Of a stretch of DNA of 64,000 nucleotides, positions 1-64,000 are shown one piece after another. How positions within the stretch are numbered: the stretch's first letter is position 1; each line of letters starts with the position of its first letter. The DNA comes from Tilletia caries (taxonomy: Eukaryota; Basidiomycota; Exobasidiomycetes; Tilletiales; Tilletiaceae). The translations under genes were made by a program, and so were the position numbers. Where the stretch lies: NCBI GenBank assembly GCA_032718865.1, contig JALUTQ010000046.1:496001-560000 (forward strand), read 5' to 3'. The notes below the pieces were generated by a model that searched no databases, was not told where the DNA came from, and was given only the letters and a program-made list of their open reading frames with translations.

Positions 1-772
1 ATCCTTCATTGCGACACCTCCTCCAGTGTTCAAGGACGCCGTTCATACCGCAGCGCGCACCCTGGCTTTTGCGTACAATGCGAAGACTCCACTACGACAA
101 CGAAAGGACCCTCACTCCCTCACCATCTCCACCTTTGCCGGCGACGCGTCACTCCCGCGCCCCTATCGCGCTCGAGCACAACACAGGCCAAGCAGCCCTC
201 CCCTTGGCCACAGGACAACTCCGCGGCGGAGATAACCAACCGCCTCCACGCAATTCAACACCGCCCGTACCATCGGCCGGCCCCGCCTTGCCGCGACCGG
301 CGACTTCATCCCCCGCTCCGGCTCGCGGCGCCGACTCAGCGCAGGCAAAACCGCCCTCGCGACAACGACCACATGCAGCACTTGCCTCTTCCTGGGAAGG
401 TTCATTCCCATCAGTGCTATGGCCCTTCGCAGAGCCACATACAGAGGCCCGACGCACGGATCTCGCACACTTCAAGCACACTGGGACATCCGCACCCACC
501 CCCACCACGGCACCACTCCCGGACCTTTTTCGCCTCAAAAGTCGAGCGCCGGATCGCGGAAGGCGTAACCACGGCCCGGGCCCGCTCCAGGGCCCGCCAG
601 CGCGCCTCTAAACCCAGGCACAAGAAGGTCGACCTTTCACCAGCGAATGGATAACCGGATCCTCCCTTGACATCATCGACGAGTCCCAATTCAATTTCCG
701 TCCAGGTACTCCTTCACAGCTTCCCAAGAATGTGTGGGCGGACACAGGAGTCCTATGGCACAAGAGCCTACC
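1..772 (+). pseudogene. Unrecognised coding remnant at the window edge
   Basis: Frame reading 627-772 gives a coherent acidic tail (GRPFTSEWITGSSLDIID..., ending WHKSLP) before a TAG stop. Upstream, a different frame around 500-620 reads a basic segment (KVERRIAEGVTTARARSRAR). No single open frame joins them, and a stop at 609-611 interrupts the tail's own frame. The pieces may be the last exons of a gene entering from the left, or a decayed copy. I do not recognise the family. The long proline-rich open frame over 9-611 looks like composition rather than a gene. Confidence 0.25.
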
Positions 773-1522
773 TTAGCACAAGAGCAACAGAAGAGAGAGC
801 GAGTTGATTGCAGAAGCCAGTCAGAAGTACAAGGGAGAGCAGCGAGGATAGTGACCCGGCTGTGGGCCGGAGGATTCCCCAGTCTCTGCTTCCGGGGATT
901 ATTCATTATAAACGTTCAAAGTTCAAACACCTCGACGGGCATAATTCACAACATCCTGCGTCGGTGCTGAAGCGTTGAATTCCACACGCTCACGCGGCAC
1001 GCCTGATCATGATATACATGGTGCTGACGTTTTTTCACATCCTATGTCCTCACTATAGTCACTCCTCACCCTATATGTGCTTATCACTCTCTTCCTTAAC
1101 GCCTTAACCCTTCCTAGTTCTTGCTCCTCCAAGGCTATACGAAGGACAACCTTTCACTTTTCTCTCTTTCTGTGTCCCTCTCCTCCAGCCATAATCAGCA
1201 TCAGCAACAGCAAGGAATCAGTTCTTCTCAAGGCGGTGCGTCATATCCTGCTCCCAGTTCCCATTTTGTACCACCATCCAAGTACGACCAGCTATTACAA
1301 GCCATGGGCCGCCGCTTCTACCTCTCTTTTCAGCGTGCACCGCCCCTCCTACTTCCTAGTCCGCCCATCTGAAGCCGTGAAAAGCTGTGCGACGATCAAG
1401 AACGACCATCGCTCCGAGATGTTTGATGAACAGGGGCCAACAATGACATTGCGGCTTGTCTGGGTTGTTGTCCTGCCCCGATCGACGGTCGTGCGGTTAA
1501 CGAGGAGGGAGCGGGAGCGTTT
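773..1522. other. Intergenic stretch
   Basis: No frame here has a convincing start, splice sites or a family resemblance. The segment from about 1080 to 1380 is pyrimidine-rich on the plus strand and could be promoter or 5' untranslated sequence of the following orphan gene. Confidence 0.3.
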
Positions 1523-2552
1523 GTGGCGGTCGAATGGACCGATGCAAGCTGTACCTTCCAGGTCAACGAAGGTCTTTGGGTTCTGTCCGCTCGGAGCGTG
1601 ACAGACTCGGTCAAGCAGCAGCAGCAGGGCGGTCGTTGCAGCAGAGAGATTCACCTGGGCGTCTTTGTCGATCGACCGCCTTGTCGCAACGAGCCGGTGA
1701 ATAAGAAGGCAAGGCGCTCGTCGGACCTGGAAGACACTGTCGGCAACTGGGGCGACGCAGGAAGGAGGAGACGACGACAGGGACGAGTTCGTGCGTGCCC
1801 TTGCGTTTCGGCCCCATCCAATTCCTTCAGCAAGAACCTACCCGCCAGGCGCCATCAGGCGTCAGGCATCGTCATCTGGAGGAAGCCGAGGCGGAAGCAA
1901 GCAAAAGTCAAAACGACCTCCTCCGGATCTTACGTCTGCCTGGATCCTCGACCTCCGAAGGGGACGTGATCTTCCGAGAAGAGACGGGGTACAAGTTGCA
2001 CAAGGTTCGTCCTTACTCTTTCTATCTCACACGGGGTGGATATGCTGATTGTTTCTGGTTCTTTCTGAGGCAACAGCATATCTGGAACGCCTCAATCCGT
2101 CAAATTTCCTCACCGACCCGGCACGTACAGACTCCTTGCCCTCCCCACTCCGAATTTTGGAAAGGACCGACTTGTCCACTACGGAGGTCGGATCCGAAAA
2201 ACGGGCGTTCAGCATTGTTGAGCTTGGTGAGCTTCACGCTCACGGTTTGTCGAAGGGGTTACGAGGTTGAGCAGTGAGCTGACTCTTCCATTGGACATGG
2301 TCGCAGGAGCGGACACTGCGGGTGTCATCATTGCGCTTGCACGAGATCCAGCAGAATCCGCCTGGTACCATCGACGCTGTGCGAAGGTGACGTTCCACGC
2401 CACCGATCTCGGTACGTTCCTCTCTATAGCTTTTCGCAAAGACCGAAAGGCCATGAGCACGCTGAAAATGCTGTTGACTTTCCCTTCCTTATCCTTTGGC
2501 AGATTGGCACTGCCTCTCCTGCGCACCAGGCCGCCAGCATGGAGTAGAATGA
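1523..2552 (+). CDS. Spliced orphan protein (5' end unresolved)
   Basis: Four 3' exons join in phase with good splice sites. Exon A ends at 2004 (…ETGYKLHK, donor GTTCGT). Exon B is 2070-2226 (ATAYLERLNPSNFLTDPAR… to SIVEL). Exon C is 2307-2411 (GADTAGVIIALARDPAESAW… to FHATDL). Exon D is 2513-2552, ending in TGA. The joined protein is charged and lacks low complexity, which argues for a real gene, but I recognise no domain. The N-terminus is uncertain. Exon A in its proper frame (from about 1780: LRFGPIQFLQQEPTRQAP…) has no ATG, so an earlier exon must supply the start; the frame beginning at 1523, which contains a short glutamine run, is a candidate. Function unknown. Confidence 0.45.
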
Positions 2553-3136
2553 CCTGACTGAGCCCGGGATGGAGAAGGACGAAGACCAGCCGAACCCGAA
2601 CCTGAGCAACCCACTAGGCCACTACCGTCCCCTTCGCAAGTCCGCATGTCTTTCTCACTCCTACCCTCTCCCTGCCTCTACACCGGTACAATATCAGGTT
2701 CACCTCCGCCCCCAACACCTCGACTGGCTCCATCTCCTCCTCCGAAGCCTCCATCCTAACAGACTTCTACTAATGTCGGACAACCTCTGGCAAGGAAAAT
2801 TGCCTCCCTCCTGGCTATCAGTGATGGGAGCTGTGTGTTGGGGAAGAAGCATCGGTATGAGGATGAGATGGGGTTGTGAGGCGTTTTGAGCAAGTCTGGC
2901 TTGGGTGTGCGACTTGTAGATGGGGGGAGGAGGGGGAATGACGATGGGGTATTTGGGAGGTCCTGGCTGCATAAGCAAGCATAAGTTTTGTTATTCAAAA
3001 CCAAAGGATGTTGTATCATCAGACTGACCGCAGACGTGAAAGACGGCTTTGTTCAGACAATGCCGCAAGATGGGATTGAGCTTCCATTATTTAATTCTAT
3101 ATTATAGCTTCGGCCTTCGAGTGCGTATCTTATATA
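2553..3136. other. Intergenic stretch
   Basis: No supported gene. The segment 2560-2780 is proline- and serine-coding in several frames but has no start or splice structure I trust. Confidence 0.3.
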
Positions 3137-3927
3137 CAGTCCCCTATCACCGAGTGGAACACTTATCACCCAGTGGAACACCACCACAACACACCACAAA
3201 ACAATGCTACAGAGCTGAAAATTTGACATATTGTGCACTGTGTACTAGAGAGTAACCTCTCCAAGTTTGAAGTCGCTGCGAGGTGTCTACGGGGAGTTAT
3301 GGTGTTCCGAAGGTGAAAAAGGGCCAGAATTCTATTAGTAGAAATTTGTACCGACACTTTGAACACCAACCACAGAGAACTGACATGATAAACTAGCGCT
3401 GCGACGTCGACGGGAGTAGTAGCGATATACACATGGAGCACACTCCAAGTTAGAGACCTTGAAAAAGTTGGATGGTTAGGGTGCTATGGCTGTTGCAGTC
3501 TTAGGCAGTAAGGGCAACCGCCAAATCCACTGTCGGCATTCATTTGCTTTCCGCGCTGAACGGGTATTTCACACGATGCTGAAAATTCTACCAGTATTTT
3601 CCTCCATAGCCTGACTCGCTGGCTCGCCAGTTCGTTCTGAAAACTAGCGGACACAATACGGCCTGGCATTTTGAAAATCGAAAGTGTTCCACTGGGTGAT
3701 ACGCCGTTTATCTCATTTGTGCAACTTTTTTGACACCACTCAAGGCCACCCTCCTGCTCGACCAGGACACCAATTGACAAACGGAAAGCGGGAGCGGGTG
3801 CATCTATGGGAGGTGCATGATTCTTTCTAAGTGTCTGAATGTAGTTGTGTTGTGTCATTGTGACGGTTATCAGAGGGTTAGTGGTGCAAAACTGGTGCAA
3901 AGTGTTCCACTCGGTGATAGGGGACTG
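3137..3927. mobile_element. Non-autonomous Tc1/mariner-like element (MITE)
   Basis: A 791-bp element. Its left end begins CAGTCCCCTATCACCGAGTG at 3137, and the reverse complement of the same 26-28 bp closes it at 3927. Both ends are flanked by TA (3135-3136 and 3928-3929), the duplication expected for Tc1/mariner-superfamily transposition. A second copy of the motif TATCACCCAGTGGAACAC lies just inside the left end (about 3164-3181), and its complement is at about 3682-3699, so the subterminal regions carry repeated motifs that could bind a transposase. No transposase is encoded. The family assignment rests only on the TA duplication and the CAGT ends. Confidence 0.75.
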
Positions 3928-3929
3928 TA

Positions 3930-4290
3930 TATGTTCTACTGCACCCGATCTATCAATCAACATCCCATAACATCTATCAGTCAACATTCGACAATCTAAG
4001 TCTCCTTCCCGCGCAGAGCCTCTCGCATCACGAACCGGTCCAGACCATACAGCATCACAGCCAACACGCACGCTCAAGACGAGAATCATAACCAGGATGT
4101 TGACCGAAGATCTGCTAGTCACTGGCCGCATGCCCTTCATCCGGATCGAGATGCTGAGCTTGAAGCCCGGTCGGAGGTCGGAGACTCGGAGTGAAGAATG
4201 TAGAGGGACTGCTTCTGTGGGAACCTGTGTATAAGAATAATAATCAGAACAGGACAGTATCGCGCGATCTTGAAACGCTCATACGCACCT
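3930..4290. other. Intergenic stretch next to the MITE
   Basis: No gene supported. The minus-strand open frame running from 4140 into the MITE spans the element boundary and is not credible as a host gene. Confidence 0.3.
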
Positions 4291-4299
4291 CCTCATCAA

Positions 4300-5340
4300 T
4301 TCACCACCTTCCATCTGAAAGCTCAACCTCAATCGACCGACCCTCGTAGTGATACCTCGGCCAGAACACCTCCGTCATCGGAGCCCTGGAGCCGACTGGA
4401 GGAATTTGAGGAGAGTGTGTCGCTTTGTGATTATATGGAGCAGGAAGTGTCAGTTCACGTTGGGTCCATACGGCACACTGGAAGAAGAGTAGCGATGAAG
4501 GACTCACGATGACAGTATCGAGCGCACTGCGCAGGGCCATGTTTATAGAGCTTTTGACCAGCAAGTCTCTGTTTTTGTTGAGACGATCCTGTGCGCTTCC
4601 GGAGAGCGTCATCGAGCTGAAATCCTCCGCTTTCCTTAGGAGAGGCGAGAGAATCAATGGAAGAGGGATAGATGAAGTGGGATCAGTCTGGCAAACTCGC
4701 GGTCCTTTGGCAGATGGGAACTTACCACAAGTCACTGTACACATGGACTCAGCGGAACAAGAACCACCAGACCACATAAAGAAGATTAGGAAGTGGCAGA
4801 GAAGAGTATAGCGACGTCAGTCTTGCTCCTCGTCGTCTCGCAGCACTCGAACCCTCCCTGACGCGCTATGAACGCCAGGTCTACCTGGATTAAGCCACTC
4901 ACCCCTGTTCCATAGCATGAACGACGCCCAGTAACTCTCCATCGCCCCAACTAGCGCATCCATCGACTGAACCCGGTAGTCGCCGGTCTTGAACGCGTGC
5001 TGGGAGTTGATGTCAAAGGGGACGCCGACCTCACCGATCAGGGTAGGATCGCGTCGGAGAGAGAGGTGAGCGTTGGCTATGAGGTTGGAAATCTCGTTCC
5101 GAGGACAAACCCTCCAACTGCATCGGCCAACTCCCCGAAAGCCCTAAGATACGCATCCTGCAAGAAGGTCTGCAACCCGACCATTCCTCCCCGTCCTTGT
5201 CCTCGTCGTTGTGCTCCTGCTCTGCAGAGGTCGTCTTGTGGCCGAGAGACCAAGAGCGTGGGACGCGGATCTTTTAGGCGAAGATGTCGCCGGCCCAGAA
5301 GACGGTGGCCATAGTCGCTGCTGCGAGCTTCTGATAGCCA
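4300..5340 (-). pseudogene. GH5 glucosylceramidase/endoglycoceramidase-like pseudogene
   Basis: Reading the minus strand gives ordered pieces of a fungal GH5 family enzyme that cleaves glucosylceramide. About 5340-5260 reads GYQKLAAATMATVFWAGDIFA and is then cut by a TAA. About 5190-5110 reads GLQTFLQDAYLRAFGELADAV. About 5100-4905 reads NEISNLIANAHLSLRRDPTL, then IGEVGVPFD with the expected GH5 nucleophile glutamate, then HAFKTGDYR and SYWASFMLWN. Near 4370-4301 is a C-terminal-domain-like stretch, EVFWPRYHYEGRSIEVELSD. The pieces lie in different frames, the in-frame TAA truncates the product, and the segment that should hold the acid/base Asn-Glu pair is missing between LADAV and NEISNL. 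It is therefore a decayed copy. The family call comes from motif memory, not a search. Confidence 0.6.
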
Positions 5341-5589
5341 CTGTGAAACTTGAAGCCCCATTAGAAATAGGAAAAGGGAAGTTTGCAGATGGAGAGGAGC
5401 AGGGTCCAGGGGAGCGGGTAAAAGAATATCATAAGGTCAAGCAAAGGAAGCTGAGGAATGGTCAGCCCACATCCAAACAACAAAGCCCCAAAAAGGGAAC
5501 GCCCAGCGAACTGGAGAAGAGAGAGGAGAGGGGAAGGAAGAAGAAAGGGGGAAGAGAAGCCGGGGCTTGTCAGTGCAGTCCGACGTACG

Positions 5590-6266
5590 GACGGATGTTG
5601 ATGAAAAGACTCACAGCTGTAATCGACCATTCCCTTCGATCCCTTGTACGCAGTCATACTGCTGGTCTGAATGATGCTGGCACCGCGCTTCATGTGCGTC
5701 AGCGCGTACTTGACAAGCGCGTGCATGGCGAGGGTGTTGGAGCGGAAGGTCGACTCGACGTTGTTCAGGTCGATCTCAGCGAAGTCTGAGCAGAGGATCT
5801 AAGGAAATAAGGGCACGTTGCGTTAGAAAGATGGTGTGGCGAACTCCACGGGACTAGATGCAGGACGAACTCACCTGCTTGGATGCATTGTTGACGAGGA
5901 TGTCCAGGCCACCATATCGCTCAATGTGGCGCTTGACAAGGTCCTGGACATGCGCAATATCCGTCAAGTCCCCCGCCATCGTCTGTATAGTCATACCAGC
6001 TCCCTCCCGCGCAGGCGATCGCCGTCCAATCCCGCTGTCGCCGCCTGTGATGATCGCTGTATTGGGCTTGTTGTCGCGCTCGGCGGAAAGGCGCTGATTT
6101 CCCTTACACTCCTCGAGATGGGGCTTTCCATTTCTGTCCCACCTCTCGAACTGGAAATGGGCTGCGCCCGGCTTGAGTCCTTGTCGAGGCCGGGCAGGTT
6201 CTATTCCTGCTTACCGGGGGCGAAGCTGGGGAAGGCGGTGAAGACTTCTTCGCGCGGGTTCGTCAT
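5590..6266 (-). pseudogene. Short-chain dehydrogenase/reductase, truncated
   Basis: An ATG at 6266 opens MTNPREEVFTAFPSFAPG followed by a GTAAGC donor. The next exon contains the Rossmann cofactor motif TGGDSGIGR and then GDLTDIAHVQDLVKRH…LDILVNNASKQ. After an intron, 5799-5617 reads ILCSDFAEIDLNNVESTFRS…ASIIQTSSMTAYKGSKGMVDYS. This is the GGDSGIGR/NNASKQ subgroup of classical SDR oxidoreductases (NAD(P)-dependent). Two things are wrong. About 35 residues expected between the cofactor loop and GDL are missing. The helix after VDYS, which carries the catalytic Lys (ATKGA), and the whole C-terminus are absent; GH5 pieces follow instead. It is probably a pseudogene. Confidence 0.6.
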
Positions 6267-6269
6267 GGC

Positions 6270-7600
6270 GGTCGATCAGTTGATGTGGTGCGTTTTTGAT
6301 TTGAACGTATCGCGGTGAAAAGGCAGAGATGCATTGTATTGCTGGATGGAGCAGTCTGCAAAGTAGCATGGAGAAGGGGCGAAGAAGGGGGCAGATGGGA
6401 GAGAGAAGCGTCATTTTTTTTGATTAACCCACAACCTTGTGCTCGATGAGAGGAAGCGCCTGTGGGAGAAAATGGTCAGCTTGTCTCGCATTCATATTTC
6501 ATCGTGACGCTTCGAATCCTGGAGTATCTTAGTGAGCTGTGAGCATGCTGGGTTCGACTGTGTATGCGGAGGGGAATGTCCAAATTTTTGCGTTGCAAAC
6601 GGAGGACGAGCTGTGAGGGAAAGAGGTGGGTGCAGCAACCCGTGAGTTGTCGTAGGGAAAGTGAAGTCGAAACGTCGGCCCCGGCGTAAAAGGACAGGCC
6701 GTGGGAGTTTGGGAGTTTGGGAACGTTTGGAGGAGATGAAAGAACAGTACGACAACTGTCAGAGTCAGACCACCTCAGGGCAGTCCTGCATTTCAAGGCC
6801 ATCCAACCCGCCACAGCCCGAGCACCGATGCACACCTCGATACGAGCACACCGCGCCACCCCCACCCATAACCACGCTCGTGCCCACAGCGCCGCCCTTC
6901 TTGCTCCTTGTCACCTCGCGCGAAACGACACAGCCAGGTTCGGGCCCATTGAATCGCTCGCACACCCGTCGGCCGTTATCCTCGTGGTGTCGGACGGTGG
7001 CGTGGTGTGGGGCGACGAACTTTGTTTGTTCGTGCTCGTGTCGGCCAACGCAGCTGATGCACCGAGGAGACGTTCCGGTCTGCGTCGTGCTACACATCCT
7101 TGGATATCCGATGCAAGTTGCAGCATCGGAAGTTGGATGAGCGAGAAGGGAATACGGGACATGAGCTGCATCAGAAGGAACATGAGAAGGGTTTGCATCA
7201 AAAGAAAGGGGACGAGCTGCGTCAGAAGGGGAGAAAAAAAAAAGAAGATTGAGCGAGAGAGCCGCGTCATCCATCAGAGAGGGGAAAAGATTGTATCAGA
7301 TGGAATCTGGAGAGATGAGGGGGGGGGGGTCACGTCGGAGGGAGGAATGAGCACATTCATTGAAGGACCGAGCCGTTTGTGAGCTGTATCAGAGAGTGGG
7401 GGTGGTAGGAGGCAGAGAATCAGAGAGCCGGAGATGAGATTAGCGAAGGACGGCACACCACACAGTACACAGTTCGGAGGAGGGGAAGCTCACCGGAGGG
7501 CGGAGGAAGAGCACATCCAAGACGTTGGGAGACCGGAAAGAGAGAAGAGGGATATTCAGCAGCGCGGAAGACGAGAAGACATACGAACCTCGATGTGCTC
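6270..7600. other. Gene-poor stretch
   Basis: Open frames exist on both strands over 6660-7380 but are rich in Arg, Pro and His with no domain, splice structure or resemblance I can support. Between about 7140 and 7390 the plus strand is purine-rich and carries imperfect repeats around GCRTCAGAAGG, and a run of ten G at 7321-7330. Confidence 0.3.
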
Positions 7601-8072
7601 ACTGCTCCGTTACTGTACAGAGATGTCAATGGGAATACCTGACGTACGCCACGTAACCGAGAGCAATGCCGAAGGCCTTCCACGTTTCTGTAATGAAGAA
7701 CGCGATAGAGCGTTAGCCACTTCGCGGTAGGGATGGCAGGCTTGCGGTGAACCAGCAAAAGGACTTACGCCACTGTGAAAGAACGGGAAGAATGTTCTTC
7801 AAAGTCAGCAACCGTCGTGTTCGTCTGTGGTGAGCAGAACTTGGATGGAGATCACCTAATTGCATAACCAGCGCGCCACGAATCAGTGGCGGCGCACATT
7901 CAGCCGCATATACTGGAACAGTCGCCGACTTGGGCCCGATTCCGATACCGAGGATGAGACTGGGGGATTTTTCGGGTACATTGATCGTCAGTGATGACTG
8001 ATGAGTGACAAACTGAGAGGCTTTTGTGGGCCTCCGCTCTTCAATCACTCACCGGGCGACGAAAAGATGCTG
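7600..8072 (-). pseudogene. MFS sugar transporter fragment
   Basis: Three small minus-strand exons join in phase. 8069-8053 reads HLFVAR. 7959-7856 reads LILGIGIGPKSATVPVYAAE then CAPPLIRGALVMQL. 7687-7639 reads ETWKAFGIALGYVAYV. Together they are the TM4-TM5 region of a fungal sugar-porter-family major facilitator, where GIGPKSATVPVYAAEC and RGALVM are highly characteristic. No other transporter segment (N-terminal TM1-3, PESPRW motif, C-terminal half) can be found in 6-10 kb. What remains looks like an isolated fragment rather than a gene, although its splice sites are still intact. Confidence 0.55.
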
Positions 8073-8074
8073 AT

Positions 8075-9900
8075 TGGGAGGGGGAGGATAAGATGATTGC
8101 AAGAAGTGGGTGAGCTCAGAGATTGACGGAGCGAGCGAAGCAGGGTCGGCTTACTTTGCAATGACGGAGTCGAACTTTCTTGGGTCCGTGATGAAACCCA
8201 TGCTGACAAGAGAGGAGGCAGGCTTGATCTGAACCGAGGTGGTTAAGTGAAATACCGAGAATGATACTCAGGAACGCAGAATAAGTAAGGAAGGAGCAAA
8301 CGAGTCGACAGTCGAGAAAGAGGAGCGGACAGTAATGTCATGTGAGAAGGAAGGATGAGGTGGATGTCGGAAGACTGATCTGCTCACCAAAGCAAAGGCG
8401 GTTGTAGCTTGTAAGATAGGAGAAGGCGGAGGATGAAGAAGGAGAAGCGCAAGGGAAAGAAGTGGAAGAGTCAGAATGAACAAGGGCGACAGCCAGGACA
8501 ATCACATGGTGAAGAAACACTGCAAGAATGATGGAGGTTGCGTGAGGGTTGTCTGATTGGAATCTCTGAGGGCTTGAGCCTGATTCCATGATCTAATTGC
8601 CGTCATTTACGTGCGTGGAATGACCTGGACTGCAAGAGGCAAGACGAAGTCAGTTAGTCAGTTCAGTAGCTGCTTTCGATCCTGTATGCGAGAAGGGTTT
8701 GCGAAAAATGGCCGCCATGGCGAAAAGCGACCCAGAGTGGCGGTGCCCCCGGCTTCGTCTAGCGCTGAAAGCAAAGCGGAGGATCGTCCTTCGAGTGGAT
8801 CTCCACGGACCTGCCAATCGAGAAGTCCCAATTGGCCACTCTGGACGAGCAAGGCCAGGTTGACGGTCTGAAGACAAGGCATCGCCGGTACCCCAAGACT
8901 TGCCCGTGGTGTGGGCTGTGACTATGTGACTTATGATGATAGGGAAAGTAAGGGGTCCGTGTGAGAAGCCTAGAAGGAAAAGGTCTTCAGCTAGTCACGC
9001 AGTCACGCAGTCACGAAGGGCCGAGGGGTCAGCAATCGTAACGACGCCGAGATCTGAGTGTGTACGTGTGTCGTGTAGGAGCCAGGACACAGAAACTCAT
9101 CCTATTTTTCAGCTGCCATAGTGTAAATGTTAGAGGCTTATATCCTGATTCCCTGGTAGGAGAGCGTGGAGAGGAAAGCGTAATGCGTCAGATCCGGGCG
9201 TAACTCCTCACAGGTCACCGGCGATCATGCGGCATTGCGGCATGCCGTTGGCGATGTAGGAATTGAGCAATCCAAGAGCGACTCTTTTTTTTTGTTGCTA
9301 CGGACGTGATACTAGACCTGACTGCATACTGTGGCGGACTGTAGGTCAGACTTCGGGAAGGATGGAGTAATACCAATTGTCTATTGAGGCTGAGGCGGTG
9401 GAAAGGGTGGCAACTCACAATCAGGCAACAGCGCCGGCAACAGCTTCCGGTACAAGGACAAGTGCTGAGTTATGGTACTTTGAGAAAGGCTCAGTTCAGA
9501 AGTGCAGGTCAAAGACGCGGTAAAAACGTACCGGCTTAGTAAAAGCCTGAAATGCTGGAGAGGATGGGGCCGGGATGGGCAGGAGTCGTTTGACCGTTGG
9601 CGAGTCTGTTCTGAGCGAGTCTTTCCGAAGAGATGTCAGAGCTGACAGCGTCGTAGAGGGCAACCAATCGCTATGAGTCGGAATATGCGGAAGGAAATGA
9701 AGGAACAAAAGTTAGTCATCACAGCAACCGAGCCTAACAGGGTAGCAAGCGTACCGGTTTATGTATTTGTTCAGGAAGTCGTCACTGGGTGGCCTGTAGA
9801 GACAAGTAACGAAGGCGTAACCGCGGAAAACGGCGATCAGAATACCACTCCAGCCGGATTCAAAAAAAAGGAGAAGGCACTCACCGAACACTTCTGTGTC
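8075..9900. other. Gene-poor stretch
   Basis: No supported gene. Short minus-strand frames (for example 8882-8660) look partly protein-like but have no recognisable motif. A tandem AGTCACGC triplication sits at about 8993-9016. A T9 run lies at 9286-9294. Confidence 0.3.
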
Positions 9901-9904
9901 GAGT

Positions 9905-10870
9905 TGCCACCAAATCCGGCTTGAGCTCCTCAACCGAGGGCATATGTGCTGCGAGGATATCCATGTCGCCAGATGCAGCCGGGATGTTCACCTGGGTAAG
10001 GATGAGCCCGGAGCGCCCCGGAGTGCTCCGTACTCCGGGGCCCATACTCCGGGGCGCTCCGCTGACTTTCTGTGGTGCTCCGTGCTCCGTCTCTTTTGAG
10101 AGTTACACCAACATCTTACTCCGTACTCCGTCAAGATAAGGAGCACCATAGAAAATTTACTCCGTGCTCCGTCAAATTATGAAGTGTCTCAAAAAGTCTA
10201 CTCCGTACTCCGGGAGATGATCTCACAAATCTCAAAACATGGTATGATTTCAGAATGTGTATGCTTTTGATCAAGCTTGTAGCAGCTATGCTTAAGGAAA
10301 CAGTCTGAGAGCGCTTGAAGAGCTGTTTTGGTCAGATTTAGACTGCGAGATGAGATTTGTGAAAATAATTTTTGAAAATTGACCCCAAAATATCCATGTT
10401 TATGGAAAATCACTTTCCTTATGAGAAAGATGTGGAGGTCCCGGAGCGCCCCGGACTCCGGGGGTAACTCCGTACTCCGTCACTTTCACAGGTGTTTACT
10501 CCGTACTCCGGGGAATTTTTCGAAGCGCCCAAAGGTCAGCTCCGTGCTCCGGGAAATTCCTTGCGATGCTCAAACGTCTGCTCCGTACTCCGGCAACGGT
10601 GAGGTAACCTCTCGATTCTCACTCCGTACTCCCGGCTCCCCCCGGAGTGCGGCCCCCGGATAACCGGGACGCTCCGGCAAAGCCGCTCCGGGGCTTACTC
10701 CGTGCTCATCCTTACACCTGGGTGACGTCCAAGTAAATGTAGAAGGCTTGGTGGGATGGAGTGAAGTCGAGCTTGGAATGTCCGAGACCGCGGCGGCGCT
10801 GTACGACCGGCGCGCTGCGGATGCGGTGCGGGCGAGGGAGCGCAGAGGTTGTGCAGGACGCGGCTAACGC
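9905..10870 (-). pseudogene. ATP synthase delta-subunit remnant, split by a transposon
   Basis: On the minus strand, about 10,830-10,715 reads …RRRGLGHSKLDFTPSHQAFY…DVT, and about 9996-9907 reads QVNIPAASGDMDILAAHMPSVEELKPDL. With the 718-bp insert removed these join directly at DVT|QVNIP. The joined product matches the N-terminal beta-sandwich of the mitochondrial F1F0 ATP synthase delta subunit (Atp16; bacterial epsilon), where V(N/D)xPAxxGDMGILAxHxPSxEELKP is the signature. After PDL the sequence leaves the family (ATRHRSVR, then a donor-like GTGAGT), and the C-terminal half is not found. The copy is incomplete even apart from the insertion; a functional gene must lie elsewhere. Confidence 0.55.
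9997..10714. mobile_element. hAT-like non-autonomous element (MITE)
   Basis: A 718-bp insert whose ends are perfect 11-bp inverted repeats, TAAGGATGAGC at 9997 and its complement ending at 10,714. It is flanked by an exact 8-bp direct repeat CACCTGGG (9989-9996 and 10,715-10,722). An 8-bp duplication with TA-start ends fits the hAT superfamily. The interior has about ten copies of TACTCCG-type motifs (ACTCCGTACTCCGG) in both orientations, concentrated near the ends, as expected for hAT subterminal transposase-binding sites. There is no coding capacity. The centre (10,200-10,430) is AT-richer. Confidence 0.8.
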
Positions 10871-10874
10871 GCTA

Positions 10875-11216
10875 GCGCGACGGTGAGTGTATAGGAGTGG
10901 GATCGATGAGCTGAAAATGACATAGGTATAGGTAAGGGAAAAGAATGCAAAGAAGGAAGATGGGAAGAGAGGATCAAGGCATCAGCGGTCAGCAGGAAGA
11001 GCTCTCAATCATCAGAGGAAGCTGTGTCAGGCAGCATCGTGCTTCGTGCGACCTGATACCTTTTGTGACTGCCTTGCTGGGAATGGTTAGTTCTGCGCAG
11101 GCAAACGGAACGCAGAGCCTTGAGAGAAAGTGGAGGAAGCAAGGGATTATTGTCGGTGAGAATATGGCGACTAGTGGGTAGAAAGGCTTCTTCCTTACAT
11201 GCACATGGCTACGCAC
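10875..11216. other. Intergenic stretch
   Basis: Nothing supported. It may include 5' sequence of the former delta-subunit gene, since an acceptor-like TTTTCAG on the minus strand lies near 10,910. Confidence 0.25.
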
Positions 11217-11404
11217 GACTCAGGGTGGCTCCGCCACCCTTCGCCCGCTTCGCCATGCCGGTGGCCTCTAGCCCTCTGCTGGATTGGGGGGTATAGGATG
11301 CTGATGAGCTGAGGGAAAAGCCATACTCGTAAAATAAAAAGGCTACTGAGGTTAGGAAGGTGCGCGCGGTCGCAGACTCAGGGTGGCTGCGCCACCCTTC
11401 GCCC
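11217..11404. repeat. Pair of direct repeats with internal palindromes
   Basis: The motif GACTCAGGGTGGCT(C/G)CGCC, continuing ACCCTTCGCCC, occurs at 11,217 and again at 11,375, 158 bp apart in the same orientation. Each copy contains the inverted repeat AGGGTGGC/GCCACCCT, able to form a short hairpin. They could be ends of a small repeat family, but I could not define an element. Confidence 0.45.
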
Positions 11405-11812
11405 CGCCCGCCGTGTTGATATTTGACATTACCTGTATCCTTTGCGGTTGTACATATAAGGAAGCTGTAGGAAGGAAAGAGTATCAATGAGATGGTGGGG
11501 GTGGTTCTTTCGGTTCGCGTTTGGTGAGCGGAGTTAAGTTCGTGTGATTACATAAGCGAAAAAAGGTAGAAACTGCTTCCACAGCATCAACCACACAACC
11601 TGACAAGCTGTAGGTCTGCAGCCTGAAAGAGTTCAGGATTTGAACACCTAGTCGTTCTGGCCTCCAGGACGTCTTTACTTGGGAGGGAAAATATTTTTTC
11701 TATTGATGTTGGTTCAGGCGCTTACGGCCGTAAGAAAACTGGTTCCAGTAACCCCAATCTCTAAAGAGACTGGGGAAAAAGGGAAGAGAGAGAGAGTGGA
11801 ACGGAGTGGGAA

Positions 11813-11885
11813 CGGAATCGGGTCGAGAATGGAATCGGGTCGAGAATGGAATCGGGAGAATGGAACCGAGGTGGGAACCGAGGCT
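11813..11885. repeat. 17-bp minisatellite
   Basis: GGAATCGGGTCGAGAAT is repeated head to tail about two full times, followed by shortened and diverged units (GGAATCGGGAGAAT, GGAACCGAGGTG). It lies in a purine-rich stretch without a supported gene. Confidence 0.55.
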
Positions 11886-11939
11886 CAGAGTGAACAAAGG
11901 GAAACAGAAGAGAAAGAGAACCGCACAGATACACCGCAG

Positions 11940-12990
11940 GTTTACTGTGTGCCCCTAGGGGCCCTTTTGGGCTAAACGGCTTTTGACAGCCTTTCTCTTT
12001 AGCCTTTCAACAACATTTTCTGTGTACGCTCGTGTGGTCTGTGTTAGAAAGGTCTTGACAAGCACCTAATCGAACGTCTTTGGGAGTCTGGGTTGGTCTG
12101 ACTCTGCGCCGCCTGCTCACACGAGCCTGTATACAGAATGTTTTAAGGAGGCTCCTGCGAGGCATTTCATAATTACAGGCTTCACACCGCCGGGGCATAG
12201 GAGAGTGCACAAGCCTTTTGACGCAAGAGCCCTCTGAGGTGATGATGGAACCCCTGCTATGAGCGTTTCTTGCGCAAGGGCCATAGAGTGGTTAGGCGTG
12301 AAGGCTCTGTCAGACTTTCGCTGCAAAAGGCTTCTCCAAGCCTTCTGATGTACAGCCTTCTGAATGAAACCCCACAGATCATGCAGACGCTATAGTTTCC
12401 CCAATTGGCATGACCTGCACTAGGAGTTTCACGGTCTCTATATAACCGGCGCTGATCTTAAAAAAATTCGTAACTTTTTTCAGGCTCGATCGATGCTGCT
12501 TTTTGAAGACAGGAAAGCTCGTTTTTCTGTATTGCTACGCGTAGGTACATGAGTACTGTGAGATTGGGAAGGTGGTGGTATGCGTGTGATGGGCAGTAGG
12601 TGGCTTAGACGACGACGACCATGACGATGGTGACACCGTGAGCAGCATGGGCCTACGGTGGTAGCGTGCGGGGACGGGTCACCATCCATACGTGGCCCGT
12701 GGGTCATTTCGCACTAACCGCAGTCACGTGACTATAAGCTGGTCAAGCCTCCTGGTGGCCATATGGTCTCAGACTCTGAAAAAACGTTTTGGAAAAGGCG
12801 CTATTGAGGATTCTCCTGAGAAGGCTTCTGGGAGCCTGAACTCGGAAGGCTTCAGATGCCTTCACAAGGCCCTTGCACAAGCCTCACACTAGCTTCATAT
12901 AAGCCTGTCCGAGGCCCTCCAAGGGAATAAGGCTTTAGGAGGCTTCACGTCAAGCCTCTTTCAGCCCTCTCCAGGGTCAGCGGTGTAGAG
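11940..12990. repeat. Region dense in AAGGCTT/AAGCCTT motifs
   Basis: The motif AAGGCTT, AGGCTTC or their complements recurs many times across 11,980-12,965 (for example near 12,180, 12,320-12,360, 12,820-12,860 and 12,890-12,960). The edges at 11,985 (TTGACAGCCTTTCTC) and 12,955 (GCCTCTTTCAGCC) are vaguely similar. This suggests a degenerate repeat or MITE whose ends I could not fix. No gene is supported within it. Confidence 0.3.
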
Positions 12991-14043
12991 AAGTCAGAAG
13001 CTGGTGCTGCCCAGCACAAAGAACGATCACCACTGGGCACTGGCAGACCGAGTGACGGTTCGAAATTGCGTCGAACTCTATCCTCAACAACCTGCAAGTA
13101 ACGACCACCCGAAGGACACTCGGAGGAGCTCATCTGTGTCGGTGGTCCCCATCCCACTCCCCTGTGTCATTCTCTGCCCCCTACGCTCATTCTTGTCATT
13201 GCTGCTCTCATTGATTCTGGTGTTGTTAGGTTTCGCTCACCACGTGTCTACGCAATACAAAAAGCACTACTCTCGTATAAAAAAAAAAAAAAAACCACGC
13301 AGATTCACGCGTCCTCTTCCTGGCACTGGCTGTACGCGACATCAGCGCATCAGCTGAGCGCTGAGCGCTGAGGCCTGAGGCCTGAGGTGAGCAACCCAGC
13401 AAACCAGGTGGGTTTGGCGAGGATCCAGATTGAGGTCATGTTGCAGTCTTAGCGTTGCGCCGTCTCCCTCCTTTTAAGTACGCTTCAGCGCTTCAGCCTT
13501 CACATTTCACAGCTTGATGCTTCGATCGTTCGTCCAGCATCTCTCCCAAGTTCCAGCAGCGCGCTCTGACCTCCCGCGACCCGCTCTCTTACAGTAACTT
13601 CCCCATCAGGAGGGCAGCGGTCGGTTGGCGAGGCTGGCGAGGTCGTGAGTCTGACAACTCATGGATTTTGCGGCACAGTTTAGGCTCACGGCACGAGCTA
13701 ACGCGTCTTGGAATCGGCAGTCCAGCCACTACTTCGACGGTACATACTGTATACATCGCCTAATTGCTCATTGATTGATTCTTAATATTTGCAGCTTCCA
13801 GCGATCGCATCGATCCGAACCTCGTTATTTATCGCACTGAGCACAGAGCACTCTGCTGTCTGCAGTCTGCTGGGTACATATCTAACCCAAACATCCGCGT
13901 CGAATGGGCGTCGTGCAAACTGGCTCACCGCTCTCTTTTAAAAAGACGCTCACCTCTGCTTCCCTCGCTCTGCTAACTCAATCTCTGCGTACTTCCCTCA
14001 CATCTCTTCTTCTTTGCCTCATCTTTGCCTTCCTTCCAAAATC
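12991..14043. promoter_or_regulatory. Upstream region of the MFS transporter
   Basis: No gene is supported over this kilobase. It contains a run of 15-16 A at about 13,279-13,294, a small GCTGAGCGCTGAG/GGCCTGAGGCCTGAGG repeat at 13,350-13,387, and a CT-rich leader at 13,975-14,040 directly before the transporter ATG. CT-rich leaders are common upstream of fungal genes. No specific factor site is claimed. Confidence 0.3.
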
Positions 14044-15675
14044 ATGTCCAGTAGCGATCATACCCTCGCAGACCGCCAGCACTCGCAGGACATTGAGAAG
14101 GGCCACAAACATCAGGACTCGGCTACCGAAGCCACGGCCATAAGCAAGCCAGAAAACTCAGTCGAAAACACACCACAGGCCGACAATAATGCCCCGACCC
14201 CGACCCCGGCCCCAGCCGCTCCAAGGATGCCCACATTCCCAGATGGAGGTTTGAAGGCTTGGTCGGTGAGTAAGACTCGTCGACCAAATCGCTTATTTGT
14301 ATCGAACCCGCTCACAACGTTAGCTTCCACCCATCCTCCACAGGTCGTCTTCGGCGCCTTTCTGGCGATGTGTGTCACCCTAGGTACCGTAATCTCCTTC
14401 ACCGTCTTTCAAGAATACTACTTCCGCGTCACCTTGAGCAACCAATCTCAGGACGCGATCGCCTGGATCGGCTCCGTCCAGTTGGCGTGCTCCTTCGGGA
14501 TGACTCTTCCCGCCGGAATGCTCAATAACAGATTTGGTCCACGCATCACCATCGCCATCGGTGCAGTCTTGGTGGTCTTGGGCAACATGACTGCCAGCGT
14601 CGCGAAGGAGTACTACCAGTTCTTCCTCTCGCAAGGGTTGTGTGCTGGATTCGGGTATGGCTTCGTCATGCTACCTGCGCTGGCCACCCCGTCCGAATGG
14701 TTCCTTGCCAAACGTGGTCTTGCAACCGCCCTGGCCATCGGAGGTTCCTCTATCGGCGGTGTCATCATCCCCGTCATGGTCAACCGTCTCCTCAACTCGG
14801 ACGACGTTTCTCTCGGCTGGACGCTCCGAGCAATCGCATTTGTCCAGCTCGGCGCTCTCATCGTGGCCATTGCCTTGATCCAGGACCGGTTCCCGAAGGC
14901 TGGGTTGGCACTGCCCATCAAGGAATACTTCGGCACCCGCGCGACGAACTTCTTCATGCTTGGAGGCATGTTCGTCTACCTGGGCCAGTATATTCCCTTT
15001 AGCTTCATCACACCGTACGGGGTCTATCGTGGAACCAGCCCAAATCTGGCTTTCTATTATGCCTCCATCCTGAACGGATCCACTTTCGCCGGCCGCTTGG
15101 CGCTTGGCACCCTCGCCGATCGCGTAACTGGCCATTTCAACACAGTCGCTGCGACTGCGCTGATCACAGGTCTTTTAGCATTCGTGGGTATTCTGCAACA
15201 TGATCCCAATCTTGAGAAGAATATGACTATCGAACTGACTACGATGTGAAACAGGTCATGACGGCTGCCTCCGATAATGCCGGCATCATCGTCTGGGCGG
15301 TGTTCTATGTGAGTCGCAGCCTCTTCTCCCTGCTCCCTTCTCTCTTAATAATGTCTGGCAGGATTTGCTGACCATTGCCATGTTCGAATTATGCAGGGCT
15401 TCTTCTCAGGAGCGATCCAATCTCTCTTCACCCCCGGCCTGGCCCGCCTGGCAGGCAGCCCACAGAAGATCAGCGGCTTCCTCGCCATCGGCTCCTCGCT
15501 GATGTGGCCCTTCCTGCTCGCCTCCGAACCAATTGCAGGCAAGCTCCTCCAGGACACAGGGAACACGAACTTTGTCGGCATGACGATCTTTGCCGGGTCG
15601 GTTTGCATGGCGGGTAGCGTCATGCTGGTCATCTCCCGCGTGCTCGTCCCGGGCGCCAAGGGGTTCAAGGTATGA
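14044..15675 (+). CDS. Monocarboxylate-porter-type MFS transporter
   Basis: Four exons: 14,044-14,265, 14,344-15,183, 15,255-15,308 and 15,397-15,675, giving about 464 aa. Residues 1-60 are a hydrophilic, Thr/Pro-rich cytosolic tail. FPDGGLKAWSVVFGAF then starts TM1, a typical opening of fungal monocarboxylate-porter-like (MCT/SLC16-related) facilitators. The N-terminal half has NNRFGPRITIAIGAVLVVLG and GYGFVMLPALATPSEWFLAK. A hydrophilic loop follows near DRFPKAG, then the second half with FAGRLALGTLADR and GFFSGAIQSLFTPGLARLAG. Twelve hydrophobic segments are expected. Membrane transport of a monocarboxylate or related small molecule is inferred; the substrate is not known. The ATG at 14,044 is preferred over an in-frame ATG at 14,014 because of its better context. 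The first intron is 78 nt and in frame, so it can be mistaken for coding sequence. Confidence 0.85.
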
Positions 15676-16055
15676 ACGTGCGGTGGAGAGGAGCATCTGG
15701 ATCATTCTCAGCTTTCTTTGCTGCTCCATTAACGCATCTTCTTGTATACATGGACCAAGTATCCCCCGTCTTTTCCATCCTTGGAGAGACAGAACATGAA
15801 TATAGACTATAGAGGTTGGCGTCTTGCGTCTTGACGATTTGTTTGTTTGTTATTATCGCCTTTGGTTTCAGAACATGAGAGCGTAAACGGCGAGTGAACG
15901 GCTCCAGGAAGGACAGAACTGCTGACATGACCATATGCATCGGCATGGGAAGTGGGAAAGCCGACGAACTTCTCGTTCGACATTCATTGATTCATTCAAT
16001 TCGCACTTCCCTTCCTTTCCCCCATCCCCTCCCTTCCACCGCGCGCGTCGATACA
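15676..16055. other. Short intergenic spacer
   Basis: This 380-bp spacer separates two genes on the same strand and must contain the 3' end of the transporter transcript and the promoter of the methyltransferase. The last 100 bp before the ATG at 16,056 are pyrimidine-rich. Confidence 0.4.
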
Positions 16056-17362
16056 ATGAACTCTGTGTACGAGCTCCTGGACCGCGGCTACCTGCCCGAC
16101 TTCGTGCTCCGGCCCGTCATCCGGCACCTCAACAACCTCCGGATCCGCTCGCTCGAGCACGGCAGCACTGAGGCCAACTTCGCCTACAAGCGCGACTTCA
16201 TCGAGGCCTTGAAGTCGAGCGAGATCGCCATCGAGACGGAGAAGGCAAACGAGCAGCACTATGAGGTGGATACAGACTTTATCCTGACAACGTTGGGCCC
16301 GCGCGCGAAGTACTCGTGAGTTTGTCATCGCCATTTGAAGCAATAGCTGCAGTTGGCCTGAGATTCACCTTGCGTACTCGAATCGATCAGCTGCTGCCTG
16401 TACGAGACGGGCAAGGAGACCCTCGAAGAAGCCGAAAATGCAATGCTCGAGTCCTATTGCGTCAAAGCGGAACTCTCCGACGGCCAAACCATGCTCGACC
16501 TCGGCTGCGGCTGGGGCTCCCTCTGTCTCTTCCTCGCCGCCAAATACCCATCCTCCCAAATCAAGGCGCTTAGCAACAGTCGGACGCAGAAGATATACAT
16601 CGATGGAGTCGCCAAGAAGCGCGGCTTGACCAACTTGGAGGTCTTTACGGGCGATGTGCGCACATATGAGTTCCCGGAGGGCACCTTTGACCGGGTTTTG
16701 AGCATTGAGATGTTCGAGCATGTGAGTCTTCCCCTCGGCTGAATCTGATTCGTTACGCGTCGGCGCGGCGAAGGAAAAGGTGTGGCACGCTTCCTCGGGA
16801 ACGCGTCGTATTGGGCGCGCGTATACCCTTATGCGCATAAATTTGCTGAACGCATCCCTTCATACACCTACAGATGAAGAACTACTCGCTCCTCTTCGAC
16901 AAAGTATCCCGCTGGCTCAAGCCCCTCTCCGCCGCGCCATCACCCGACAAGCCCTCCAAGCTGTTCATCCACATCTTCTGCCACAAGACCACACCCTATA
17001 ACTTCGAAGAGGACGACGGCTGGATGGCCAAAAACTTCTTCTCGGGCGGGACGATGCCCTCGCACGACTTGTTCGCGTACTTCCAAGAACACGTCGTCCT
17101 CGAGCAAATGTGGTGGTTGAACGGCAAGCACTACGCGCAGACGCTCGAGGCCTGGCTGGCCAAGCAACGTCGGGAGAACCGCGGTGGGAGCTCGATCAAG
17201 GCCCTCAGGGAGGATGCCAAGAAGAAGGGGGTCAGCGAGCTGGAGGGCGAGAAGACGTACTATCGCTTTGCGCTCTTCTACCTCGCTTGTGCCGTTTTCT
17301 TCGGCCAGAACGGAGGAGAGGAGTGGGGCGTCGGACACTACCTGTTCTCCAAGCGCGGGTAG
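16056..17362 (+). CDS. CFA-synthase-like SAM-dependent methyltransferase
   Basis: Three exons, 16,056-16,315, 16,391-16,721 and 16,874-17,362, give about 359 aa. After a helical N-terminus (MNSVYELLDRGYLPDF), the junction of exons 1 and 2 gives KYSCCLYETGKETLEEAE. Then comes the SAM-binding motif I LDLGCGWGSLCLFLA, motif II SNSRTQKIYIDGVA, and TGDVRTYEFPEGTFDRVLSIEMFEH. The third exon gives the family-typical HIFCHKTTPYNFEEDDGWMA, FFSGGTMPSHDL, WWLNGKHYAQT and GGEEWGVGHYLF. This is the cyclopropane-fatty-acyl-phospholipid-synthase/coclaurine-N-methyltransferase-like clade, widespread in fungi. The methyl acceptor (lipid or small amine) cannot be told from sequence. It has no signal peptide and is probably cytosolic. 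The reading frame looks intact. Confidence 0.85.
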
Positions 17363-17944
17363 ACACCACCGGCAGACAAGCCCGGCCGGCCGGCCGGCCG
17401 GCCGACCTCAGGCCCAATTCTCGCGTACGAATACCCCTCCAGCGAATAGACGTAACCTTATGAGTTCGAGATTGAAGCACTCGGACAGGCACGAAGAGAA
17501 GAAAACAACGCAATTTTTTGTGATTGAGGGTGACGCGAACAGTAACGGGAGAGGACAACGGGACAGAGCTAGGGTTGATGGTATCGAGACATGAGAGGAA
17601 GTGTTGATGATGAGGAGCGACACAGAATATCTGGAATCAGTAGCAAGGGAGACACAGAGAAGCTTGGATATCGACCGGGATCAGTTTGGGGTTGTACAGA
17701 ACTAAGAGGAGGGGGGGGCGACGTGATCGTTGCGCTTTTAGGTTGAAATGTGGAAGAGTTGCTGTGGGGAGAGCTGGCGAAGTCGCGATCGACAGTGAGA
17801 AGATGAAGCGAGAGTTGGGAGGTGACTGGGATATCGGGCTGGGAGAAGGTTGAGTGGTGTTTTTACTCCGTCGTCCTCACGAGAAGCGGGGAGTTGAAGA
17901 GATCGGCACGCTGATGGCGGGCCTGAGGGTATACAGGGCCGCGC
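17363..17944. repeat. Convergent intergenic region with a (CCGG)n tract
   Basis: Just after the methyltransferase stop, about 17,382-17,405 is six tandem CCGG units. The rest, between two convergent genes, contains a G8 run near 17,711 and no supported gene. Confidence 0.6.
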
Positions 17945-19907
17945 TCAAGGATCGTCGTCGTCATCATCTTGAGCTGCAGTGATGCCGTTGCCCACCAAAG
18001 TAGCATGGAATTCCTCCGTAGCAGGCGCGATGTGTGGTGCCATCCCTTCACAGACAGCGTCGTCTCTCGATCCGACCTTGAATCCGAGACCAACGAGGCC
18101 AGAGACCTTTCCGGCGCTTCCGCTCCGGCCATTCTCGAAGTGATCGGGGTGGAAGTTGGTCGTGTGATGATAAGCAGACCCTGCTCCGTTCATAGCGGCA
18201 GTCGTCTTAGCCTCGTCACCTTCGTTTTCATTCTCGTCCTCTCCCACCACATTGAGCTCGCCAGAGGAGTAGTTTGACTGGAATGGCGCGAGCAATCGAA
18301 GAGGAGTCAGGCGCGCCTCGGAGTCCAGTGCTGGACCATTCGTTGCAGCGCTGAAGTCTGACTCCGGCTCAAGTGCTGCGGGCGAACGAGGTTTCGTTAG
18401 AGGAGGTGCAGGCTGATTTAGAAGGAAGCCATCAAAGCGACCTCGTCCGGAGTTCGACGGTACAGGTGCAGAGCCGACCATCCACATGGCTCGGCCGGCC
18501 TGGGAGGGCGCACTTGTCCCCAGCGCAGTCGTGGCATCGGCACTTGTTGCAGGTGATGAGGTCTCGAGCATGTGCCCTCTGCGATCGGCGTGGCCATTGA
18601 CCTTGGTTGTATGTGGGGATTGTGCACGATCATGAGCTTGGGGAAGGAACTCCCTGCTGTTCGCCAAATGTGCTGGGGTAGCGAGGGGACGGTGTTGCGT
18701 TGATGCTAGGACCCGTGAAGGACCTGTTGCGAGAGCAATGATCAGCGTCAGGGTTGTTTCCAGACCCGTTCGAAGGTCCAGAGGAAGAGGAAGACGACAA
18801 CGACACGAAAGAAGACGACGATGAAGAGGCAATGGGAGGCTTGCGGAACTCCGCTTGAGGAAGCGGGGTGGATTGGAAGAGAGATGGTGTCACGATAGGG
18901 CTGCGCCCAGCGGTTGGGTAGTGAACGGGAGGCACGGGAAGTTGAGAGAGGTTCCTGTAGCCATACCCAGACCCATAGGCGTTGGGTGAGTTCAGACTGG
19001 ATCCTGAGGTCTGGCGTCGGTGTGTGTGATGGTGGTGGGCGATTGCGCCGGCTGCTACGTTTGTTGATGCTGCAGTATTCATGCTGGATGAGAACGGCGT
19101 CAGGGGAGGTGGAGGGCCTGTGCAACTGCGCTTGCGACTGATCCCGGTGAATGGAAGGGGAGCGGAGGGCAAAGCGTCGGAAGAGTCATGAGTAGGATCC
19201 GGGGATGAGAAATCTCGAGTATTGCTCTTGGATCCAGCGTGAGCGAATGATTTCTGGTGCTGGACAGACATGCTCCTGCTCATCCAACCAATGCTTGCGG
19301 GAGGAAGCTGAGATGAGAGAGGCGGAAGGGGCGATGGGGAAAAGGACCCGCTTGAGCGAGAACTGGTGGGTGGGCCACCTGCAGTACTGGAGCTGCGCCG
19401 AGCGAAGGTGAGCCCTGTTGGGCCTAGACTTGGGCTCGGTCCTGCACTAGACGATGGCAACGGAACGTCTGCGACTATGATGGGCAGAGTTGGGCACGCA
19501 ATGCTGCGGTACGGCTTGCTATCGAAGGAGTAGGAGTAGGAAGACTGTACTGGCGATGGTCTTGCTGCAGCTCCGATGGAGCTGGATGAGCGTCTGTTGT
19601 TGACACGATGAGAGCATGGGTGCATACATGCGCAGAAGGCGAGGCCTGGCGCAGCTGGCGATGGGGCTTGAGGATGCTCAACCCACTCTTCTTCGAGCTC
19701 GAAGTCGGGCTCTGCATCGTCGAGTTCGTGTTCGAGTTCGGGTACATCTTCGTTTTCGTCAGGCAGGAGATTGCGATACTTGGCAGCTGTAGGTGGCTGC
19801 CGTCGATCGGCCCAGCTTCCTGATGCCGAGGTCGATCGTTCCAATGCTGGTCTATTGACCTGATACATTTGGGACGGAGTCATTGTGGGCTCGAAGGGAT
19901 GGGCCAT
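17945..19907 (-). CDS. Large intrinsically disordered Ser/Pro-rich protein
   Basis: An ATG at 19,907 opens MAHPFEPTMTPSQMYQVNRP, followed by an acidic patch (NEDVPELEHELDDAEPDFEL) and a long Ser/Pro/Gly-rich tract to 18,630. A second open frame, overlapping it and running to 17,945, continues the same compositional style and ends in ITAAQDDDDDDP. The two are in different frames. They overlap between 18,832 and 18,630 with no strong intron, so a frameshift, a missed splice or a sequence error lies near 18,640. In the first frame, shortly after its TGA, a cysteine cluster can be read (ITCNKCRCHDCAGDKC), reminiscent of a Sprouty-like or other zinc-binding motif, which raises the possibility that this frame is also used. 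No catalytic domain is seen. Function unknown. Confidence 0.55.
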
Positions 19908-20913
19908 GGCTGCGCGTAGATCACCGAAGGCGGGGATTCCATGCCCTTACGTATTATAGCTGGTTGAGTATGGATAAGATGGGTCAGCCAAGTACTCATA
20001 GGAACGAAAGGCTCTACACCGATGCTCACCTTGTGCGAGATCGGTGAGCTCGTATCGAGGGTACGGATTATTTTGGGAGAGGATGAGGATGAGGAGGAGG
20101 AGGAGGCGGACGGGGATGAAGAAGCGCAATAAAATACATCAGCGCATGAGCAGAGTAAATAGCGAGTAGCGACGGCCCATGCAGCATGGCTCAAGCTGCA
20201 GCCCACACATAGCCCGAGGCCACAAGGGTTCACGTGTAATCTCGTCTTGGGAAGCTGGAAACCTTGATCTTCGCGCCGAGCACTGAGGCGCTCGTGCCTT
20301 GATGCTTGATGCCTGATGCGATCAACTGAGAACCATTTACACCATAGATAGGATGAGGCAATCCGTGGATCGTCAGCGGCGGTCAGCGTGGGCACACATA
20401 CACCCAGGGACCTATGCACACCCTTATTGGGACCTGCCTTCAGCCGGGGCTTAGGGCCTGGGAGCCTGGGACCTGAGATCTGAGATCCTGAGAACCGGCA
20501 ACTTGTCTGGAAGATTGCTGGGCGGGGAAGTTTGAAGAGAAGTAAGAACGAGAAGAAAGGATTTTTAGTGGGGCGAGCAAGAAATTCGAATCGTGGAGCT
20601 GTGCGACGTTATGTAAGTATTGTGGAGACCCGGGGGACCGGGGTTTGTGTGGAGACGCCCTGAACACCGGATTTCCAACTCAACCTGCTGAAAGATAAGC
20701 AAGATACACGTCCTGTGTCATCCATGTGGTGTATGTACGTGCGGCGTGCCAGAACAGTCGAGCAGTGCCTCATCGAGTCCCGTCCCTTGTCCGTGCTCCC
20801 ATAAAGTTCAAGCCCCGCACCATGCAAAGCGCAGAGTCTAGCAGTATAAAAATGCACGCCGGGCGCAGTAGCTGGCGACTGGGCAGCACGGACGCAACCT
20901 CGCGGCTCGCGGT
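19908..20913. promoter_or_regulatory. Upstream region of the disordered-protein gene
   Basis: About 1 kb between the gene start at 19,907 and the KDZ element. It contains a GAGGATGAGGATGAGGAGG-like purine tract at 20,076-20,105, a (CCTGGGA)-type run near 20,455-20,475, and AGTATAAAAATG at about 20,843, just outside the transposon. No gene is supported. Confidence 0.3.
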
Positions 20914-20921
20914 CTGCTGCC
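20914..20921. repeat. Left 8-bp target-site duplication of the KDZ element
   Basis: CTGCTGCC immediately precedes the left terminal inverted repeat and is exactly repeated at 35,368-35,375, immediately after the right terminal repeat. Eight-bp duplications are reported for Zisupton-type elements. Confidence 0.88.
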
Positions 20922-21019
20922 CACCTGTGGCACCTGTTACCCCGCCTTGTAGACAGCTTGTAATTCAATCTGGACTGTCTACAAGGCAAGATCTGGGCCA
21001 GATGAGCTTAAAATGAAGA
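20922..21019 (+). repeat. Left terminal inverted repeat with internal hairpin
   Basis: This 98-bp repeat matches the reverse complement of 35,270-35,367 at about 93 positions. Inside it, CCTTGTAGACAG (20,945-20,956) and CTGTCTACAAGG (20,975-20,986) are a perfect 12-bp inverted repeat around an 18-nt loop. The right copy keeps the arms only imperfectly. Such a nested palindrome is a likely transposase-recognition feature. Confidence 0.88.
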
Positions 21020-21386
21020 AATGAGAAAGGAAGAATCTTCCTCCCTTGCTCCCCGCTTCGGCAGCCGGCACGCCGCGCCGCGCCACGCGCGCGCGTACAG
21101 ACAGTCAAACACCGAGCGCCGAACTCAACACCGAGAGCTTGATGGGCGCGAGCCGCGAGTCGCGACCAGTCTCCTCCCCACCATCCGAGGACTCCTCCCC
21201 ACCAATCCCGGGCCACCAGAAACTCCCCAGCCTCTGCTCGCCTTCGTTCCTATTCAAAACCCCCCGGAAGAGCGCGGGTCTCATCGTGTCCGATGGGTGA
21301 GTGTGGCCAGGTGCCAAATTCCAACCGCGCCCCGCCATCCTTGCCCAGCTGGCACCACTTGCTGACCCCAATCAACCCCAACTCCA

Positions 21387-24300
21387 GTGACGAATGGCTC
21401 GCAACCCAAGCGTCTTTCCCGCAAGCCCAAGAGCTCTGTTGTACGCAAGGGCACGGTCCGCATCCTTGCCGACGGTTCTACATCCCACGCAGTGATCTCC
21501 ACTCGGCCCCTCAGCAGTACGCACATCTACAGCCACCACGATCTTGGGGATTTCCCGAACGATTATTCAGCGACCGACGACTACTTCAACGGCGACGGTG
21601 GAGCAGACACGGACGGCGCAGATACTTCCGGTGCAGATGCTTCCGACCTCCTCTTCTACCGCCGCCAGACCGTCATTGTCAACATTTCGCAGGTGCACGC
21701 GAACCCCCTTTCCTGGCGCCAACGCGAACAGAATGCCTTCGAAGATTGGGTTACGCGCCTCGATGACCTTGTGGCACCGTACCTCGCCGCGACCCGCTCC
21801 ACTCTCCCTTCCCGAACCACATGGGCGCACATGCTATGTACATGCTCCAGTCCCCCGACCTCCGCAGTCCTCTTTGTCGACCTTCACGGAGCTACGCCCC
21901 TTCGCATACGTTCCTGCAAGCCGCATCTCGCAGAGCTTCTTGTTCGTGGCGGAACCATCCCTTCCACGGTCCACGCGCCCCAAGTGACGTTCTCCAACGA
22001 CTACATCCGCCTCTTCCTCGCACTTCAAGACAACGCCCGTATTGGCGCATTCAACTTCACATTAGCGTCCTCGCAAGCCTCAAGCCTGGGCACGTCCGCC
22101 GTCCCTCCGTCCGCAATTTGGACCTCTCGTGTACGTCAATGCTCTTCCTAATGTGCCCCTACCCCTTCCTCTCATCCATCTGACAGCTCAATCTCCTTTA
22201 CCCGACAGGACACAGGAAGGAGGACTTTGCGGTCCGCATCCGAATGGATGCAAGCGCTAGAGCAGCGCTGTCACCAACTCATCCTCGGAACCGGCATCCT
22301 CTGGAACCACTCAAGACCACAGCTCGCCGAAGATGACCTCGAAGTATCCCTCGAAGATCTCGCCGCGCGTTGTCCCGCCTGCTTCGGAGACTGCTCAAAC
22401 AACAGACCTCCCCCGGTCCTCCCAACCCTCGTGATTCGTCCGACCTTCGGCCGGAAGTGGTTGTCTGTCTGGATGGCAACTTCCAGCACAAACGCATCCG
22501 GTGTAACGACGCCGTCAAGAAGATGCCCAAAGCACCAACCTTCTTTCTCTCCCCTCGCCAACTCAATGCTGCCCGCGAGCGGTTCGAGAATCCAGACATT
22601 CCGGAAGGCCCCCGCACAGGCTGCAGCGCTGAGGTGCGCGCCGCCATTGACGGGACGGTGAAGACCACTCAGGTCGACTTCGACATCGGAGGTGTGGTCG
22701 GGATGACGTGTCGTCACGGATCCCCTCTGATACTGGTTGACGTGGAGTCCAGCGGAAAAAAGCACTACTATGCCTACGCACTCCTCGAGGCACTCCTCGA
22801 CACATGTTCCTCCTACTTATCGTCCCTCGGCGTCTGTTATGACATCGGCTGCAAGCTCGCCGTCTCCCCTCGCCTCGAAGCTGCCCTGTCCAAACGTGGT
22901 CACTCCATCCCCCTTCACCACGTCGTTTCGATCTTTCACGTATATGGACACGACTACGATTGCCAGCTCAAGTACAGTCCTCGACGAACGGCAGGATTCG
23001 GACTCACCGATGGCGAGGCTCTCGAGCGCCTTTGGTCGGCACTGTCGGATCTTGTCAGCCTGACTCGGCACATGTCCGCGGCCGATCGACTCTCCACGCT
23101 CTCCTCCAGGCTTGGCTACCTCTCATCCAAGCATCGTCAAGACCTCCTTCACACCATGCAACGTCAACTAGTCAGGATCTCGAAACTGCAGCAGACCGAA
23201 ACCCGGCAGTTCCTCCAGGCGCTCCCCTACCTGGTTCAGTATACGAACGAAAGCGTCGCTCGCGCGTATGCCTCGACGTCTCCGGAGACTGGTCTTCCCG
23301 CGCGCTTGACCGCCTTCATCAATACCCAGCTCGCTCGGAGACGTGCTCTAGCCTTCGACAAGGACGCCACCTCTAGACAGCTCGCGCTCTGAGAGCAACA
23401 CAACCGGCGCAATCGCGTCGTAGATCTCTCCGTCGAAGCGAAACGGCTGTATCTTCCTCTCAAAAGCTGGCACGCCCTCTCCGCTATCATCCGCGGTCGA
23501 CATGCCCAGCATTCCCACGACGGGACGACACGCCTCACCATCAGCAAGACGTCCTCCGCTATGCAGGCGAAGCTAGCCCTGCCAGCTCTGAACGCGTCTA
23601 TTGAAAGGTACCGAACAGCGCTGCCCGAAAGACTTCGGCACCGACTACATCTCGTCAGTACCGACGCACTTTTCCTTCCAGCAAACCTCCCATACATTCA
23701 CGGCCTACTCAACCCCGCCGATGTCGATGAGGAGCCTTGGGTCGTCGATTCGGTCCTAGCCGCTGCCATGGACACCGTGGAACTGTTGAACCGGTTGAAT
23801 GAAGAGACTTCTCGGATCTCTGAGGAGATCAGCAACATGGGCAAATGGTACGAAGTCGTCCAGAATTCGCTACAAGACAGCCTCAGCCTATACGTCAATC
23901 CAGAATCCAGCCTTTTCGACCGCGATCGCGCTGCGTTCGTAGCGCAGCAGGTTGATACCATCCGGTGCATGTTTCGGGTTTGGAAGGCCAGGCTCGACAA
24001 CATATCACAGTGGCACCAATCGCATCTGGCGTCCTTGATGAATCAGAGAGCTTCCCACAGCAAGCGGGACCACATCGCACGATTTGACAGGCTTGTGGAA
24101 CAGCATTCCGCGTTGGCGGTGTCCTGGTTGGATTGGCCAAACGCGGACGTCTTTTTGGCGCATACAGGATCGCCTCATCACGATGGCGGCCGGCATACTC
24201 CCGGCAATGACGTCGATGCCGACGAGGATGCCGTCGCCCGAGCCTTGGTTGAGGACGAGGACGAAGAGGACGAAGCCGGCGAGTCCGGCGCCCAACGCCA

Positions 24301-24451
24301 TCCCCTCGACCGCACCAACTACGCTCACGATGCCGTCGCTGTCAATTCTGGCGATGAAGACGAAGACGACGACGACGTTGATGAGCGCCTTTCAGCATTG
24401 CTCTCCGGGATTCTGGTTCAAGAGGAGGAGGATCGTTCTGCTCTCACCTGA
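21387..24451 (+). pseudogene. KDZ (Kyakuja-Dileera-Zisupton) transposase, interrupted
   Basis: DDE-type DNA transposase that would bind and move this element. Exon 21,387-22,130 holds the CxC1-like N-terminal region (MLCTCSSPPTSAVLFVDLHG). An intron at 22,131-22,208 joins in phase to a segment ending RCPACFGDCSNN. The catalytic core continues in another frame: VVVCLDGNFQHKR (first acidic residue), CYDIGCKL (second), HVYGHDYDCQ, and GLTDGEALERLWSALS (glutamate). The tail, with LNPADVDEEPWVVDSVL, leads to an acidic C-terminus. There are two lesions. A frame change lies at about 22,390-22,450, in or near a C5 run, with no convincing intron. An in-frame TGA lies at 23,390-23,392, after which coding similarity resumes in the same frame. 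The start is unclear: an upstream frame (21,046-21,296, ending GLIVSDG at a GTGAGT donor) may be exon 1 but does not join in phase. Confidence 0.85.
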
Positions 24452-24479
24452 GATCAGCGTCACGTCAGCGTCACGCTTG

Positions 24480-25836
24480 CGTTCGGGGTTACAGGATGTG
24501 GGTTCGTCGGATGAACTTTCCGCGAGTGCGAATGTTGCGGAGACGGATGGGGTCGATGCTAGCAAGAGGCATACGGCCAACAACAAGAAGGCCGTCAACA
24601 AGAAGGCCGTGGGCGCTTGCAACACTCGACCGCGTCTGTGTTTGTGGACGTCCGTTGGGCGACGAGCGAGATGCCGCTCCAAGGCGACGACGAACCTAAA
24701 GTCCGACCAAGTGGAAATTGGCTGCCTCGGACTTCCTGGACGATCCGGCTGCCTTGGCTGCTGCGACGAGGGCTGTGCCGGCGGCGGCTGCAGTCGCGGC
24801 CAAGCACAGCACGCCTGATCTGTCCAGCCAGCAGATCCAGCAGATCCTGGCGCATCAACATCAGGTGGCGGCCCAGGCCCAGTCGGTGATTTACAACCCT
24901 TCACACATGAGCAGCATTGTTGGCCCGTTCAACGGGAGCAGTTCGTACATGGGTGTTTGGCGCTGGGGCCTTCGAACTCGTCCACGGCCGTTGGCAATGG
25001 TGGTGGGTTCCCACTTCCCAACGGCGCAGAGTCCGACGTCGTCGATTGTCCTGCCTGCTGGTGGGATGACCATGTCTGGGCGTGCGAATGCGTTGGCTGT
25101 TGCTGGTCTGCGGCGGCCGGGGATCATTCCTATGCAACAGCCGAGTATGCGCTCGCAGCCGCAGCAGATGCTGCCGCATGGTGTGTCGCCTTTTACGTCG
25201 TCTAGCCAGATGGTCTCGTTCCAGCAACAACAGCAACCACAGCAGCGGATGTACTCGATGCCGATGGGCATGGATCCGTTGGCTCGCGAGGGATCGATGG
25301 GCATGGGAGTGCCGATGGACACACCTTCGTCCACTGGTGGTCCGGGCAGTATCTTATCGGCAAGCTTGTTAGACGTCTACTCCCAGCAGAACTGCGGCGT
25401 CGGCGGCCACCATCATCACCTGCATCCGCACCGACCGAGCATGTCTGGCCACTCCGTCAGCGATTTCTCTGGCCTCAATGCGTTGGGTGAGACGAGAACG
25501 ACTGCCACTTCGGTCGAACTCAGCTCGAACGGTGAGGAGAGCGGGCTGGGTAGTCAGCGGCCCATATTCAGCGGCCCAGGTTCACCGACCTGGCGCGTCC
25601 TCGGCCGAGGAGTCGATGAAGGAGCACAAGCGGCGGGTGGACGCTTCGGCTACTGTGCTTCCGAAGGAGGCTGCAGCAACAGCAGCATCTCCATCATGCG
25701 CAGCAGCAGCGTCTGTTCCCGAATGGTGGGATCGGTGACCTGGTCGCTGGTCGGAAGCGATCGGCTGCTAGGGATGTGTTGCCACTCGGCCAGAAGCCTG
25801 CATCTCACCCAGCAAGGATTGCTCTGTTCAGCTTGA
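24480..25836 (+). pseudogene. Met/Gln-rich gene remnant inside the KDZ element
   Basis: A coherent protein-like text can be followed only by hopping frames. It starts near 24,500 (DVGSSDELSASANVAETDG), then 24,718 onward (AASDFLDDPAALAAATRAVP, SSQQIQQILAHQHQVAAQ, YNPSHMSSIVGPFNGSSS). One frame over, about 24,957-25,045 reads ALGPSNSSTAVGNGGGFPLP. It returns to the first frame (SSIVLPAGGMTMSGRANALA, MYSMPMGMDPLAREGSMG, then a His-rich stretch) and changes again near 25,590 (SAEESMKEHKRRVDASATVL). The composition resembles low-complexity parts of fungal regulatory proteins rather than a transposon gene. I read it as a captured and decaying host gene fragment. I do not recognise the parent. Confidence 0.45.
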
Positions 25837-26045
25837 TTCTGTCTCAGTGAGCTACTTTGTCCCAACTCATTACTCATGTCTCTGTCTCTGTCTCTGTCTC
25901 TACGGCCATCATCCGTTCGTTCTCATATCTGGACCCGCCTTTCTCTAAGTCCGTTTATGCCAGCAGGCCTCGTCCGTATCGAATGTTTCCAGCGATGCTG
26001 TTCCTATCATTGCCATCAAGAGAACGACGCGTTCGATGATACGGC

Positions 26046-26233
26046 AACTTCGTGAGTGCATTGTCGTTTTGCATGTCGCCCGCATGGCGCTCATATGTCA
26101 TTTCCGCATGTCCTCCGTATGTCAGCAGCTCAAAAGGGTAACTTCGTGAGTGCATTGTTGTTTCGCATGTCGCCCGCATGTCGCTCATATGTCATTTCCG
26201 CATGTCCTCCGTATGTCAGCAGCTCAAAAGGCT
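26046..26233. repeat. 94-bp tandem duplication
   Basis: The unit starting AACTTCGTGAGTGCATTG is present twice head to tail (26,046-26,139 and 26,140-26,233), differing at only a few positions. It precedes the acidic cargo gene by about 110 bp and so could lie in its promoter. Confidence 0.8.
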
Positions 26234-26343
26234 CCGAGATCGACAGACTCATCACGACTTATATCCACCACATCCACCTTCCCCCCCCCCTTCCGCCCAC
26301 CATCTTCGCACCATAGCTCCACATCCATCAGTCACACTCCGTC

Positions 26344-27334
26344 ATGTCGACTAGGTTCTCCTCTCCGCTGTCGTCTCCACCCCGCCCTCGCGCTCGCGCT
26401 CGTCAGGCACGCGTCCTACCCGACTCCGATTCCGAAACCGGGTCTTCCTCCCCCCTCTCGTCCCCACCACGCCCAAGCGCACGTCAAGCGCTCGTACTAT
26501 CCGACTCTGACTCCGATAACGACGGATATCCAGCCGACGAGGCGCCGGAAGACAACCTCAGCCCCGAGGAAGACGTCGCCGACGGCCCTGAACCCGACGA
26601 TGCCGACGATGTCGCGGTCGAGGCTCAATCCACAGACGGAGACGACAATGGCGAAGACCTGCTCGATTTCGTTGTCCCTCCTGGCGCCGAGATGGAAGAC
26701 GTTCCATCCACTTCCACCGGCGAGGAGTCCGCCGAGTCCACACCCCAGTCGTCGCCCGAGAGCGTGGTCGCGGTGGCAGGAGGCGGACACCACCTCCTCG
26801 AGGACGACCCAGAGGGTGACTATTACCCCCCCCGGTGAGCACGCGCCACACGTGCCGGTCGTTGATGACGGAGACGCAGGCTACGACGCCGATGGCAGCA
26901 GTGACGTCGCTGCCAACGACTACGACGTCGAAGACCATGAGGGCGACGATTTCGGTGTCGACGGCAGCAGCGACGTCGCTGCTGACGACTACGGCCTAAT
27001 TGTCGACGAGTTCGGCGCCGCTGCTGCCGTCGATATCGATGACGGCCACGGCCCCAATGCCGAGGACGATGCCGACTTCGCCGAGGACGATGCCGACTTC
27101 GCCGAAGACGATGCCGACCTCGCCGAGGACGATGCCGCCTATGATGATGTCGTTGCCGTCATCGAGGAGGCCGGATTCATCCAACCCCTTCCTCGCTCGG
27201 ACATTATCCCTTCCGGAGGTGATTCCGACTCTGATTTCACTATCACTGGCATCAAGCGAGCTGCATGCTTCAAAGTAGGCACCATTTCGGATTCCGGCGC
27301 CGCCTATCCCCTCTTCAAGAAGGTCAAGAGCTAA
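26344..27334 (+). CDS. Acidic cargo protein of the KDZ element
   Basis: Two exons, 26,344-26,834 and 26,899-27,334, joined by a 64-nt intron (GTGAGC…GGCAG), give about 308 aa. Without the intron the frame appears broken at the C8 run (26,826-26,833). The N-terminus is a duplicated Ser/Pro/Arg block (SSPLSSPPRPRARARQARVL, then SSPLSSPPRPSARQALVL), each followed by Asp/Ser-rich DSDSE/DSDSD. The middle and C-terminal half is extremely acidic, with five-residue repeats of the type EDDAD(F/L)A. The end turns basic (GIKRAACFKVG…LFKKVKS). It is predicted to be disordered. The acidic-repeat-plus-basic-tail layout would suit a chromatin- or DNA-associated regulator, but that is inference. No domain is recognised. 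Confidence 0.6.
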
Positions 27335-28470
27335 GCGACACCGATCTACCATTCTTGGTCGAACTGCAAGGGACACGCCAAGGTGCGACCGACTACTGGC
27401 TCCGTTTCTCTTTCTCTGTCGGCTGCGCCTCTCCAAACTATCGTCCCATTGTCCTCCACCTTCCCCCATGTCTTCCGTCTTCGCGATCTGGCCAATGAAG
27501 TTGTCTTTTATTTCGAACATAGCTGCCTGGGAATTGCGCAAATGAGTCGGGGCAGGGACGATGGAAGTCACTGGGGCCTCTGGAGCCTTCCAAGTATTCA
27601 TGGCGGCAGGTAGATAGGTCTTTGCGAAAGGGAATTGAGCTGGAATTGAGCTGGAATTGAGCTGGAATCGAGCTGGAATCGAGCTGGAATCGAGCGTCTC
27701 GACAGGTCCGCATCTTTCTTTCGCAGCGACGAGCATCAGCATACTTAATAACACATGTTGTTACACCTGGAGAGCGTGCTGGCGATGCCCTTCAGCACAA
27801 CGAAAGTACTTCAACTTGAGTTCCTGCGAAGTGATGACCGCCAGCGTTTGCAGTGGCCGATGTGTCAGTTAATAGATAACGAATCGGTTAACGCTCAGAA
27901 CCTGTTTTTCCTACCCTGTGCAGTCAATACTGCTCTAAACTCCTTCTAACTTCGCAGGTAAGGTCCTCGCACCGGTACAGATCGATAGGTACCGTTTTTG
28001 TCTGATGTTGTTTTCTGCGTGGATGTGTGGTCGTCTGTGGTGATTCACGATTTCCTGTTATTTCCAAGAACGTTCGCAGTGTACGCATCTAGACACTTCT
28101 GTAGAATCCAAGTGCACCTCCGATTTCAACACCCCAAACCTCAACGCAAAAGTTGGTTCAATCGAAAGGTATGTTCATTGCGAGCTCACAGAGCCTTTCA
28201 AACTGAAATTTGAATCACAGTATGGGGGTTGGTTAGGCAAACAAGCATATTGATATGTCCAGGGGTTTCCGATGAGAAATGGTATGTGTTGAGATGTGCA
28301 GAGGGATCCTAACGATGCGGAGAAAGCTGCAGAGGCTACAGGGTGTACGTTGGGATCATAAACCACCTAGTTCAGAGGCATGAGTATGGCTGTCAGCGAG
28401 TAGGAAGTGAGGAAGGACAGGCGCTGAAAATGCTTACTTGAGGAGGTCCATACAGAGCGGTAGGACCGTG
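27335..28470. repeat. Non-coding cargo stretch with an 11-bp tandem repeat
   Basis: At 27,631-27,695 the unit GGAATTGAGCT (later GGAATCGAGCT) is repeated about six times. The open frame running through it on the minus strand has no support. The rest of the stretch to 28,470 contains no gene I can defend. Confidence 0.6.
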
Positions 28471-28816
28471 TAGGAGCCGAAGTGTTGGACAACAACGAAG
28501 CAGACCGGTGCGTTGGTATATTGGGCGGCTCTCTGCCGAGTTTGATGGGTGCATCTGTGGTTTCAACGGAATGGGAGATCAGAAGCAAACAGGGGTCAAT
28601 GGACACACATCGCAAAGGGCGGCTTTCGAGGCCAGCAGAGCGATAGGAGCCGAAGCGTTGTAGAGCAACGAAGCAGACCGGTGCGTCGGTATATCGAGCG
28701 ACTCTCTGCCAAGTTTGATAGCTGCATCTGCGGTTTCAACGGATTGGGAGATCAGAAGCAAACAGGGGTCAAAGAACATACATCGCAAAGGGCGGCTTTC
28801 GAGGCCAGCAGAGCGA
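28471..28816. repeat. 173-bp tandem duplication
   Basis: The unit starting TAGGAGCCGAAG at 28,471 repeats at 28,644. It keeps segments such as CGAAGCAGACCGGTGCGT and GGGAGATCAGAAGCAAACAG, with scattered substitutions. It lies within the KDZ element. No gene is supported here. Confidence 0.8.
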
Positions 28817-29370
28817 TCAATTCGCTACGGAAGGAGAAGGGAGGGGATTCATAGAGAAGGAAGAGACTATGGCTGCATGGGAAAGGAAGAAGATATGATG
28901 GGGACCAGGTGGAAGGGAGCTGCAGAGGTAGATCGGAAGCAAGGTATCAGCCATGATACGAACGACTTTATGTTTACCGGAGCACAGGGAAGGCTACAGT
29001 TGTCCAAAAGGCCTGAAAACTGTGTCAGGGAGCCGAAAACGATCTATGCTATCGAAGCAGAACAGTCAATGCGTTGGAAAACGTGACGGAAAGCTGTAAG
29101 GAAGCTGTAAGGTGGGTAAGAAATTGAGCTACAAGGAGAACGAGAGGGAGTAGATCAGCTTCCTCGAGCAGCTGGTGTCCAGAATGAGGCACAGTCACGC
29201 TCAAAAGCACACAGGGACAATCAATGTATACTCTGTTGACTCAGGCCTTACCTTCGACATGAATCGTAATGGGGACGGGGTCATCCGCAAGGCAGAGAAA
29301 GGACATAGAAGGAGGAGGAAGGGGTTAGGACATGTTGTTTTGACTGCTTCTCGGAGCGTTCTTCAACGTT
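28817..29370. other. Non-coding cargo stretch
   Basis: No gene supported; the sequence is purine-rich on the plus strand with no clear repeats. Confidence 0.3.
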
Positions 29371-30220
29371 TTGCCCATTTCGCCGCCATCCCGTTGCCAT
29401 TCCTCTCCTCTTCAACACCTTCCTCTTCAACACCTTCCTCTTCAACACCTTCCTCAATCCTCATACGGCTCCGAGCATCAACGTCACGCCCAACCCAAGA
29501 CCTGCGACTCCGCTTCCGATTCAGATCACAGCGCTGCTGTCCAACCATCAGCCGAACCCATACCCGTCTCGCGCCCGCCTACGTCGACGTTGGCGGCGCT
29601 GTCGCCGGCTCAACAACCACCCTCAACCCTGCCTTCTCACCGTCCCGACCAACTCCACCGCCAGTGCCACTGGTTACACTTACTGTGAGTATTTCGGCAG
29701 GACCTATACACATACAGCCTGCACGTTCACCGACCTCGTCTGCGTCTCTGTCCATTATCTCTAGGTGGTGCCCGTGCCGCCAACAACACTGCCGTTGCCC
29801 CCGGCGGAACCATCTTGGCCAAGGTTGGCCAAGGTAACATCTCCTCGTCCCGCCGCTCTCCCCAGTCAGCCCTGATCCAGGAAGGTACCAGGGCATGGTC
29901 GCCAGTGCCACCCACTTCTCCGTCATGATCAGCAGCGTAGGATGCCAACACCAACCCATAACCAAGAACGGAACCCTCTCCACCAGCCACACCTCCGCCA
30001 AGCACCGTCTCCTCAACCTCGGTGGCTACCAACCCCTTCGATGCGCTCACCACCACCGTCCCCTCACGGCTCGGCTGTCGGTACCCCGTATCTGTTCAAC
30101 GCCCCCTCGCCGCCGGTTCCTTCTCCTGCCCCGCCCTCAGCGACGTCTCGATCTGGCCGATCTTGCTTACTCCTTGCTCAGAAGCAAGTAGATGGTCAGT
30201 CTATCGATAGCTCTCGATAG
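29371..30220 (+). pseudogene. Second decayed coding segment in the KDZ element
   Basis: Pieces with coding character appear in alternating frames. 29,405-29,690 reads SSYGSEHQRHAQPKTCDSAS to TSTLAALSPAQQPPSTLPSH, preceded by three 15-bp TTCCTCTTCAACACC repeats and ending at a GTGAGT donor. 29,763-29,850 reads VVPVPPTTLPLPPAEPSWP after a CTCTAG acceptor. 29,990-30,180 reads PPPSTVSSTSVATNPFDALT or, in another frame, SAVGTPYLFNAPSPPVPSPA. The NPF-containing, Pro/Ser/Thr-rich text again looks like a fragment of a host regulatory protein. No intact product can be assembled and no family is recognised. Confidence 0.35.
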
Positions 30221-30230
30221 GATCTCCTCG

Positions 30231-30410
30231 CTCCACGGACGCCACGCTCCTTCTCTGTCCGGGCCGCCTTTACTCGGTTTGGCCGCCCCTCCATCTCCTC
30301 GCTTCACGGACGCCGCGCTCCTTCTCTGTCTGAGCCCGCTCCACGGACGCCGCGCTCCTTCTCTGTCCGGGCCGCCTTCATTCGATTTGGCCGCCCCTCC
30401 ACGTTCGTTG
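30231..30410. repeat. Three direct copies of a 29-bp motif
   Basis: CTCCACGGACGCCGCGCTCC, continuing TTCTCTGTC, recurs with minor changes at about 30,231, 30,302 and 30,339. The two outer copies are followed by a shared GGGCCGCCTT…TTTGGCCGCCCCTCC block, indicating duplication of a larger unit. Confidence 0.65.
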
Positions 30411-30614
30411 CCACGGTCTGGTCCGCCTCTGCTTCTGTACACCGCCCTCCTCCATTGATCTAGGATCAAGATTCAAGACCACTCGCGACTCGATCATCAG
30501 GACATAAATCGGATTGGACGAGACGAGATAGAGAGTATAGAGAGAGAGTAGAGAGGGGTGGCCATGCGGGAAGGCGTAGATGAGCGATGGCAGCTAAGCA
30601 TGCATGCAGCTCGA

Positions 30615-31811
30615 TCATTCATCCATGTCTGTGAAGGGATCTTCAGGCGCGGTGATCTGGCGGGCTCGGAGATTGTTTTCCCGCAAGGCCTTCCTCAGAG
30701 CCTCCATCGGCTCCTCCTTCCAGACCGAAGTATTGTGGAGACTCCCAGACCACACCTTCACGATCCCCGCACCAGTGGAAGCCGTGTTCGCGTCTCTTGC
30801 TTGTTCCATAACCACGTCGTCCTTCAGCAGACCCGTGGCCTCCTCTGGCCACCCTTCCACGTAGCATCCTGTCTCGGCTACCATAGAAAATAAATCCTTG
30901 TATCGCAACCTAGTCCCACCGCTCGTAGCCTTAACCCACTTAGTCAAGGCAGCTGAACCCCCAACCAAAGCTGCTGAAACAGCCGAATGAAGGCGCAGGA
31001 TGAGGTCTCTGGCGAGCCGCTGAGTAGGATTGAGCCGGCAGACCACGAGTGGTCCGTCCATCTCCCTTGCGTTCCGCTCGTCCTCCCAAACCTTCAGCTT
31101 GACCGCTCGATCGAACATGCGCGAGACGTCGTCTCCCGTCGTGCCGGTCTTCAGACGGTTGAGGGCCGAGGCCAGGGCTACCCCGGCTTGGTCCGAGTAA
31201 CCCAGGAAGGGATCGATACCTTCTTGGGAATGAGAGAGGAACGCAACTGCCGTGATGCCGTACCGGAGTTGTAGATGTCCGATTCGCGTCATCACGTCGC
31301 GGCAGGCCGCACTGAACTCCTTCTGAGTATCGCGTGCCGGCTTCTCGTCCAATCGCTTCGTTGCCCATTTGTCGATCGCCTGCTTGTTTGCGGGGGTGAG
31401 AGCCTCATAGGCCGCTCCTACGTCTTGTTTCGCTGCTGAGGCCGGCGCCGTCGGCTCGTCAATATCGTTGGCCGGTGGTGCTGCTGCTGACCCTTCCGTT
31501 GCGGCTGGCCCTTCCGTCGGTGCCGGCCCTTCCGTTTGCTCGGCCGTCTCTCGCGCCTTGTGCTTGACCCAGGCCTGGTACGAGTTCCATCCGTTCCGGC
31601 TGCGGAAATGCTTGGAACGCTGGTCGATGATACGTCGGGCAGTGCTGGGGTCGATCTTGGCCTGCTGCGATAGCGCCTTGATCTTGAGAGCGTAGCGAGC
31701 TTGTATTTCTTCGATCTCAGGCCTATAGTGCACCTGCCAATGCGACTTTGCTCTTCCGCTGCTCGAACTGGCGGCACGTTGAGGGGTGATACGATTCGCA
31801 GACGCTGGCAT
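30615..31811 (-). CDS. 398-aa orphan protein carried by the KDZ element
   Basis: An intronless open frame starts at the ATG at 31,811 (MPASANRITPQRAASSSSGR) and ends at 30,615. The open frame extends further upstream, but that part reads like untranslated sequence. After a Ser-rich leader, residues 20-105 are basic and helical (HYRPEIEEIQARYALKIKAL, QRSKHFRSRNGWNSYQAWVK). An Ala/Pro/Glu linker with TEGPA-type repeats follows. The larger C-terminal half (from about residue 130) is non-repetitive and helix-rich, with conserved-looking stretches HLQLRYGITAVAFLSHSQEG and NPTQRLARDLILRL, ending DPFTDMDE. The NGWNSY-type segment recalls orphan families in Agaricomycete repeat regions, but this is only resemblance. 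It is divergently oriented with the neighbouring finger gene across about 230 bp. Function unknown; the intact frame next to a broken transposase is notable. Confidence 0.7.
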   Translation of the reverse strand: MPASANRITPQRAASSSSGRAKSHWQVHYRPEIEEIQARYALKIKALSQQAKIDPSTARRIIDQRSKHFRSRNGWNSYQAWVKHKARETAEQTEGPAPTEGPAATEGSAAAPPANDIDEPTAPASAAKQDVGAAYEALTPANKQAIDKWATKRLDEKPARDTQKEFSAACRDVMTRIGHLQLRYGITAVAFLSHSQEGIDPFLGYSDQAGVALASALNRLKTGTTGDDVSRMFDRAVKLKVWEDERNAREMDGPLVVCRLNPTQRLARDLILRLHSAVSAALVGGSAALTKWVKATSGGTRLRYKDLFSMVAETGCYVEGWPEEATGLLKDDVVMEQARDANTASTGAGIVKVWSGSLHNTSVWKEEPMEALRKALRENNLRARQITAPEDPFTDMDE

Positions 31812-32042
31812 TGCGATGTGATCGATCCTTGTGAGTAATGAGATAAGAGTAATGAGATGAGGTTGAGGTATGGTGACACTGAAGGAAGTGAAAGAAGGCG
31901 CACCCAAGTACTCGCGACGCGTATTGTTTCCCACGCGATCGATGTGTCTAACACGTCGCGTCACTCCACTCCATGTCTATCTACCGTACCTCTTAACCTC
32001 CTTCCCCTTTCTCAGCTCTCGTGCTCCAACCTCCTCTTCTCC
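31812..32042. promoter_or_regulatory. Shared divergent promoter region of two cargo genes
   Basis: This 231-bp gap lies between the starts of the minus-strand 398-aa gene and the plus-strand finger gene. It contains the duplicated motif GTAATGAGAT (31,831-31,859) and a CT-rich strand switch. Both promoters must fit here. Confidence 0.4.
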
Positions 32043-33062
32043 ATGCTCAGCGATCGGCGCTGGTGCGACGCGCAGGTTCCCTTTGAACCGAGCCAGCAGG
32101 TGCGCGCCGCTGCCCACCCGCCCTCCTCACCCACACTGCCGATATGGCACGCGCCTGACAACGACGCGCGTACTACCTCGGCCCACAGTCCCACTCCACC
32201 CGTTTCTTCCCCTCTAGCCTTTATCCAGGAAGAAGACGGACGGCTGCGTCCAGACGCAAACGAGTCCGCCTTGCCTTTCTTCGCTGCGCTCTCTGATACG
32301 AGCGCGGCGGAGACTCTGGCTGCCATAGCGTCGTCGACTACCGCAGCGTGGCTTGCCCCTGCCCCGTCCACTCCCGCAGCCACAACCAGCACGCCATTGC
32401 CGGCCGCTGCCCCCTCTAAACCCGCAACCAAGACTACCACACCGCCGGCCGCTGCCCCGGCCACTCCTACAACCACGACCAAGACTACCACACCGCCGGC
32501 CGCTGCCCCGGCCACTCCCGCAACCACGACTACCACGCCATTGCCGACCCTGTCCCCGTCTACTCCCGCAAGAACCCAGTCTGTCAGCGCCTACCCCTCC
32601 TCGGACTGGCCACTAAAACAAGAGCTACGAGGTAGCCAAGCCCACTACTATCGCGGCCCGTTAGCTCCTGCTAAGGTTATCGGTCTCCTTTCAACTTCCA
32701 TCAGCAAGAACGGACGGCTGTCTCTGACTGGAACTCGCGCCGGATACCTTTCGTATTTCCACTACTTGGGTCCTGAGTCCGTTCCCAGTACCAGGAAGAG
32801 GACCGGCAACAACAGACGGCACACAGAGCTCTGGCAGTGCCGAGTCTGTCATGAGGAGCTTCATATTCCACAAGATCAAGTATCGAACCTCGGTATCCAC
32901 CTATATGGCCAGAGATCGCGTCCTGGTCGAGGGTGCCTGGCCACTCACGAGCACGACCCTGCCGAGAATATCCCTCCCCCTCCCCGTAATGCGACAGGAT
33001 CGATCATCCGACTCCAAGCTGGAAAGAACGCAGCCGCGCCGACTCGGACTACTCGCTCGTGA
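32043..33062 (+). CDS. BED-like zinc-finger cargo protein A
   Basis: The preferred start is the ATG at 32,043 (MLSDRRWCDAQVPFEPSQQ), giving 339 aa; an in-frame ATG at 31,857 would add 62 unconvincing residues. The N-terminal half has Ala/Pro/Thr low-complexity repeats (TTTPPAAAPATP units, from tandem DNA duplication at 32,375-32,540). Near residue 180, SDWPLKQELRGSQAHYYRGP begins a folded-looking part with GRLSLTGTRAGYLSYFHYLG. The C-terminus has LWQCRVCHEELHIPQ followed by SNLGIHLYG and GCLATHEHD. The pattern Trp-x-Cys-x2-Cys…Asn-Leu-x-x-His…Cys…His matches a BED-type zinc finger loosely. Such fingers are common in transposase-derived proteins and usually bind DNA. A role in regulating the element is inference. 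Confidence 0.65.
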   Translation: MLSDRRWCDAQVPFEPSQQVRAAAHPPSSPTLPIWHAPDNDARTTSAHSPTPPVSSPLAFIQEEDGRLRPDANESALPFFAALSDTSAAETLAAIASSTTAAWLAPAPSTPAATTSTPLPAAAPSKPATKTTTPPAAAPATPTTTTKTTTPPAAAPATPATTTTTPLPTLSPSTPARTQSVSAYPSSDWPLKQELRGSQAHYYRGPLAPAKVIGLLSTSISKNGRLSLTGTRAGYLSYFHYLGPESVPSTRKRTGNNRRHTELWQCRVCHEELHIPQDQVSNLGIHLYGQRSRPGRGCLATHEHDPAENIPPPPRNATGSIIRLQAGKNAAAPTRTTRS

Positions 33063-33377
33063 TGTTCCGGACCCCAGGACCCCAAGCCTCTCTCCATCAC
33101 CCCCCTACCCTTCTCTCCAAGTGCAATCAAAATGCCATACTGAAGTTGCCAATGCGTTATGCGGATGAGGAGATGGGAGCTTCGAAGACTGATGCCTGAG
33201 CAGAACACACATGTGGGATGTCCCTTATACTTGATCCTTCCTTCCCGCTTCAGCGTCCAGTCCATACTGAGGTGTGGTAGTGATTACTAGTCTGCCTGGT
33301 ACATGAACAGAGGCGCAACGCCTGGGGAAGGTTCTGGGGGAGGTATCCACGGTGCCCTCCCGACGGTCACCGGCTCT
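33063..33377. other. Gap between the two convergent finger genes
   Basis: Holds the 3' ends of both finger genes. A tandem duplication of about 51 bp (unit GGAGGTATCCACGG at 33,339 and 33,390, followed by CCGACGGTCACCGGCTCTTC) begins here and runs into the end of the next gene. Confidence 0.5.
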
Positions 33378-34871
33378 TCAATGCGAACGGGGAGGTATCC
33401 ACGGAGCCCACCCGACGGTCACCGGCTCTTCAATGCGACGGCATCGCCTGAAGTGTCTTGGGAGATTGGTGGTGATCCCCTTCCTCTGGGTCACGTTTGC
33501 GTGACAACATCGACATCGCCACTGCAGGGTCCTCTTGCCTTCGTCATTGCTGACCTGCATCACGTCAAAGTTGTGGAGGGCAAGGAGACTGACCACTCCG
33601 GCAAGCGATTCATCCCGGAGCATGGCTTGAATGGGGTCGGAAACTGTGTTGCGCGATATGGCATCCGCCCTTGCACGTTCGACCTCCACAGAGTCAACCC
33701 TGCTTCTCTTCTTTGGCGACGGGGAGCTGGTGGTGTTCGGACTGCTGGGCGCCGACTCGATCCGGCTTCGCTTCTTGGGTAATGGGGAGAGGGTGCTGTT
33801 CGTACTGCTAATCGCGGCGCATGGCTGAGGCGCGGGGACGGTGTTCGTTGGACGGCCTCTCGCCGCTGGCAGCCTGCTGGACTGCGTTGGTCGAAGGATG
33901 GCCGGCGCTGAGGAAGTCTTGATACGGCTTCGTTGCTTTGGCACTGAGGAGGGGGACCTCTCAGACGGATCGTACCGGGCCTGTCCCACCGAAGACGACG
34001 AAGAGTGGCCGTCTGTGGCGGCCCGGGCTATGCCAACCGAACGCGGATCGTCTTTCTGCCGGGCCAGGTGGCCGGGCCTCTCCGGCTGTGGAACAGGTCG
34101 ACTGCCGGACTGAGGAGATTGGGGAATGTCCGACGCTGACTCCGACACGATCCGGCGTCGCTGCTTTGGTGAAGAGGAGGTGATGCTGTTCGAGCTGCTG
34201 AGCGCGGCGCGTGGCTTGGGCGCGGGGACGGCGTTCGTGGGACGGGGTCGCAGTGGATGGGTCGGGGCGGTTGCGTAGAAGGATGACGAGGGTTGAACCA
34301 CCGACAGAGACATCTTGCGAGTAGCGATCCTGCAAACTTGCGGCGGCAGATGCTGCGTCGGTTCTTTGAGAGCTTTTCGGTCAAGGCGTTGAGTCGGGCG
34401 TGGAGTCGGGCGTGGAGTCGGTACGATAGATGTCTACGGAGTTGGAGCAGCAATGGCAAAAAAGGGTGTGAGCTGGATGGGATGATGTGAGGGAAGGTGT
34501 CTGCTGCAGCTGCTCACCTGCTGACCTAACGGATCGGAGGACTCCTCGTGCGGGGGTCTGTGTGCACCCGATCCTTGGGCGGGGCAACTGATGCGTACTC
34601 GAGGGGGTTGGGTGGCCCTTCCTGGGGACCGGCCTGATGGGAGTCGAGGGAGGAATGGCGGGTGCTGGAGAGGCGGGTTCTGATGGCCAACGCAGGGGGC
34701 GTAACCCAAGGATGGAAGCGGACGCTTCCATGTACCGGGAAAGTCGCGTCGGGCTGCGTACGCCCTGTATGCGGCACTGATCGTGAACGTGTCGTCTGCG
34801 TGATCGGAAAAATCGGACTCCTCGTCTGTCCCTGCACTGGGAAACAGCGGACTGTCGGGGGTATCGAACAT
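33378..34871 (-). CDS. BED-like zinc-finger cargo protein B
   Basis: Two exons, 34,871-34,518 and 34,433-33,378, with an 84-nt intron (GTGAGC…CCGTAG) joining in phase, give 469 aa. It starts MFDTPDSPLFPSAGTDEESD with a short acidic patch, similar in style to the acidic cargo protein. A long Ser/Pro/Arg-rich region follows with internally duplicated blocks (PTNAVPAPKPRAALSSSNS versus PTNTVPAPQPCAAISSTNS; repeated SPKQRRR, PLPKKRSR and PSPKKRSR basic clusters that look like nuclear localisation signals). The C-terminus folds into RDESLAGVVSLLALHNFDV and then a clear BED-like finger: LQWRCRCCHANVTQ…TTNLPRHFRRC. Nuclear DNA binding is likely. The terminal location next to the right inverted repeat would suit a role at the ends, which is inference. 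Confidence 0.65.
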
Positions 34872-35269
34872 GAGAGGGGAGGAGTGGTGCTGGATAACAA
34901 AAATAGATGGGAGAAGGGCTCATGGGTGAGTTGAGGCGCGACGCGGTTCCCAAGCAAGGAGAAATGACGTGAACGCACCTCGAACATGTCTAATGTGATG
35001 CTGAGACGGGTAAAATGAGAAGGTAGTGACGGAGAGAAGGAGATTGTTGGCTGAGGGGGCGTCAAGGATGACCGGGCATCGTCGCGGCGCGTTGCTGGGA
35101 ATGAAGGGAAGGACGCGTCGCGCAAATCAAGGTTCACGTGGGTTTGAAAACAGTGTTGCTATGCGAGGACACAGGCGGAAGACTAGCGAAAATGGAGCCG
35201 GGGAAGGGTCGAACGTGTGCCGTATGTTGACGTCATCTCAGGGCGGACCCAGGAAGGGTTAAACCTTTA

Positions 35270-35367
35270 TCTTCATTTTAAGCTCATCTGGCCCAGATCT
35301 TGCCTCGTGGATAGTCCAGATGGAATTACAAGCTGCCTACAAGGCGGGGTAACAGGTGCCACAGGTG
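35270..35367 (-). repeat. Right terminal inverted repeat of the KDZ element
   Basis: The reverse complement of this segment matches 20,922-21,019 at about 93 of 98 positions. Three of the five differences fall in one arm of the nested palindrome, so the hairpin is weaker here than on the left. About 400 bp separate it from the start of finger gene B. Confidence 0.88.
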
Positions 35368-35375
35368 CTGCTGCC
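35368..35375. repeat. Right 8-bp target-site duplication of the KDZ element
   Basis: CTGCTGCC, identical to 20,914-20,921. Removing the element and one copy gives an empty site …CGCGGT-CTGCTGCC-TGCTGACCGCG…. Confidence 0.88.
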
Positions 35376-35823
35376 TGCTGACCGCGACCGCGTACATACA
35401 GATTCACCGTTGGCCGCCGACGGCGCCTGAAGCCTGAATGGATCGTCGATCATTCTATTCTTTGCCATGACGGCCGAAGGCCAAACGTTCGCAAATGTTT
35501 GCACCAAGCTTGCGCGAAGGCTACCTCACGCCTCATGGCCTCATGCCTCATGCCTCATGCCCCATTCCGCACCCTGGTCCTGGCTGCAGCAGCAGATAGT
35601 TGAGGAAAAAGGCTTGATGTCTGGATTGAGGTAGTGGAGGCTTGAAGCTTGAAGCAAGATTGGGCTCTGAAATTGAGTTGGAGCAAAGGTAGGTCGTAAT
35701 TTTGATTTGAGATTTGAGAAGAGACCCCGAGACAAGACGATGTCAGGTTGCGCAAACCTTGTGAGCATGAAGTGACAAGCTCACCTGCCTCGCTGTCCCG
35801 CTCCGCAGCCACATCCCATCCTC
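35376..35823. other. Spacer between KDZ element and RNase H2-B gene
   Basis: No gene. Contains a GCCTCATG/CCTCATG tandem at 35,530-35,562 and the 3' flank of the minus-strand RNase H2 gene. Confidence 0.35.
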
Positions 35824-37703
35824 TCAGGAAGATGAGGCCGAGGCCGAGGAAGTCGTAGTCACGCGACCCAACTTGGCGATTGCCTCCTCCTCCAGCTTCG
35901 TCCGCCAGTCTGCGTCCAACCACGCGCTCACTGCACCCACGCACACCTGAAGCCGAACCCGCTCCTCCCGACTCAGCACACTCTCACCAGCATCAACCCT
36001 GCCACTGCCATCTGGATTCCCCTCTTGTGCGCCATCGACCTCCATTCCTTCGTCCGCACCGCCTGAAGGACGCGCCGGCTCATCGTCACCGAGCTTGGCT
36101 AGCGTCCGTGCATACGTCCGGCCCAGTGTGGTCGGTGCGCTCGCGAAGACGGACTGATTCGCAATCTTGGCGACCTTGTCCACCAGGACTGATAGTGCCT
36201 TGCTCCGATTGAATCGATACACATTCGAGTCATTGCCGAGTGCTAGCACGCCAGAAAGTAAGAAGGAGAACGTCCCCAAATTTTGGGTTCAAGTCAGTCA
36301 CTGCTCAGCCATTACTAAGTACATCGAGAGCGATGATCAAAATGAATCACTACTCACCTTGCACGTCGCAAACTCTCGCCAAAGCTTCCAGCCCAGCCCG
36401 AGAGGCCCCAAACTGGTAAATGTCCATCCAAACGCCTTCCTCCTCCAAGAGCTCCGTGCCTTCTGCCGTCCTCTCGTCCTCATTCATCTGACGCTGTTTG
36501 CCCTTGGAACCATTCTTGCTCTTCTTGGGGTCCGGCTTCAAGAGAGATAGCACGCGCTCGTTGTGCTTGTGTGCAAGTCGACGGAACGCGGCCATAGCCA
36601 CGTCGTCGAAAACATCGTCGGCTGGTTGGAATCTGCCCAGGTCGGAGGTGTCCGTCTAGATCATCATGAAGATGGAGGGAAATGGGTCAGGGTTCGCGGT
36701 GGAAGGCAATAACAGGGAGATTGAAACATGCTGAGCACTGAGACGTACCGGCGCAGTGAGGCTCAAGAGAGGAATGAGCAGGAAGACGGGATCGACGGGA
36801 ACCAACATATGTACGGCTCCGTCTGCGAGAAAGAGCCATACAAGCCCATCGCTATCAGCATCTCGACTTCCGGGAGAACATCAGGCGAAGAGAGGAAAAC
36901 ACCCTCAAGGCGAAAGACTCACCTGACACCACTTGTCCCGCAAACTCAGGCTTCCGTCTCCGAGCCGATTGCGACCGTGTCAGACTTGACACTTTCGATG
37001 GCTTGACGTCCGCTGCACTAACACCGTTCGTCACCGCGCCAATGTGAGTCTCCTTCGTGTTCTCGTCCTCACCAGCGTCGTCAACGTCCATCGCACTCGC
37101 TTCTTGTTGCTCCTTCTCTTCCTTCTTGACCAGAAGCACAGCCTCTGACTTCGCCAGGGCCTCAGCCTCAGCCAACATCCGCCTCTCTTCCTCCTCCAGC
37201 TCCTCCCGCTCCTGTCTCTGCATCTCCTTAGCCCTCTCCGATCCAGGCACAGGCGCATGAATCGCGCCCGTGCTCCCGACGAACCACGAGCGTTCGACGT
37301 TCTCGGGCCGGATGACATGCAACTCGAGTAGGCCGTCCATCCGGGCGTATGGGTCTAGATTGAGCTCGGCCAAGCCGCTCATTGAGGTGTCGCCACCACT
37401 CGTGGAAGAGGAGGATGCAGCCTTTTCGCGTTGGTAGAGGACAAAGTACGTCGGAGCGCCTGTGGATGGATGCGGCAGGGAGAGGAACCGGTGTCGGACC
37501 GAGGGCGTCTTGGCACTTTGCAGATCGGACGGTAAAGGCGCGGCTCGCGTGTTAGGACTGCTGATACCCTCCCCGCCGCCTGCAACAGCAGCCGACTCGG
37601 AGAAGTTGACAGACGAGTCGGGGGTTGGAAGGGGTGCGACGACGTTGGATGGGCCAAGTAGTACGATCGGCCGCGAACCAGCAGGGAAGACGGGACTCGT
37701 CAA
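35824..37703 (-). CDS. RNH202: Ribonuclease H2 subunit B
   Basis: Non-catalytic subunit of the nuclear RNase H2 complex, which removes ribonucleotides from DNA and resolves RNA-DNA hybrids. Exons on the minus strand: about 37,703-36,923, 36,822-36,749, 36,655-36,358 and 36,242-35,824. The N-terminal triple-barrel part includes RFLSLPHPSTGAPTYFVLYQ and RSWFVGSTGAIHAPV. The hallmark DGAVHMLVPVDPVFLLIPLL spans the first splice junction, followed by FDDVAMAAFRRLAHKH…WMDIYQFGASRAGLEALARV. The C-terminal helical part reads NDSNVYRFNRSKALSVLVDK and SWLDADWRTKLEEEAIAKLG. There is a charged Glu/Lys insert and the usual weak conservation of this subunit. The true ATG is upstream of 37,703 (that position is not an ATG), so one more short 5' exon is expected before about 37,720. 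Confidence 0.8.
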
Positions 37704-38072
37704 GGGAGATGGTGGGACACTGTTTCGATGGGGATGTACGCAAATTGAAGGGGAAGAACCAGACGGAGGAGAATGTGAGCATTATCGCGTTCCCAGCCGG
37801 CAAACGTCAGAAATCACACGTCTTTCGCGGGAAGAGGAAGGGAGAAGAGGGAAGGAAAGAGGGCGAGGGTAGTAAAATCAATGGTGACGGCTCCTTCCCT
37901 TCCCCTTCCCCTGAGAGCAGATTTGTTTTCAATTCTTGATTAAGATGCATTGCCATGCGCCTTTGGGAAGGGGAAGGAACTTGAAGGATGACATCAAAGA
38001 GAGGAAAGAACGACGGAAAGGAAGGGAGAGAGACGTGATGGCGTGCGTGCAGGGGGAATGAGGCATGGTTGC
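37704..38072. promoter_or_regulatory. 5' region of the RNase H2-B gene
   Basis: This 370-bp gap must include the missing first exon and promoter of the RNase H2-B gene and the 3' end of MYG1, which is transcribed in the same direction. It has a GGGAAGGGGAAGG-type purine tract at 37,890-37,975. The exact first exon could not be fixed. Confidence 0.35.
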
Positions 38073-39320
38073 TCACACTGTTGCGACCGCTTGTCTTGCC
38101 ATCTCCAAGGCCCCCTCCTTCGTCGCATTTCCTGGATTATGCCGGAAGAAAATCCAAGTCAGCATTCGCATATCCTTAGGTATTGTCGCTATCAGAACGA
38201 CGAAAACGTGATCACTTACCACCGATGAACCCGCTTTGATGCACGAAGATACAGCCCTCGATGCCCGTCAGCTTTGTGAGGGCATCGTCCCGCACACCAC
38301 GCCATGGCTCTGGTAGAGGTTTGCGGCTGACGAAGCTGTCAGGGTTGATGGGCACCGCCTGGATGCGCCATTTCCCAGACTCGTCCGGGTAGACGACATA
38401 GAGTGCCCGCTCTGCTTGCGGGATGGCCAGGTCCGACTCCAATTGGAAAATATGATCTTTCCAGGAAGCAAACTCATCGAAGACGAGGACCCGGCCCTGA
38501 GGATCGCCACCGGAAACGGACTTGCGGACGTTGAGCGCGTTGAGGACGATCTCGCGGGCAGGGAGCCAGGCCTCGAAGGTGTAGTTGACCCGATCGAAGA
38601 ACTCAGTTCCAGCCATGGTACTGGCGCGCTCGAATCGGGCATTTTGGTCTTCGGGAGAAGATGTTTCGTTCCACCGCGGGTTTGTGTGGCCGACCCGAGA
38701 CGAGAGATCGGTCTTGCTCTTGTACAGAGGTTGACCGGCCGAAGAGGGGTACTGGGCAATTCCATTGTCGATGGCATCGATCGCCTGAACAAAGTCATCG
38801 TAGAGCTTGAGGTGGAGGAGGGTCACCCGAGAGTCGTCAACGGGAAGCTTGAGATGCTCCGCCAATATCTTCGTACCGAAATGCTTCCACACCAAGCCGG
38901 CACTGCTGAGCTTGATTGAGTGCTGAGCATCAAAGGTCTCTTCGAAACCGCGCTGGTGGTGGTCGTAGCGGTGTCGCAGAGGATCGTATTCAGCTCCTAC
39001 GTCGACAACGATGGAGCCTTGGTCTATGAGCGCCGGGTCACGGGTGCGAACGAGGGGCATACTCTGGTACTGTGGAAGCTTCCGCAGCATGAATACAGCA
39101 AGAGCCTCGTCGGCTGAAGGTATGGAGAACAGGGTCAGCCTCCCCTCTTCCAGACAGCATTTATAGCGCTGGCACAGCATTTACCCACCATGATGTGTGC
39201 CACTGCAGCGCGCGAGACGAGAGAAGGCGTAGAGTGAGAAGATCAGCAAGCGCTTCTCCTGCGGCCCAGTCAGCGACGCACTCACCTGTGCGTGACGATG
39301 GAGTTAGCTGAGGCGGCCAT
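38073..39320 (-). CDS. MYG1: MYG1-family 3'-5' RNA exonuclease
   Basis: Minus-strand exons 39,320-39,286, about 39,202-39,189, 39,113-38,220 and 38,131-38,073 give about 333 aa. MYG1 is a DHH-related metal-dependent exonuclease that processes RNA in nucleolus and mitochondria. Seen here: SGTHH then DEALAVFMLRKLPQY, VRTRDP, IVVDVGAEYDPLRHRYDHHQ (the metal-binding hallmark), GLVWKHFG, YDDFVQAIDAIDNGIAQYPS, LESDLAIPQAERALYVVYPD, and the C-terminal GCIFVHQSGFIGG joined by a spliced 59-nt exon to NATKEGALEMARQAVATV. The short N-terminal exons are less certain: the usual GTHNGTFH loop appears four to five residues short, so either a microexon was missed or the loop is trimmed. The next gene, SMARCD, is divergent with about 385 bp between the two starts. 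Confidence 0.8.
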
Positions 39321-39705
39321 CTTGTATACGCCCCGTGCAAAAACCTGCTGGGCGAGCGATGCGCGTAAGATGTTGGCTGCGGGCAGGACGAGGCAGCGGG
39401 CGGTGGACGAGAAGAACAGACGCGTCGTTCGCAAGCTCGTTCCACAGCAAACGCGTCGAGACAAGGCGAGGTTCATTCGACGTCCGACAAAAGGACAAAA
39501 AGCGACCACCTCGACAGCCGCGACGTTCTTCTCGTTCACCACCTCGGCGATTCGGCGATTCCGACTCGATAGCACTCACTCCTTGTGTATTTGGCGCCCC
39601 AGCGCGTCGCTTCTCCAGTCCGCACGTCCAACGCGCAAAGGCAGGCGGAGAAAAGCGCGTCGCAATCGGGGAAGAAGGAAAGCAAGCGTCCAACACCGAA
39701 CGGAT
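39321..39705. promoter_or_regulatory. Divergent promoter between MYG1 and the SMARCD gene
   Basis: 385 bp between the MYG1 ATG (minus) and the SMARCD ATG (plus). Open frames cross it on both strands but have no support. It must hold both promoters. Confidence 0.45.
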
Positions 39706-41639
39706 ATGTCGAAACGGTCAGCCGCTCATCTCGGCGGCGGCGGCGGCGGCGGGATGGCGCCGCAACAGCAACAGGCGGGGGTCCCCGTTCCTGTCATGGG
39801 GGCTGGGGGCCCGCCCGTGATGCCTCCCGAGCTGGCGGATGTGCTCAGAGCAGCCAAGCGAAGCCGACCGACGGACCGCTCCTTGCCCGCGACGTTGCGG
39901 AAGAGCGTGCCCGAGAGCGCGTTCTACTATGATCTCCAGCTGCTGGAACGCAAGCTCGACTGGACTATTGCGCGCAAACGGGCAGAAATCGCGGATTCCA
40001 TCACGAAGCCGGCCAGGGTTCGTACACGTTGACTCAAGAGCTGCAACAGGACGCGTGTTCTGTTTGGCAATGGTGCTGACTGACTTCTCTTTCGGGACCA
40101 CAGATCAAGAGGACACTGCGCATCTTCATCAGCAATACATGCGCGAATCAGCCGTTCCAGACGGCGGGCTCCAAGTCCCAGTCCGGCGCGGATGGAGCGG
40201 ACGGTGCAGGCAGTTCGACAGCAGGGGCTGACGGAGCTGGCAGCAGCGCACCCGTCGATGCGCCTTCATGGACACTCCGCGTTCAAGGCCGTCTCCTCGA
40301 ACCCGCGTACCGGTCCCGTGCGAACGCAGCATTGATGACGCAGGCTACAGGATCGCGCATCGGCGCTTATCGCTTCTCCAACCTCATCTCCAGCATGACG
40401 GTGGAGATCCAGCGCGACCAGAGTCTGCATCCCGACTCGAGCAATGTTGTCGAATGGCATCGGCCGATCCCTCAGTCGGCTCCCCATGCCAGCACAGCCT
40501 TGACGATCGGCCAACCTGGCGGATCGGGTGGGACCGGCCCCGGGTTGCAAGGGGCAGCCTCCGGCCCGAGTTTGACAACAGAGCCTCCCCTGCTGGCTAC
40601 GACCGAGCCCTCGCTGGATGGCTTCGAGATCCGGAGACTGGGGTCGCAACCGGTCAAAGTCCGCATCGTGCTCTACCTTGCCCACACGCCCGAACAGTAC
40701 AGCCTTGTGCCTGAATTGGCGGACCTTCTCGACATCCGCCAAGCGACCCGCGCCGACGTCATATCCGCTCTGTGGGCCTACATCCGCGACCGTCGTCTGC
40801 TGGACGAGAAGGACCGGCGCAAGATCCGGTGTGATGCCAAGCTCGCCGCGCTCTTTAAAGTCGAGACGATTGCGTTCCACCACGTGCCGGAGGTTGTCAA
40901 TCGGTTCCTCTCCCCCGTGCATCCTGTCGTGCTCGAGTACTACGTCCGGACGGACAAGGCTGAGCATAAGAGTCCTGTGGCGTACGACGTCGAGGTGGAG
41001 TTGGAAGACCAGAATGTGCGGGCGCGGCAGCACGAGGTCCTGCGCAAGTTTGACCACAGTACCGACTTGAGCAAACAGATTCTTGATTTGGACGATGAGG
41101 TGAGCGCATGTAGAGGGGATCTTCTTTCTCGACCGTCATTCCGTCCGTTTTTGTGACTGACCAATGTATTGTCATTCCTCCCCGCAGATCGCCCAAGCTG
41201 CTGGGTCCCTACAGTCACACTCGGCTACAGCTGCGTTCCTAGCCTCTTTTGCACGCGATCCGCAGGTCCATCTGCGTACATGGCTTGCGTCTCAGGCGCG
41301 CGATCTTGACGCGATCATAGGCGCGACTGCGCTTGGTGGGGCAAGTGGAGCTGGAGTTGGCATCGGAAAGGAAGAGCTTCGCAGAAGTGAGAACTTCAGA
41401 GGAGCGTGGGTTGACGAGGCGGTGGTGAGTTATGCCTTCATTTTCGCCTGCATTTATCCAGTCCTCCCTCACAATTTGAGTTCGTGCGCTGACTGTGTCG
41501 TCTGCCTTGCAATCTGTAGATCGTTCATGAGGGACAACGTCTAGCTGAGCGTCTCCAAGAGCTCCAGCGGGTAGAAGCACGGGCTGCTGGTGCTCCTATA
41601 CCAAGCGCCATGGTGCCTGGGCATGGAGCAGCGCGGTGA
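39706..41639 (+). CDS. SWI/SNF or RSC subunit of the SMARCD (BAF60/Rsc6/Snf12) family
   Basis: Four exons, 39,706-40,017, 40,104-41,099, 41,188-41,424 and 41,520-41,639, all joined at phase 0, give 554 aa. The protein is a core subunit of ATP-dependent chromatin-remodelling complexes and links factors to the ATPase. A Gly/Gln/Pro-rich start leads into FYYDLQLLERKLDWTIARKR and RIKRTLRIFISNTC, then APSWTLRVQGRLLEP. A SWIB domain follows: YSLVPELADLLDIRQATRAD, VISALWAYIRDRRLLDEKDR, FKVETIAFHHVPEVVNRFLS. The C-terminal coiled-coil part includes FDHSTDLSKQILDLDDEIAQ (across the junction at 41,099/41,188) and DPQVHLRTWLASQARDLDAI. Whether it serves SWI/SNF, RSC or both cannot be told. All domains are intact. 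Confidence 0.88.
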
Positions 41640-41960
41640 CGGGGGGATGTATGCGGGTCGCCAGGCGTCAGGGTTGAACAGAAACACCTTTTCCCCAATG
41701 TACTCTCTCATGACGCTGTTTGAGGCCAGTGAACGCTTTCGGAAGGGGGTGACAGTGCGGACGCGAGATGTGACGAGCCTTGGAAAGGCTGGCGGTGCTG
41801 CGATTTGAGGACCAGAAATAGTCGGACCTTGACAAAGTGGGTGGCAGGAAGTGAAAAGGGGAAGAAATGCACCTCGCGAGGTGATTCTGTTAGGGGAGCC
41901 ATCGCCTGGGAGATTAAGAGGGTTACACAGGGAGGCAGTCTGTCTATGAGAAAAATGAAA

Positions 41961-42901
41961 TCACGCTTCATCTGCTCCGTCCTCCTCCTCTTCCTCCTCC
42001 TCCTCTTCGTCCTCATCGGCGACAGTGGCAGCAAGTTTGTTCTTGGCTGCTGTCGCTTTTGCTTTTGCTGCTTGCTTTTTGTTGTTCTGCTTTGCTGGTT
42101 GTTTTGCTGGTTGTTTTGCTGGTTGTGATGATGCTGTTGACGAATCGCCGAGACCGTCGCCTTCGACGGCTTCTGAAGATTCTTCCTCGGCGTTGTTGAT
42201 GGACATAGTTGTGATGGAGTGTTGGCCGCCTTCGCTTGCTGCTTGGACTTGGATGGTCGTGCCTGGAGGAGTGACGAGCGGGGGCATTTCAATCGTAGGT
42301 TTGGGAATGGGCTTGCCGGCTTTTTCGAGTGCTTCCACTGATAGGGGAAAATAGCGAGGAACATGAGCGATAGAATGAAGAAAATAAGAATCTGAAAAGA
42401 CTTACCCTCCGCTTGGCGCTGTGCTTGAATGCCGTAGTATATCTCCTTGTGCTTGAGATGTGCGACCATTTCGGATGCTGTAGGGAAGATGATCTGGCCC
42501 CAGCCTTCCCGGTATGTATTTGCCTCGGAAACGACGTCGAGGATCTCTGCCTCGAGCTCCTTCTCGGCGTGAGCAAAGTTGGTCATGGTCTCGTCCCCGA
42601 TGGATCCCTTCTGGGCGAGCACGGCAAGGGCCTGCTTATCGTCGCGCATGCGAATGATGCGCCGCACGTCAGTCATTGCGCGAGACAGGAGGGCTGCCTT
42701 GAGGACCTCCTCCGGGATCTGGTCGTTCTGGGCCGCGACGAGGGTCTGGTAGACGTCTCGCTCTGGATGGCTCTCGAACCAGGGCGTGTTGGTCTTTTCG
42801 AATGCGACCGCCTTGCGCTTGCGGTACACGCGGGAGAACACCAGGAGGGCGATGACGAGCGTGCCTATGTAGGCCACGGGGGCGAGGATCGAGACTGCCA
42901 T
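41961..42901 (-). CDS. SEC66: Sec66 (Sec71) ER translocon subunit
   Basis: Two exons, 42,901-42,406 and 42,337-41,961, give about 290 aa. Sec66 is a subunit of the Sec62/Sec63 complex for post-translational protein import into the ER. A single N-terminal membrane segment (ILAPVAYIGTLVIALLVFSR) is followed by KTNTPWFESHPERDVYQTLV, ALLSRAMTDVRRIIRMRDDK, YREGWGQIIFPTASEMVAHL and RQAEVEALEKAGKPIPK, all typical. The C-terminal tail is Gln/Lys/Ala-rich (three QPAK repeats from a 12-bp tandem repeat) and ends in a polyglutamate run; the tail is low complexity and probably dispensable. The gene is convergent with SMARCD, with about 320 bp between the stops. Confidence 0.85.
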
Positions 42902-43414
42902 GCTGCGTTGAGTTGCGGGAGGAAGGGAGAGCTGATGAGAGTTGCGTTGCAGCGATATGAGGATGTTCCGAAGCTTCCACGAATCGCGTTGGACCCGATC
43001 CGTGCAGCTCCACGTGACTTGAGACTCGGAGACCCCCTATGCCTCCCCGGTGTGAGTGTGGGACACACTGACGAAGTGCTGCGGGTGAGACGCCTGTGAC
43101 TTCGCGTCGATTCCCATCTGGTAAGTGGTAATAATGGCCCACACCTCGGCCCTCCCTCCCAAGTCCCAGTCTCCACTTGCCCCCAGTTCCACTCCCCGTA
43201 AACATATATCAGCCAGATCCCCACCCACCCACCCACCCACACGCTCGACAGTGACGCGCCAGGCCGAGCGGTAAACACCCAGCACGCGTCCAGGCAACAC
43301 GCACCCGCGAGTACGTGCCATCCCCCGCGTGACGTGAACGGACGCAAGCACGGCGGCCCCCCTCCGCAGCCCACGACGCAGCATCCGGCTATTGGACAAA
43401 GTCAAGGTCGAGGT

Positions 43415-43445
<31 letters not shown>

Positions 43446-43577
43446 CGCGTATGACAAGCATCGAACACGCCTCGCAGCCGCCGCATCGATCTTAGTAATC
43501 TCGACTCAGCAGACTCGGCTGTCGGAATCGTCTTCCCCTCCCTCCTCGCGCACGGCAATAGTACATCTTCGAAGCCA
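42902..43577. repeat. Divergent promoter with simple repeats, Sec66 to B56
   Basis: 676 bp between divergent starts. It contains (ACCC)n at about 43,220-43,240 and seven to eight units of TCAAGG at about 43,400-43,446. The open frames crossing it on both strands are low complexity and unsupported. The tandem repeat lies about 130 bp upstream of the B56 start and may sit in its promoter. Confidence 0.6.
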
Positions 43578-46401
43578 ATGATGAAGGGCCTCAAGAAGGC
43601 AATGGTGCGTCCCGTCAGCATCGATTTGATTCTTCTCTCTTCCATGCTCACCTTTCTCCTTCTGCGCTCTGTTTGGCCGTCTCTTCGGACATTACGCTCA
43701 ACTTAGAACCTGTCAAGGTCAAAATCCACCGACTCGAACGGATCTAGTCGGGGCTCAGGTGCAGGCACACCAGTACCGCCTCCCAAGGGCTCTCTCCCCC
43801 CTAACAATCAGAACTTCGTCGGATCGCTCAAGAGTGGACAGGCTAGTCGTGACTCAATCACGCGCTCCGCTGCGGCATCCGTTACACCGGATGGTTATGC
43901 AGGTACCTCACCTCATAGAGGTAAGCCTCCTGTCAGCGCTTTGCTCATGCTTACTCGCCAACGCTCATCCTTATGAGACTACTCTTTCCCCCTGGCGCTG
44001 AAGGCATGTCATCATCGACATCACCCGATCGCAGAAACCCTTCCCTTGCAGACAAAACTCCCCCGGCGCCCCCGATCGTCGTCGTTTCGTCAGAAATGCC
44101 CCAAGATCCCATCCCACACGCTCCCCCTCATCTTCACCACGCAGGTGGCTCTCCACCTCCGCCTCCCGCGTCCACCAACGTCAACCCGCTCTCCGCCACT
44201 TTGAACCCAGCCGATATTGGCGCCACGTCCGGCGCCGGCCTCGTTTCCAGCGCTGGCACTGGTCTAGGGGGCGCACCCAAGGCAGGCACCAACGTCAATA
44301 GAATGCGTCAAGGGCCCAAGGACACCATCCCCATCTCCTCCAAAACACCGCCTCGAAAACAACGATCGAGTCGGTTCCACATCACCGAAAAGGTCGAGCT
44401 CGAAAAGCTGCCCAACTTCAACGAGGTCGTGCCTGCGGACCGCACCGAACTTTTTGTCCGCAAGCTCCGCCAATGCGGTGTCCTCTTCGACTTCAACGAT
44501 GCATCAGCCGAACTCAAGGGCAAGCAGGTCAAGGCAGCTACCCTACACGAGATGCTCGATTACATCACCAGTCAGCGAGGTGTCATAACCGAGCCCATCT
44601 ATCCAGAGGTTGTCGCCATGTTCGCATCCAATCTCTTCCGCTCCATCCCACCCCAGGTCAACCCTACGGGTGATGCATTTGATCCGGAGGAGGACGAACC
44701 TGTTCTCGAACTGGCATGGCCACACCTCCAGATCGTGTACGAGTTCTTCTTGCGCTTTGTGGAGAGCCCCGACTTCAACACAAATCTCGCGAAGAAGTGC
44801 ATCGACCAGCACTTTGTCTTACAGGTGTGTTTGTCCTCAGCTCGCAATCTTGTCATTGTGCATTTTCGGTACTGTTACTGACTCTCTCTCTCTCTTCAAT
44901 CCCACTCTTCACAGCTTCTGGAACTTTTCGACTCAGAGGATCCCAGGGAACGCGACTTTTTGAAGACGACGCTGCATCGCATCTACGGCAAGTTCCTGAA
45001 CCTCCGAGCATTCATCCGGCGCTCCATCAACAATGTCTTCTTCCAGTTCATCTACGAGACCGAGCGGCACAACGGCATCGCTGAGCTGCTCGAGATCCTC
45101 GGTTCCATCATCAACGGCTTCGCCTTGCCATTGAAGGAGGAGCACAAGACCTTCCTGACACGGGTCCTCATCCCGCTCCACAAGGTCAAGTCATTAGCAT
45201 TGTACCACCCACAATTGGCATACTGCGTCGTGCAGTTCCTCGAAAAGGACGCCAGTCTGACGGAGGAGGTCCTTCTTGGCCTTTTGCGGTATTGGCCCAA
45301 GGTCAACTCGCCAAAGGAGGTCATGTTTCTCAGCGAGGTCGAGGAGATCTTGGACGTCATTGAGGCAACCGAGTTTGTCAAGATTCAGGTGCCCCTCTTC
45401 CAGCAGCTGCAGCGCTGCATCAACAGTCAGCACTTCCAGGTCGCCGAGCGGGCCTTGTACTTCTGGAACAATGAGTACATCGTAAACCTGATCGGGGAGA
45501 ACGTGCAAGTGATTCTGCCGCTCGTCTTCGCGTCATTGTACCAGAATTCGAAGAGCCACTGGAACCGGTGAGTTGCGCTGTTGTTTCCATAAGGTGACAC
45601 GGTCAAGGCTTGCTAACTCCGACCTCCTATTGCCTCACATTTAGGACAATACATGGCCTCGTTTTCAACGCCCTGAAGCTGTTCATGGACATCAACCCAG
45701 CGCTGTTCGACGCCTGCACGAACGAGTTCAAGCAACAGAGACAAGGGTGAGTTTGCTTTACCCCACGGATGGAGCGCGGTCCTGAAAAAGTGTGGCTGTG
45801 CTAACGATTCGGCATCAAATCTAGGGAGCGACAAAGAGCCATTGATCGAGACGAGGCATGGAGACGGATGCGCGAAGCTGCGATCGAGAACTCCAAAAAG
45901 ATTGGGGCCCCAATCCCAAAGACCCTGGCAGAGGATGAGGCAGCGCCCCCACGGTCAGCAACATCACTCATGCTGTCAAGCTCGAGCGTGGAAAGCTCAA
46001 GGAACCCAATTTTCTTGGACGACTCTGAGTGGAGCGGGCTTGCGATGGGGCCGGAGGGTCTGATGGGGGGAATCACGGGTCCTTCAGGGGGCCTGATGTA
46101 CGACCCAAGTGCACCAGGCGGCGGCGGTGTGGCAGGCACAAGCGGAGTAGAAGCGGGTGTAGGCGACATCAGCATGGCGGATGACGATGTCCATGGAGGC
46201 GCATCATCGGACGCGGGCGAGATCGAATTCCAAGATGCGACTGAGGATGCGCAAGGTGCCGGAGCGGGATCTGCAGGGCTGGTGCAGGCTGGTGCCTCGT
46301 CAGCGGGGCACGATTCGATGCAAGGTGTCCTTGCCGACGAGGCGGATTCGAAGACGGCGACGAGACAAGCAGCTGGTGGCGAGGGCGCATTGCAAAGCTG
46401 A
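43578..46401 (+). CDS. PP2A regulatory subunit B56 (Rts1/Par1 type)
   Basis: Six exons, 43,578-43,604, 43,707-43,920, 44,004-44,824, 44,915-45,567, 45,645-45,746 and 45,825-46,401, give 797 aa. The subunit targets protein phosphatase 2A to substrates in septation, stress and chromosome cohesion. A nine-residue first exon (MMKGLKKAM) precedes a Ser/Pro-rich disordered N-terminus of about 180 residues. The B56 HEAT-repeat core starts [20 protein letters not shown] and continues through [96 protein letters not shown] and [20 protein letters not shown] to [20 protein letters not shown]. The acidic, Gly/Ala-rich C-terminal tail of about 180 residues is longer than usual and not conserved. Confidence 0.9.
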
Positions 46402-47481
46402 TGCGGGCAGTATACCTCGCGCGAAGGAGAAGACGCCCGTTGTCTCTTGCTGAAGGACGCGATTGAGATCGTTTGCATTTCCTCCTCTCCCCTCAAAATT
46501 TCTTCTGCTCTTCGGATTGTCGGCCTCAACAGTCGTACACCAGACGCGACAACGGTGGGCCTGTCCGGGTCCAGCCTTGTACAAGGACAATTCGGTGATA
46601 CGGCTGGCTTTGACCACATCGAGATCTTACGTCGACGGCATCAAGAGATGACGAAACACGAACGAGCGAGGCGGAATACCAGGAACCGCAAACTAATGCT
46701 TTGGGTCTTTCCATTTGCGGAGCCCCTTGCTTCAAGCACTAGCAAACTCTGACCCTTTTTACTTCCGACCCCCGGCCCTTCAACGGCATTCACGTCTCTG
46801 GTGCTCGTTCCTGTCGCGCTATCCTCCCCACACCCAATCCGACCTGCCTTCGCCACCGGCCAGGACCGCCTACTTCTCGTCCCAATCTCACCACATGTTC
46901 GTTCGCCAATTTTCGTCCCTTCCCGTAGGTCTTCTGAACCTGTTCGCCCATATCCCCCAAGCCTCCCTACCCCTTTTTCCTTTCACCTGTGATCCCCTTC
47001 TTCGCGTCCACGTCCGCCTTCTCCGACTCCGTGGTTTCGTTTCTTTGTCTGTTCTTCTCTCCCACCTCTTTCTTTTTTCTTTTCAATCGACCTCCCTCTT
47101 CCTTCACTCTTCCCTCTTCTCCCAAGCTTTTCTCCTGATCTCCCTTCCGTCTTATTTCTTCACCTCCTCTAGTCCCCCATGAAGTCAATTCAAACCCCAA
47201 GCCTACCAGCATGTATCCAAGCGTGTTTGGAAAGGGAGGAGAGCAGGGACAGATCTTTTCCGCGGGTTTCTTCAATCTTCACGCAAGAAAGAAAAGGAAA
47301 ATATTTCATCAATATGCCGCGTCGCGTGTCGCGGTCGGTGCGCGTCTCTCTGGCAGCGCGTTTTGATGTTGGACATTCGCGTCTTCGCGTTTGTGTTCCT
47401 TTGCTACCCGACCACTTCGCGAACCAGCAAGACTGAGCAACAATCTTCAGCGCGTCTTACACAGATTCCGTCATCAGCGCT
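46402..47481. promoter_or_regulatory. Pyrimidine-rich intergenic region upstream of HAT1
   Basis: About 1.1 kb. From 46,740 to 47,180 the plus strand is strongly C/T-rich (many CTTCTCC/CCTCTTC tracts). Open frames there are compositional. I see no RNA gene or element. Confidence 0.4.
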
Positions 47482-48924
47482 ATGGCCACCGCTTCCTGGT
47501 CTTCCAGCACGAACGCTGCCACGGAGCTCAAGCTCATCGGCGCCCCGCCTCCCGCGGACGAGGTCTTCCATCCAGAGTTCACATATCCCATCTTTGGCGA
47601 GGCCGAGACAGTCTTCGGATACACCGGCTTGCGCATTCAGCTTGGCTTTGCCAGCGGCAGCTTGCGCACCGGGCTCAAGGTCAGCTACAAGGCCAAAAAC
47701 GAATCGACGACGGCAGAGGTGGACGATGTGGACGGTTCGTTGCGTCCTCTCTTACCGCCAGACGTGATGGAGTACGATGAGCTGCTCGCTGCCGTAGAGC
47801 GCGACGAGCATGAATGGACGCCCATTGGTACCAAGACACACGAATACAGGCGGTCGAAGCAGACGGAAAAGGGCAAAGCTAAGGCGTCGCAATTCGGCCG
47901 AGCAGGTACCGAAGCGGCTCTCGCTGCTGGGCGCGGTAACAGCAACGGCGCCGGGCATGACCAAGATGAACGCGTATTCGAAATCTATCGAGCGACTTGG
48001 GACACCCCCGGCTTTCGGGAATACCACCGCCGAATGCAGATCTTTGTCCTTTTCAACATCGAGTCTGCGACCTACATCCATGAGGACGATGACAACTGGG
48101 AGTTCTATGTCATCTACCAACGCACCGCCGCGCCTGCTTCCGACGGCGAGAATGGAACAGACAAGTACCGCTACCATTTCGCCGGCTACACCGCCCTCTA
48201 TCGTTTCTGGTGCTACCCAGAAATATTCCGAATCCGCCTGGCCCAATTTGTAATTCTACCGCCTTACCAACAGCAAGGTCACGGACCGGCCCTCTTCTCG
48301 CACGTCACCGACCAAATGCAGGCTCGGCAGGAGGTTTGCGAACTGACTGTCGAAGATCCATCGGAGGCGTTCGACAGACTCCGTGACAACGCCGACCTGC
48401 GACGCTTGCTCGCCCCGGGCGGATTCGAAGAGGAAGCTCTGAAGGAAGGCAAGCTTGCGTCACCACTTGACGTCAAATGGTCTGAACAAGAACGACGCAA
48501 GTATAAGATTGCTGGTCGACAGTGGTCCCGCCTCATCGAGATGTTCCAGCTCCGTCATCTCGACAAGCAAGATCGCGCCGCTGTGCGTCGGTACCGGCTC
48601 CAAGTCAAGAATCGACTGTACAAGTTCAACCGGGACGTACTTGTGCAGATGGAGAAGCCAGAGCGTGTGGAGGCCCTACAAAAAACATTCGCCTCGCTTC
48701 TTTCGGAGGAGTATGCTGATATTCTCGGCATTGATGTGAGCGACGTCGTTCGCGAAGATGCCTTTGGCGGCTCGGGAGGTTCAAACGGGTTCGGTCGGGC
48801 TGGTGGATCTTCAGCGTCTCGTTCATCACTCGGTCGCCACGCTGCCATCGCGGAGGAAGAGGAAGATGAAGAGGCGGAGGACATCGACACGGCCAGGCCA
48901 CGTAAAACCGCACGGCTTGTGTAA
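47482..48924 (+). CDS. HAT1: Histone acetyltransferase type B catalytic subunit HAT1
   Basis: An intronless gene of 480 aa. HAT1 acetylates newly made histone H4 on lysines 5 and 12 before chromatin assembly. The N-terminal domain has FHPEFTYPIFGEAETVFGYT and LRIQLGFASGSLRTGLKVSY. The GNAT core has FVLFNIESATYIHEDDDNWE, KYRYHFAGYTALYRFWCYPE, and FVILPPYQQQGHGPALFSHV, the acetyl-CoA-binding Q-x-x-G-x-G/A motif. LTVEDPSEAFDRLRD holds the expected catalytic glutamate region. The C-terminal helical part (RLQVKNRLYKFNRDVLVQME) is followed by a short acidic/basic tail (EEEEDEEAEDIDTARPRKTA). A Ser/Gly insert lies around residues 130-160. The absence of introns contrasts with its neighbours. Confidence 0.92.
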   Translation: MATASWSSSTNAATELKLIGAPPPADEVFHPEFTYPIFGEAETVFGYTGLRIQLGFASGSLRTGLKVSYKAKNESTTAEVDDVDGSLRPLLPPDVMEYDELLAAVERDEHEWTPIGTKTHEYRRSKQTEKGKAKASQFGRAGTEAALAAGRGNSNGAGHDQDERVFEIYRATWDTPGFREYHRRMQIFVLFNIESATYIHEDDDNWEFYVIYQRTAAPASDGENGTDKYRYHFAGYTALYRFWCYPEIFRIRLAQFVILPPYQQQGHGPALFSHVTDQMQARQEVCELTVEDPSEAFDRLRDNADLRRLLAPGGFEEEALKEGKLASPLDVKWSEQERRKYKIAGRQWSRLIEMFQLRHLDKQDRAAVRRYRLQVKNRLYKFNRDVLVQMEKPERVEALQKTFASLLSEEYADILGIDVSDVVREDAFGGSGGSNGFGRAGGSSASRSSLGRHAAIAEEEEDEEAEDIDTARPRKTARLV

Positions 48925-49269
48925 ACAGCTCTCCAAAGGCAAACAGTGCTCCTTGGACCAATGCTATGTTATGTCTCCTTAGACTCTGCGAGCAAAACCC
49001 AAAAGAAATTGGTCCCGCCTGCGCTCTTAACAGCGAGGAAATCGTGGCATCGTAGCATCGTGGCGATGAACAAGGTATGGTGTCTACGGGACCGTCCTTC
49101 TGGTGCAACGAGTGCAAGACAGGTTTACCTCTGCCTCCTTCTCAAGAAAGAGGAGGACCATAAGCGGAAGGCACGACACCTGCGAAAAGGGGAGGAAAGA
49201 CTCGAATGTGCGACTTCCCGGAGCGGATCTAAGCAATGGCAGTTTGCAATTAAGTGCTTACATGTTCTC

Positions 49270-49655
49270 GTTCCATTTGCAGATCTCCTGCTCCGAAGCC
49301 GGGCCTCAAGGACATGATGCTCACGAGTCGCCATAGGATACAAGCGTCTGCTGCTGCCCGAGCCGCGCAAGCGTTCTGCCTGCGCCAAAGAAGGGCTCTA
49401 CAGCGAGGGTGCCCGAGGGAACGCTGATGCGGTATGTTATCCAAAGGTGATAACGTTCCCGACTTCTACTTATTTAGATGAACAAACAGGGCTGCAGCAA
49501 ACAAAACATCGACACGCGACGGTGGCGCTGTTGGTCGGGAAAGTTACGTCGATGTGAAGCTCGACCTCAAGACGCCAGGTGAGAGTGCGAAATCGTTCGA
49601 ACACCCTGGAGCTCCGCAGTTCTTTAAAGCATTGATAAAGAAGGCGCCATGATTT
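49270..49655 (+). pseudogene. Unrecognised coding remnant downstream of HAT1
   Basis: Fragments with coding character: SPAPKPGLKDMMLTSRHRIQ after a TTGCAG acceptor at about 49,281; VLPAPKKGSTARVPEGTLMR ending at a GTATGT donor near 49,433; then, after a TTTAG acceptor, NRAAANKTSTRDGG…VGRESYVDVKLDLKTP followed by a GTGAGA donor-like site. The pieces do not join in one frame. Family not recognised. Confidence 0.3.
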
Positions 49656-51244
49656 CGATTCATCGTTGGTACAGTGGTGAGTTACGTATACTCTATCCGT
49701 ACGCGCATTGGAGCATTCCCAACCGCTAAAGCAAGGAACGAGGGTCTTTACCGCCTCGTCGCGCTATGCCGCGTATCGAGCTTTCATTTTGGCCTCCAGA
49801 TATCTGACCACGTCGAGAAGAACTGATTCAGATCGTTCTGAACATGTCTGGCTACCGGCTACATCTGTCAGAGGTTAAGCGCCCCATCAAGTGGACCAGA
49901 AAAACCTTGCCCACAAGGATCTCGGAGGCTGACTACCTCGCCAGTCCTGAACTCACCCTCTCTTCTAATACCCATTCCCTCAGTATTGCCTACCTCACCC
50001 TCCCATCTTGATCGTCGTCGAAGCAGCTGGAATGTTTCCCCATCCTCTAGCTCTCCCATCCCGTTTCCCCTTCCACAGGTCCTGTTCCCACCTTTCCCAC
50101 CTCAAGATTTAGTCCACCACCGCGACTCTGTCCGTTTTTGCCCCGGCCATCCCCGCTAGTTCCGCTCCAGCCCAAATCCTTGGACGTTCTCTGGACGTCA
50201 ACGATTCGTCCGCGGTCTCTGTCGTCTCTCTTCCAATCATTCTCGACGAGCGACGTTGTTTTTTCCATTCTATTCGGTGTCTTCATCCTACCACTGCGGG
50301 CGCTCAAGGTCGAGGTGCTGGACCATTCATGGCCGTACCCGGCATGAGCTCGCGGGACTTTGACGAAGGTTATTTGGATGTCCTTGGCTGCTATTGCGTA
50401 CAGCTGTCTGCAGGGAGCCATGCGGAGGAAAATCAGCGGTATGAGCGAGCACGGCCAGTCCAATATTGTCGATAGGCCCACCCGCCCACCAGCATCTTCG
50501 AGCAGGCAGCGATTGACCTTCTTTTGCCGGTAGCTGTGCGAACGAGGTTGCGGGCGATTACTCTATCTTTATCGTCGGCTGAGAACGTTCACCTTTCAGC
50601 AGTGATTGCTTCTCCAAACGCTTTGAAGCCCTTCGCGCAAGACCTGATGCCATCGCGGTGAACCTCGTTCTTCTCCGTCCATCCTTCCTCGCCCAAAATC
50701 TTCGGCCCCCTTGCGCCCCGTAATGAGGCCACCTGCATGGTCCAAGGTCTCAAACGTTGGCGAACCAGCGCCGGGCTATGTATGTTTCCCCGTGAAGCAA
50801 TCAGGCAGAAAAGGAACGCAAGGTTCAACGGTTCGAACCCATTTGAAAACTGCACCCGACGTGATTCGGACAACGCCAACATGTACGGACCCAGGCGATT
50901 AGTGATGAACATGCGCCGGCGTGACAGTCACACCGACGATAGACGCGATCAGGTTCAGCTGGCCTGCATTCACACCGCCCGCTCCCACCTCTGCTCTGAG
51001 AGGGAATCGTCTCGTGCGGGCGGCAACTATGGCAATGAAGGACCAGTGCCCAACTTTGTGCGTTCTGCCATAGCTACAAAGGATATACATAAGGGGAGAT
51101 GCTCTCCGCCGGATCTGATATCAATGGACGCATCGCAGTGGTACATCTTATCCATCTCTTCCTCGTCTGTGATATAGCTGGTCTGCATCACCTTTCTCCC
51201 TCCTTTGCCCTCTCTTCCTCTGCACCCCACCTTCACGTTCGAGG
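49656..51244. other. Gene-poor stretch
   Basis: No supported gene over 1.6 kb. Several open frames on both strands are short and without motifs. The 60 bp before 51,245 are C/T-rich and probably the leader of the next gene. Confidence 0.3.
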
Positions 51245-52377
51245 ATGATCGCAAAACTCGTCCTTCTCAAGATCACTGTTGCCTTGGCTCTCATGGCCCA
51301 TGCTGCTCCCGTGACACCGCCTCTCGGTGAGTGAAGACGTTGTAAGATTTACCGGCAGTGTCGTGAGAGCTTCGTACTGATGTTTCTCCTTCTCATTCTG
51401 TAGCCGCTGAGTTTTCAACGTTCCGAGAACGAGCTGTGACGGTCAGGCCAGAGAAAAGGGTCTCGGTTCCCTGGAAATGGGTCGGCGCAACGGCTGCTGG
51501 CGCCCTCCTGCTCGACCATATCGGCTTTCAACGCCTTGACGAGGAGCCATCTGCACCAGGGGCTCCTCCAGAACCGGAGCGTGTATATCCTATCCGACCA
51601 GTGCCTCAGATTCCTCCAGGTTTCGAATACGTTCCGGGTCCGTATACCAGTCGACCGGTGCCAGAGTCTCCTCCAGCACCGGAGCGTGTGTATCCGATCC
51701 GACCAGTGCCTCAGATTCCCCCAGGTTTCGAATACGTTCCAGGTCCATATCCCAGTCGACCGGCGCCGGAGGCTCCTCCGGCATCCGAACGCGTGTATCC
51801 TATCCGACCAGTCCCTCAAGTTCCTCCAGGATTCGAGAATAGTCCGGGCCCTTGGCAAAGGTCGTCTGAGATCTTGATCTCGCCATCAAGAACCTCTTTT
51901 CGACGGGACGGCAATCTCGACGGGCTGGCTGCGCGCGCCATCCCTTGGCGCTGGGCTATTCCGAGCGTTCTGGCCGGAGCCATTACCGACCATCTGCTAT
52001 CGCACTCCTTCAAGCAAACGCATCGTCCTGCCCAACTTCTCAGTTCTCCTCCGCCGTCTCCTCAGCTGTACCCTCAGCTGTACCCTCAGCAACTCCCGCA
52101 GCCACAAAGTCCTGCGATGGCTTCTATGCCGCTGCCCGATGCCGGAGAAGTGCTGCAGGCAAGAGGCTTCATCACTACGCCGAATGGGGTTGAAAAGATG
52201 GCTCAGAGCCTTGGTGCTGGGGCGGCACGCAAGGTGCTTTTCAAATGGCTTGGTATTGGCATTCTGGGCGGCACTGCATTCGACCATGTGCTCTTCTCCC
52301 TACCGCTGCCCTATCTCCACTCCGACACCAACATCCGGGCAGTGCAGGAGGATGGAGGCATGTCACCTCTGGTCTGA
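51245..52377 (+). CDS. Secreted or membrane orphan with proline repeats and WxxG-DH repeats
   Basis: Two exons, 51,245-51,326 and 51,404-52,377, give about 351 aa. Residues 1-21 (MIAKLVLLKITVALALMAHA) form a signal peptide. Residues about 80-185 carry two full and one partial 35-residue repeats (unit ERVYPIRPVPQIPPGFEYVP; 105 bp at DNA level). Three separate hydrophobic segments share one plan: WKWVGATAAGALLLDHIGF, WRWAIPSVLAGAITDHLLS and FKWLGIGILGGTAFDHVLF, each an aromatic/basic lead, a small-residue helix and Asp-His. Between the last two is a Pro/Gln stretch with QLYPQLYPQ. This could be a multi-pass or hairpin-inserting secretory protein. I know no family with this pattern. It is the first of a local group of signal-bearing orphans. 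Confidence 0.65.
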
Positions 52378-53059
52378 AGCGGAAAGACCTTGAACCTCGC
52401 TTCAATGTGTTCTAAAAGTGGGTCTTAGGTGGGAGTGCGGGAGGGATCACATTGGATCGATTTCTGTGCGCGCTCCGTACCGCCAGCGAGGTCGCTGTCC
52501 TGAAATTTCACTACCCTCATCCCCTCACGGAGTGCGAATTTGACATGCTGAACTTGTACAGGTGCCGCTTCTATGCTTCGATTGAAGCGGGAGAAGATGC
52601 TTACGTTGATCACAGGAAGCATTGAAATGTTGTGGACCAGTCTTAGCAGAGTGAATCTCTAAAAGACGTTCATCATTTCGACCTTTAACGCTTGAACGTG
52701 ATGAACGTTTGACCCGGAACTGACCTCAGCGAAGCATGCAAGTCCATGCACGCAGTATATCAGTCGTTGCAGGTACACCTTTCGCTTTCGCAGCTGTATG
52801 GCATCAATCACATCAAAAAATCGTTCAATTTAAGTACGACCCTCCGTCTTTGGCATACGCACAAGTCTCAGAGAGCTGTGAATTTCCTTCTGAAAGAAAG
52901 CGATGAATTACATCACGCTTCCGCTGTATCCGGATTCCACCACGATCCGAACGTAAGTTGCTGGGCATAATCTTCAGAACCGACGACCGGATTGAAGTGG
53001 GCCAGAACATTCGGTGGGGCAAGGTGCCTCTGTTTTGAAGACGGTCGTAGAACTGGGAC
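52378..53059. other. Intergenic stretch
   Basis: No gene supported. Contains the convergent 3' ends of two orphan genes. AT-richer than average. Confidence 0.3.
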
Positions 53060-53437
53060 TTATTCGATGATGGAGCGACCCGAAAAAGACAATGGAGGAA
53101 ATTCGAGGAGGTTCTTCCGCGACGTTTTGTCGAAAGAGCGGCTGAGGTGAAGATTGCGCGTCTTACTTGGCCTTCTGTGCTCATAAGACGCATTGAACAG
53201 GGCGTAATAAACACCGAAAACAAGACCGGACCCTAAGAGGCTGCCAATCCCAACGCCGACGGGCTTGAGCCAAACAGGTGCGCGTGTCGTGAGCTCTTGT
53301 TTCGGTCGATTATGAGTAGTGGGTGCTAGCTCTGTGGGCAAGTTGCGTTCCAGGGCCAGCATCGCACCTGCAGTAGAGCTTGTCGTGGACGTTGACGCAG
53401 CTGCGAGCAGCAGCACATGGAGAAGTGCAGTTCTCAT
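53060..53437 (-). CDS. Small signal-bearing orphan membrane protein (paralogue 1)
   Basis: An intronless frame of 125 aa from the ATG at 53,437. MRTALLHVLLLAAASTSTTS is a signal peptide. A Thr/Asn-rich stretch leads to ELTTRAPVWLKPVGVGIGSL, continuing LGSGLVFGVYYALF, a glycine-rich membrane helix, then a basic tail (HRRPSKTRNLHLSRSFDKTS). The segment from ELTTRAP to ALF aligns with ELASRESAWIKPAVTGAGAL…GGGVSFGAFYGIF of the gene at 60,046-60,840 in the same orientation, so the two are diverged paralogues. The copia element inserted 265 bp upstream of its start. Function unknown. Confidence 0.6.
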   Translation of the reverse strand: MRTALLHVLLLAAASTSTTSSTAGAMLALERNLPTELAPTTHNRPKQELTTRAPVWLKPVGVGIGSLLGSGLVFGVYYALFNASYEHRRPSKTRNLHLSRSFDKTSRKNLLEFPPLSFSGRSIIE

Positions 53438-53697
53438 AAGTGATGGAGCGTCGCAGAGGATCTAAAAAGACGACGAAGTATGAAGGACAGATCAAGGAAC
53501 TAGCAGGGGGATGTGCGGACCAGCCGCGTTGAAGCAGAAGATTTGGTGGAATCCAGGTGTCGAACGTGGATATGACAGCGAGCGGTGTAGAGACGGCTTT
53601 TTTTGTATGTAACGGAGCCTCCATACGTTTGGGAGAAGTCCGAATTGTCCTCAACTATGTGCCGCTGGATATATGACCTGACTACTTGGGACGTGAT
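53438..53697. promoter_or_regulatory. Upstream region of paralogue 1, truncated by the retrotransposon
   Basis: Only 260 bp remain between the start codon at 53,437 and the 5' target duplication of the copia element. Sequences originally further upstream now lie beyond 59,382. Confidence 0.4.
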
Positions 53698-53702
53698 GTA
53701 CA

Positions 53703-54001
53703 AGTTGTGAGACGGCACTGGCCACCGGCAGACACGGGGTGTCCGGGTGACTGGGAAGTGCCGGAGTGTCAAGCTGCTGTCCTATGTCCGCGTGGCAGCA
53801 GTGAGGGAAGAAGAAAATCTTCTTCGCGTTCACTCTGTACTTAGCTACCACTACCTTTTTCTCAATCATACACCTGCTTCAGCTGGTAACAAGACTCATA
53901 TTGCGCATAGCACCCATTCAACCATACAAGAAGGTGAGTGGGCGCGTCCCTTACCGTTGGAGTCCGGGCTGGGAGCTCACGCTCGACCCCTTCTCACAAC
54001 T
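53703..54001 (+). repeat. 5' LTR
   Basis: 299 bp. The duplicated end motif AGTTGTGAGA…TCTCACAACT contains the canonical TG…CA two bases further in (TGTGAGA…TCTCACA). The exact boundary was chosen because it gives a perfect GTACA target duplication. Confidence 0.9.
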
Positions 54002-54005
54002 GGTT

Positions 54006-55271
54006 ATGAGCCCAGATACTCGAAGTGCGCCCATCATGTCCTCAAACGAGCAAGCCACCGGATCCAGTCATCAGCGAGCCGACTCGTCTGCCTCGGGGAC
54101 GCCTGAAGCGCAGGCCAGCCAGCTCGACATCGCGAACTTTGGTTCCTGGTTTGGTTCGCTCTCCGTGGAGGACAAGGCACGTGTTGCCAGCATGGCAATG
54201 AGCAGTCCGGAAGGAACTGGTCCCGTCGACAATGCCACGGGTCAGGCGGCGACGACTACGGCAGGTTCGGCTCTCCCTCCCCGTACTCATTCGGGTCTGG
54301 GTGTGCCGCCCTTGTCGGCATTCGTAGCGCCGCCTTCAGGGCCCCATGGCTCGGCGGTGTCATTCAATCCGTGGGTCAAGGCGGAGCCTGTTCATCAAGA
54401 CCCTTATCCAGCTTATACGGAACGTCAGCACGGTCCCGAGACCTCTAGTGACCCGCACTACGTCCGCAGACCATTCGCCAATCAGCACCGTGCCGTAGGC
54501 GACATTCCGAAGCTGTGCGGACGCAAGAACTGGTTCTCCTGGAAGACCCTCTTCTTCTTTTCGATTCGACCCGTCAATGGCGCGATCGAGCACCTCACGA
54601 GCACGATCCCCAGCGACCAGTACTCATACTCTTTCGACATTCATCTCGGAGAGCTGCTGGTTCGCACCATGGCTCTGGACCAGCTCGGCCCAGTCATGAT
54701 GCTCATGAGCACAGGCGAGATGCGTGGATCGAAGCTCTACGAGAGCATTCGCAAGCCGTTCGAGCGCACCGACGCTGCGACGAGGGGACAGATTGAGTCC
54801 ACGCTCACGGTACTCAAGCAAGGATCCCACACTGCTGCAGAGCTCAATCAGACTCTGACGCACCTGTTCGCCCAGGCACTCAACGCTGGCGTGTTCCTGG
54901 ATGAAGAGCGCAAGATCCACTTCCTCTGCAAGTCGTTGCACCCCAAGTACGGACCATTCAACGGCCAGATCAACGCTATGGCTCGTCGCGGTTTGGTTCC
55001 GACTTACGAAGTGGCGATCGAGGACTTGTACGTGGAAGAAGGCCGACTCTGGCAAGAAGACGCCGAGTCACGCAAGGTCGACAGGAGCGCGCAAGCGTTT
55101 GCAGTCGCCTTGTATGGCGGAGCCCCTCAGCAGAACAGCGGTGGCCAGCAAGGATCGAAGAAGCAAGCCTTCAAAGGCAAGTGCTATCGATGCCAAAAGG
55201 TCGGGCACAAGCGATACAACTGCCCTAATCCTGCGGCAGATGGCGAAGCATCGGCGTCAAACAGCCAATAG
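54006..55271 (+). CDS. Copia Gag polyprotein
   Basis: Structural capsid and nucleocapsid protein of the retrotransposon. It opens at the ATG at 54,006 (or an in-frame ATG at 54,036, MSSNEQATGSSHQRADSSAS) and runs to a TAG at 55,269-55,271, about 420 aa. A Ser/Pro-rich N-terminus leads to the copia Gag core (IPKLCGRKNWFSWKTLFFFS, AALNAGVFLDEERKIHFLCK-like region), then a single CCHC zinc knuckle CYRCQKVGHKRYNCPNP near the C-terminus. The pol frame follows in the same frame after the single stop codon (CAA TAG GAT), so Gag-Pol could arise by stop-codon readthrough. Confidence 0.85.
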   Translation: MSPDTRSAPIMSSNEQATGSSHQRADSSASGTPEAQASQLDIANFGSWFGSLSVEDKARVASMAMSSPEGTGPVDNATGQAATTTAGSALPPRTHSGLGVPPLSAFVAPPSGPHGSAVSFNPWVKAEPVHQDPYPAYTERQHGPETSSDPHYVRRPFANQHRAVGDIPKLCGRKNWFSWKTLFFFSIRPVNGAIEHLTSTIPSDQYSYSFDIHLGELLVRTMALDQLGPVMMLMSTGEMRGSKLYESIRKPFERTDAATRGQIESTLTVLKQGSHTAAELNQTLTHLFAQALNAGVFLDEERKIHFLCKSLHPKYGPFNGQINAMARRGLVPTYEVAIEDLYVEEGRLWQEDAESRKVDRSAQAFAVALYGGAPQQNSGGQQGSKKQAFKGKCYRCQKVGHKRYNCPNPAADGEASASNSQ

Positions 55272-58200
55272 GATGTCGGAGCGACGATCAGCCCAGCAGC
55301 AACAGCAACAGCTTACTGTACAGGAGCTGGGCCGTCGCTCATACATAAAGAGTGGCACTGGATATTGGATTCGGGTGCGACGCACCACATGGTTCCGTCG
55401 AAGGACATCATCACGGAATTCTCGAGCGATGCACCTGTTCAAGCAGTCAAGGTAGCAGACGGTGCATTCCTCGATGTACTCGGACACGGAGCGGTTACAT
55501 TCTCTGTGGGTACGAGTGGCAGAAGGACGACCACGCTTATGGGCGTTCTTTGGGTCCCCGGGTTAGCAGTGAGCCTGCTCTCGGTCCCAACCTTACAACG
55601 GCAGGGCGGAATCAAGGTGACCTTTGATGAGAAAGGCGCGGTGATCACCGACTCTGCAGGCAACCAGCTTCGTGCATGGCTGGATGCGGCAGCGGGCGTC
55701 AGCGTCATCAAAGCGCGGACCTCGGCCGGGACCTCATCAGCGATGGTCTTGGCGGCAGAAGCAGTGGCAGGGTCATTCCCTGTAGGCGGCAGCGAGCGTG
55801 AGGCCACGATGGAGTCGCTCTTCACAGGTGGCAGCTCGGTCGAGCCGGAGGCTGCGGTGCAGCAAGATTTGCGAAATGAATCTGTTGGCACCGACGCAGA
55901 TCCGACCTCGGCGGCAGATCAGCAGCAACTCATTGTGCGGGGTGTGCTGGCACTGATTCTTTTGTGGCACAGACGACTAGGCCACGCCGGCGTCAAAGCA
56001 ATTAGGCAGTTAGCGCGGGTCGCTAGCTACCTGAAGATTCCCTACAAGCAAGTCGAACGACTATACCGAGCGATGCAAGTCTGCGATACGTGCGTCGAGA
56101 CCAAGATGGCACGTTTGCCATTCCCACACTCTTTGCACCGATCTCTCGTTGTTCTCGAACTCGTATTCGTTGACCTGCTCGGCCCAGTCAGCACTACGAG
56201 CCCATTCTCGTATGTGATGGTCATAGTCGACGACTTTTCTCGGAAGGCTTGGGGGGTGGTCCTTTCATCCAAATCACAGGCGTTCGAGCGCCTGAAGGAA
56301 TGGACCAAACAGCAGGAGGTCCAAACGGAGAAGAAGCTGAAGACTCTTCGTTCGGACGGCGGTGGCGAGTTCTCATACCACGCGATGCAAGATTGGGTGC
56401 TGGAGCAAGGAATCACTCGACAGATCACGGCTCCATACACCAGCGTCCAGAACGGAATCGTCGAGCGCATCAACCGCACGCTCCAGGATCGCATGCGGTC
56501 GATGATGCTCTCAGCCAAGGCGTTAGCAGAGTTCTGGGTCCTCGCGTTCATGGCCGCCATCTATCAGTACAACAGGACACCTAGCACGGCCATCGGTGGA
56601 GCCCTTCCTGAGACCAAATGGTTGGGCAAGCCGGCGGATCTCTCGATGCTACGGGTCTGGGGATGTGTGGCGTGGGTCAAGATTCATCCGGCCCAACGCG
56701 AGGACGGCAAGCACTTGTCTGCTCGAGCAGCGCGAGGCATGTTCTTAGGCTACTCGACAGAGCATAAGACGTGGCTGGTGTGGACCCCTGGCAATACGGG
56801 AAAGCAGTTTCGGCATTCTCGCGATGTTCGGTTTGACGAGAATCGGAACTATTGGGACATCGTCCTCAGTAGGCAGCGAACGGAGGTTTTCGGCCCGGAG
56901 GAGCCTGAAGAGGTGGACTGGCACGAGGTCACGGGCGAGGACCCTAAAACGGTCAACGTTGACACGTACCTCGGTTCAAACGCAGCACCTCCATCAGCTC
57001 ACGAATCCGGCCCAGTCGTTCATCAACCACCAACGCAGCAGGACGACCAGGTATCGGTGGGAGCACATGGGACTGTCGACCTACAGGATGCGGTTTCGGT
57101 GGGAGCACCATCCGAAGCTCTGGATGATCTCATGTACGACCTCCCTTTGACCGATCTGCTCGCTTCTCCCATTCGCAATCAAGAACCACCCATGCTGCTT
57201 GACCTCATGCGTGATACGCCTGAGCTCGAACCGATCAGAAACGCAGTGCGGGCGCCAACACCAGCAACAGCCTTCTTACCGCCTTCTCAGCCTGCGTTTG
57301 AAGAAGACAGGTCAGAGCCGCCAGAGGCACCTATACGCTCGGCCCGCTATCTTCGGGCTGAGGCACGGGAGATTCGGAGCCAAGGCCTAGCGAAGACGGT
57401 TGTAGGCGCCGACAAGATCTTTGGGCAGGCGCTGTCCTCGGTGGCAAGCTCAAGAATGCGGACCAGCGCAGACGGTCTCATGCTTGAGCCAACGTTCAGG
57501 CACGAAGCAAGGCAGCGATCAGACTGGGGCAAGTGGAAGGAAGCGGAGAACGAGCAGCTGAAGGCGTTGGAGGAGATGCAGACGTGGAAGGTCATCGAGC
57601 TTCCGAAAGGAAAGGCGTCGATTGGGTGTCGTTGGGTGTACAAGCTCAAGCTGGACGAAGACGGCAATGCGAGCAGGTACAAGGCGAGGTTGGTGGCGCA
57701 AGGGTTTTCGAAGGTACCAGGCCGCGACTACACCGAGACATATGCACCAACAGCTCGAATGGACACCGTGCGATTAGTCCTCACCATCTGCGCACAGCAC
57801 GACCTCATCGTGCACCAAATGGATGTCGTCGTCGCGTACCTCCAAGGCCATCTCAAGGACGAGATCTACATGCGCCTTCCCCCCGGAATATGCAGAACGA
57901 GCCGGTGCGGTCGGTAACAACCTGGTCCTCAAGCTTCTGCGTCCCTTATACGGACTCAAGCAGGCGGGAAAGGTTTGGAACGACAAGTTGCACAGCATTC
58001 TGATGGCTCGGGGGTTCAAGCGATGTGTGGCTGATCGATGCTTATACATTCGACGACATCATGGTGTCTGAAAAGGCATACTTGTCAAGTCAAGTCGACA
58101 TTGTCGATGGCGGACGGTTCGACACTTTCTCGGAATCAAAATCACCAAGAACAAGGAAACCGGCGCGATTCACCTCTCCCAGAAGGCATACATCGAAGCA

Positions 58201-59028
58201 ACTCTCGCTCGTTTTGGTCTCGATCGCAGCACGGGCAGCAAGACCCCTTTGCCGCTCAAGATCCCGCCACGTTCGAAGCCAGACTCGGAGAACATGGAGG
58301 ACCCCCTCTTCGACCCTGATCGCACCAAGGAATACGCTCAGCGGACCGGCTGCATCAAGTGGATTGCGTTCATAACGCGACCGGACTTGATCTTTGCAGC
58401 CAATCTGCTTGGTCGATTCCAGTCAGCGCCATCTGAGGAACACGAGGAGCTGGTGACTCAAGTCCTACGGTATCTTCGGAAGACGGCGGATCACGAGCTT
58501 GTCTTGCACCCTGACCGGCGACGTCTACCTGTGCTTACAGGTTTCTGCGATGCTGATTACGCAGGAGATCCAGACACACGCAGGAGCACGACTGGCTTTG
58601 TCTATTACGTCTACGGTAACCCGGTCACATGGTCATCAAGACTTCAACCTACGGTCGCTCTCAGTACGACAGAGGCGGAATACATGGCTCTGTGCGAGGG
58701 AATGCGGGAAGGACTGTGGCTCAAGACGATACTCGAAGAACTGGGACTGTGGGAGGCAGGCCAGCGGATCCCCCTCCGTACCGACAATGAGGGATGCCGA
58801 GCATTGGCCCTCAACCCAGACGACCACCGGAGGACGAAACATATCGACATCCAGTACCACGCGGTGCAGGAGGCGGTGGAGAGTGGTCGGTTGGAAGTCG
58901 ACAGGGTGGATACGGCGGAGAATCCGGCCGACGTATGCACGAAGGCATTTACAGGTGTAAAGCTGCATGACGCCCGACTCAGACTGCACGTCCTGCCGCC
59001 CAACTTCACACAACCATCGGAACCTTGA
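55272..59028 (+). pseudogene. Copia Pol (protease-integrase-RT-RNase H), damaged
   Basis: The frame is continuous with gag. Protease DSGATHHM is at about 55,367. The integrase zinc finger is HRRLGHAGVKAIRQL…CDTC, and the core is VFVDLLGPVST, VDDFSRKAWG, TLRSDGGGEF and VQNGIVERINRTLQ with the D,D,E triad. The reverse transcriptase starts RWVYKLKLDEDGNASRYKAR and reaches MDVVVAYLQGHLKDEIYMRL. At about 57,885 a C6 run shifts the frame by one base. The next frame carries LLRPLYGLKQAGKVWNDKL and CLYIRRHHGV, then a TGA (58,069-58,071). The catalytic YVDD box and about 20 surrounding residues are missing. Sequence resumes at HFLGIKITKNKETGAIHLSQ and includes an intact RNase H (GFCDADYAGDPDTRRSTTGF, STTEAEYMAL, RTDNEGCRAL). 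No active RT can be made from this copy. Confidence 0.88.
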
Positions 59029-59078
59029 TCAAGTCGGACCATGGCAACTGGGAGCGGACAGACACTTCGAGGTGGGAG

Positions 59079-59377
59079 AGTTGTGAGACGGCACTGGCCA
59101 CCGGCAGACACGGGGTGTCCGGGTGACTGGGAAGTGCCGGAGTGTCAAGCTGCTGTCCTATGTCCGCGTGGCAGCAGTGAGGGAAGAAGAAAATCTTCTT
59201 CGCGTTCACTCTGTACTTAGCTACCACTACCTTTTTCTCAATCATACACCTGCTTCAGCTGGTAACAAGACTCATATTGCGCATAGCACCCATTCAACCA
59301 TACAAGAAGGTGAGTGGGCGCGTCCCTTACCGTTGGAGTCCGGGCTGGGAGCTCACGCTCGACCCCTTCTCACAACT
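59079..59377 (+). repeat. 3' LTR
   Basis: 299 bp, apparently identical to the 5' LTR; followed by the GTACA duplication at 59,378-59,382. Confidence 0.9.
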
Positions 59378-59382
59378 GTACA

Positions 59383-60045
59383 TACCAAAGAAGACAAACA
59401 AACAAATATAAACATATATAACGAAGAAACAAACACTCAACAGGAAGCAACAAAGCAACCAGCAACTTGAATTGTGCTATTGATAATTGCCTTCAAGCTT
59501 CAAGCGGATACACAACCTTGGCCGCTTGCCTGTATGTAAGGATCAGGGCGCAAATTCCCAATGGAGACACGTCGCAATCGTAATTGCGGGTACGTCTGTG
59601 CAGGGCGTAGCTTTGGGGCGAGCCCACGCGGAAAAATGTTAGAGGAGCGTGATTTCTATGCGAGGACGGAGTATACACGCAGATCTCCGTTAACGCTCAC
59701 CTTCGTGCTGGGAGCGTCCTTTTGTCCAACCAGCTAGTCTTCCAGTCTATCAACATCCAAACACTTCACCGGCGTCATCAAAGGCTTTTGCTTTCGCTCT
59801 CGTCTTGCAATCCAGGGTTAAGGTCGAGAAAATTTCAAGCGTGATTGGGTGTCATAGAATCCTGAGCCCACAAGACGAATGCGTTGTTTGAAGCAAGCGA
59901 ATCACCAGGTCTTCGTGGATGGAGAAGTGACGGCAGTCCAGCTGATGTATTTGCCCTGGTCGAGGTTTGCGACCTTCAGTATGCTCAGTACAGACCAGTA
60001 AGGTGCGATGCACAGTGACTATCTATACATGATTGAGAACTGCAA
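59383..60045. other. Former upstream DNA of paralogue 1
   Basis: Immediately after the retrotransposon the sequence is A-rich (ACAAACAAATATAAACATAT), which was adjacent to the region upstream of paralogue 1 before insertion. No gene is supported. Confidence 0.35.
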
Positions 60046-60840
60046 CTACGGGATGCCAGGGTCCGCTGGAGTTCCGGGGATATTTGCATCGCCAGAATTT
60101 CCTGGAGGACCAGGGGTCGCTGGAATTCCGTATGGAGGCTGAGCCTGAGACTGAGGCGGAGGCAGCGGTTGAACGTCCGGGTTTGGACTCGGCTTCGCCT
60201 TCGATTTAGCACGTTCGCTCTCCGCAAAGTCCTGTGCGAAAGCTGCCAGACCTCCAGCTATACCCCCAAAAGGCAACGCCGTCAGGAACGCGACAGTGAA
60301 GGGTTTCCAATGGGGAATCGCGAACCTGGGAACGACATGTCTGGCGTCAAGACCACTTGCCGTTTTAGGATTGGTGCGAGGATTGAGCAGGAGGACGGAT
60401 GTAGTCGGAGACGATCCTCTTCCAAGATCTGCTCCGAGAGGGCGGTGGGGGCGCGCGGCGCGCGTTCGAATGGGCTTCTTGGGATCGAACAACGATCGAA
60501 AGATGCCGTAAAACGCACCGAAAGACACCCCTCCGCCTACAAGGGCACCGGCACCGGTTACAGCAGGCTTGATCCACGCAGATTCACGGGAGGCCAGCTC
60601 TTTTTTCGATTGATGAGAGATGCGGTAACCTATTCCTGAGCGTTCTAAGGACGGGTTTGAGCCTTGAATGAGTAGTGGCGGAAGGTCGAGGACTTTTATG
60701 CGTTCCATTGCACAGAGATAACTTTGTCAGCACGACGAACTCCAAGTAGTCTGTGGTCATTGCATCTCACCTGCTGCAGATATCAACTTGAATCCTGATG
60801 CAGTGGTAAACAAGAGCAAGTAGAGGTGTGCAAGTTTCAT
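60046..60840 (-). CDS. Signal-bearing orphan membrane protein (paralogue 2)
   Basis: Two exons. Exon 60,840-60,771 encodes the signal peptide MKLAHLYLLLFTTASGFKLI and ends at a GTGAGA donor. An acceptor (ATAAAAG) at about 60,685 joins in phase to VLDLPPLLIQGSNPSLERSG, running to 60,046, about 236 aa. Features: ELASRESAWIKPAVTGAGAL, continuing VGGGVSFGAFYGIF (membrane helix shared with paralogue 1), a basic linker, a second hydrophobic segment HWKPFTVAFLTALPFGGIAG, then a Pro/Gly-rich tail with GIPATPGPPGNSGDANIPGT collagen-like spacing. Two membrane helices are likely. The second exon alone has an in-frame ATG that would omit the signal peptide. Confidence 0.6.
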
Positions 60841-61388
60841 CCTGACTGCCGAATCAACGATCGTGACAGTGGATGAAGACTATGTTGTTGATGTGCGGAC
60901 CGGCCGCGTTGAAGTAAAATTGGAGAAGGGAGAAGGCTATCGAAGTCGGGCCTCACGACGAGCCACCTGCAAGCCGCCTTCTTATACGCACAACGATATT
61001 ATGTCGACCCCTGTGGTCGGTGGTCAGACACAACGATATTCCGCGCACGCTTAGGCAACAAACAAACAAACGTACAGACAAAAGAAAATGAAAGCAAAGT
61101 GAACATGCACCTCACTACTCACCAAGTAAGCACATATCGAGAAATGGCAGACAAAACTTGGAGACCGTACTTTTACCCATTGCTTCAGATCGTACAGAGT
61201 ATCTGCCTCTACGAAGTGCCTCAGCTCGCAGATTCTGCTGCAGGAGCCCGAGATTCTCTCCAAACGGAAGGCATCGGGGCTGCATATCTTAGCAAGGAGT
61301 GAATGTACGCTTCCCCTTTCGAGCAAGCTCGACGTCCGGGAATGTCTCAGGTATTCCGCTGACGACTGGTGAATGAAGTCAAAGAGCG
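60841..61388. other. Intergenic stretch
   Basis: No gene supported. Contains the repeated short string CACAACGATATT (60,989 and 61,029) and an ACAAACAAACAAACG tract at 61,058-61,072 similar to the A-rich tract after the retrotransposon. Confidence 0.3.
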
Positions 61389-61748
61389 TCAGCCCGCCCA
61401 GCCGCACCTCGCTTTAGCTGTGCGAACCCCGAAAAATCCGTTCTTGACCAGATTGTACGCTAGGTTTTCGGCGCTAGCTGGTGCAGTCCCTGCTCGATGG
61501 GTCAATACATTATCCTTTATATCGGGGTACTGCGGTACTGTGAAATCACAGAATATCGACGAGACGGTTGTGGGACTTGGGAGCAGCATGGCCTCTTCTC
61601 GCGCCGTCGTGACCGGACAGCAGAACGGGCCTTTGGGCTACATGGGCATAGATGGACGTGAGCGATCGGCCATACCCGGGCCTTGAGCTACAATGAGGAC
61701 GTTCGCCGGAAGAGGAAGGATTAAGAGGATCAGCAATGCTGACTGCAT
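61389..61748 (-). pseudogene. Secreted orphan with an in-frame TAG
   Basis: The ATG at 61,748 gives MQSALLILLILPLPANVLIV, a strong signal peptide, then AQGPGMADRSRPSMPM and a TAG (61,638-61,640). The same frame continues openly for 82 codons (PKGPFCCPVTTAREEAMLLP … KNGFFGVRTAKARCGWAG) to 61,389. No good splice sites remove the stop. It is either a recently inactivated secreted protein, a 36-residue peptide, or a misread base. No family recognised. Confidence 0.4.
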
Positions 61749-62314
61749 AATCAACGCAACAAACAAAGAATCCAAACTCGGAATAAACGTTCCCAGGGCG
61801 GGATGGGATGGGTCAAAAGCAATCAGTGATGAAGAAGCTGAACTGCGCGTTGCAAGGATGGACGGCAGCAGTGAAGTAGCGACCGCAGATGTGGTACCAG
61901 GATGGGAAGGACTACGACGCGATCGTGATGTGACGACGCGTTCGCAGCCTGGATAGCAACAATTACATACCTTCTCACGCTCTCGTTCGGACCTCGACGG
62001 CGAGCAAGAGCTATTGTGTTTATAACAGGAACCGCTTTTACAGGTTGCAACAAGACCGAGGCACATGTGAAGAACAAGGGTGGAGATGAGATGTTCCGGT
62101 GACGGCTCTTCTGTGTTACGCCCGCCAAGCGTGCACTGCCTTCCCTTGCTGCAACTCTCTTTTCATCTATGCAACGTGCAGCCTCATGCCTGCCTCATAC
62201 TGACGGCGACAGGCGGTGTCCCGGAGAGGGGGCGTGATTCCGTGACCCTAATAATGTCTACCTGACATCACATTTCGGAGACAAGCGAAGGCCCTAAAAT
62301 TGTGGGATGGAACG
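61749..62314. other. Intergenic stretch upstream of the cysteine-rich gene
   Basis: No gene supported; divergent promoter space between the secreted orphan at 61,748 (minus) and the cysteine-rich gene at 62,420 (plus). Confidence 0.35.
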
Positions 62315-62320
62315 TATAAG
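62315..62320 (+). promoter_or_regulatory. TATA-like box of the cysteine-rich gene
   Basis: TATAAG within GAACGTATAAGTACGCGG, 105 bp before the ATG at 62,420 and followed by a C/T-rich leader. The position is plausible for a regulated fungal promoter. Confidence 0.4.
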
Positions 62321-62419
62321 TACGCGGCCCTTGAACATGTACGTTCCTCTTGCCCTCGTCTTTCTCTCATACATCATCATCCCTTCTTCGCAATCTTCAC
62401 TCTCCTCAGCAGCTCCAAG

Positions 62420-63067
62420 ATGAAAATCGCCAACGCACCCTTCCTCATCCTCCTCTCGGTCCTCATGGGCTCTGCTTCTGCCACTCATGACGAAGATGTA
62501 AGTAGACCCTCCTGTTGGGCTCTGGGGACATTCCGACAGGGCTACAGGCTGACCTTTTGTTGTTCTTGTTTGGCATCCGCATCCCGTGACTACGGTCTCC
62601 GTCTCCCTCTCAGGTTTTGATGTGCATCAAGGTCGCCAAGGCCAAGTCCCATTCCGTGCCTGATAAAGGTGTCTACAATAAGGTGAGCCCTGATGCCTGA
62701 TGTTTCGACTTTGCAAAGTTGCGACAGGCCGAAGGTTGACATTGATTCTGTTCCCTTCTGTGGTTGCTCGAAATCACAGTGCATGAAATGTGCCCAGTGC
62801 GAGCACAAAGGCAATCAACCAGCCGTCCCCCAAATCACTCCCACAACCGTGAGCACAGCTCAGGACATATCCGAGCAGGAGAGAACACGCGTTTACTGAC
62901 CGTATCCTGCGTCGGTCTACGCTCTTCCGACCTCTCCGCAGTGCATGGCCTTTTGTATGCACCAGTCCTTTAAGACAACCGAACAAGAGTGCAAGAATTT
63001 TTGCGACTGCGAGGCGGCCCCCTGTCCCCAGTACGACTGCCCCAACCCTAACCCCTACTGCTTTTAG
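62420..63067 (+). CDS. Small secreted cysteine-rich protein
   Basis: Four exons, 62,420-62,497, 62,614-62,682, 62,780-62,848 and 62,942-63,067, all phase 0, give 113 aa. The signal peptide is MKIANAPFLILLSVLMGSAS. The mature part has 12 cysteines (CMKCAQC in exon 3; CMAFC, ECKNFCDCE, APCPQYDC and YCF at the end in exon 4), spaced for several disulfides. The size, signal, cysteine count and symmetric small phase-0 exons (78, 69, 69 and 126 nt) fit the small secreted protein class of basidiomycetes. Exons 2-4 may be modular. No family recognised; extracellular function unknown. Confidence 0.75.
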
Positions 63068-63696
63068 CGCGACAACTGAGGCGAAGCCGAACAGCTCGAA
63101 GAGACAATGTACTTTCCCCTATGCCCCTGCGTGGCCTTGGCACTGCGTGACCGCGCTTCATACCACCTTTCGACGCTTCGACCTCGCTGTCTTTCACGCA
63201 ATTGATCACACTTCGTTTTTCAGTGCGAAGAGTGTTACCAAGTTGGGCTGGACGAAGAGAGTACCCACACACAAATAGGTTTCCTTTCATCTTTGCTGCC
63301 CAAGGAAATTGACTGCAGTGCAAAGCAACGTGTTACAGAACATCCTTTCGTTTGCTTTATCAGCCTTCTTTTATCTGGACATGAGGCATGAGTAGGTACC
63401 AGAGCTACATCAGCTCTACTGCCCACACCCTCCCCCTTATCCTCGTCCGCCGCACCAGGAATTGGAATAGCGCCAAAGCTGCGTCGAGGGGGTTCGAGGG
63501 ACTCGAGGTGTTGCTGCTGTTTGAGTGGAACGGTGTGCAAGCGGTATGGAGAAGCAGGAGAGTGACAAGCGTGACTAAGCGAGTCTTTCCTGCTCAAATT
63601 TTTTTGGTCTTCCTTCGTCCTTCCCTCACCTTGATTTCGCAGCATGACCACGACCATCATCATCATCACGACGACCACCAACGCTGAGTCGAAGAG
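63068..63696. other. Intergenic stretch
   Basis: No gene supported. The 45 bp before the PWP2 start include CATCATCATCATCACGACGACC, a CAT/CGA triplet run. Confidence 0.35.
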
Positions 63697-64000
63697 ATGG
63701 CAGCCGCAAGCTCAAGGCCGGCCCCTACTGCGCCGAGCTCTGCGTCGTTCGCGTTCTCGAATCTGATCGGGAGCGTGTATCAGACTGGCAACGTGCTCTT
63801 CACCCCAGACGGTTCGACCCTCATCTCACCCGTCGGGAACCGGGTCTCGCTCTTCCACCTCCTCCGCAACACTTCCACAACCCTCCCTATCGAGCTGCGA
63901 AAACCCGTCGCACGCATCGCACAGTCACCGGCGAACCCCGCCATCTTGCTTATCGCTGATGTCGACGGCCGGGCCGTGTTGGCCCACTCCCAACGACGCG
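63697..64000 (+). CDS. PWP2: PWP2/UTP1, 5' part (runs off the window)
   Basis: WD40 protein of the U3 snoRNP small-subunit processome (UTP-B complex), needed for 18S rRNA maturation in the nucleolus. The ATG at 63,697 opens MAAASSRPAPTAPSSASFAF. SNLIGSVYQTGNVLFTPDGS and LISPVGNRVSLFHLLRNTST then match the N-terminal first WD repeat of PWP2, where the (F)SNLxGxVYxxGN…SPVGNRVSxFxL pattern is diagnostic. IADVDGRAVLAHSQRR reaches the window edge. About 101 codons of a protein usually near 900 aa are visible, with no intron so far. Confidence 0.88.
   Translation, partial: MAAASSRPAPTAPSSASFAFSNLIGSVYQTGNVLFTPDGSTLISPVGNRVSLFHLLRNTSTTLPIELRKPVARIAQSPANPAILLIADVDGRAVLAHSQRR

What the first reader, a model, noticed from the sequence alone, without database searches (positions are those of the whole stretch)
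20914..35375. A 14.4-kb KDZ transposon with resolvable ends and a cargo of orphan genes
Two 98-bp inverted repeats 14.4 kb apart, flanked by a perfect 8-bp duplication (CTGCTGCC), enclose a KDZ transposase and about 11 kb of other sequence including four apparently intact orphan genes. KDZ transposases are well known in basidiomycetes, and published KDZ elements are known to carry TET/JBP genes, but no TET/JBP gene is visible here. Complete ends with a defined cargo like this would make it a gene-carrying mobile element of a kind rarely delimited.
Basis: partly seen in the sequence, partly recalled or inferred. Interest (0 to 1): 0.95.

Follow-up and report, generated by a model that had tools for sequence, protein, structure and literature searches.

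The report
Five-gene jumping element in bunt fungus
The 14.4-kb stretch is a real transposon of the KDZ superfamily in a wheat bunt fungus, and its four "orphan" genes look less like random cargo than like members of a gene set that keeps turning up beside KDZ transposases in that genome.

Summary
Window 20922-35367 is a 14,446-bp element with 98-bp inverted ends (93 of 98 identical) and a perfect 8-bp target duplication. It encodes a KDZ transposase (PF18758, E 8.7e-47) interrupted by an in-frame TGA. The genome matches Tilletia caries TC1_MSG.

The interpretation needs correcting. A second KDZ family (3 of 3 examined copies with different 8-bp duplications) carries relatives of two of the four genes, X and Z, but not W and Y. 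Genome-wide, W, X, Y and Z lie within 20 kb of 9, 15, 13 and 10 of 20 strong KDZ loci; 19 of 20 have at least one. Control repeats lie near none (0 of 39, 0 of 14). Database homologs found for X, Y and Z are all from Tilletia. Y and Z carry a BED-like motif.

Fourteen other elements have these ends; four are uninterrupted 2.5-kb units without coding signal, so these ends were mobilised in trans.

Best reading: a KDZ transposon with a lineage-specific accessory gene set. Cryptococcus KDZ elements, in passages read, are described with a transposase only. New variant of a known kind.

The parts
20914..20921 (.). left target-site duplication CTGCTGCC
20922..21019 (+). left terminal inverted repeat, begins CACCTGTGGCACCTGTTAC
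21366..24448 (+). KDZ transposase region (weak CxC1-like part, likely intron near 22131-22205, catalytic PF18758 domain in 22337-23389); true start codon not determined
23390..23392 (+). in-frame TGA dividing the transposase after the catalytic domain
26317..26838 (+). gene W (173-aa open frame, acidic and Ser/Pro-rich, probably one exon of a longer gene)
   Evidence: 9 loci incl. this one; 9 of 9 within 20 kb of a strong KDZ locus
27882..28241 (+). internal ~360-bp segment, a copy of a dispersed repeat also inside the 2.5-kb elements; weakly and collinearly present in the second KDZ family
30615..31811 (-). gene X (398 aa, no Pfam match above cut-off; model mostly helical but of low confidence)
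32043..33062 (+). gene Y (339 aa, C-terminal BED-like motif W-x-C-x2-C-x16-H-x11-C), divergent from X
33378..34898 (-). gene Z (spliced; C-terminal BED-like zinc finger in the genomic frame; zf-BED below the Pfam cut-off). Database gene models leave out part of the finger
35270..35367 (-). right terminal inverted repeat
35368..35375 (.). right target-site duplication CTGCTGCC

Best explanation
It is one insertion of a KDZ-superfamily cut-and-paste DNA transposon. Shown: matching ends, 8-bp duplication, KDZ catalytic domain, other copies of the ends at other sites with other duplications, and genes W, X, Y, Z recurring with KDZ transposases genome-wide. Inferred: the KDZ transposase cuts at the CACCTGTGGCACCTG termini and inserts into 8-bp staggered sites. 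Also inferred: Y and Z, BED-like zinc-finger proteins, bind element DNA (ends or subterminal sequence) to help assemble the transposition complex or to regulate or de-repress the element, with X and W as further accessory proteins. This copy is probably immobile on its own now (TGA in the transposase) but could be moved by a relative, as the noncoding 2.5-kb elements must have been.
Confidence: 0.78

Rival explanations
1. The extra genes are host genes captured once as cargo.
For: No known domain in W, X or Y above cut-off; database homologs found only in Tilletia (X, Y, Z searched); some X, Y, Z copies lie away from KDZ loci.
Against: At least one of the genes beside 19 of 20 strong KDZ loci; X and Z relatives inside a second delimited KDZ family.
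Confidence: 0.07
2. The accessory genes act against silencing of the element (as is proposed for transposon-borne TET/JBP enzymes) rather than in transposition itself.
For: Position and recurrence fit equally well; PMC12730594 (abstract and passages) argues this role for TET/JBP in other fungal transposons.
Against: No enzymatic domain found; two genes look like DNA binders.
Confidence: 0.3
3. The interval is a nest: a small end-repeat element into which an unrelated transposon carrying W-Z inserted.
For: Other end-repeat elements here do hold nested insertions (long direct repeats of 244, 372 and 259 bp in B, G and J). The second KDZ family lacks W and Y.
Against: The inverted-repeat search inside the interval (25 nt or longer) gave, besides the ends, six pairs of 25-32 nt at 70-85%, none resembling the ends (shorter ends would be missed). 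Outside the ends and one ~330-bp patch, no DNA match of 180 bp or more to the 2.5-kb elements. X and Z recur between the ends of another KDZ family.
Confidence: 0.1

Closest known systems
Cryptococcus neoformans KDZ1, KDZ2, KDZ3 (PMC12810828, passages)
   Same: KDZ transposase with CxC1 domain, 9.2-11 kb, long terminal inverted repeats (139-241 bp), 8-bp duplications (4-8 bp for KDZ2 and KDZ3)
   Different: In the passages read only a transposase is described (its figure shows only genes predicted to facilitate mobilization, so others may be unshown); here four further recurrent genes and 98-bp ends
TET/JBP-bearing KDZ elements (Dileera, Kyakuja, Zisupton lineages; PMC12730594, abstract and passages)
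   Same: KDZ transposase plus an extra gene inside transposon ends; Zisupton and a Dileera family make 8-bp duplications
   Different: No TET/JBP found here; the Kyakuja families described have 7-bp duplications and no inverted repeats
Two-protein DNA transposons such as En/Spm (TnpA/TnpD), MuDR (mudrA/mudrB), Harbinger (Myb-like partner): recalled, not from a call
   Same: A separate DNA-binding or accessory protein next to the transposase
   Different: Different transposase superfamilies; no sequence relation tested
Starship elements of ascomycetes (recalled)
   Same: Large fungal element with several genes
   Different: Starships use a tyrosine-recombinase captain; here KDZ, inverted repeats and an 8-bp duplication

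Membership tests
KDZ superfamily | KDZ catalytic domain PF18758 | tested here: met
   160 bits, cut-off 26.6
KDZ superfamily | CxC cysteine-cluster region N-terminal to the catalytic domain | tested here: inconclusive
   CxC1 E 1.1e-4, 22.8 bits, under the 26.9 cut-off
KDZ superfamily | terminal inverted repeats and 8-bp target duplication (as described for Zisupton) | tested here: met
   for this element; the second family has 8-bp duplications but no clear inverted repeat; criteria from PMC12730594 passages
Kyakuja lineage of KDZ | 7-bp duplication, 5'-CA..TG-3' ends, no inverted repeats (as in the two families described) | tested here: not met
   8 bp and 98-bp inverted repeats (the ends do begin CA and finish TG)
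Zisupton or Dileera lineage of KDZ | placement in a transposase tree | not tested
   no reference transposases at hand
TET/JBP-bearing KDZ | TET/JBP dioxygenase gene inside the element | tested here: not met
   no such domain in the nine ORFs scanned; genome-wide search empty but uncontrolled
Starship | tyrosine-recombinase captain gene (recalled criterion) | tested here: not met
   no such domain in the nine element ORFs scanned against Pfam

The most novel reading that the evidence does not exclude
KDZ transposons of Tilletia are multi-protein machines: catalysis by the KDZ protein and DNA recognition or control by dedicated element-encoded partners (two BED-like zinc-finger proteins Y and Z, a new family X and an acidic W), drawn from one shared set across divergent KDZ families although membership, order and orientation are shuffled.
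Probability: 0.4. Interest if true: 0.68.

Novelty: new variant of a known kind. Interest (0 to 1): 0.5.

Why it matters
KDZ transposons occur in many fungi, but in the passages read here they are described as a transposase alone or a transposase plus a TET/JBP enzyme. A recurrent partner set turns 'orphan' genes of a wheat pathogen into transposon genes, gives four protein families without known domains a context, and predicts that KDZ elements elsewhere should be checked for overlooked partners. For gene catalogues of Tilletia, relatives of W, X, Y and Z should not be counted as lineage-specific host genes without this check.

Tried and rejected
Cis-acting core: the ~360-bp internal segment shared by this element, the 2.5-kb elements and, weakly, the second KDZ family looked like a conserved site. 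It has at least 40 dispersed copies (40 scored of 62 candidates); of the 39 besides this one, 7 lie in known end-repeat elements and 32 elsewhere, 0 of 39 near strong KDZ loci. Within nine copies of the 2.5-kb family it is more variable than the rest (pi 0.068 against 0.036). Rejected as a conserved cis site; left unexplained. Rfam gave only a chance-level match (E 0.6).

End motif at the dispersed repeats: the pattern CWCCTGTGGCA gave 83 sites against 62 for the reversed control. Outside the known end-repeat elements, 0 of 32 dispersed-repeat copies had such a site within 5 kb (nearest 5,033 bp).

Coding 2.5-kb elements: longest open stretches 116, 129, 116 and 114 aa in D, F, H and M, against a median of 104 and 95th percentile of 149 in shuffles of H. 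No coding signal.

Selection on X: the 86% copy at C39:772k gives dN/dS about 0.56 (NG86) or 0.88 (YN00); that copy is a fragment, so uninformative.

Structures: X and Y models too poor to search; no fold search was run. Solved-structure searches with the X profile gave two chance-level hits (E 0.13 and 0.51), with Z and Y none.

Notebook entry 1 overstates two things: 'each has own 8-bp TSD' (10 of 14 others) and 'five' 2.53-kb elements (four uninterrupted).

Full report
What was checked. The two 98-bp arms lie at 20922-21019 and 35270-35367, 93 of 98 positions identical, flanked by CTGCTGCC on both sides. The two together at the right spacing are far beyond chance. A search of the whole genome with the left end found 29 matches. 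By position and strand these form 15 elements: 14 inward-facing pairs, this one included, and one single end. Besides this element, 10 of the other 14 have a perfect 8-bp duplication, each different. One (K) has an imperfect one, and three could not be judged: C (altered left end), I (one end only) and O (its true right end appears to lie outside the fetched stretch).

The genome. Database hits name Tilletia. The largest contig of the published Tilletia caries TC1_MSG assembly is 2,689,501 bp, in an assembly of 38.18 Mb and 46 contigs (PMC10684912, passages). Contig C7 here has exactly that length, in a genome of 38.10 Mb held as 40 contigs. That paper's repeat table, in the passage seen, lists 283 DNA-transposon pieces over 43,263 bp with no KDZ line.

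The transposase. The frame 22337-23389 has the KDZ domain at E 8.7e-47. Upstream there is a weak CxC1 match below Pfam's cut-off. An in-frame TGA at 23390-23392 cuts the protein after the catalytic domain. In the second KDZ family the frame is open through that point, and the ungapped match (562 aa, 52%) runs across it at constant spacing, so it is unlikely to be an intron. This copy is therefore probably not autonomous.

A second KDZ family in the same genome. Three near relatives, at C30:501k, C5:1640k and C19:340k (62.5-63% over 312 aa), are 97.8-99.4% identical to one another over blocks longer than 3 kb. Their shared stretch is 12,218 bp in the C30 copy and begins CTCCTGTGGCAGG, reminiscent of CACCTGTGGCACC here. 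All three have different perfect 8-bp duplications. Unlike this element, its two ends form no clear inverted repeat. A fourth copy of its left end is at C23:892k and was not examined. Inside this delimited family lie relatives of X (E 4e-31) and Z (E 7e-13); W and Y were not found there at E up to 0.01.

The 'orphan' genes recur with KDZ. I name them W (26317-26838 +), X (30615-31811 -), Y (32043-33062 +) and Z (33378-34898 -). Single-protein searches of the genome gave 9, 23, 24 and 15 loci for W, X, Y and Z after merging exon hits and the cut-offs told in Tried and rejected. Of these, 9, 15, 13 and 10 lie within 20 kb of one of the 20 strong KDZ loci. Nineteen of 20 KDZ loci have at least one of the four, 16 of 20 two or more, 5 of 20 all four; C39:705k has none. 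Random placement gave means of 0.48, 0.49 and 0.31 for X, Y and Z, never more than 5 of 20 for one gene and 7 of 20 for any of the three in 20,000 trials (W was not simulated). As controls for 'transposons cluster', 0 of 39 dispersed-repeat copies (40 of 62 candidates were scored, this one excluded) and 0 of 14 other end-repeat elements lie within 20 kb of a strong KDZ locus; 1 of the 14 lies within 20 kb of an X locus and 1 of 14 of a Z locus. Of 13 weak KDZ loci, 3 have X, Y or Z within 20 kb. Limits: several KDZ loci are copies of one family, E-value cut-offs differed between genes, and away from the two delimited families 'near' is not 'inside'. Away from strong KDZ loci lie 8 of 23 X, 11 of 24 Y and 5 of 15 Z loci; of these 4, 2 and 2 lie within 20 kb of another of the four genes, as remnants might.

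Outside this species. X has four database hits with E up to 0.001, one the window's own protein and three from Tilletia. Y has four, all Tilletia (T. controversa, 99.7% by tblastn; T. indica 71 and 68%; T. walkeri 47%). Z has two, both Tilletia. For X and Y only the roughly 8,000 candidates sharing most words were scored, so distant relatives elsewhere are not excluded; W was not searched in this database. The T. indica Y and Z relatives bear locus tags two apart and the same longest-contig length, which suggests that the pair is linked there as well.

Non-autonomous partners. Four of the 15 end-repeat elements are uninterrupted 2,528-2,534-bp units (D, F, H, M) 95-99% alike with no coding signal; the longer ones, this element apart, share much of that unit, broken by insertions (for I only the first part was compared). 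They share with this element the ends and one internal ~330-bp patch. They must have been moved by a transposase made elsewhere; whether it was this family's is inferred from the shared ends.

Compared with the literature. Cryptococcus KDZ1-3 (PMC12810828, passages) are 9.2-11 kb with 139-241-bp inverted repeats and are described there by a transposase only. TET/JBP-bearing KDZ elements are described in PMC12730594 (abstract and passages). A library search for papers holding both Tilletia and KDZ returned none. Searches on KDZ with transpos-, on Zisupton (25 of 65 listed), on Zisupton with accessory, on cysteine cluster or KDZ transposase (15 of 376 listed), on KDZ1, and on accessory protein with BED zinc finger (8 of 51 listed) showed no title or abstract start about such a partner set; those are listings, not full texts. 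The founding KDZ paper (PNAS 2014, recalled) is not held, so I cannot say that it does not mention such genes.

Verdict.

Noticed in passing
window 27882-28241 and at least 39 other places in the genome: A ~360-bp sequence with at least 40 dispersed copies, 68-73% alike to this one, also inside the 2.5-kb elements; four copies have a partial inverted copy a few hundred bases away. What carries the 32 copies outside known end-repeat elements is unknown.
   Followed up: partly
window 53805-57914: A Ty1/copia-type retrotransposon or remnant: RVT_2, integrase and related domains in an 881-aa frame, directly after another long frame.
   Followed up: no
window 26046-26231, 28471-28817, 32355-32571, 33337-33438: Short tandem duplications inside the element, one of them within gene Y's low-complexity part.
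   Followed up: no
genome, 13 weak KDZ loci: A divergent group that matches the KDZ profile at 27.9-32.6 bits; 11 of the 13 match only profile positions 74-217, at 27.9-31.1 bits, as if one repeat family.
   Followed up: partly
L039/L041 (C5 copy of the second KDZ family) and end-repeat elements B, G, J: The C5 copy has about 4.5 kb of extra DNA; elements B, G and J hold nested insertions bounded by long direct repeats.
   Followed up: partly
window 13942-15246, 38215-48921: The element sits among ordinary host genes: an MFS transporter to the left; MYG1, SWIB, Sec66 and HAT1 family genes to the right.
   Followed up: no
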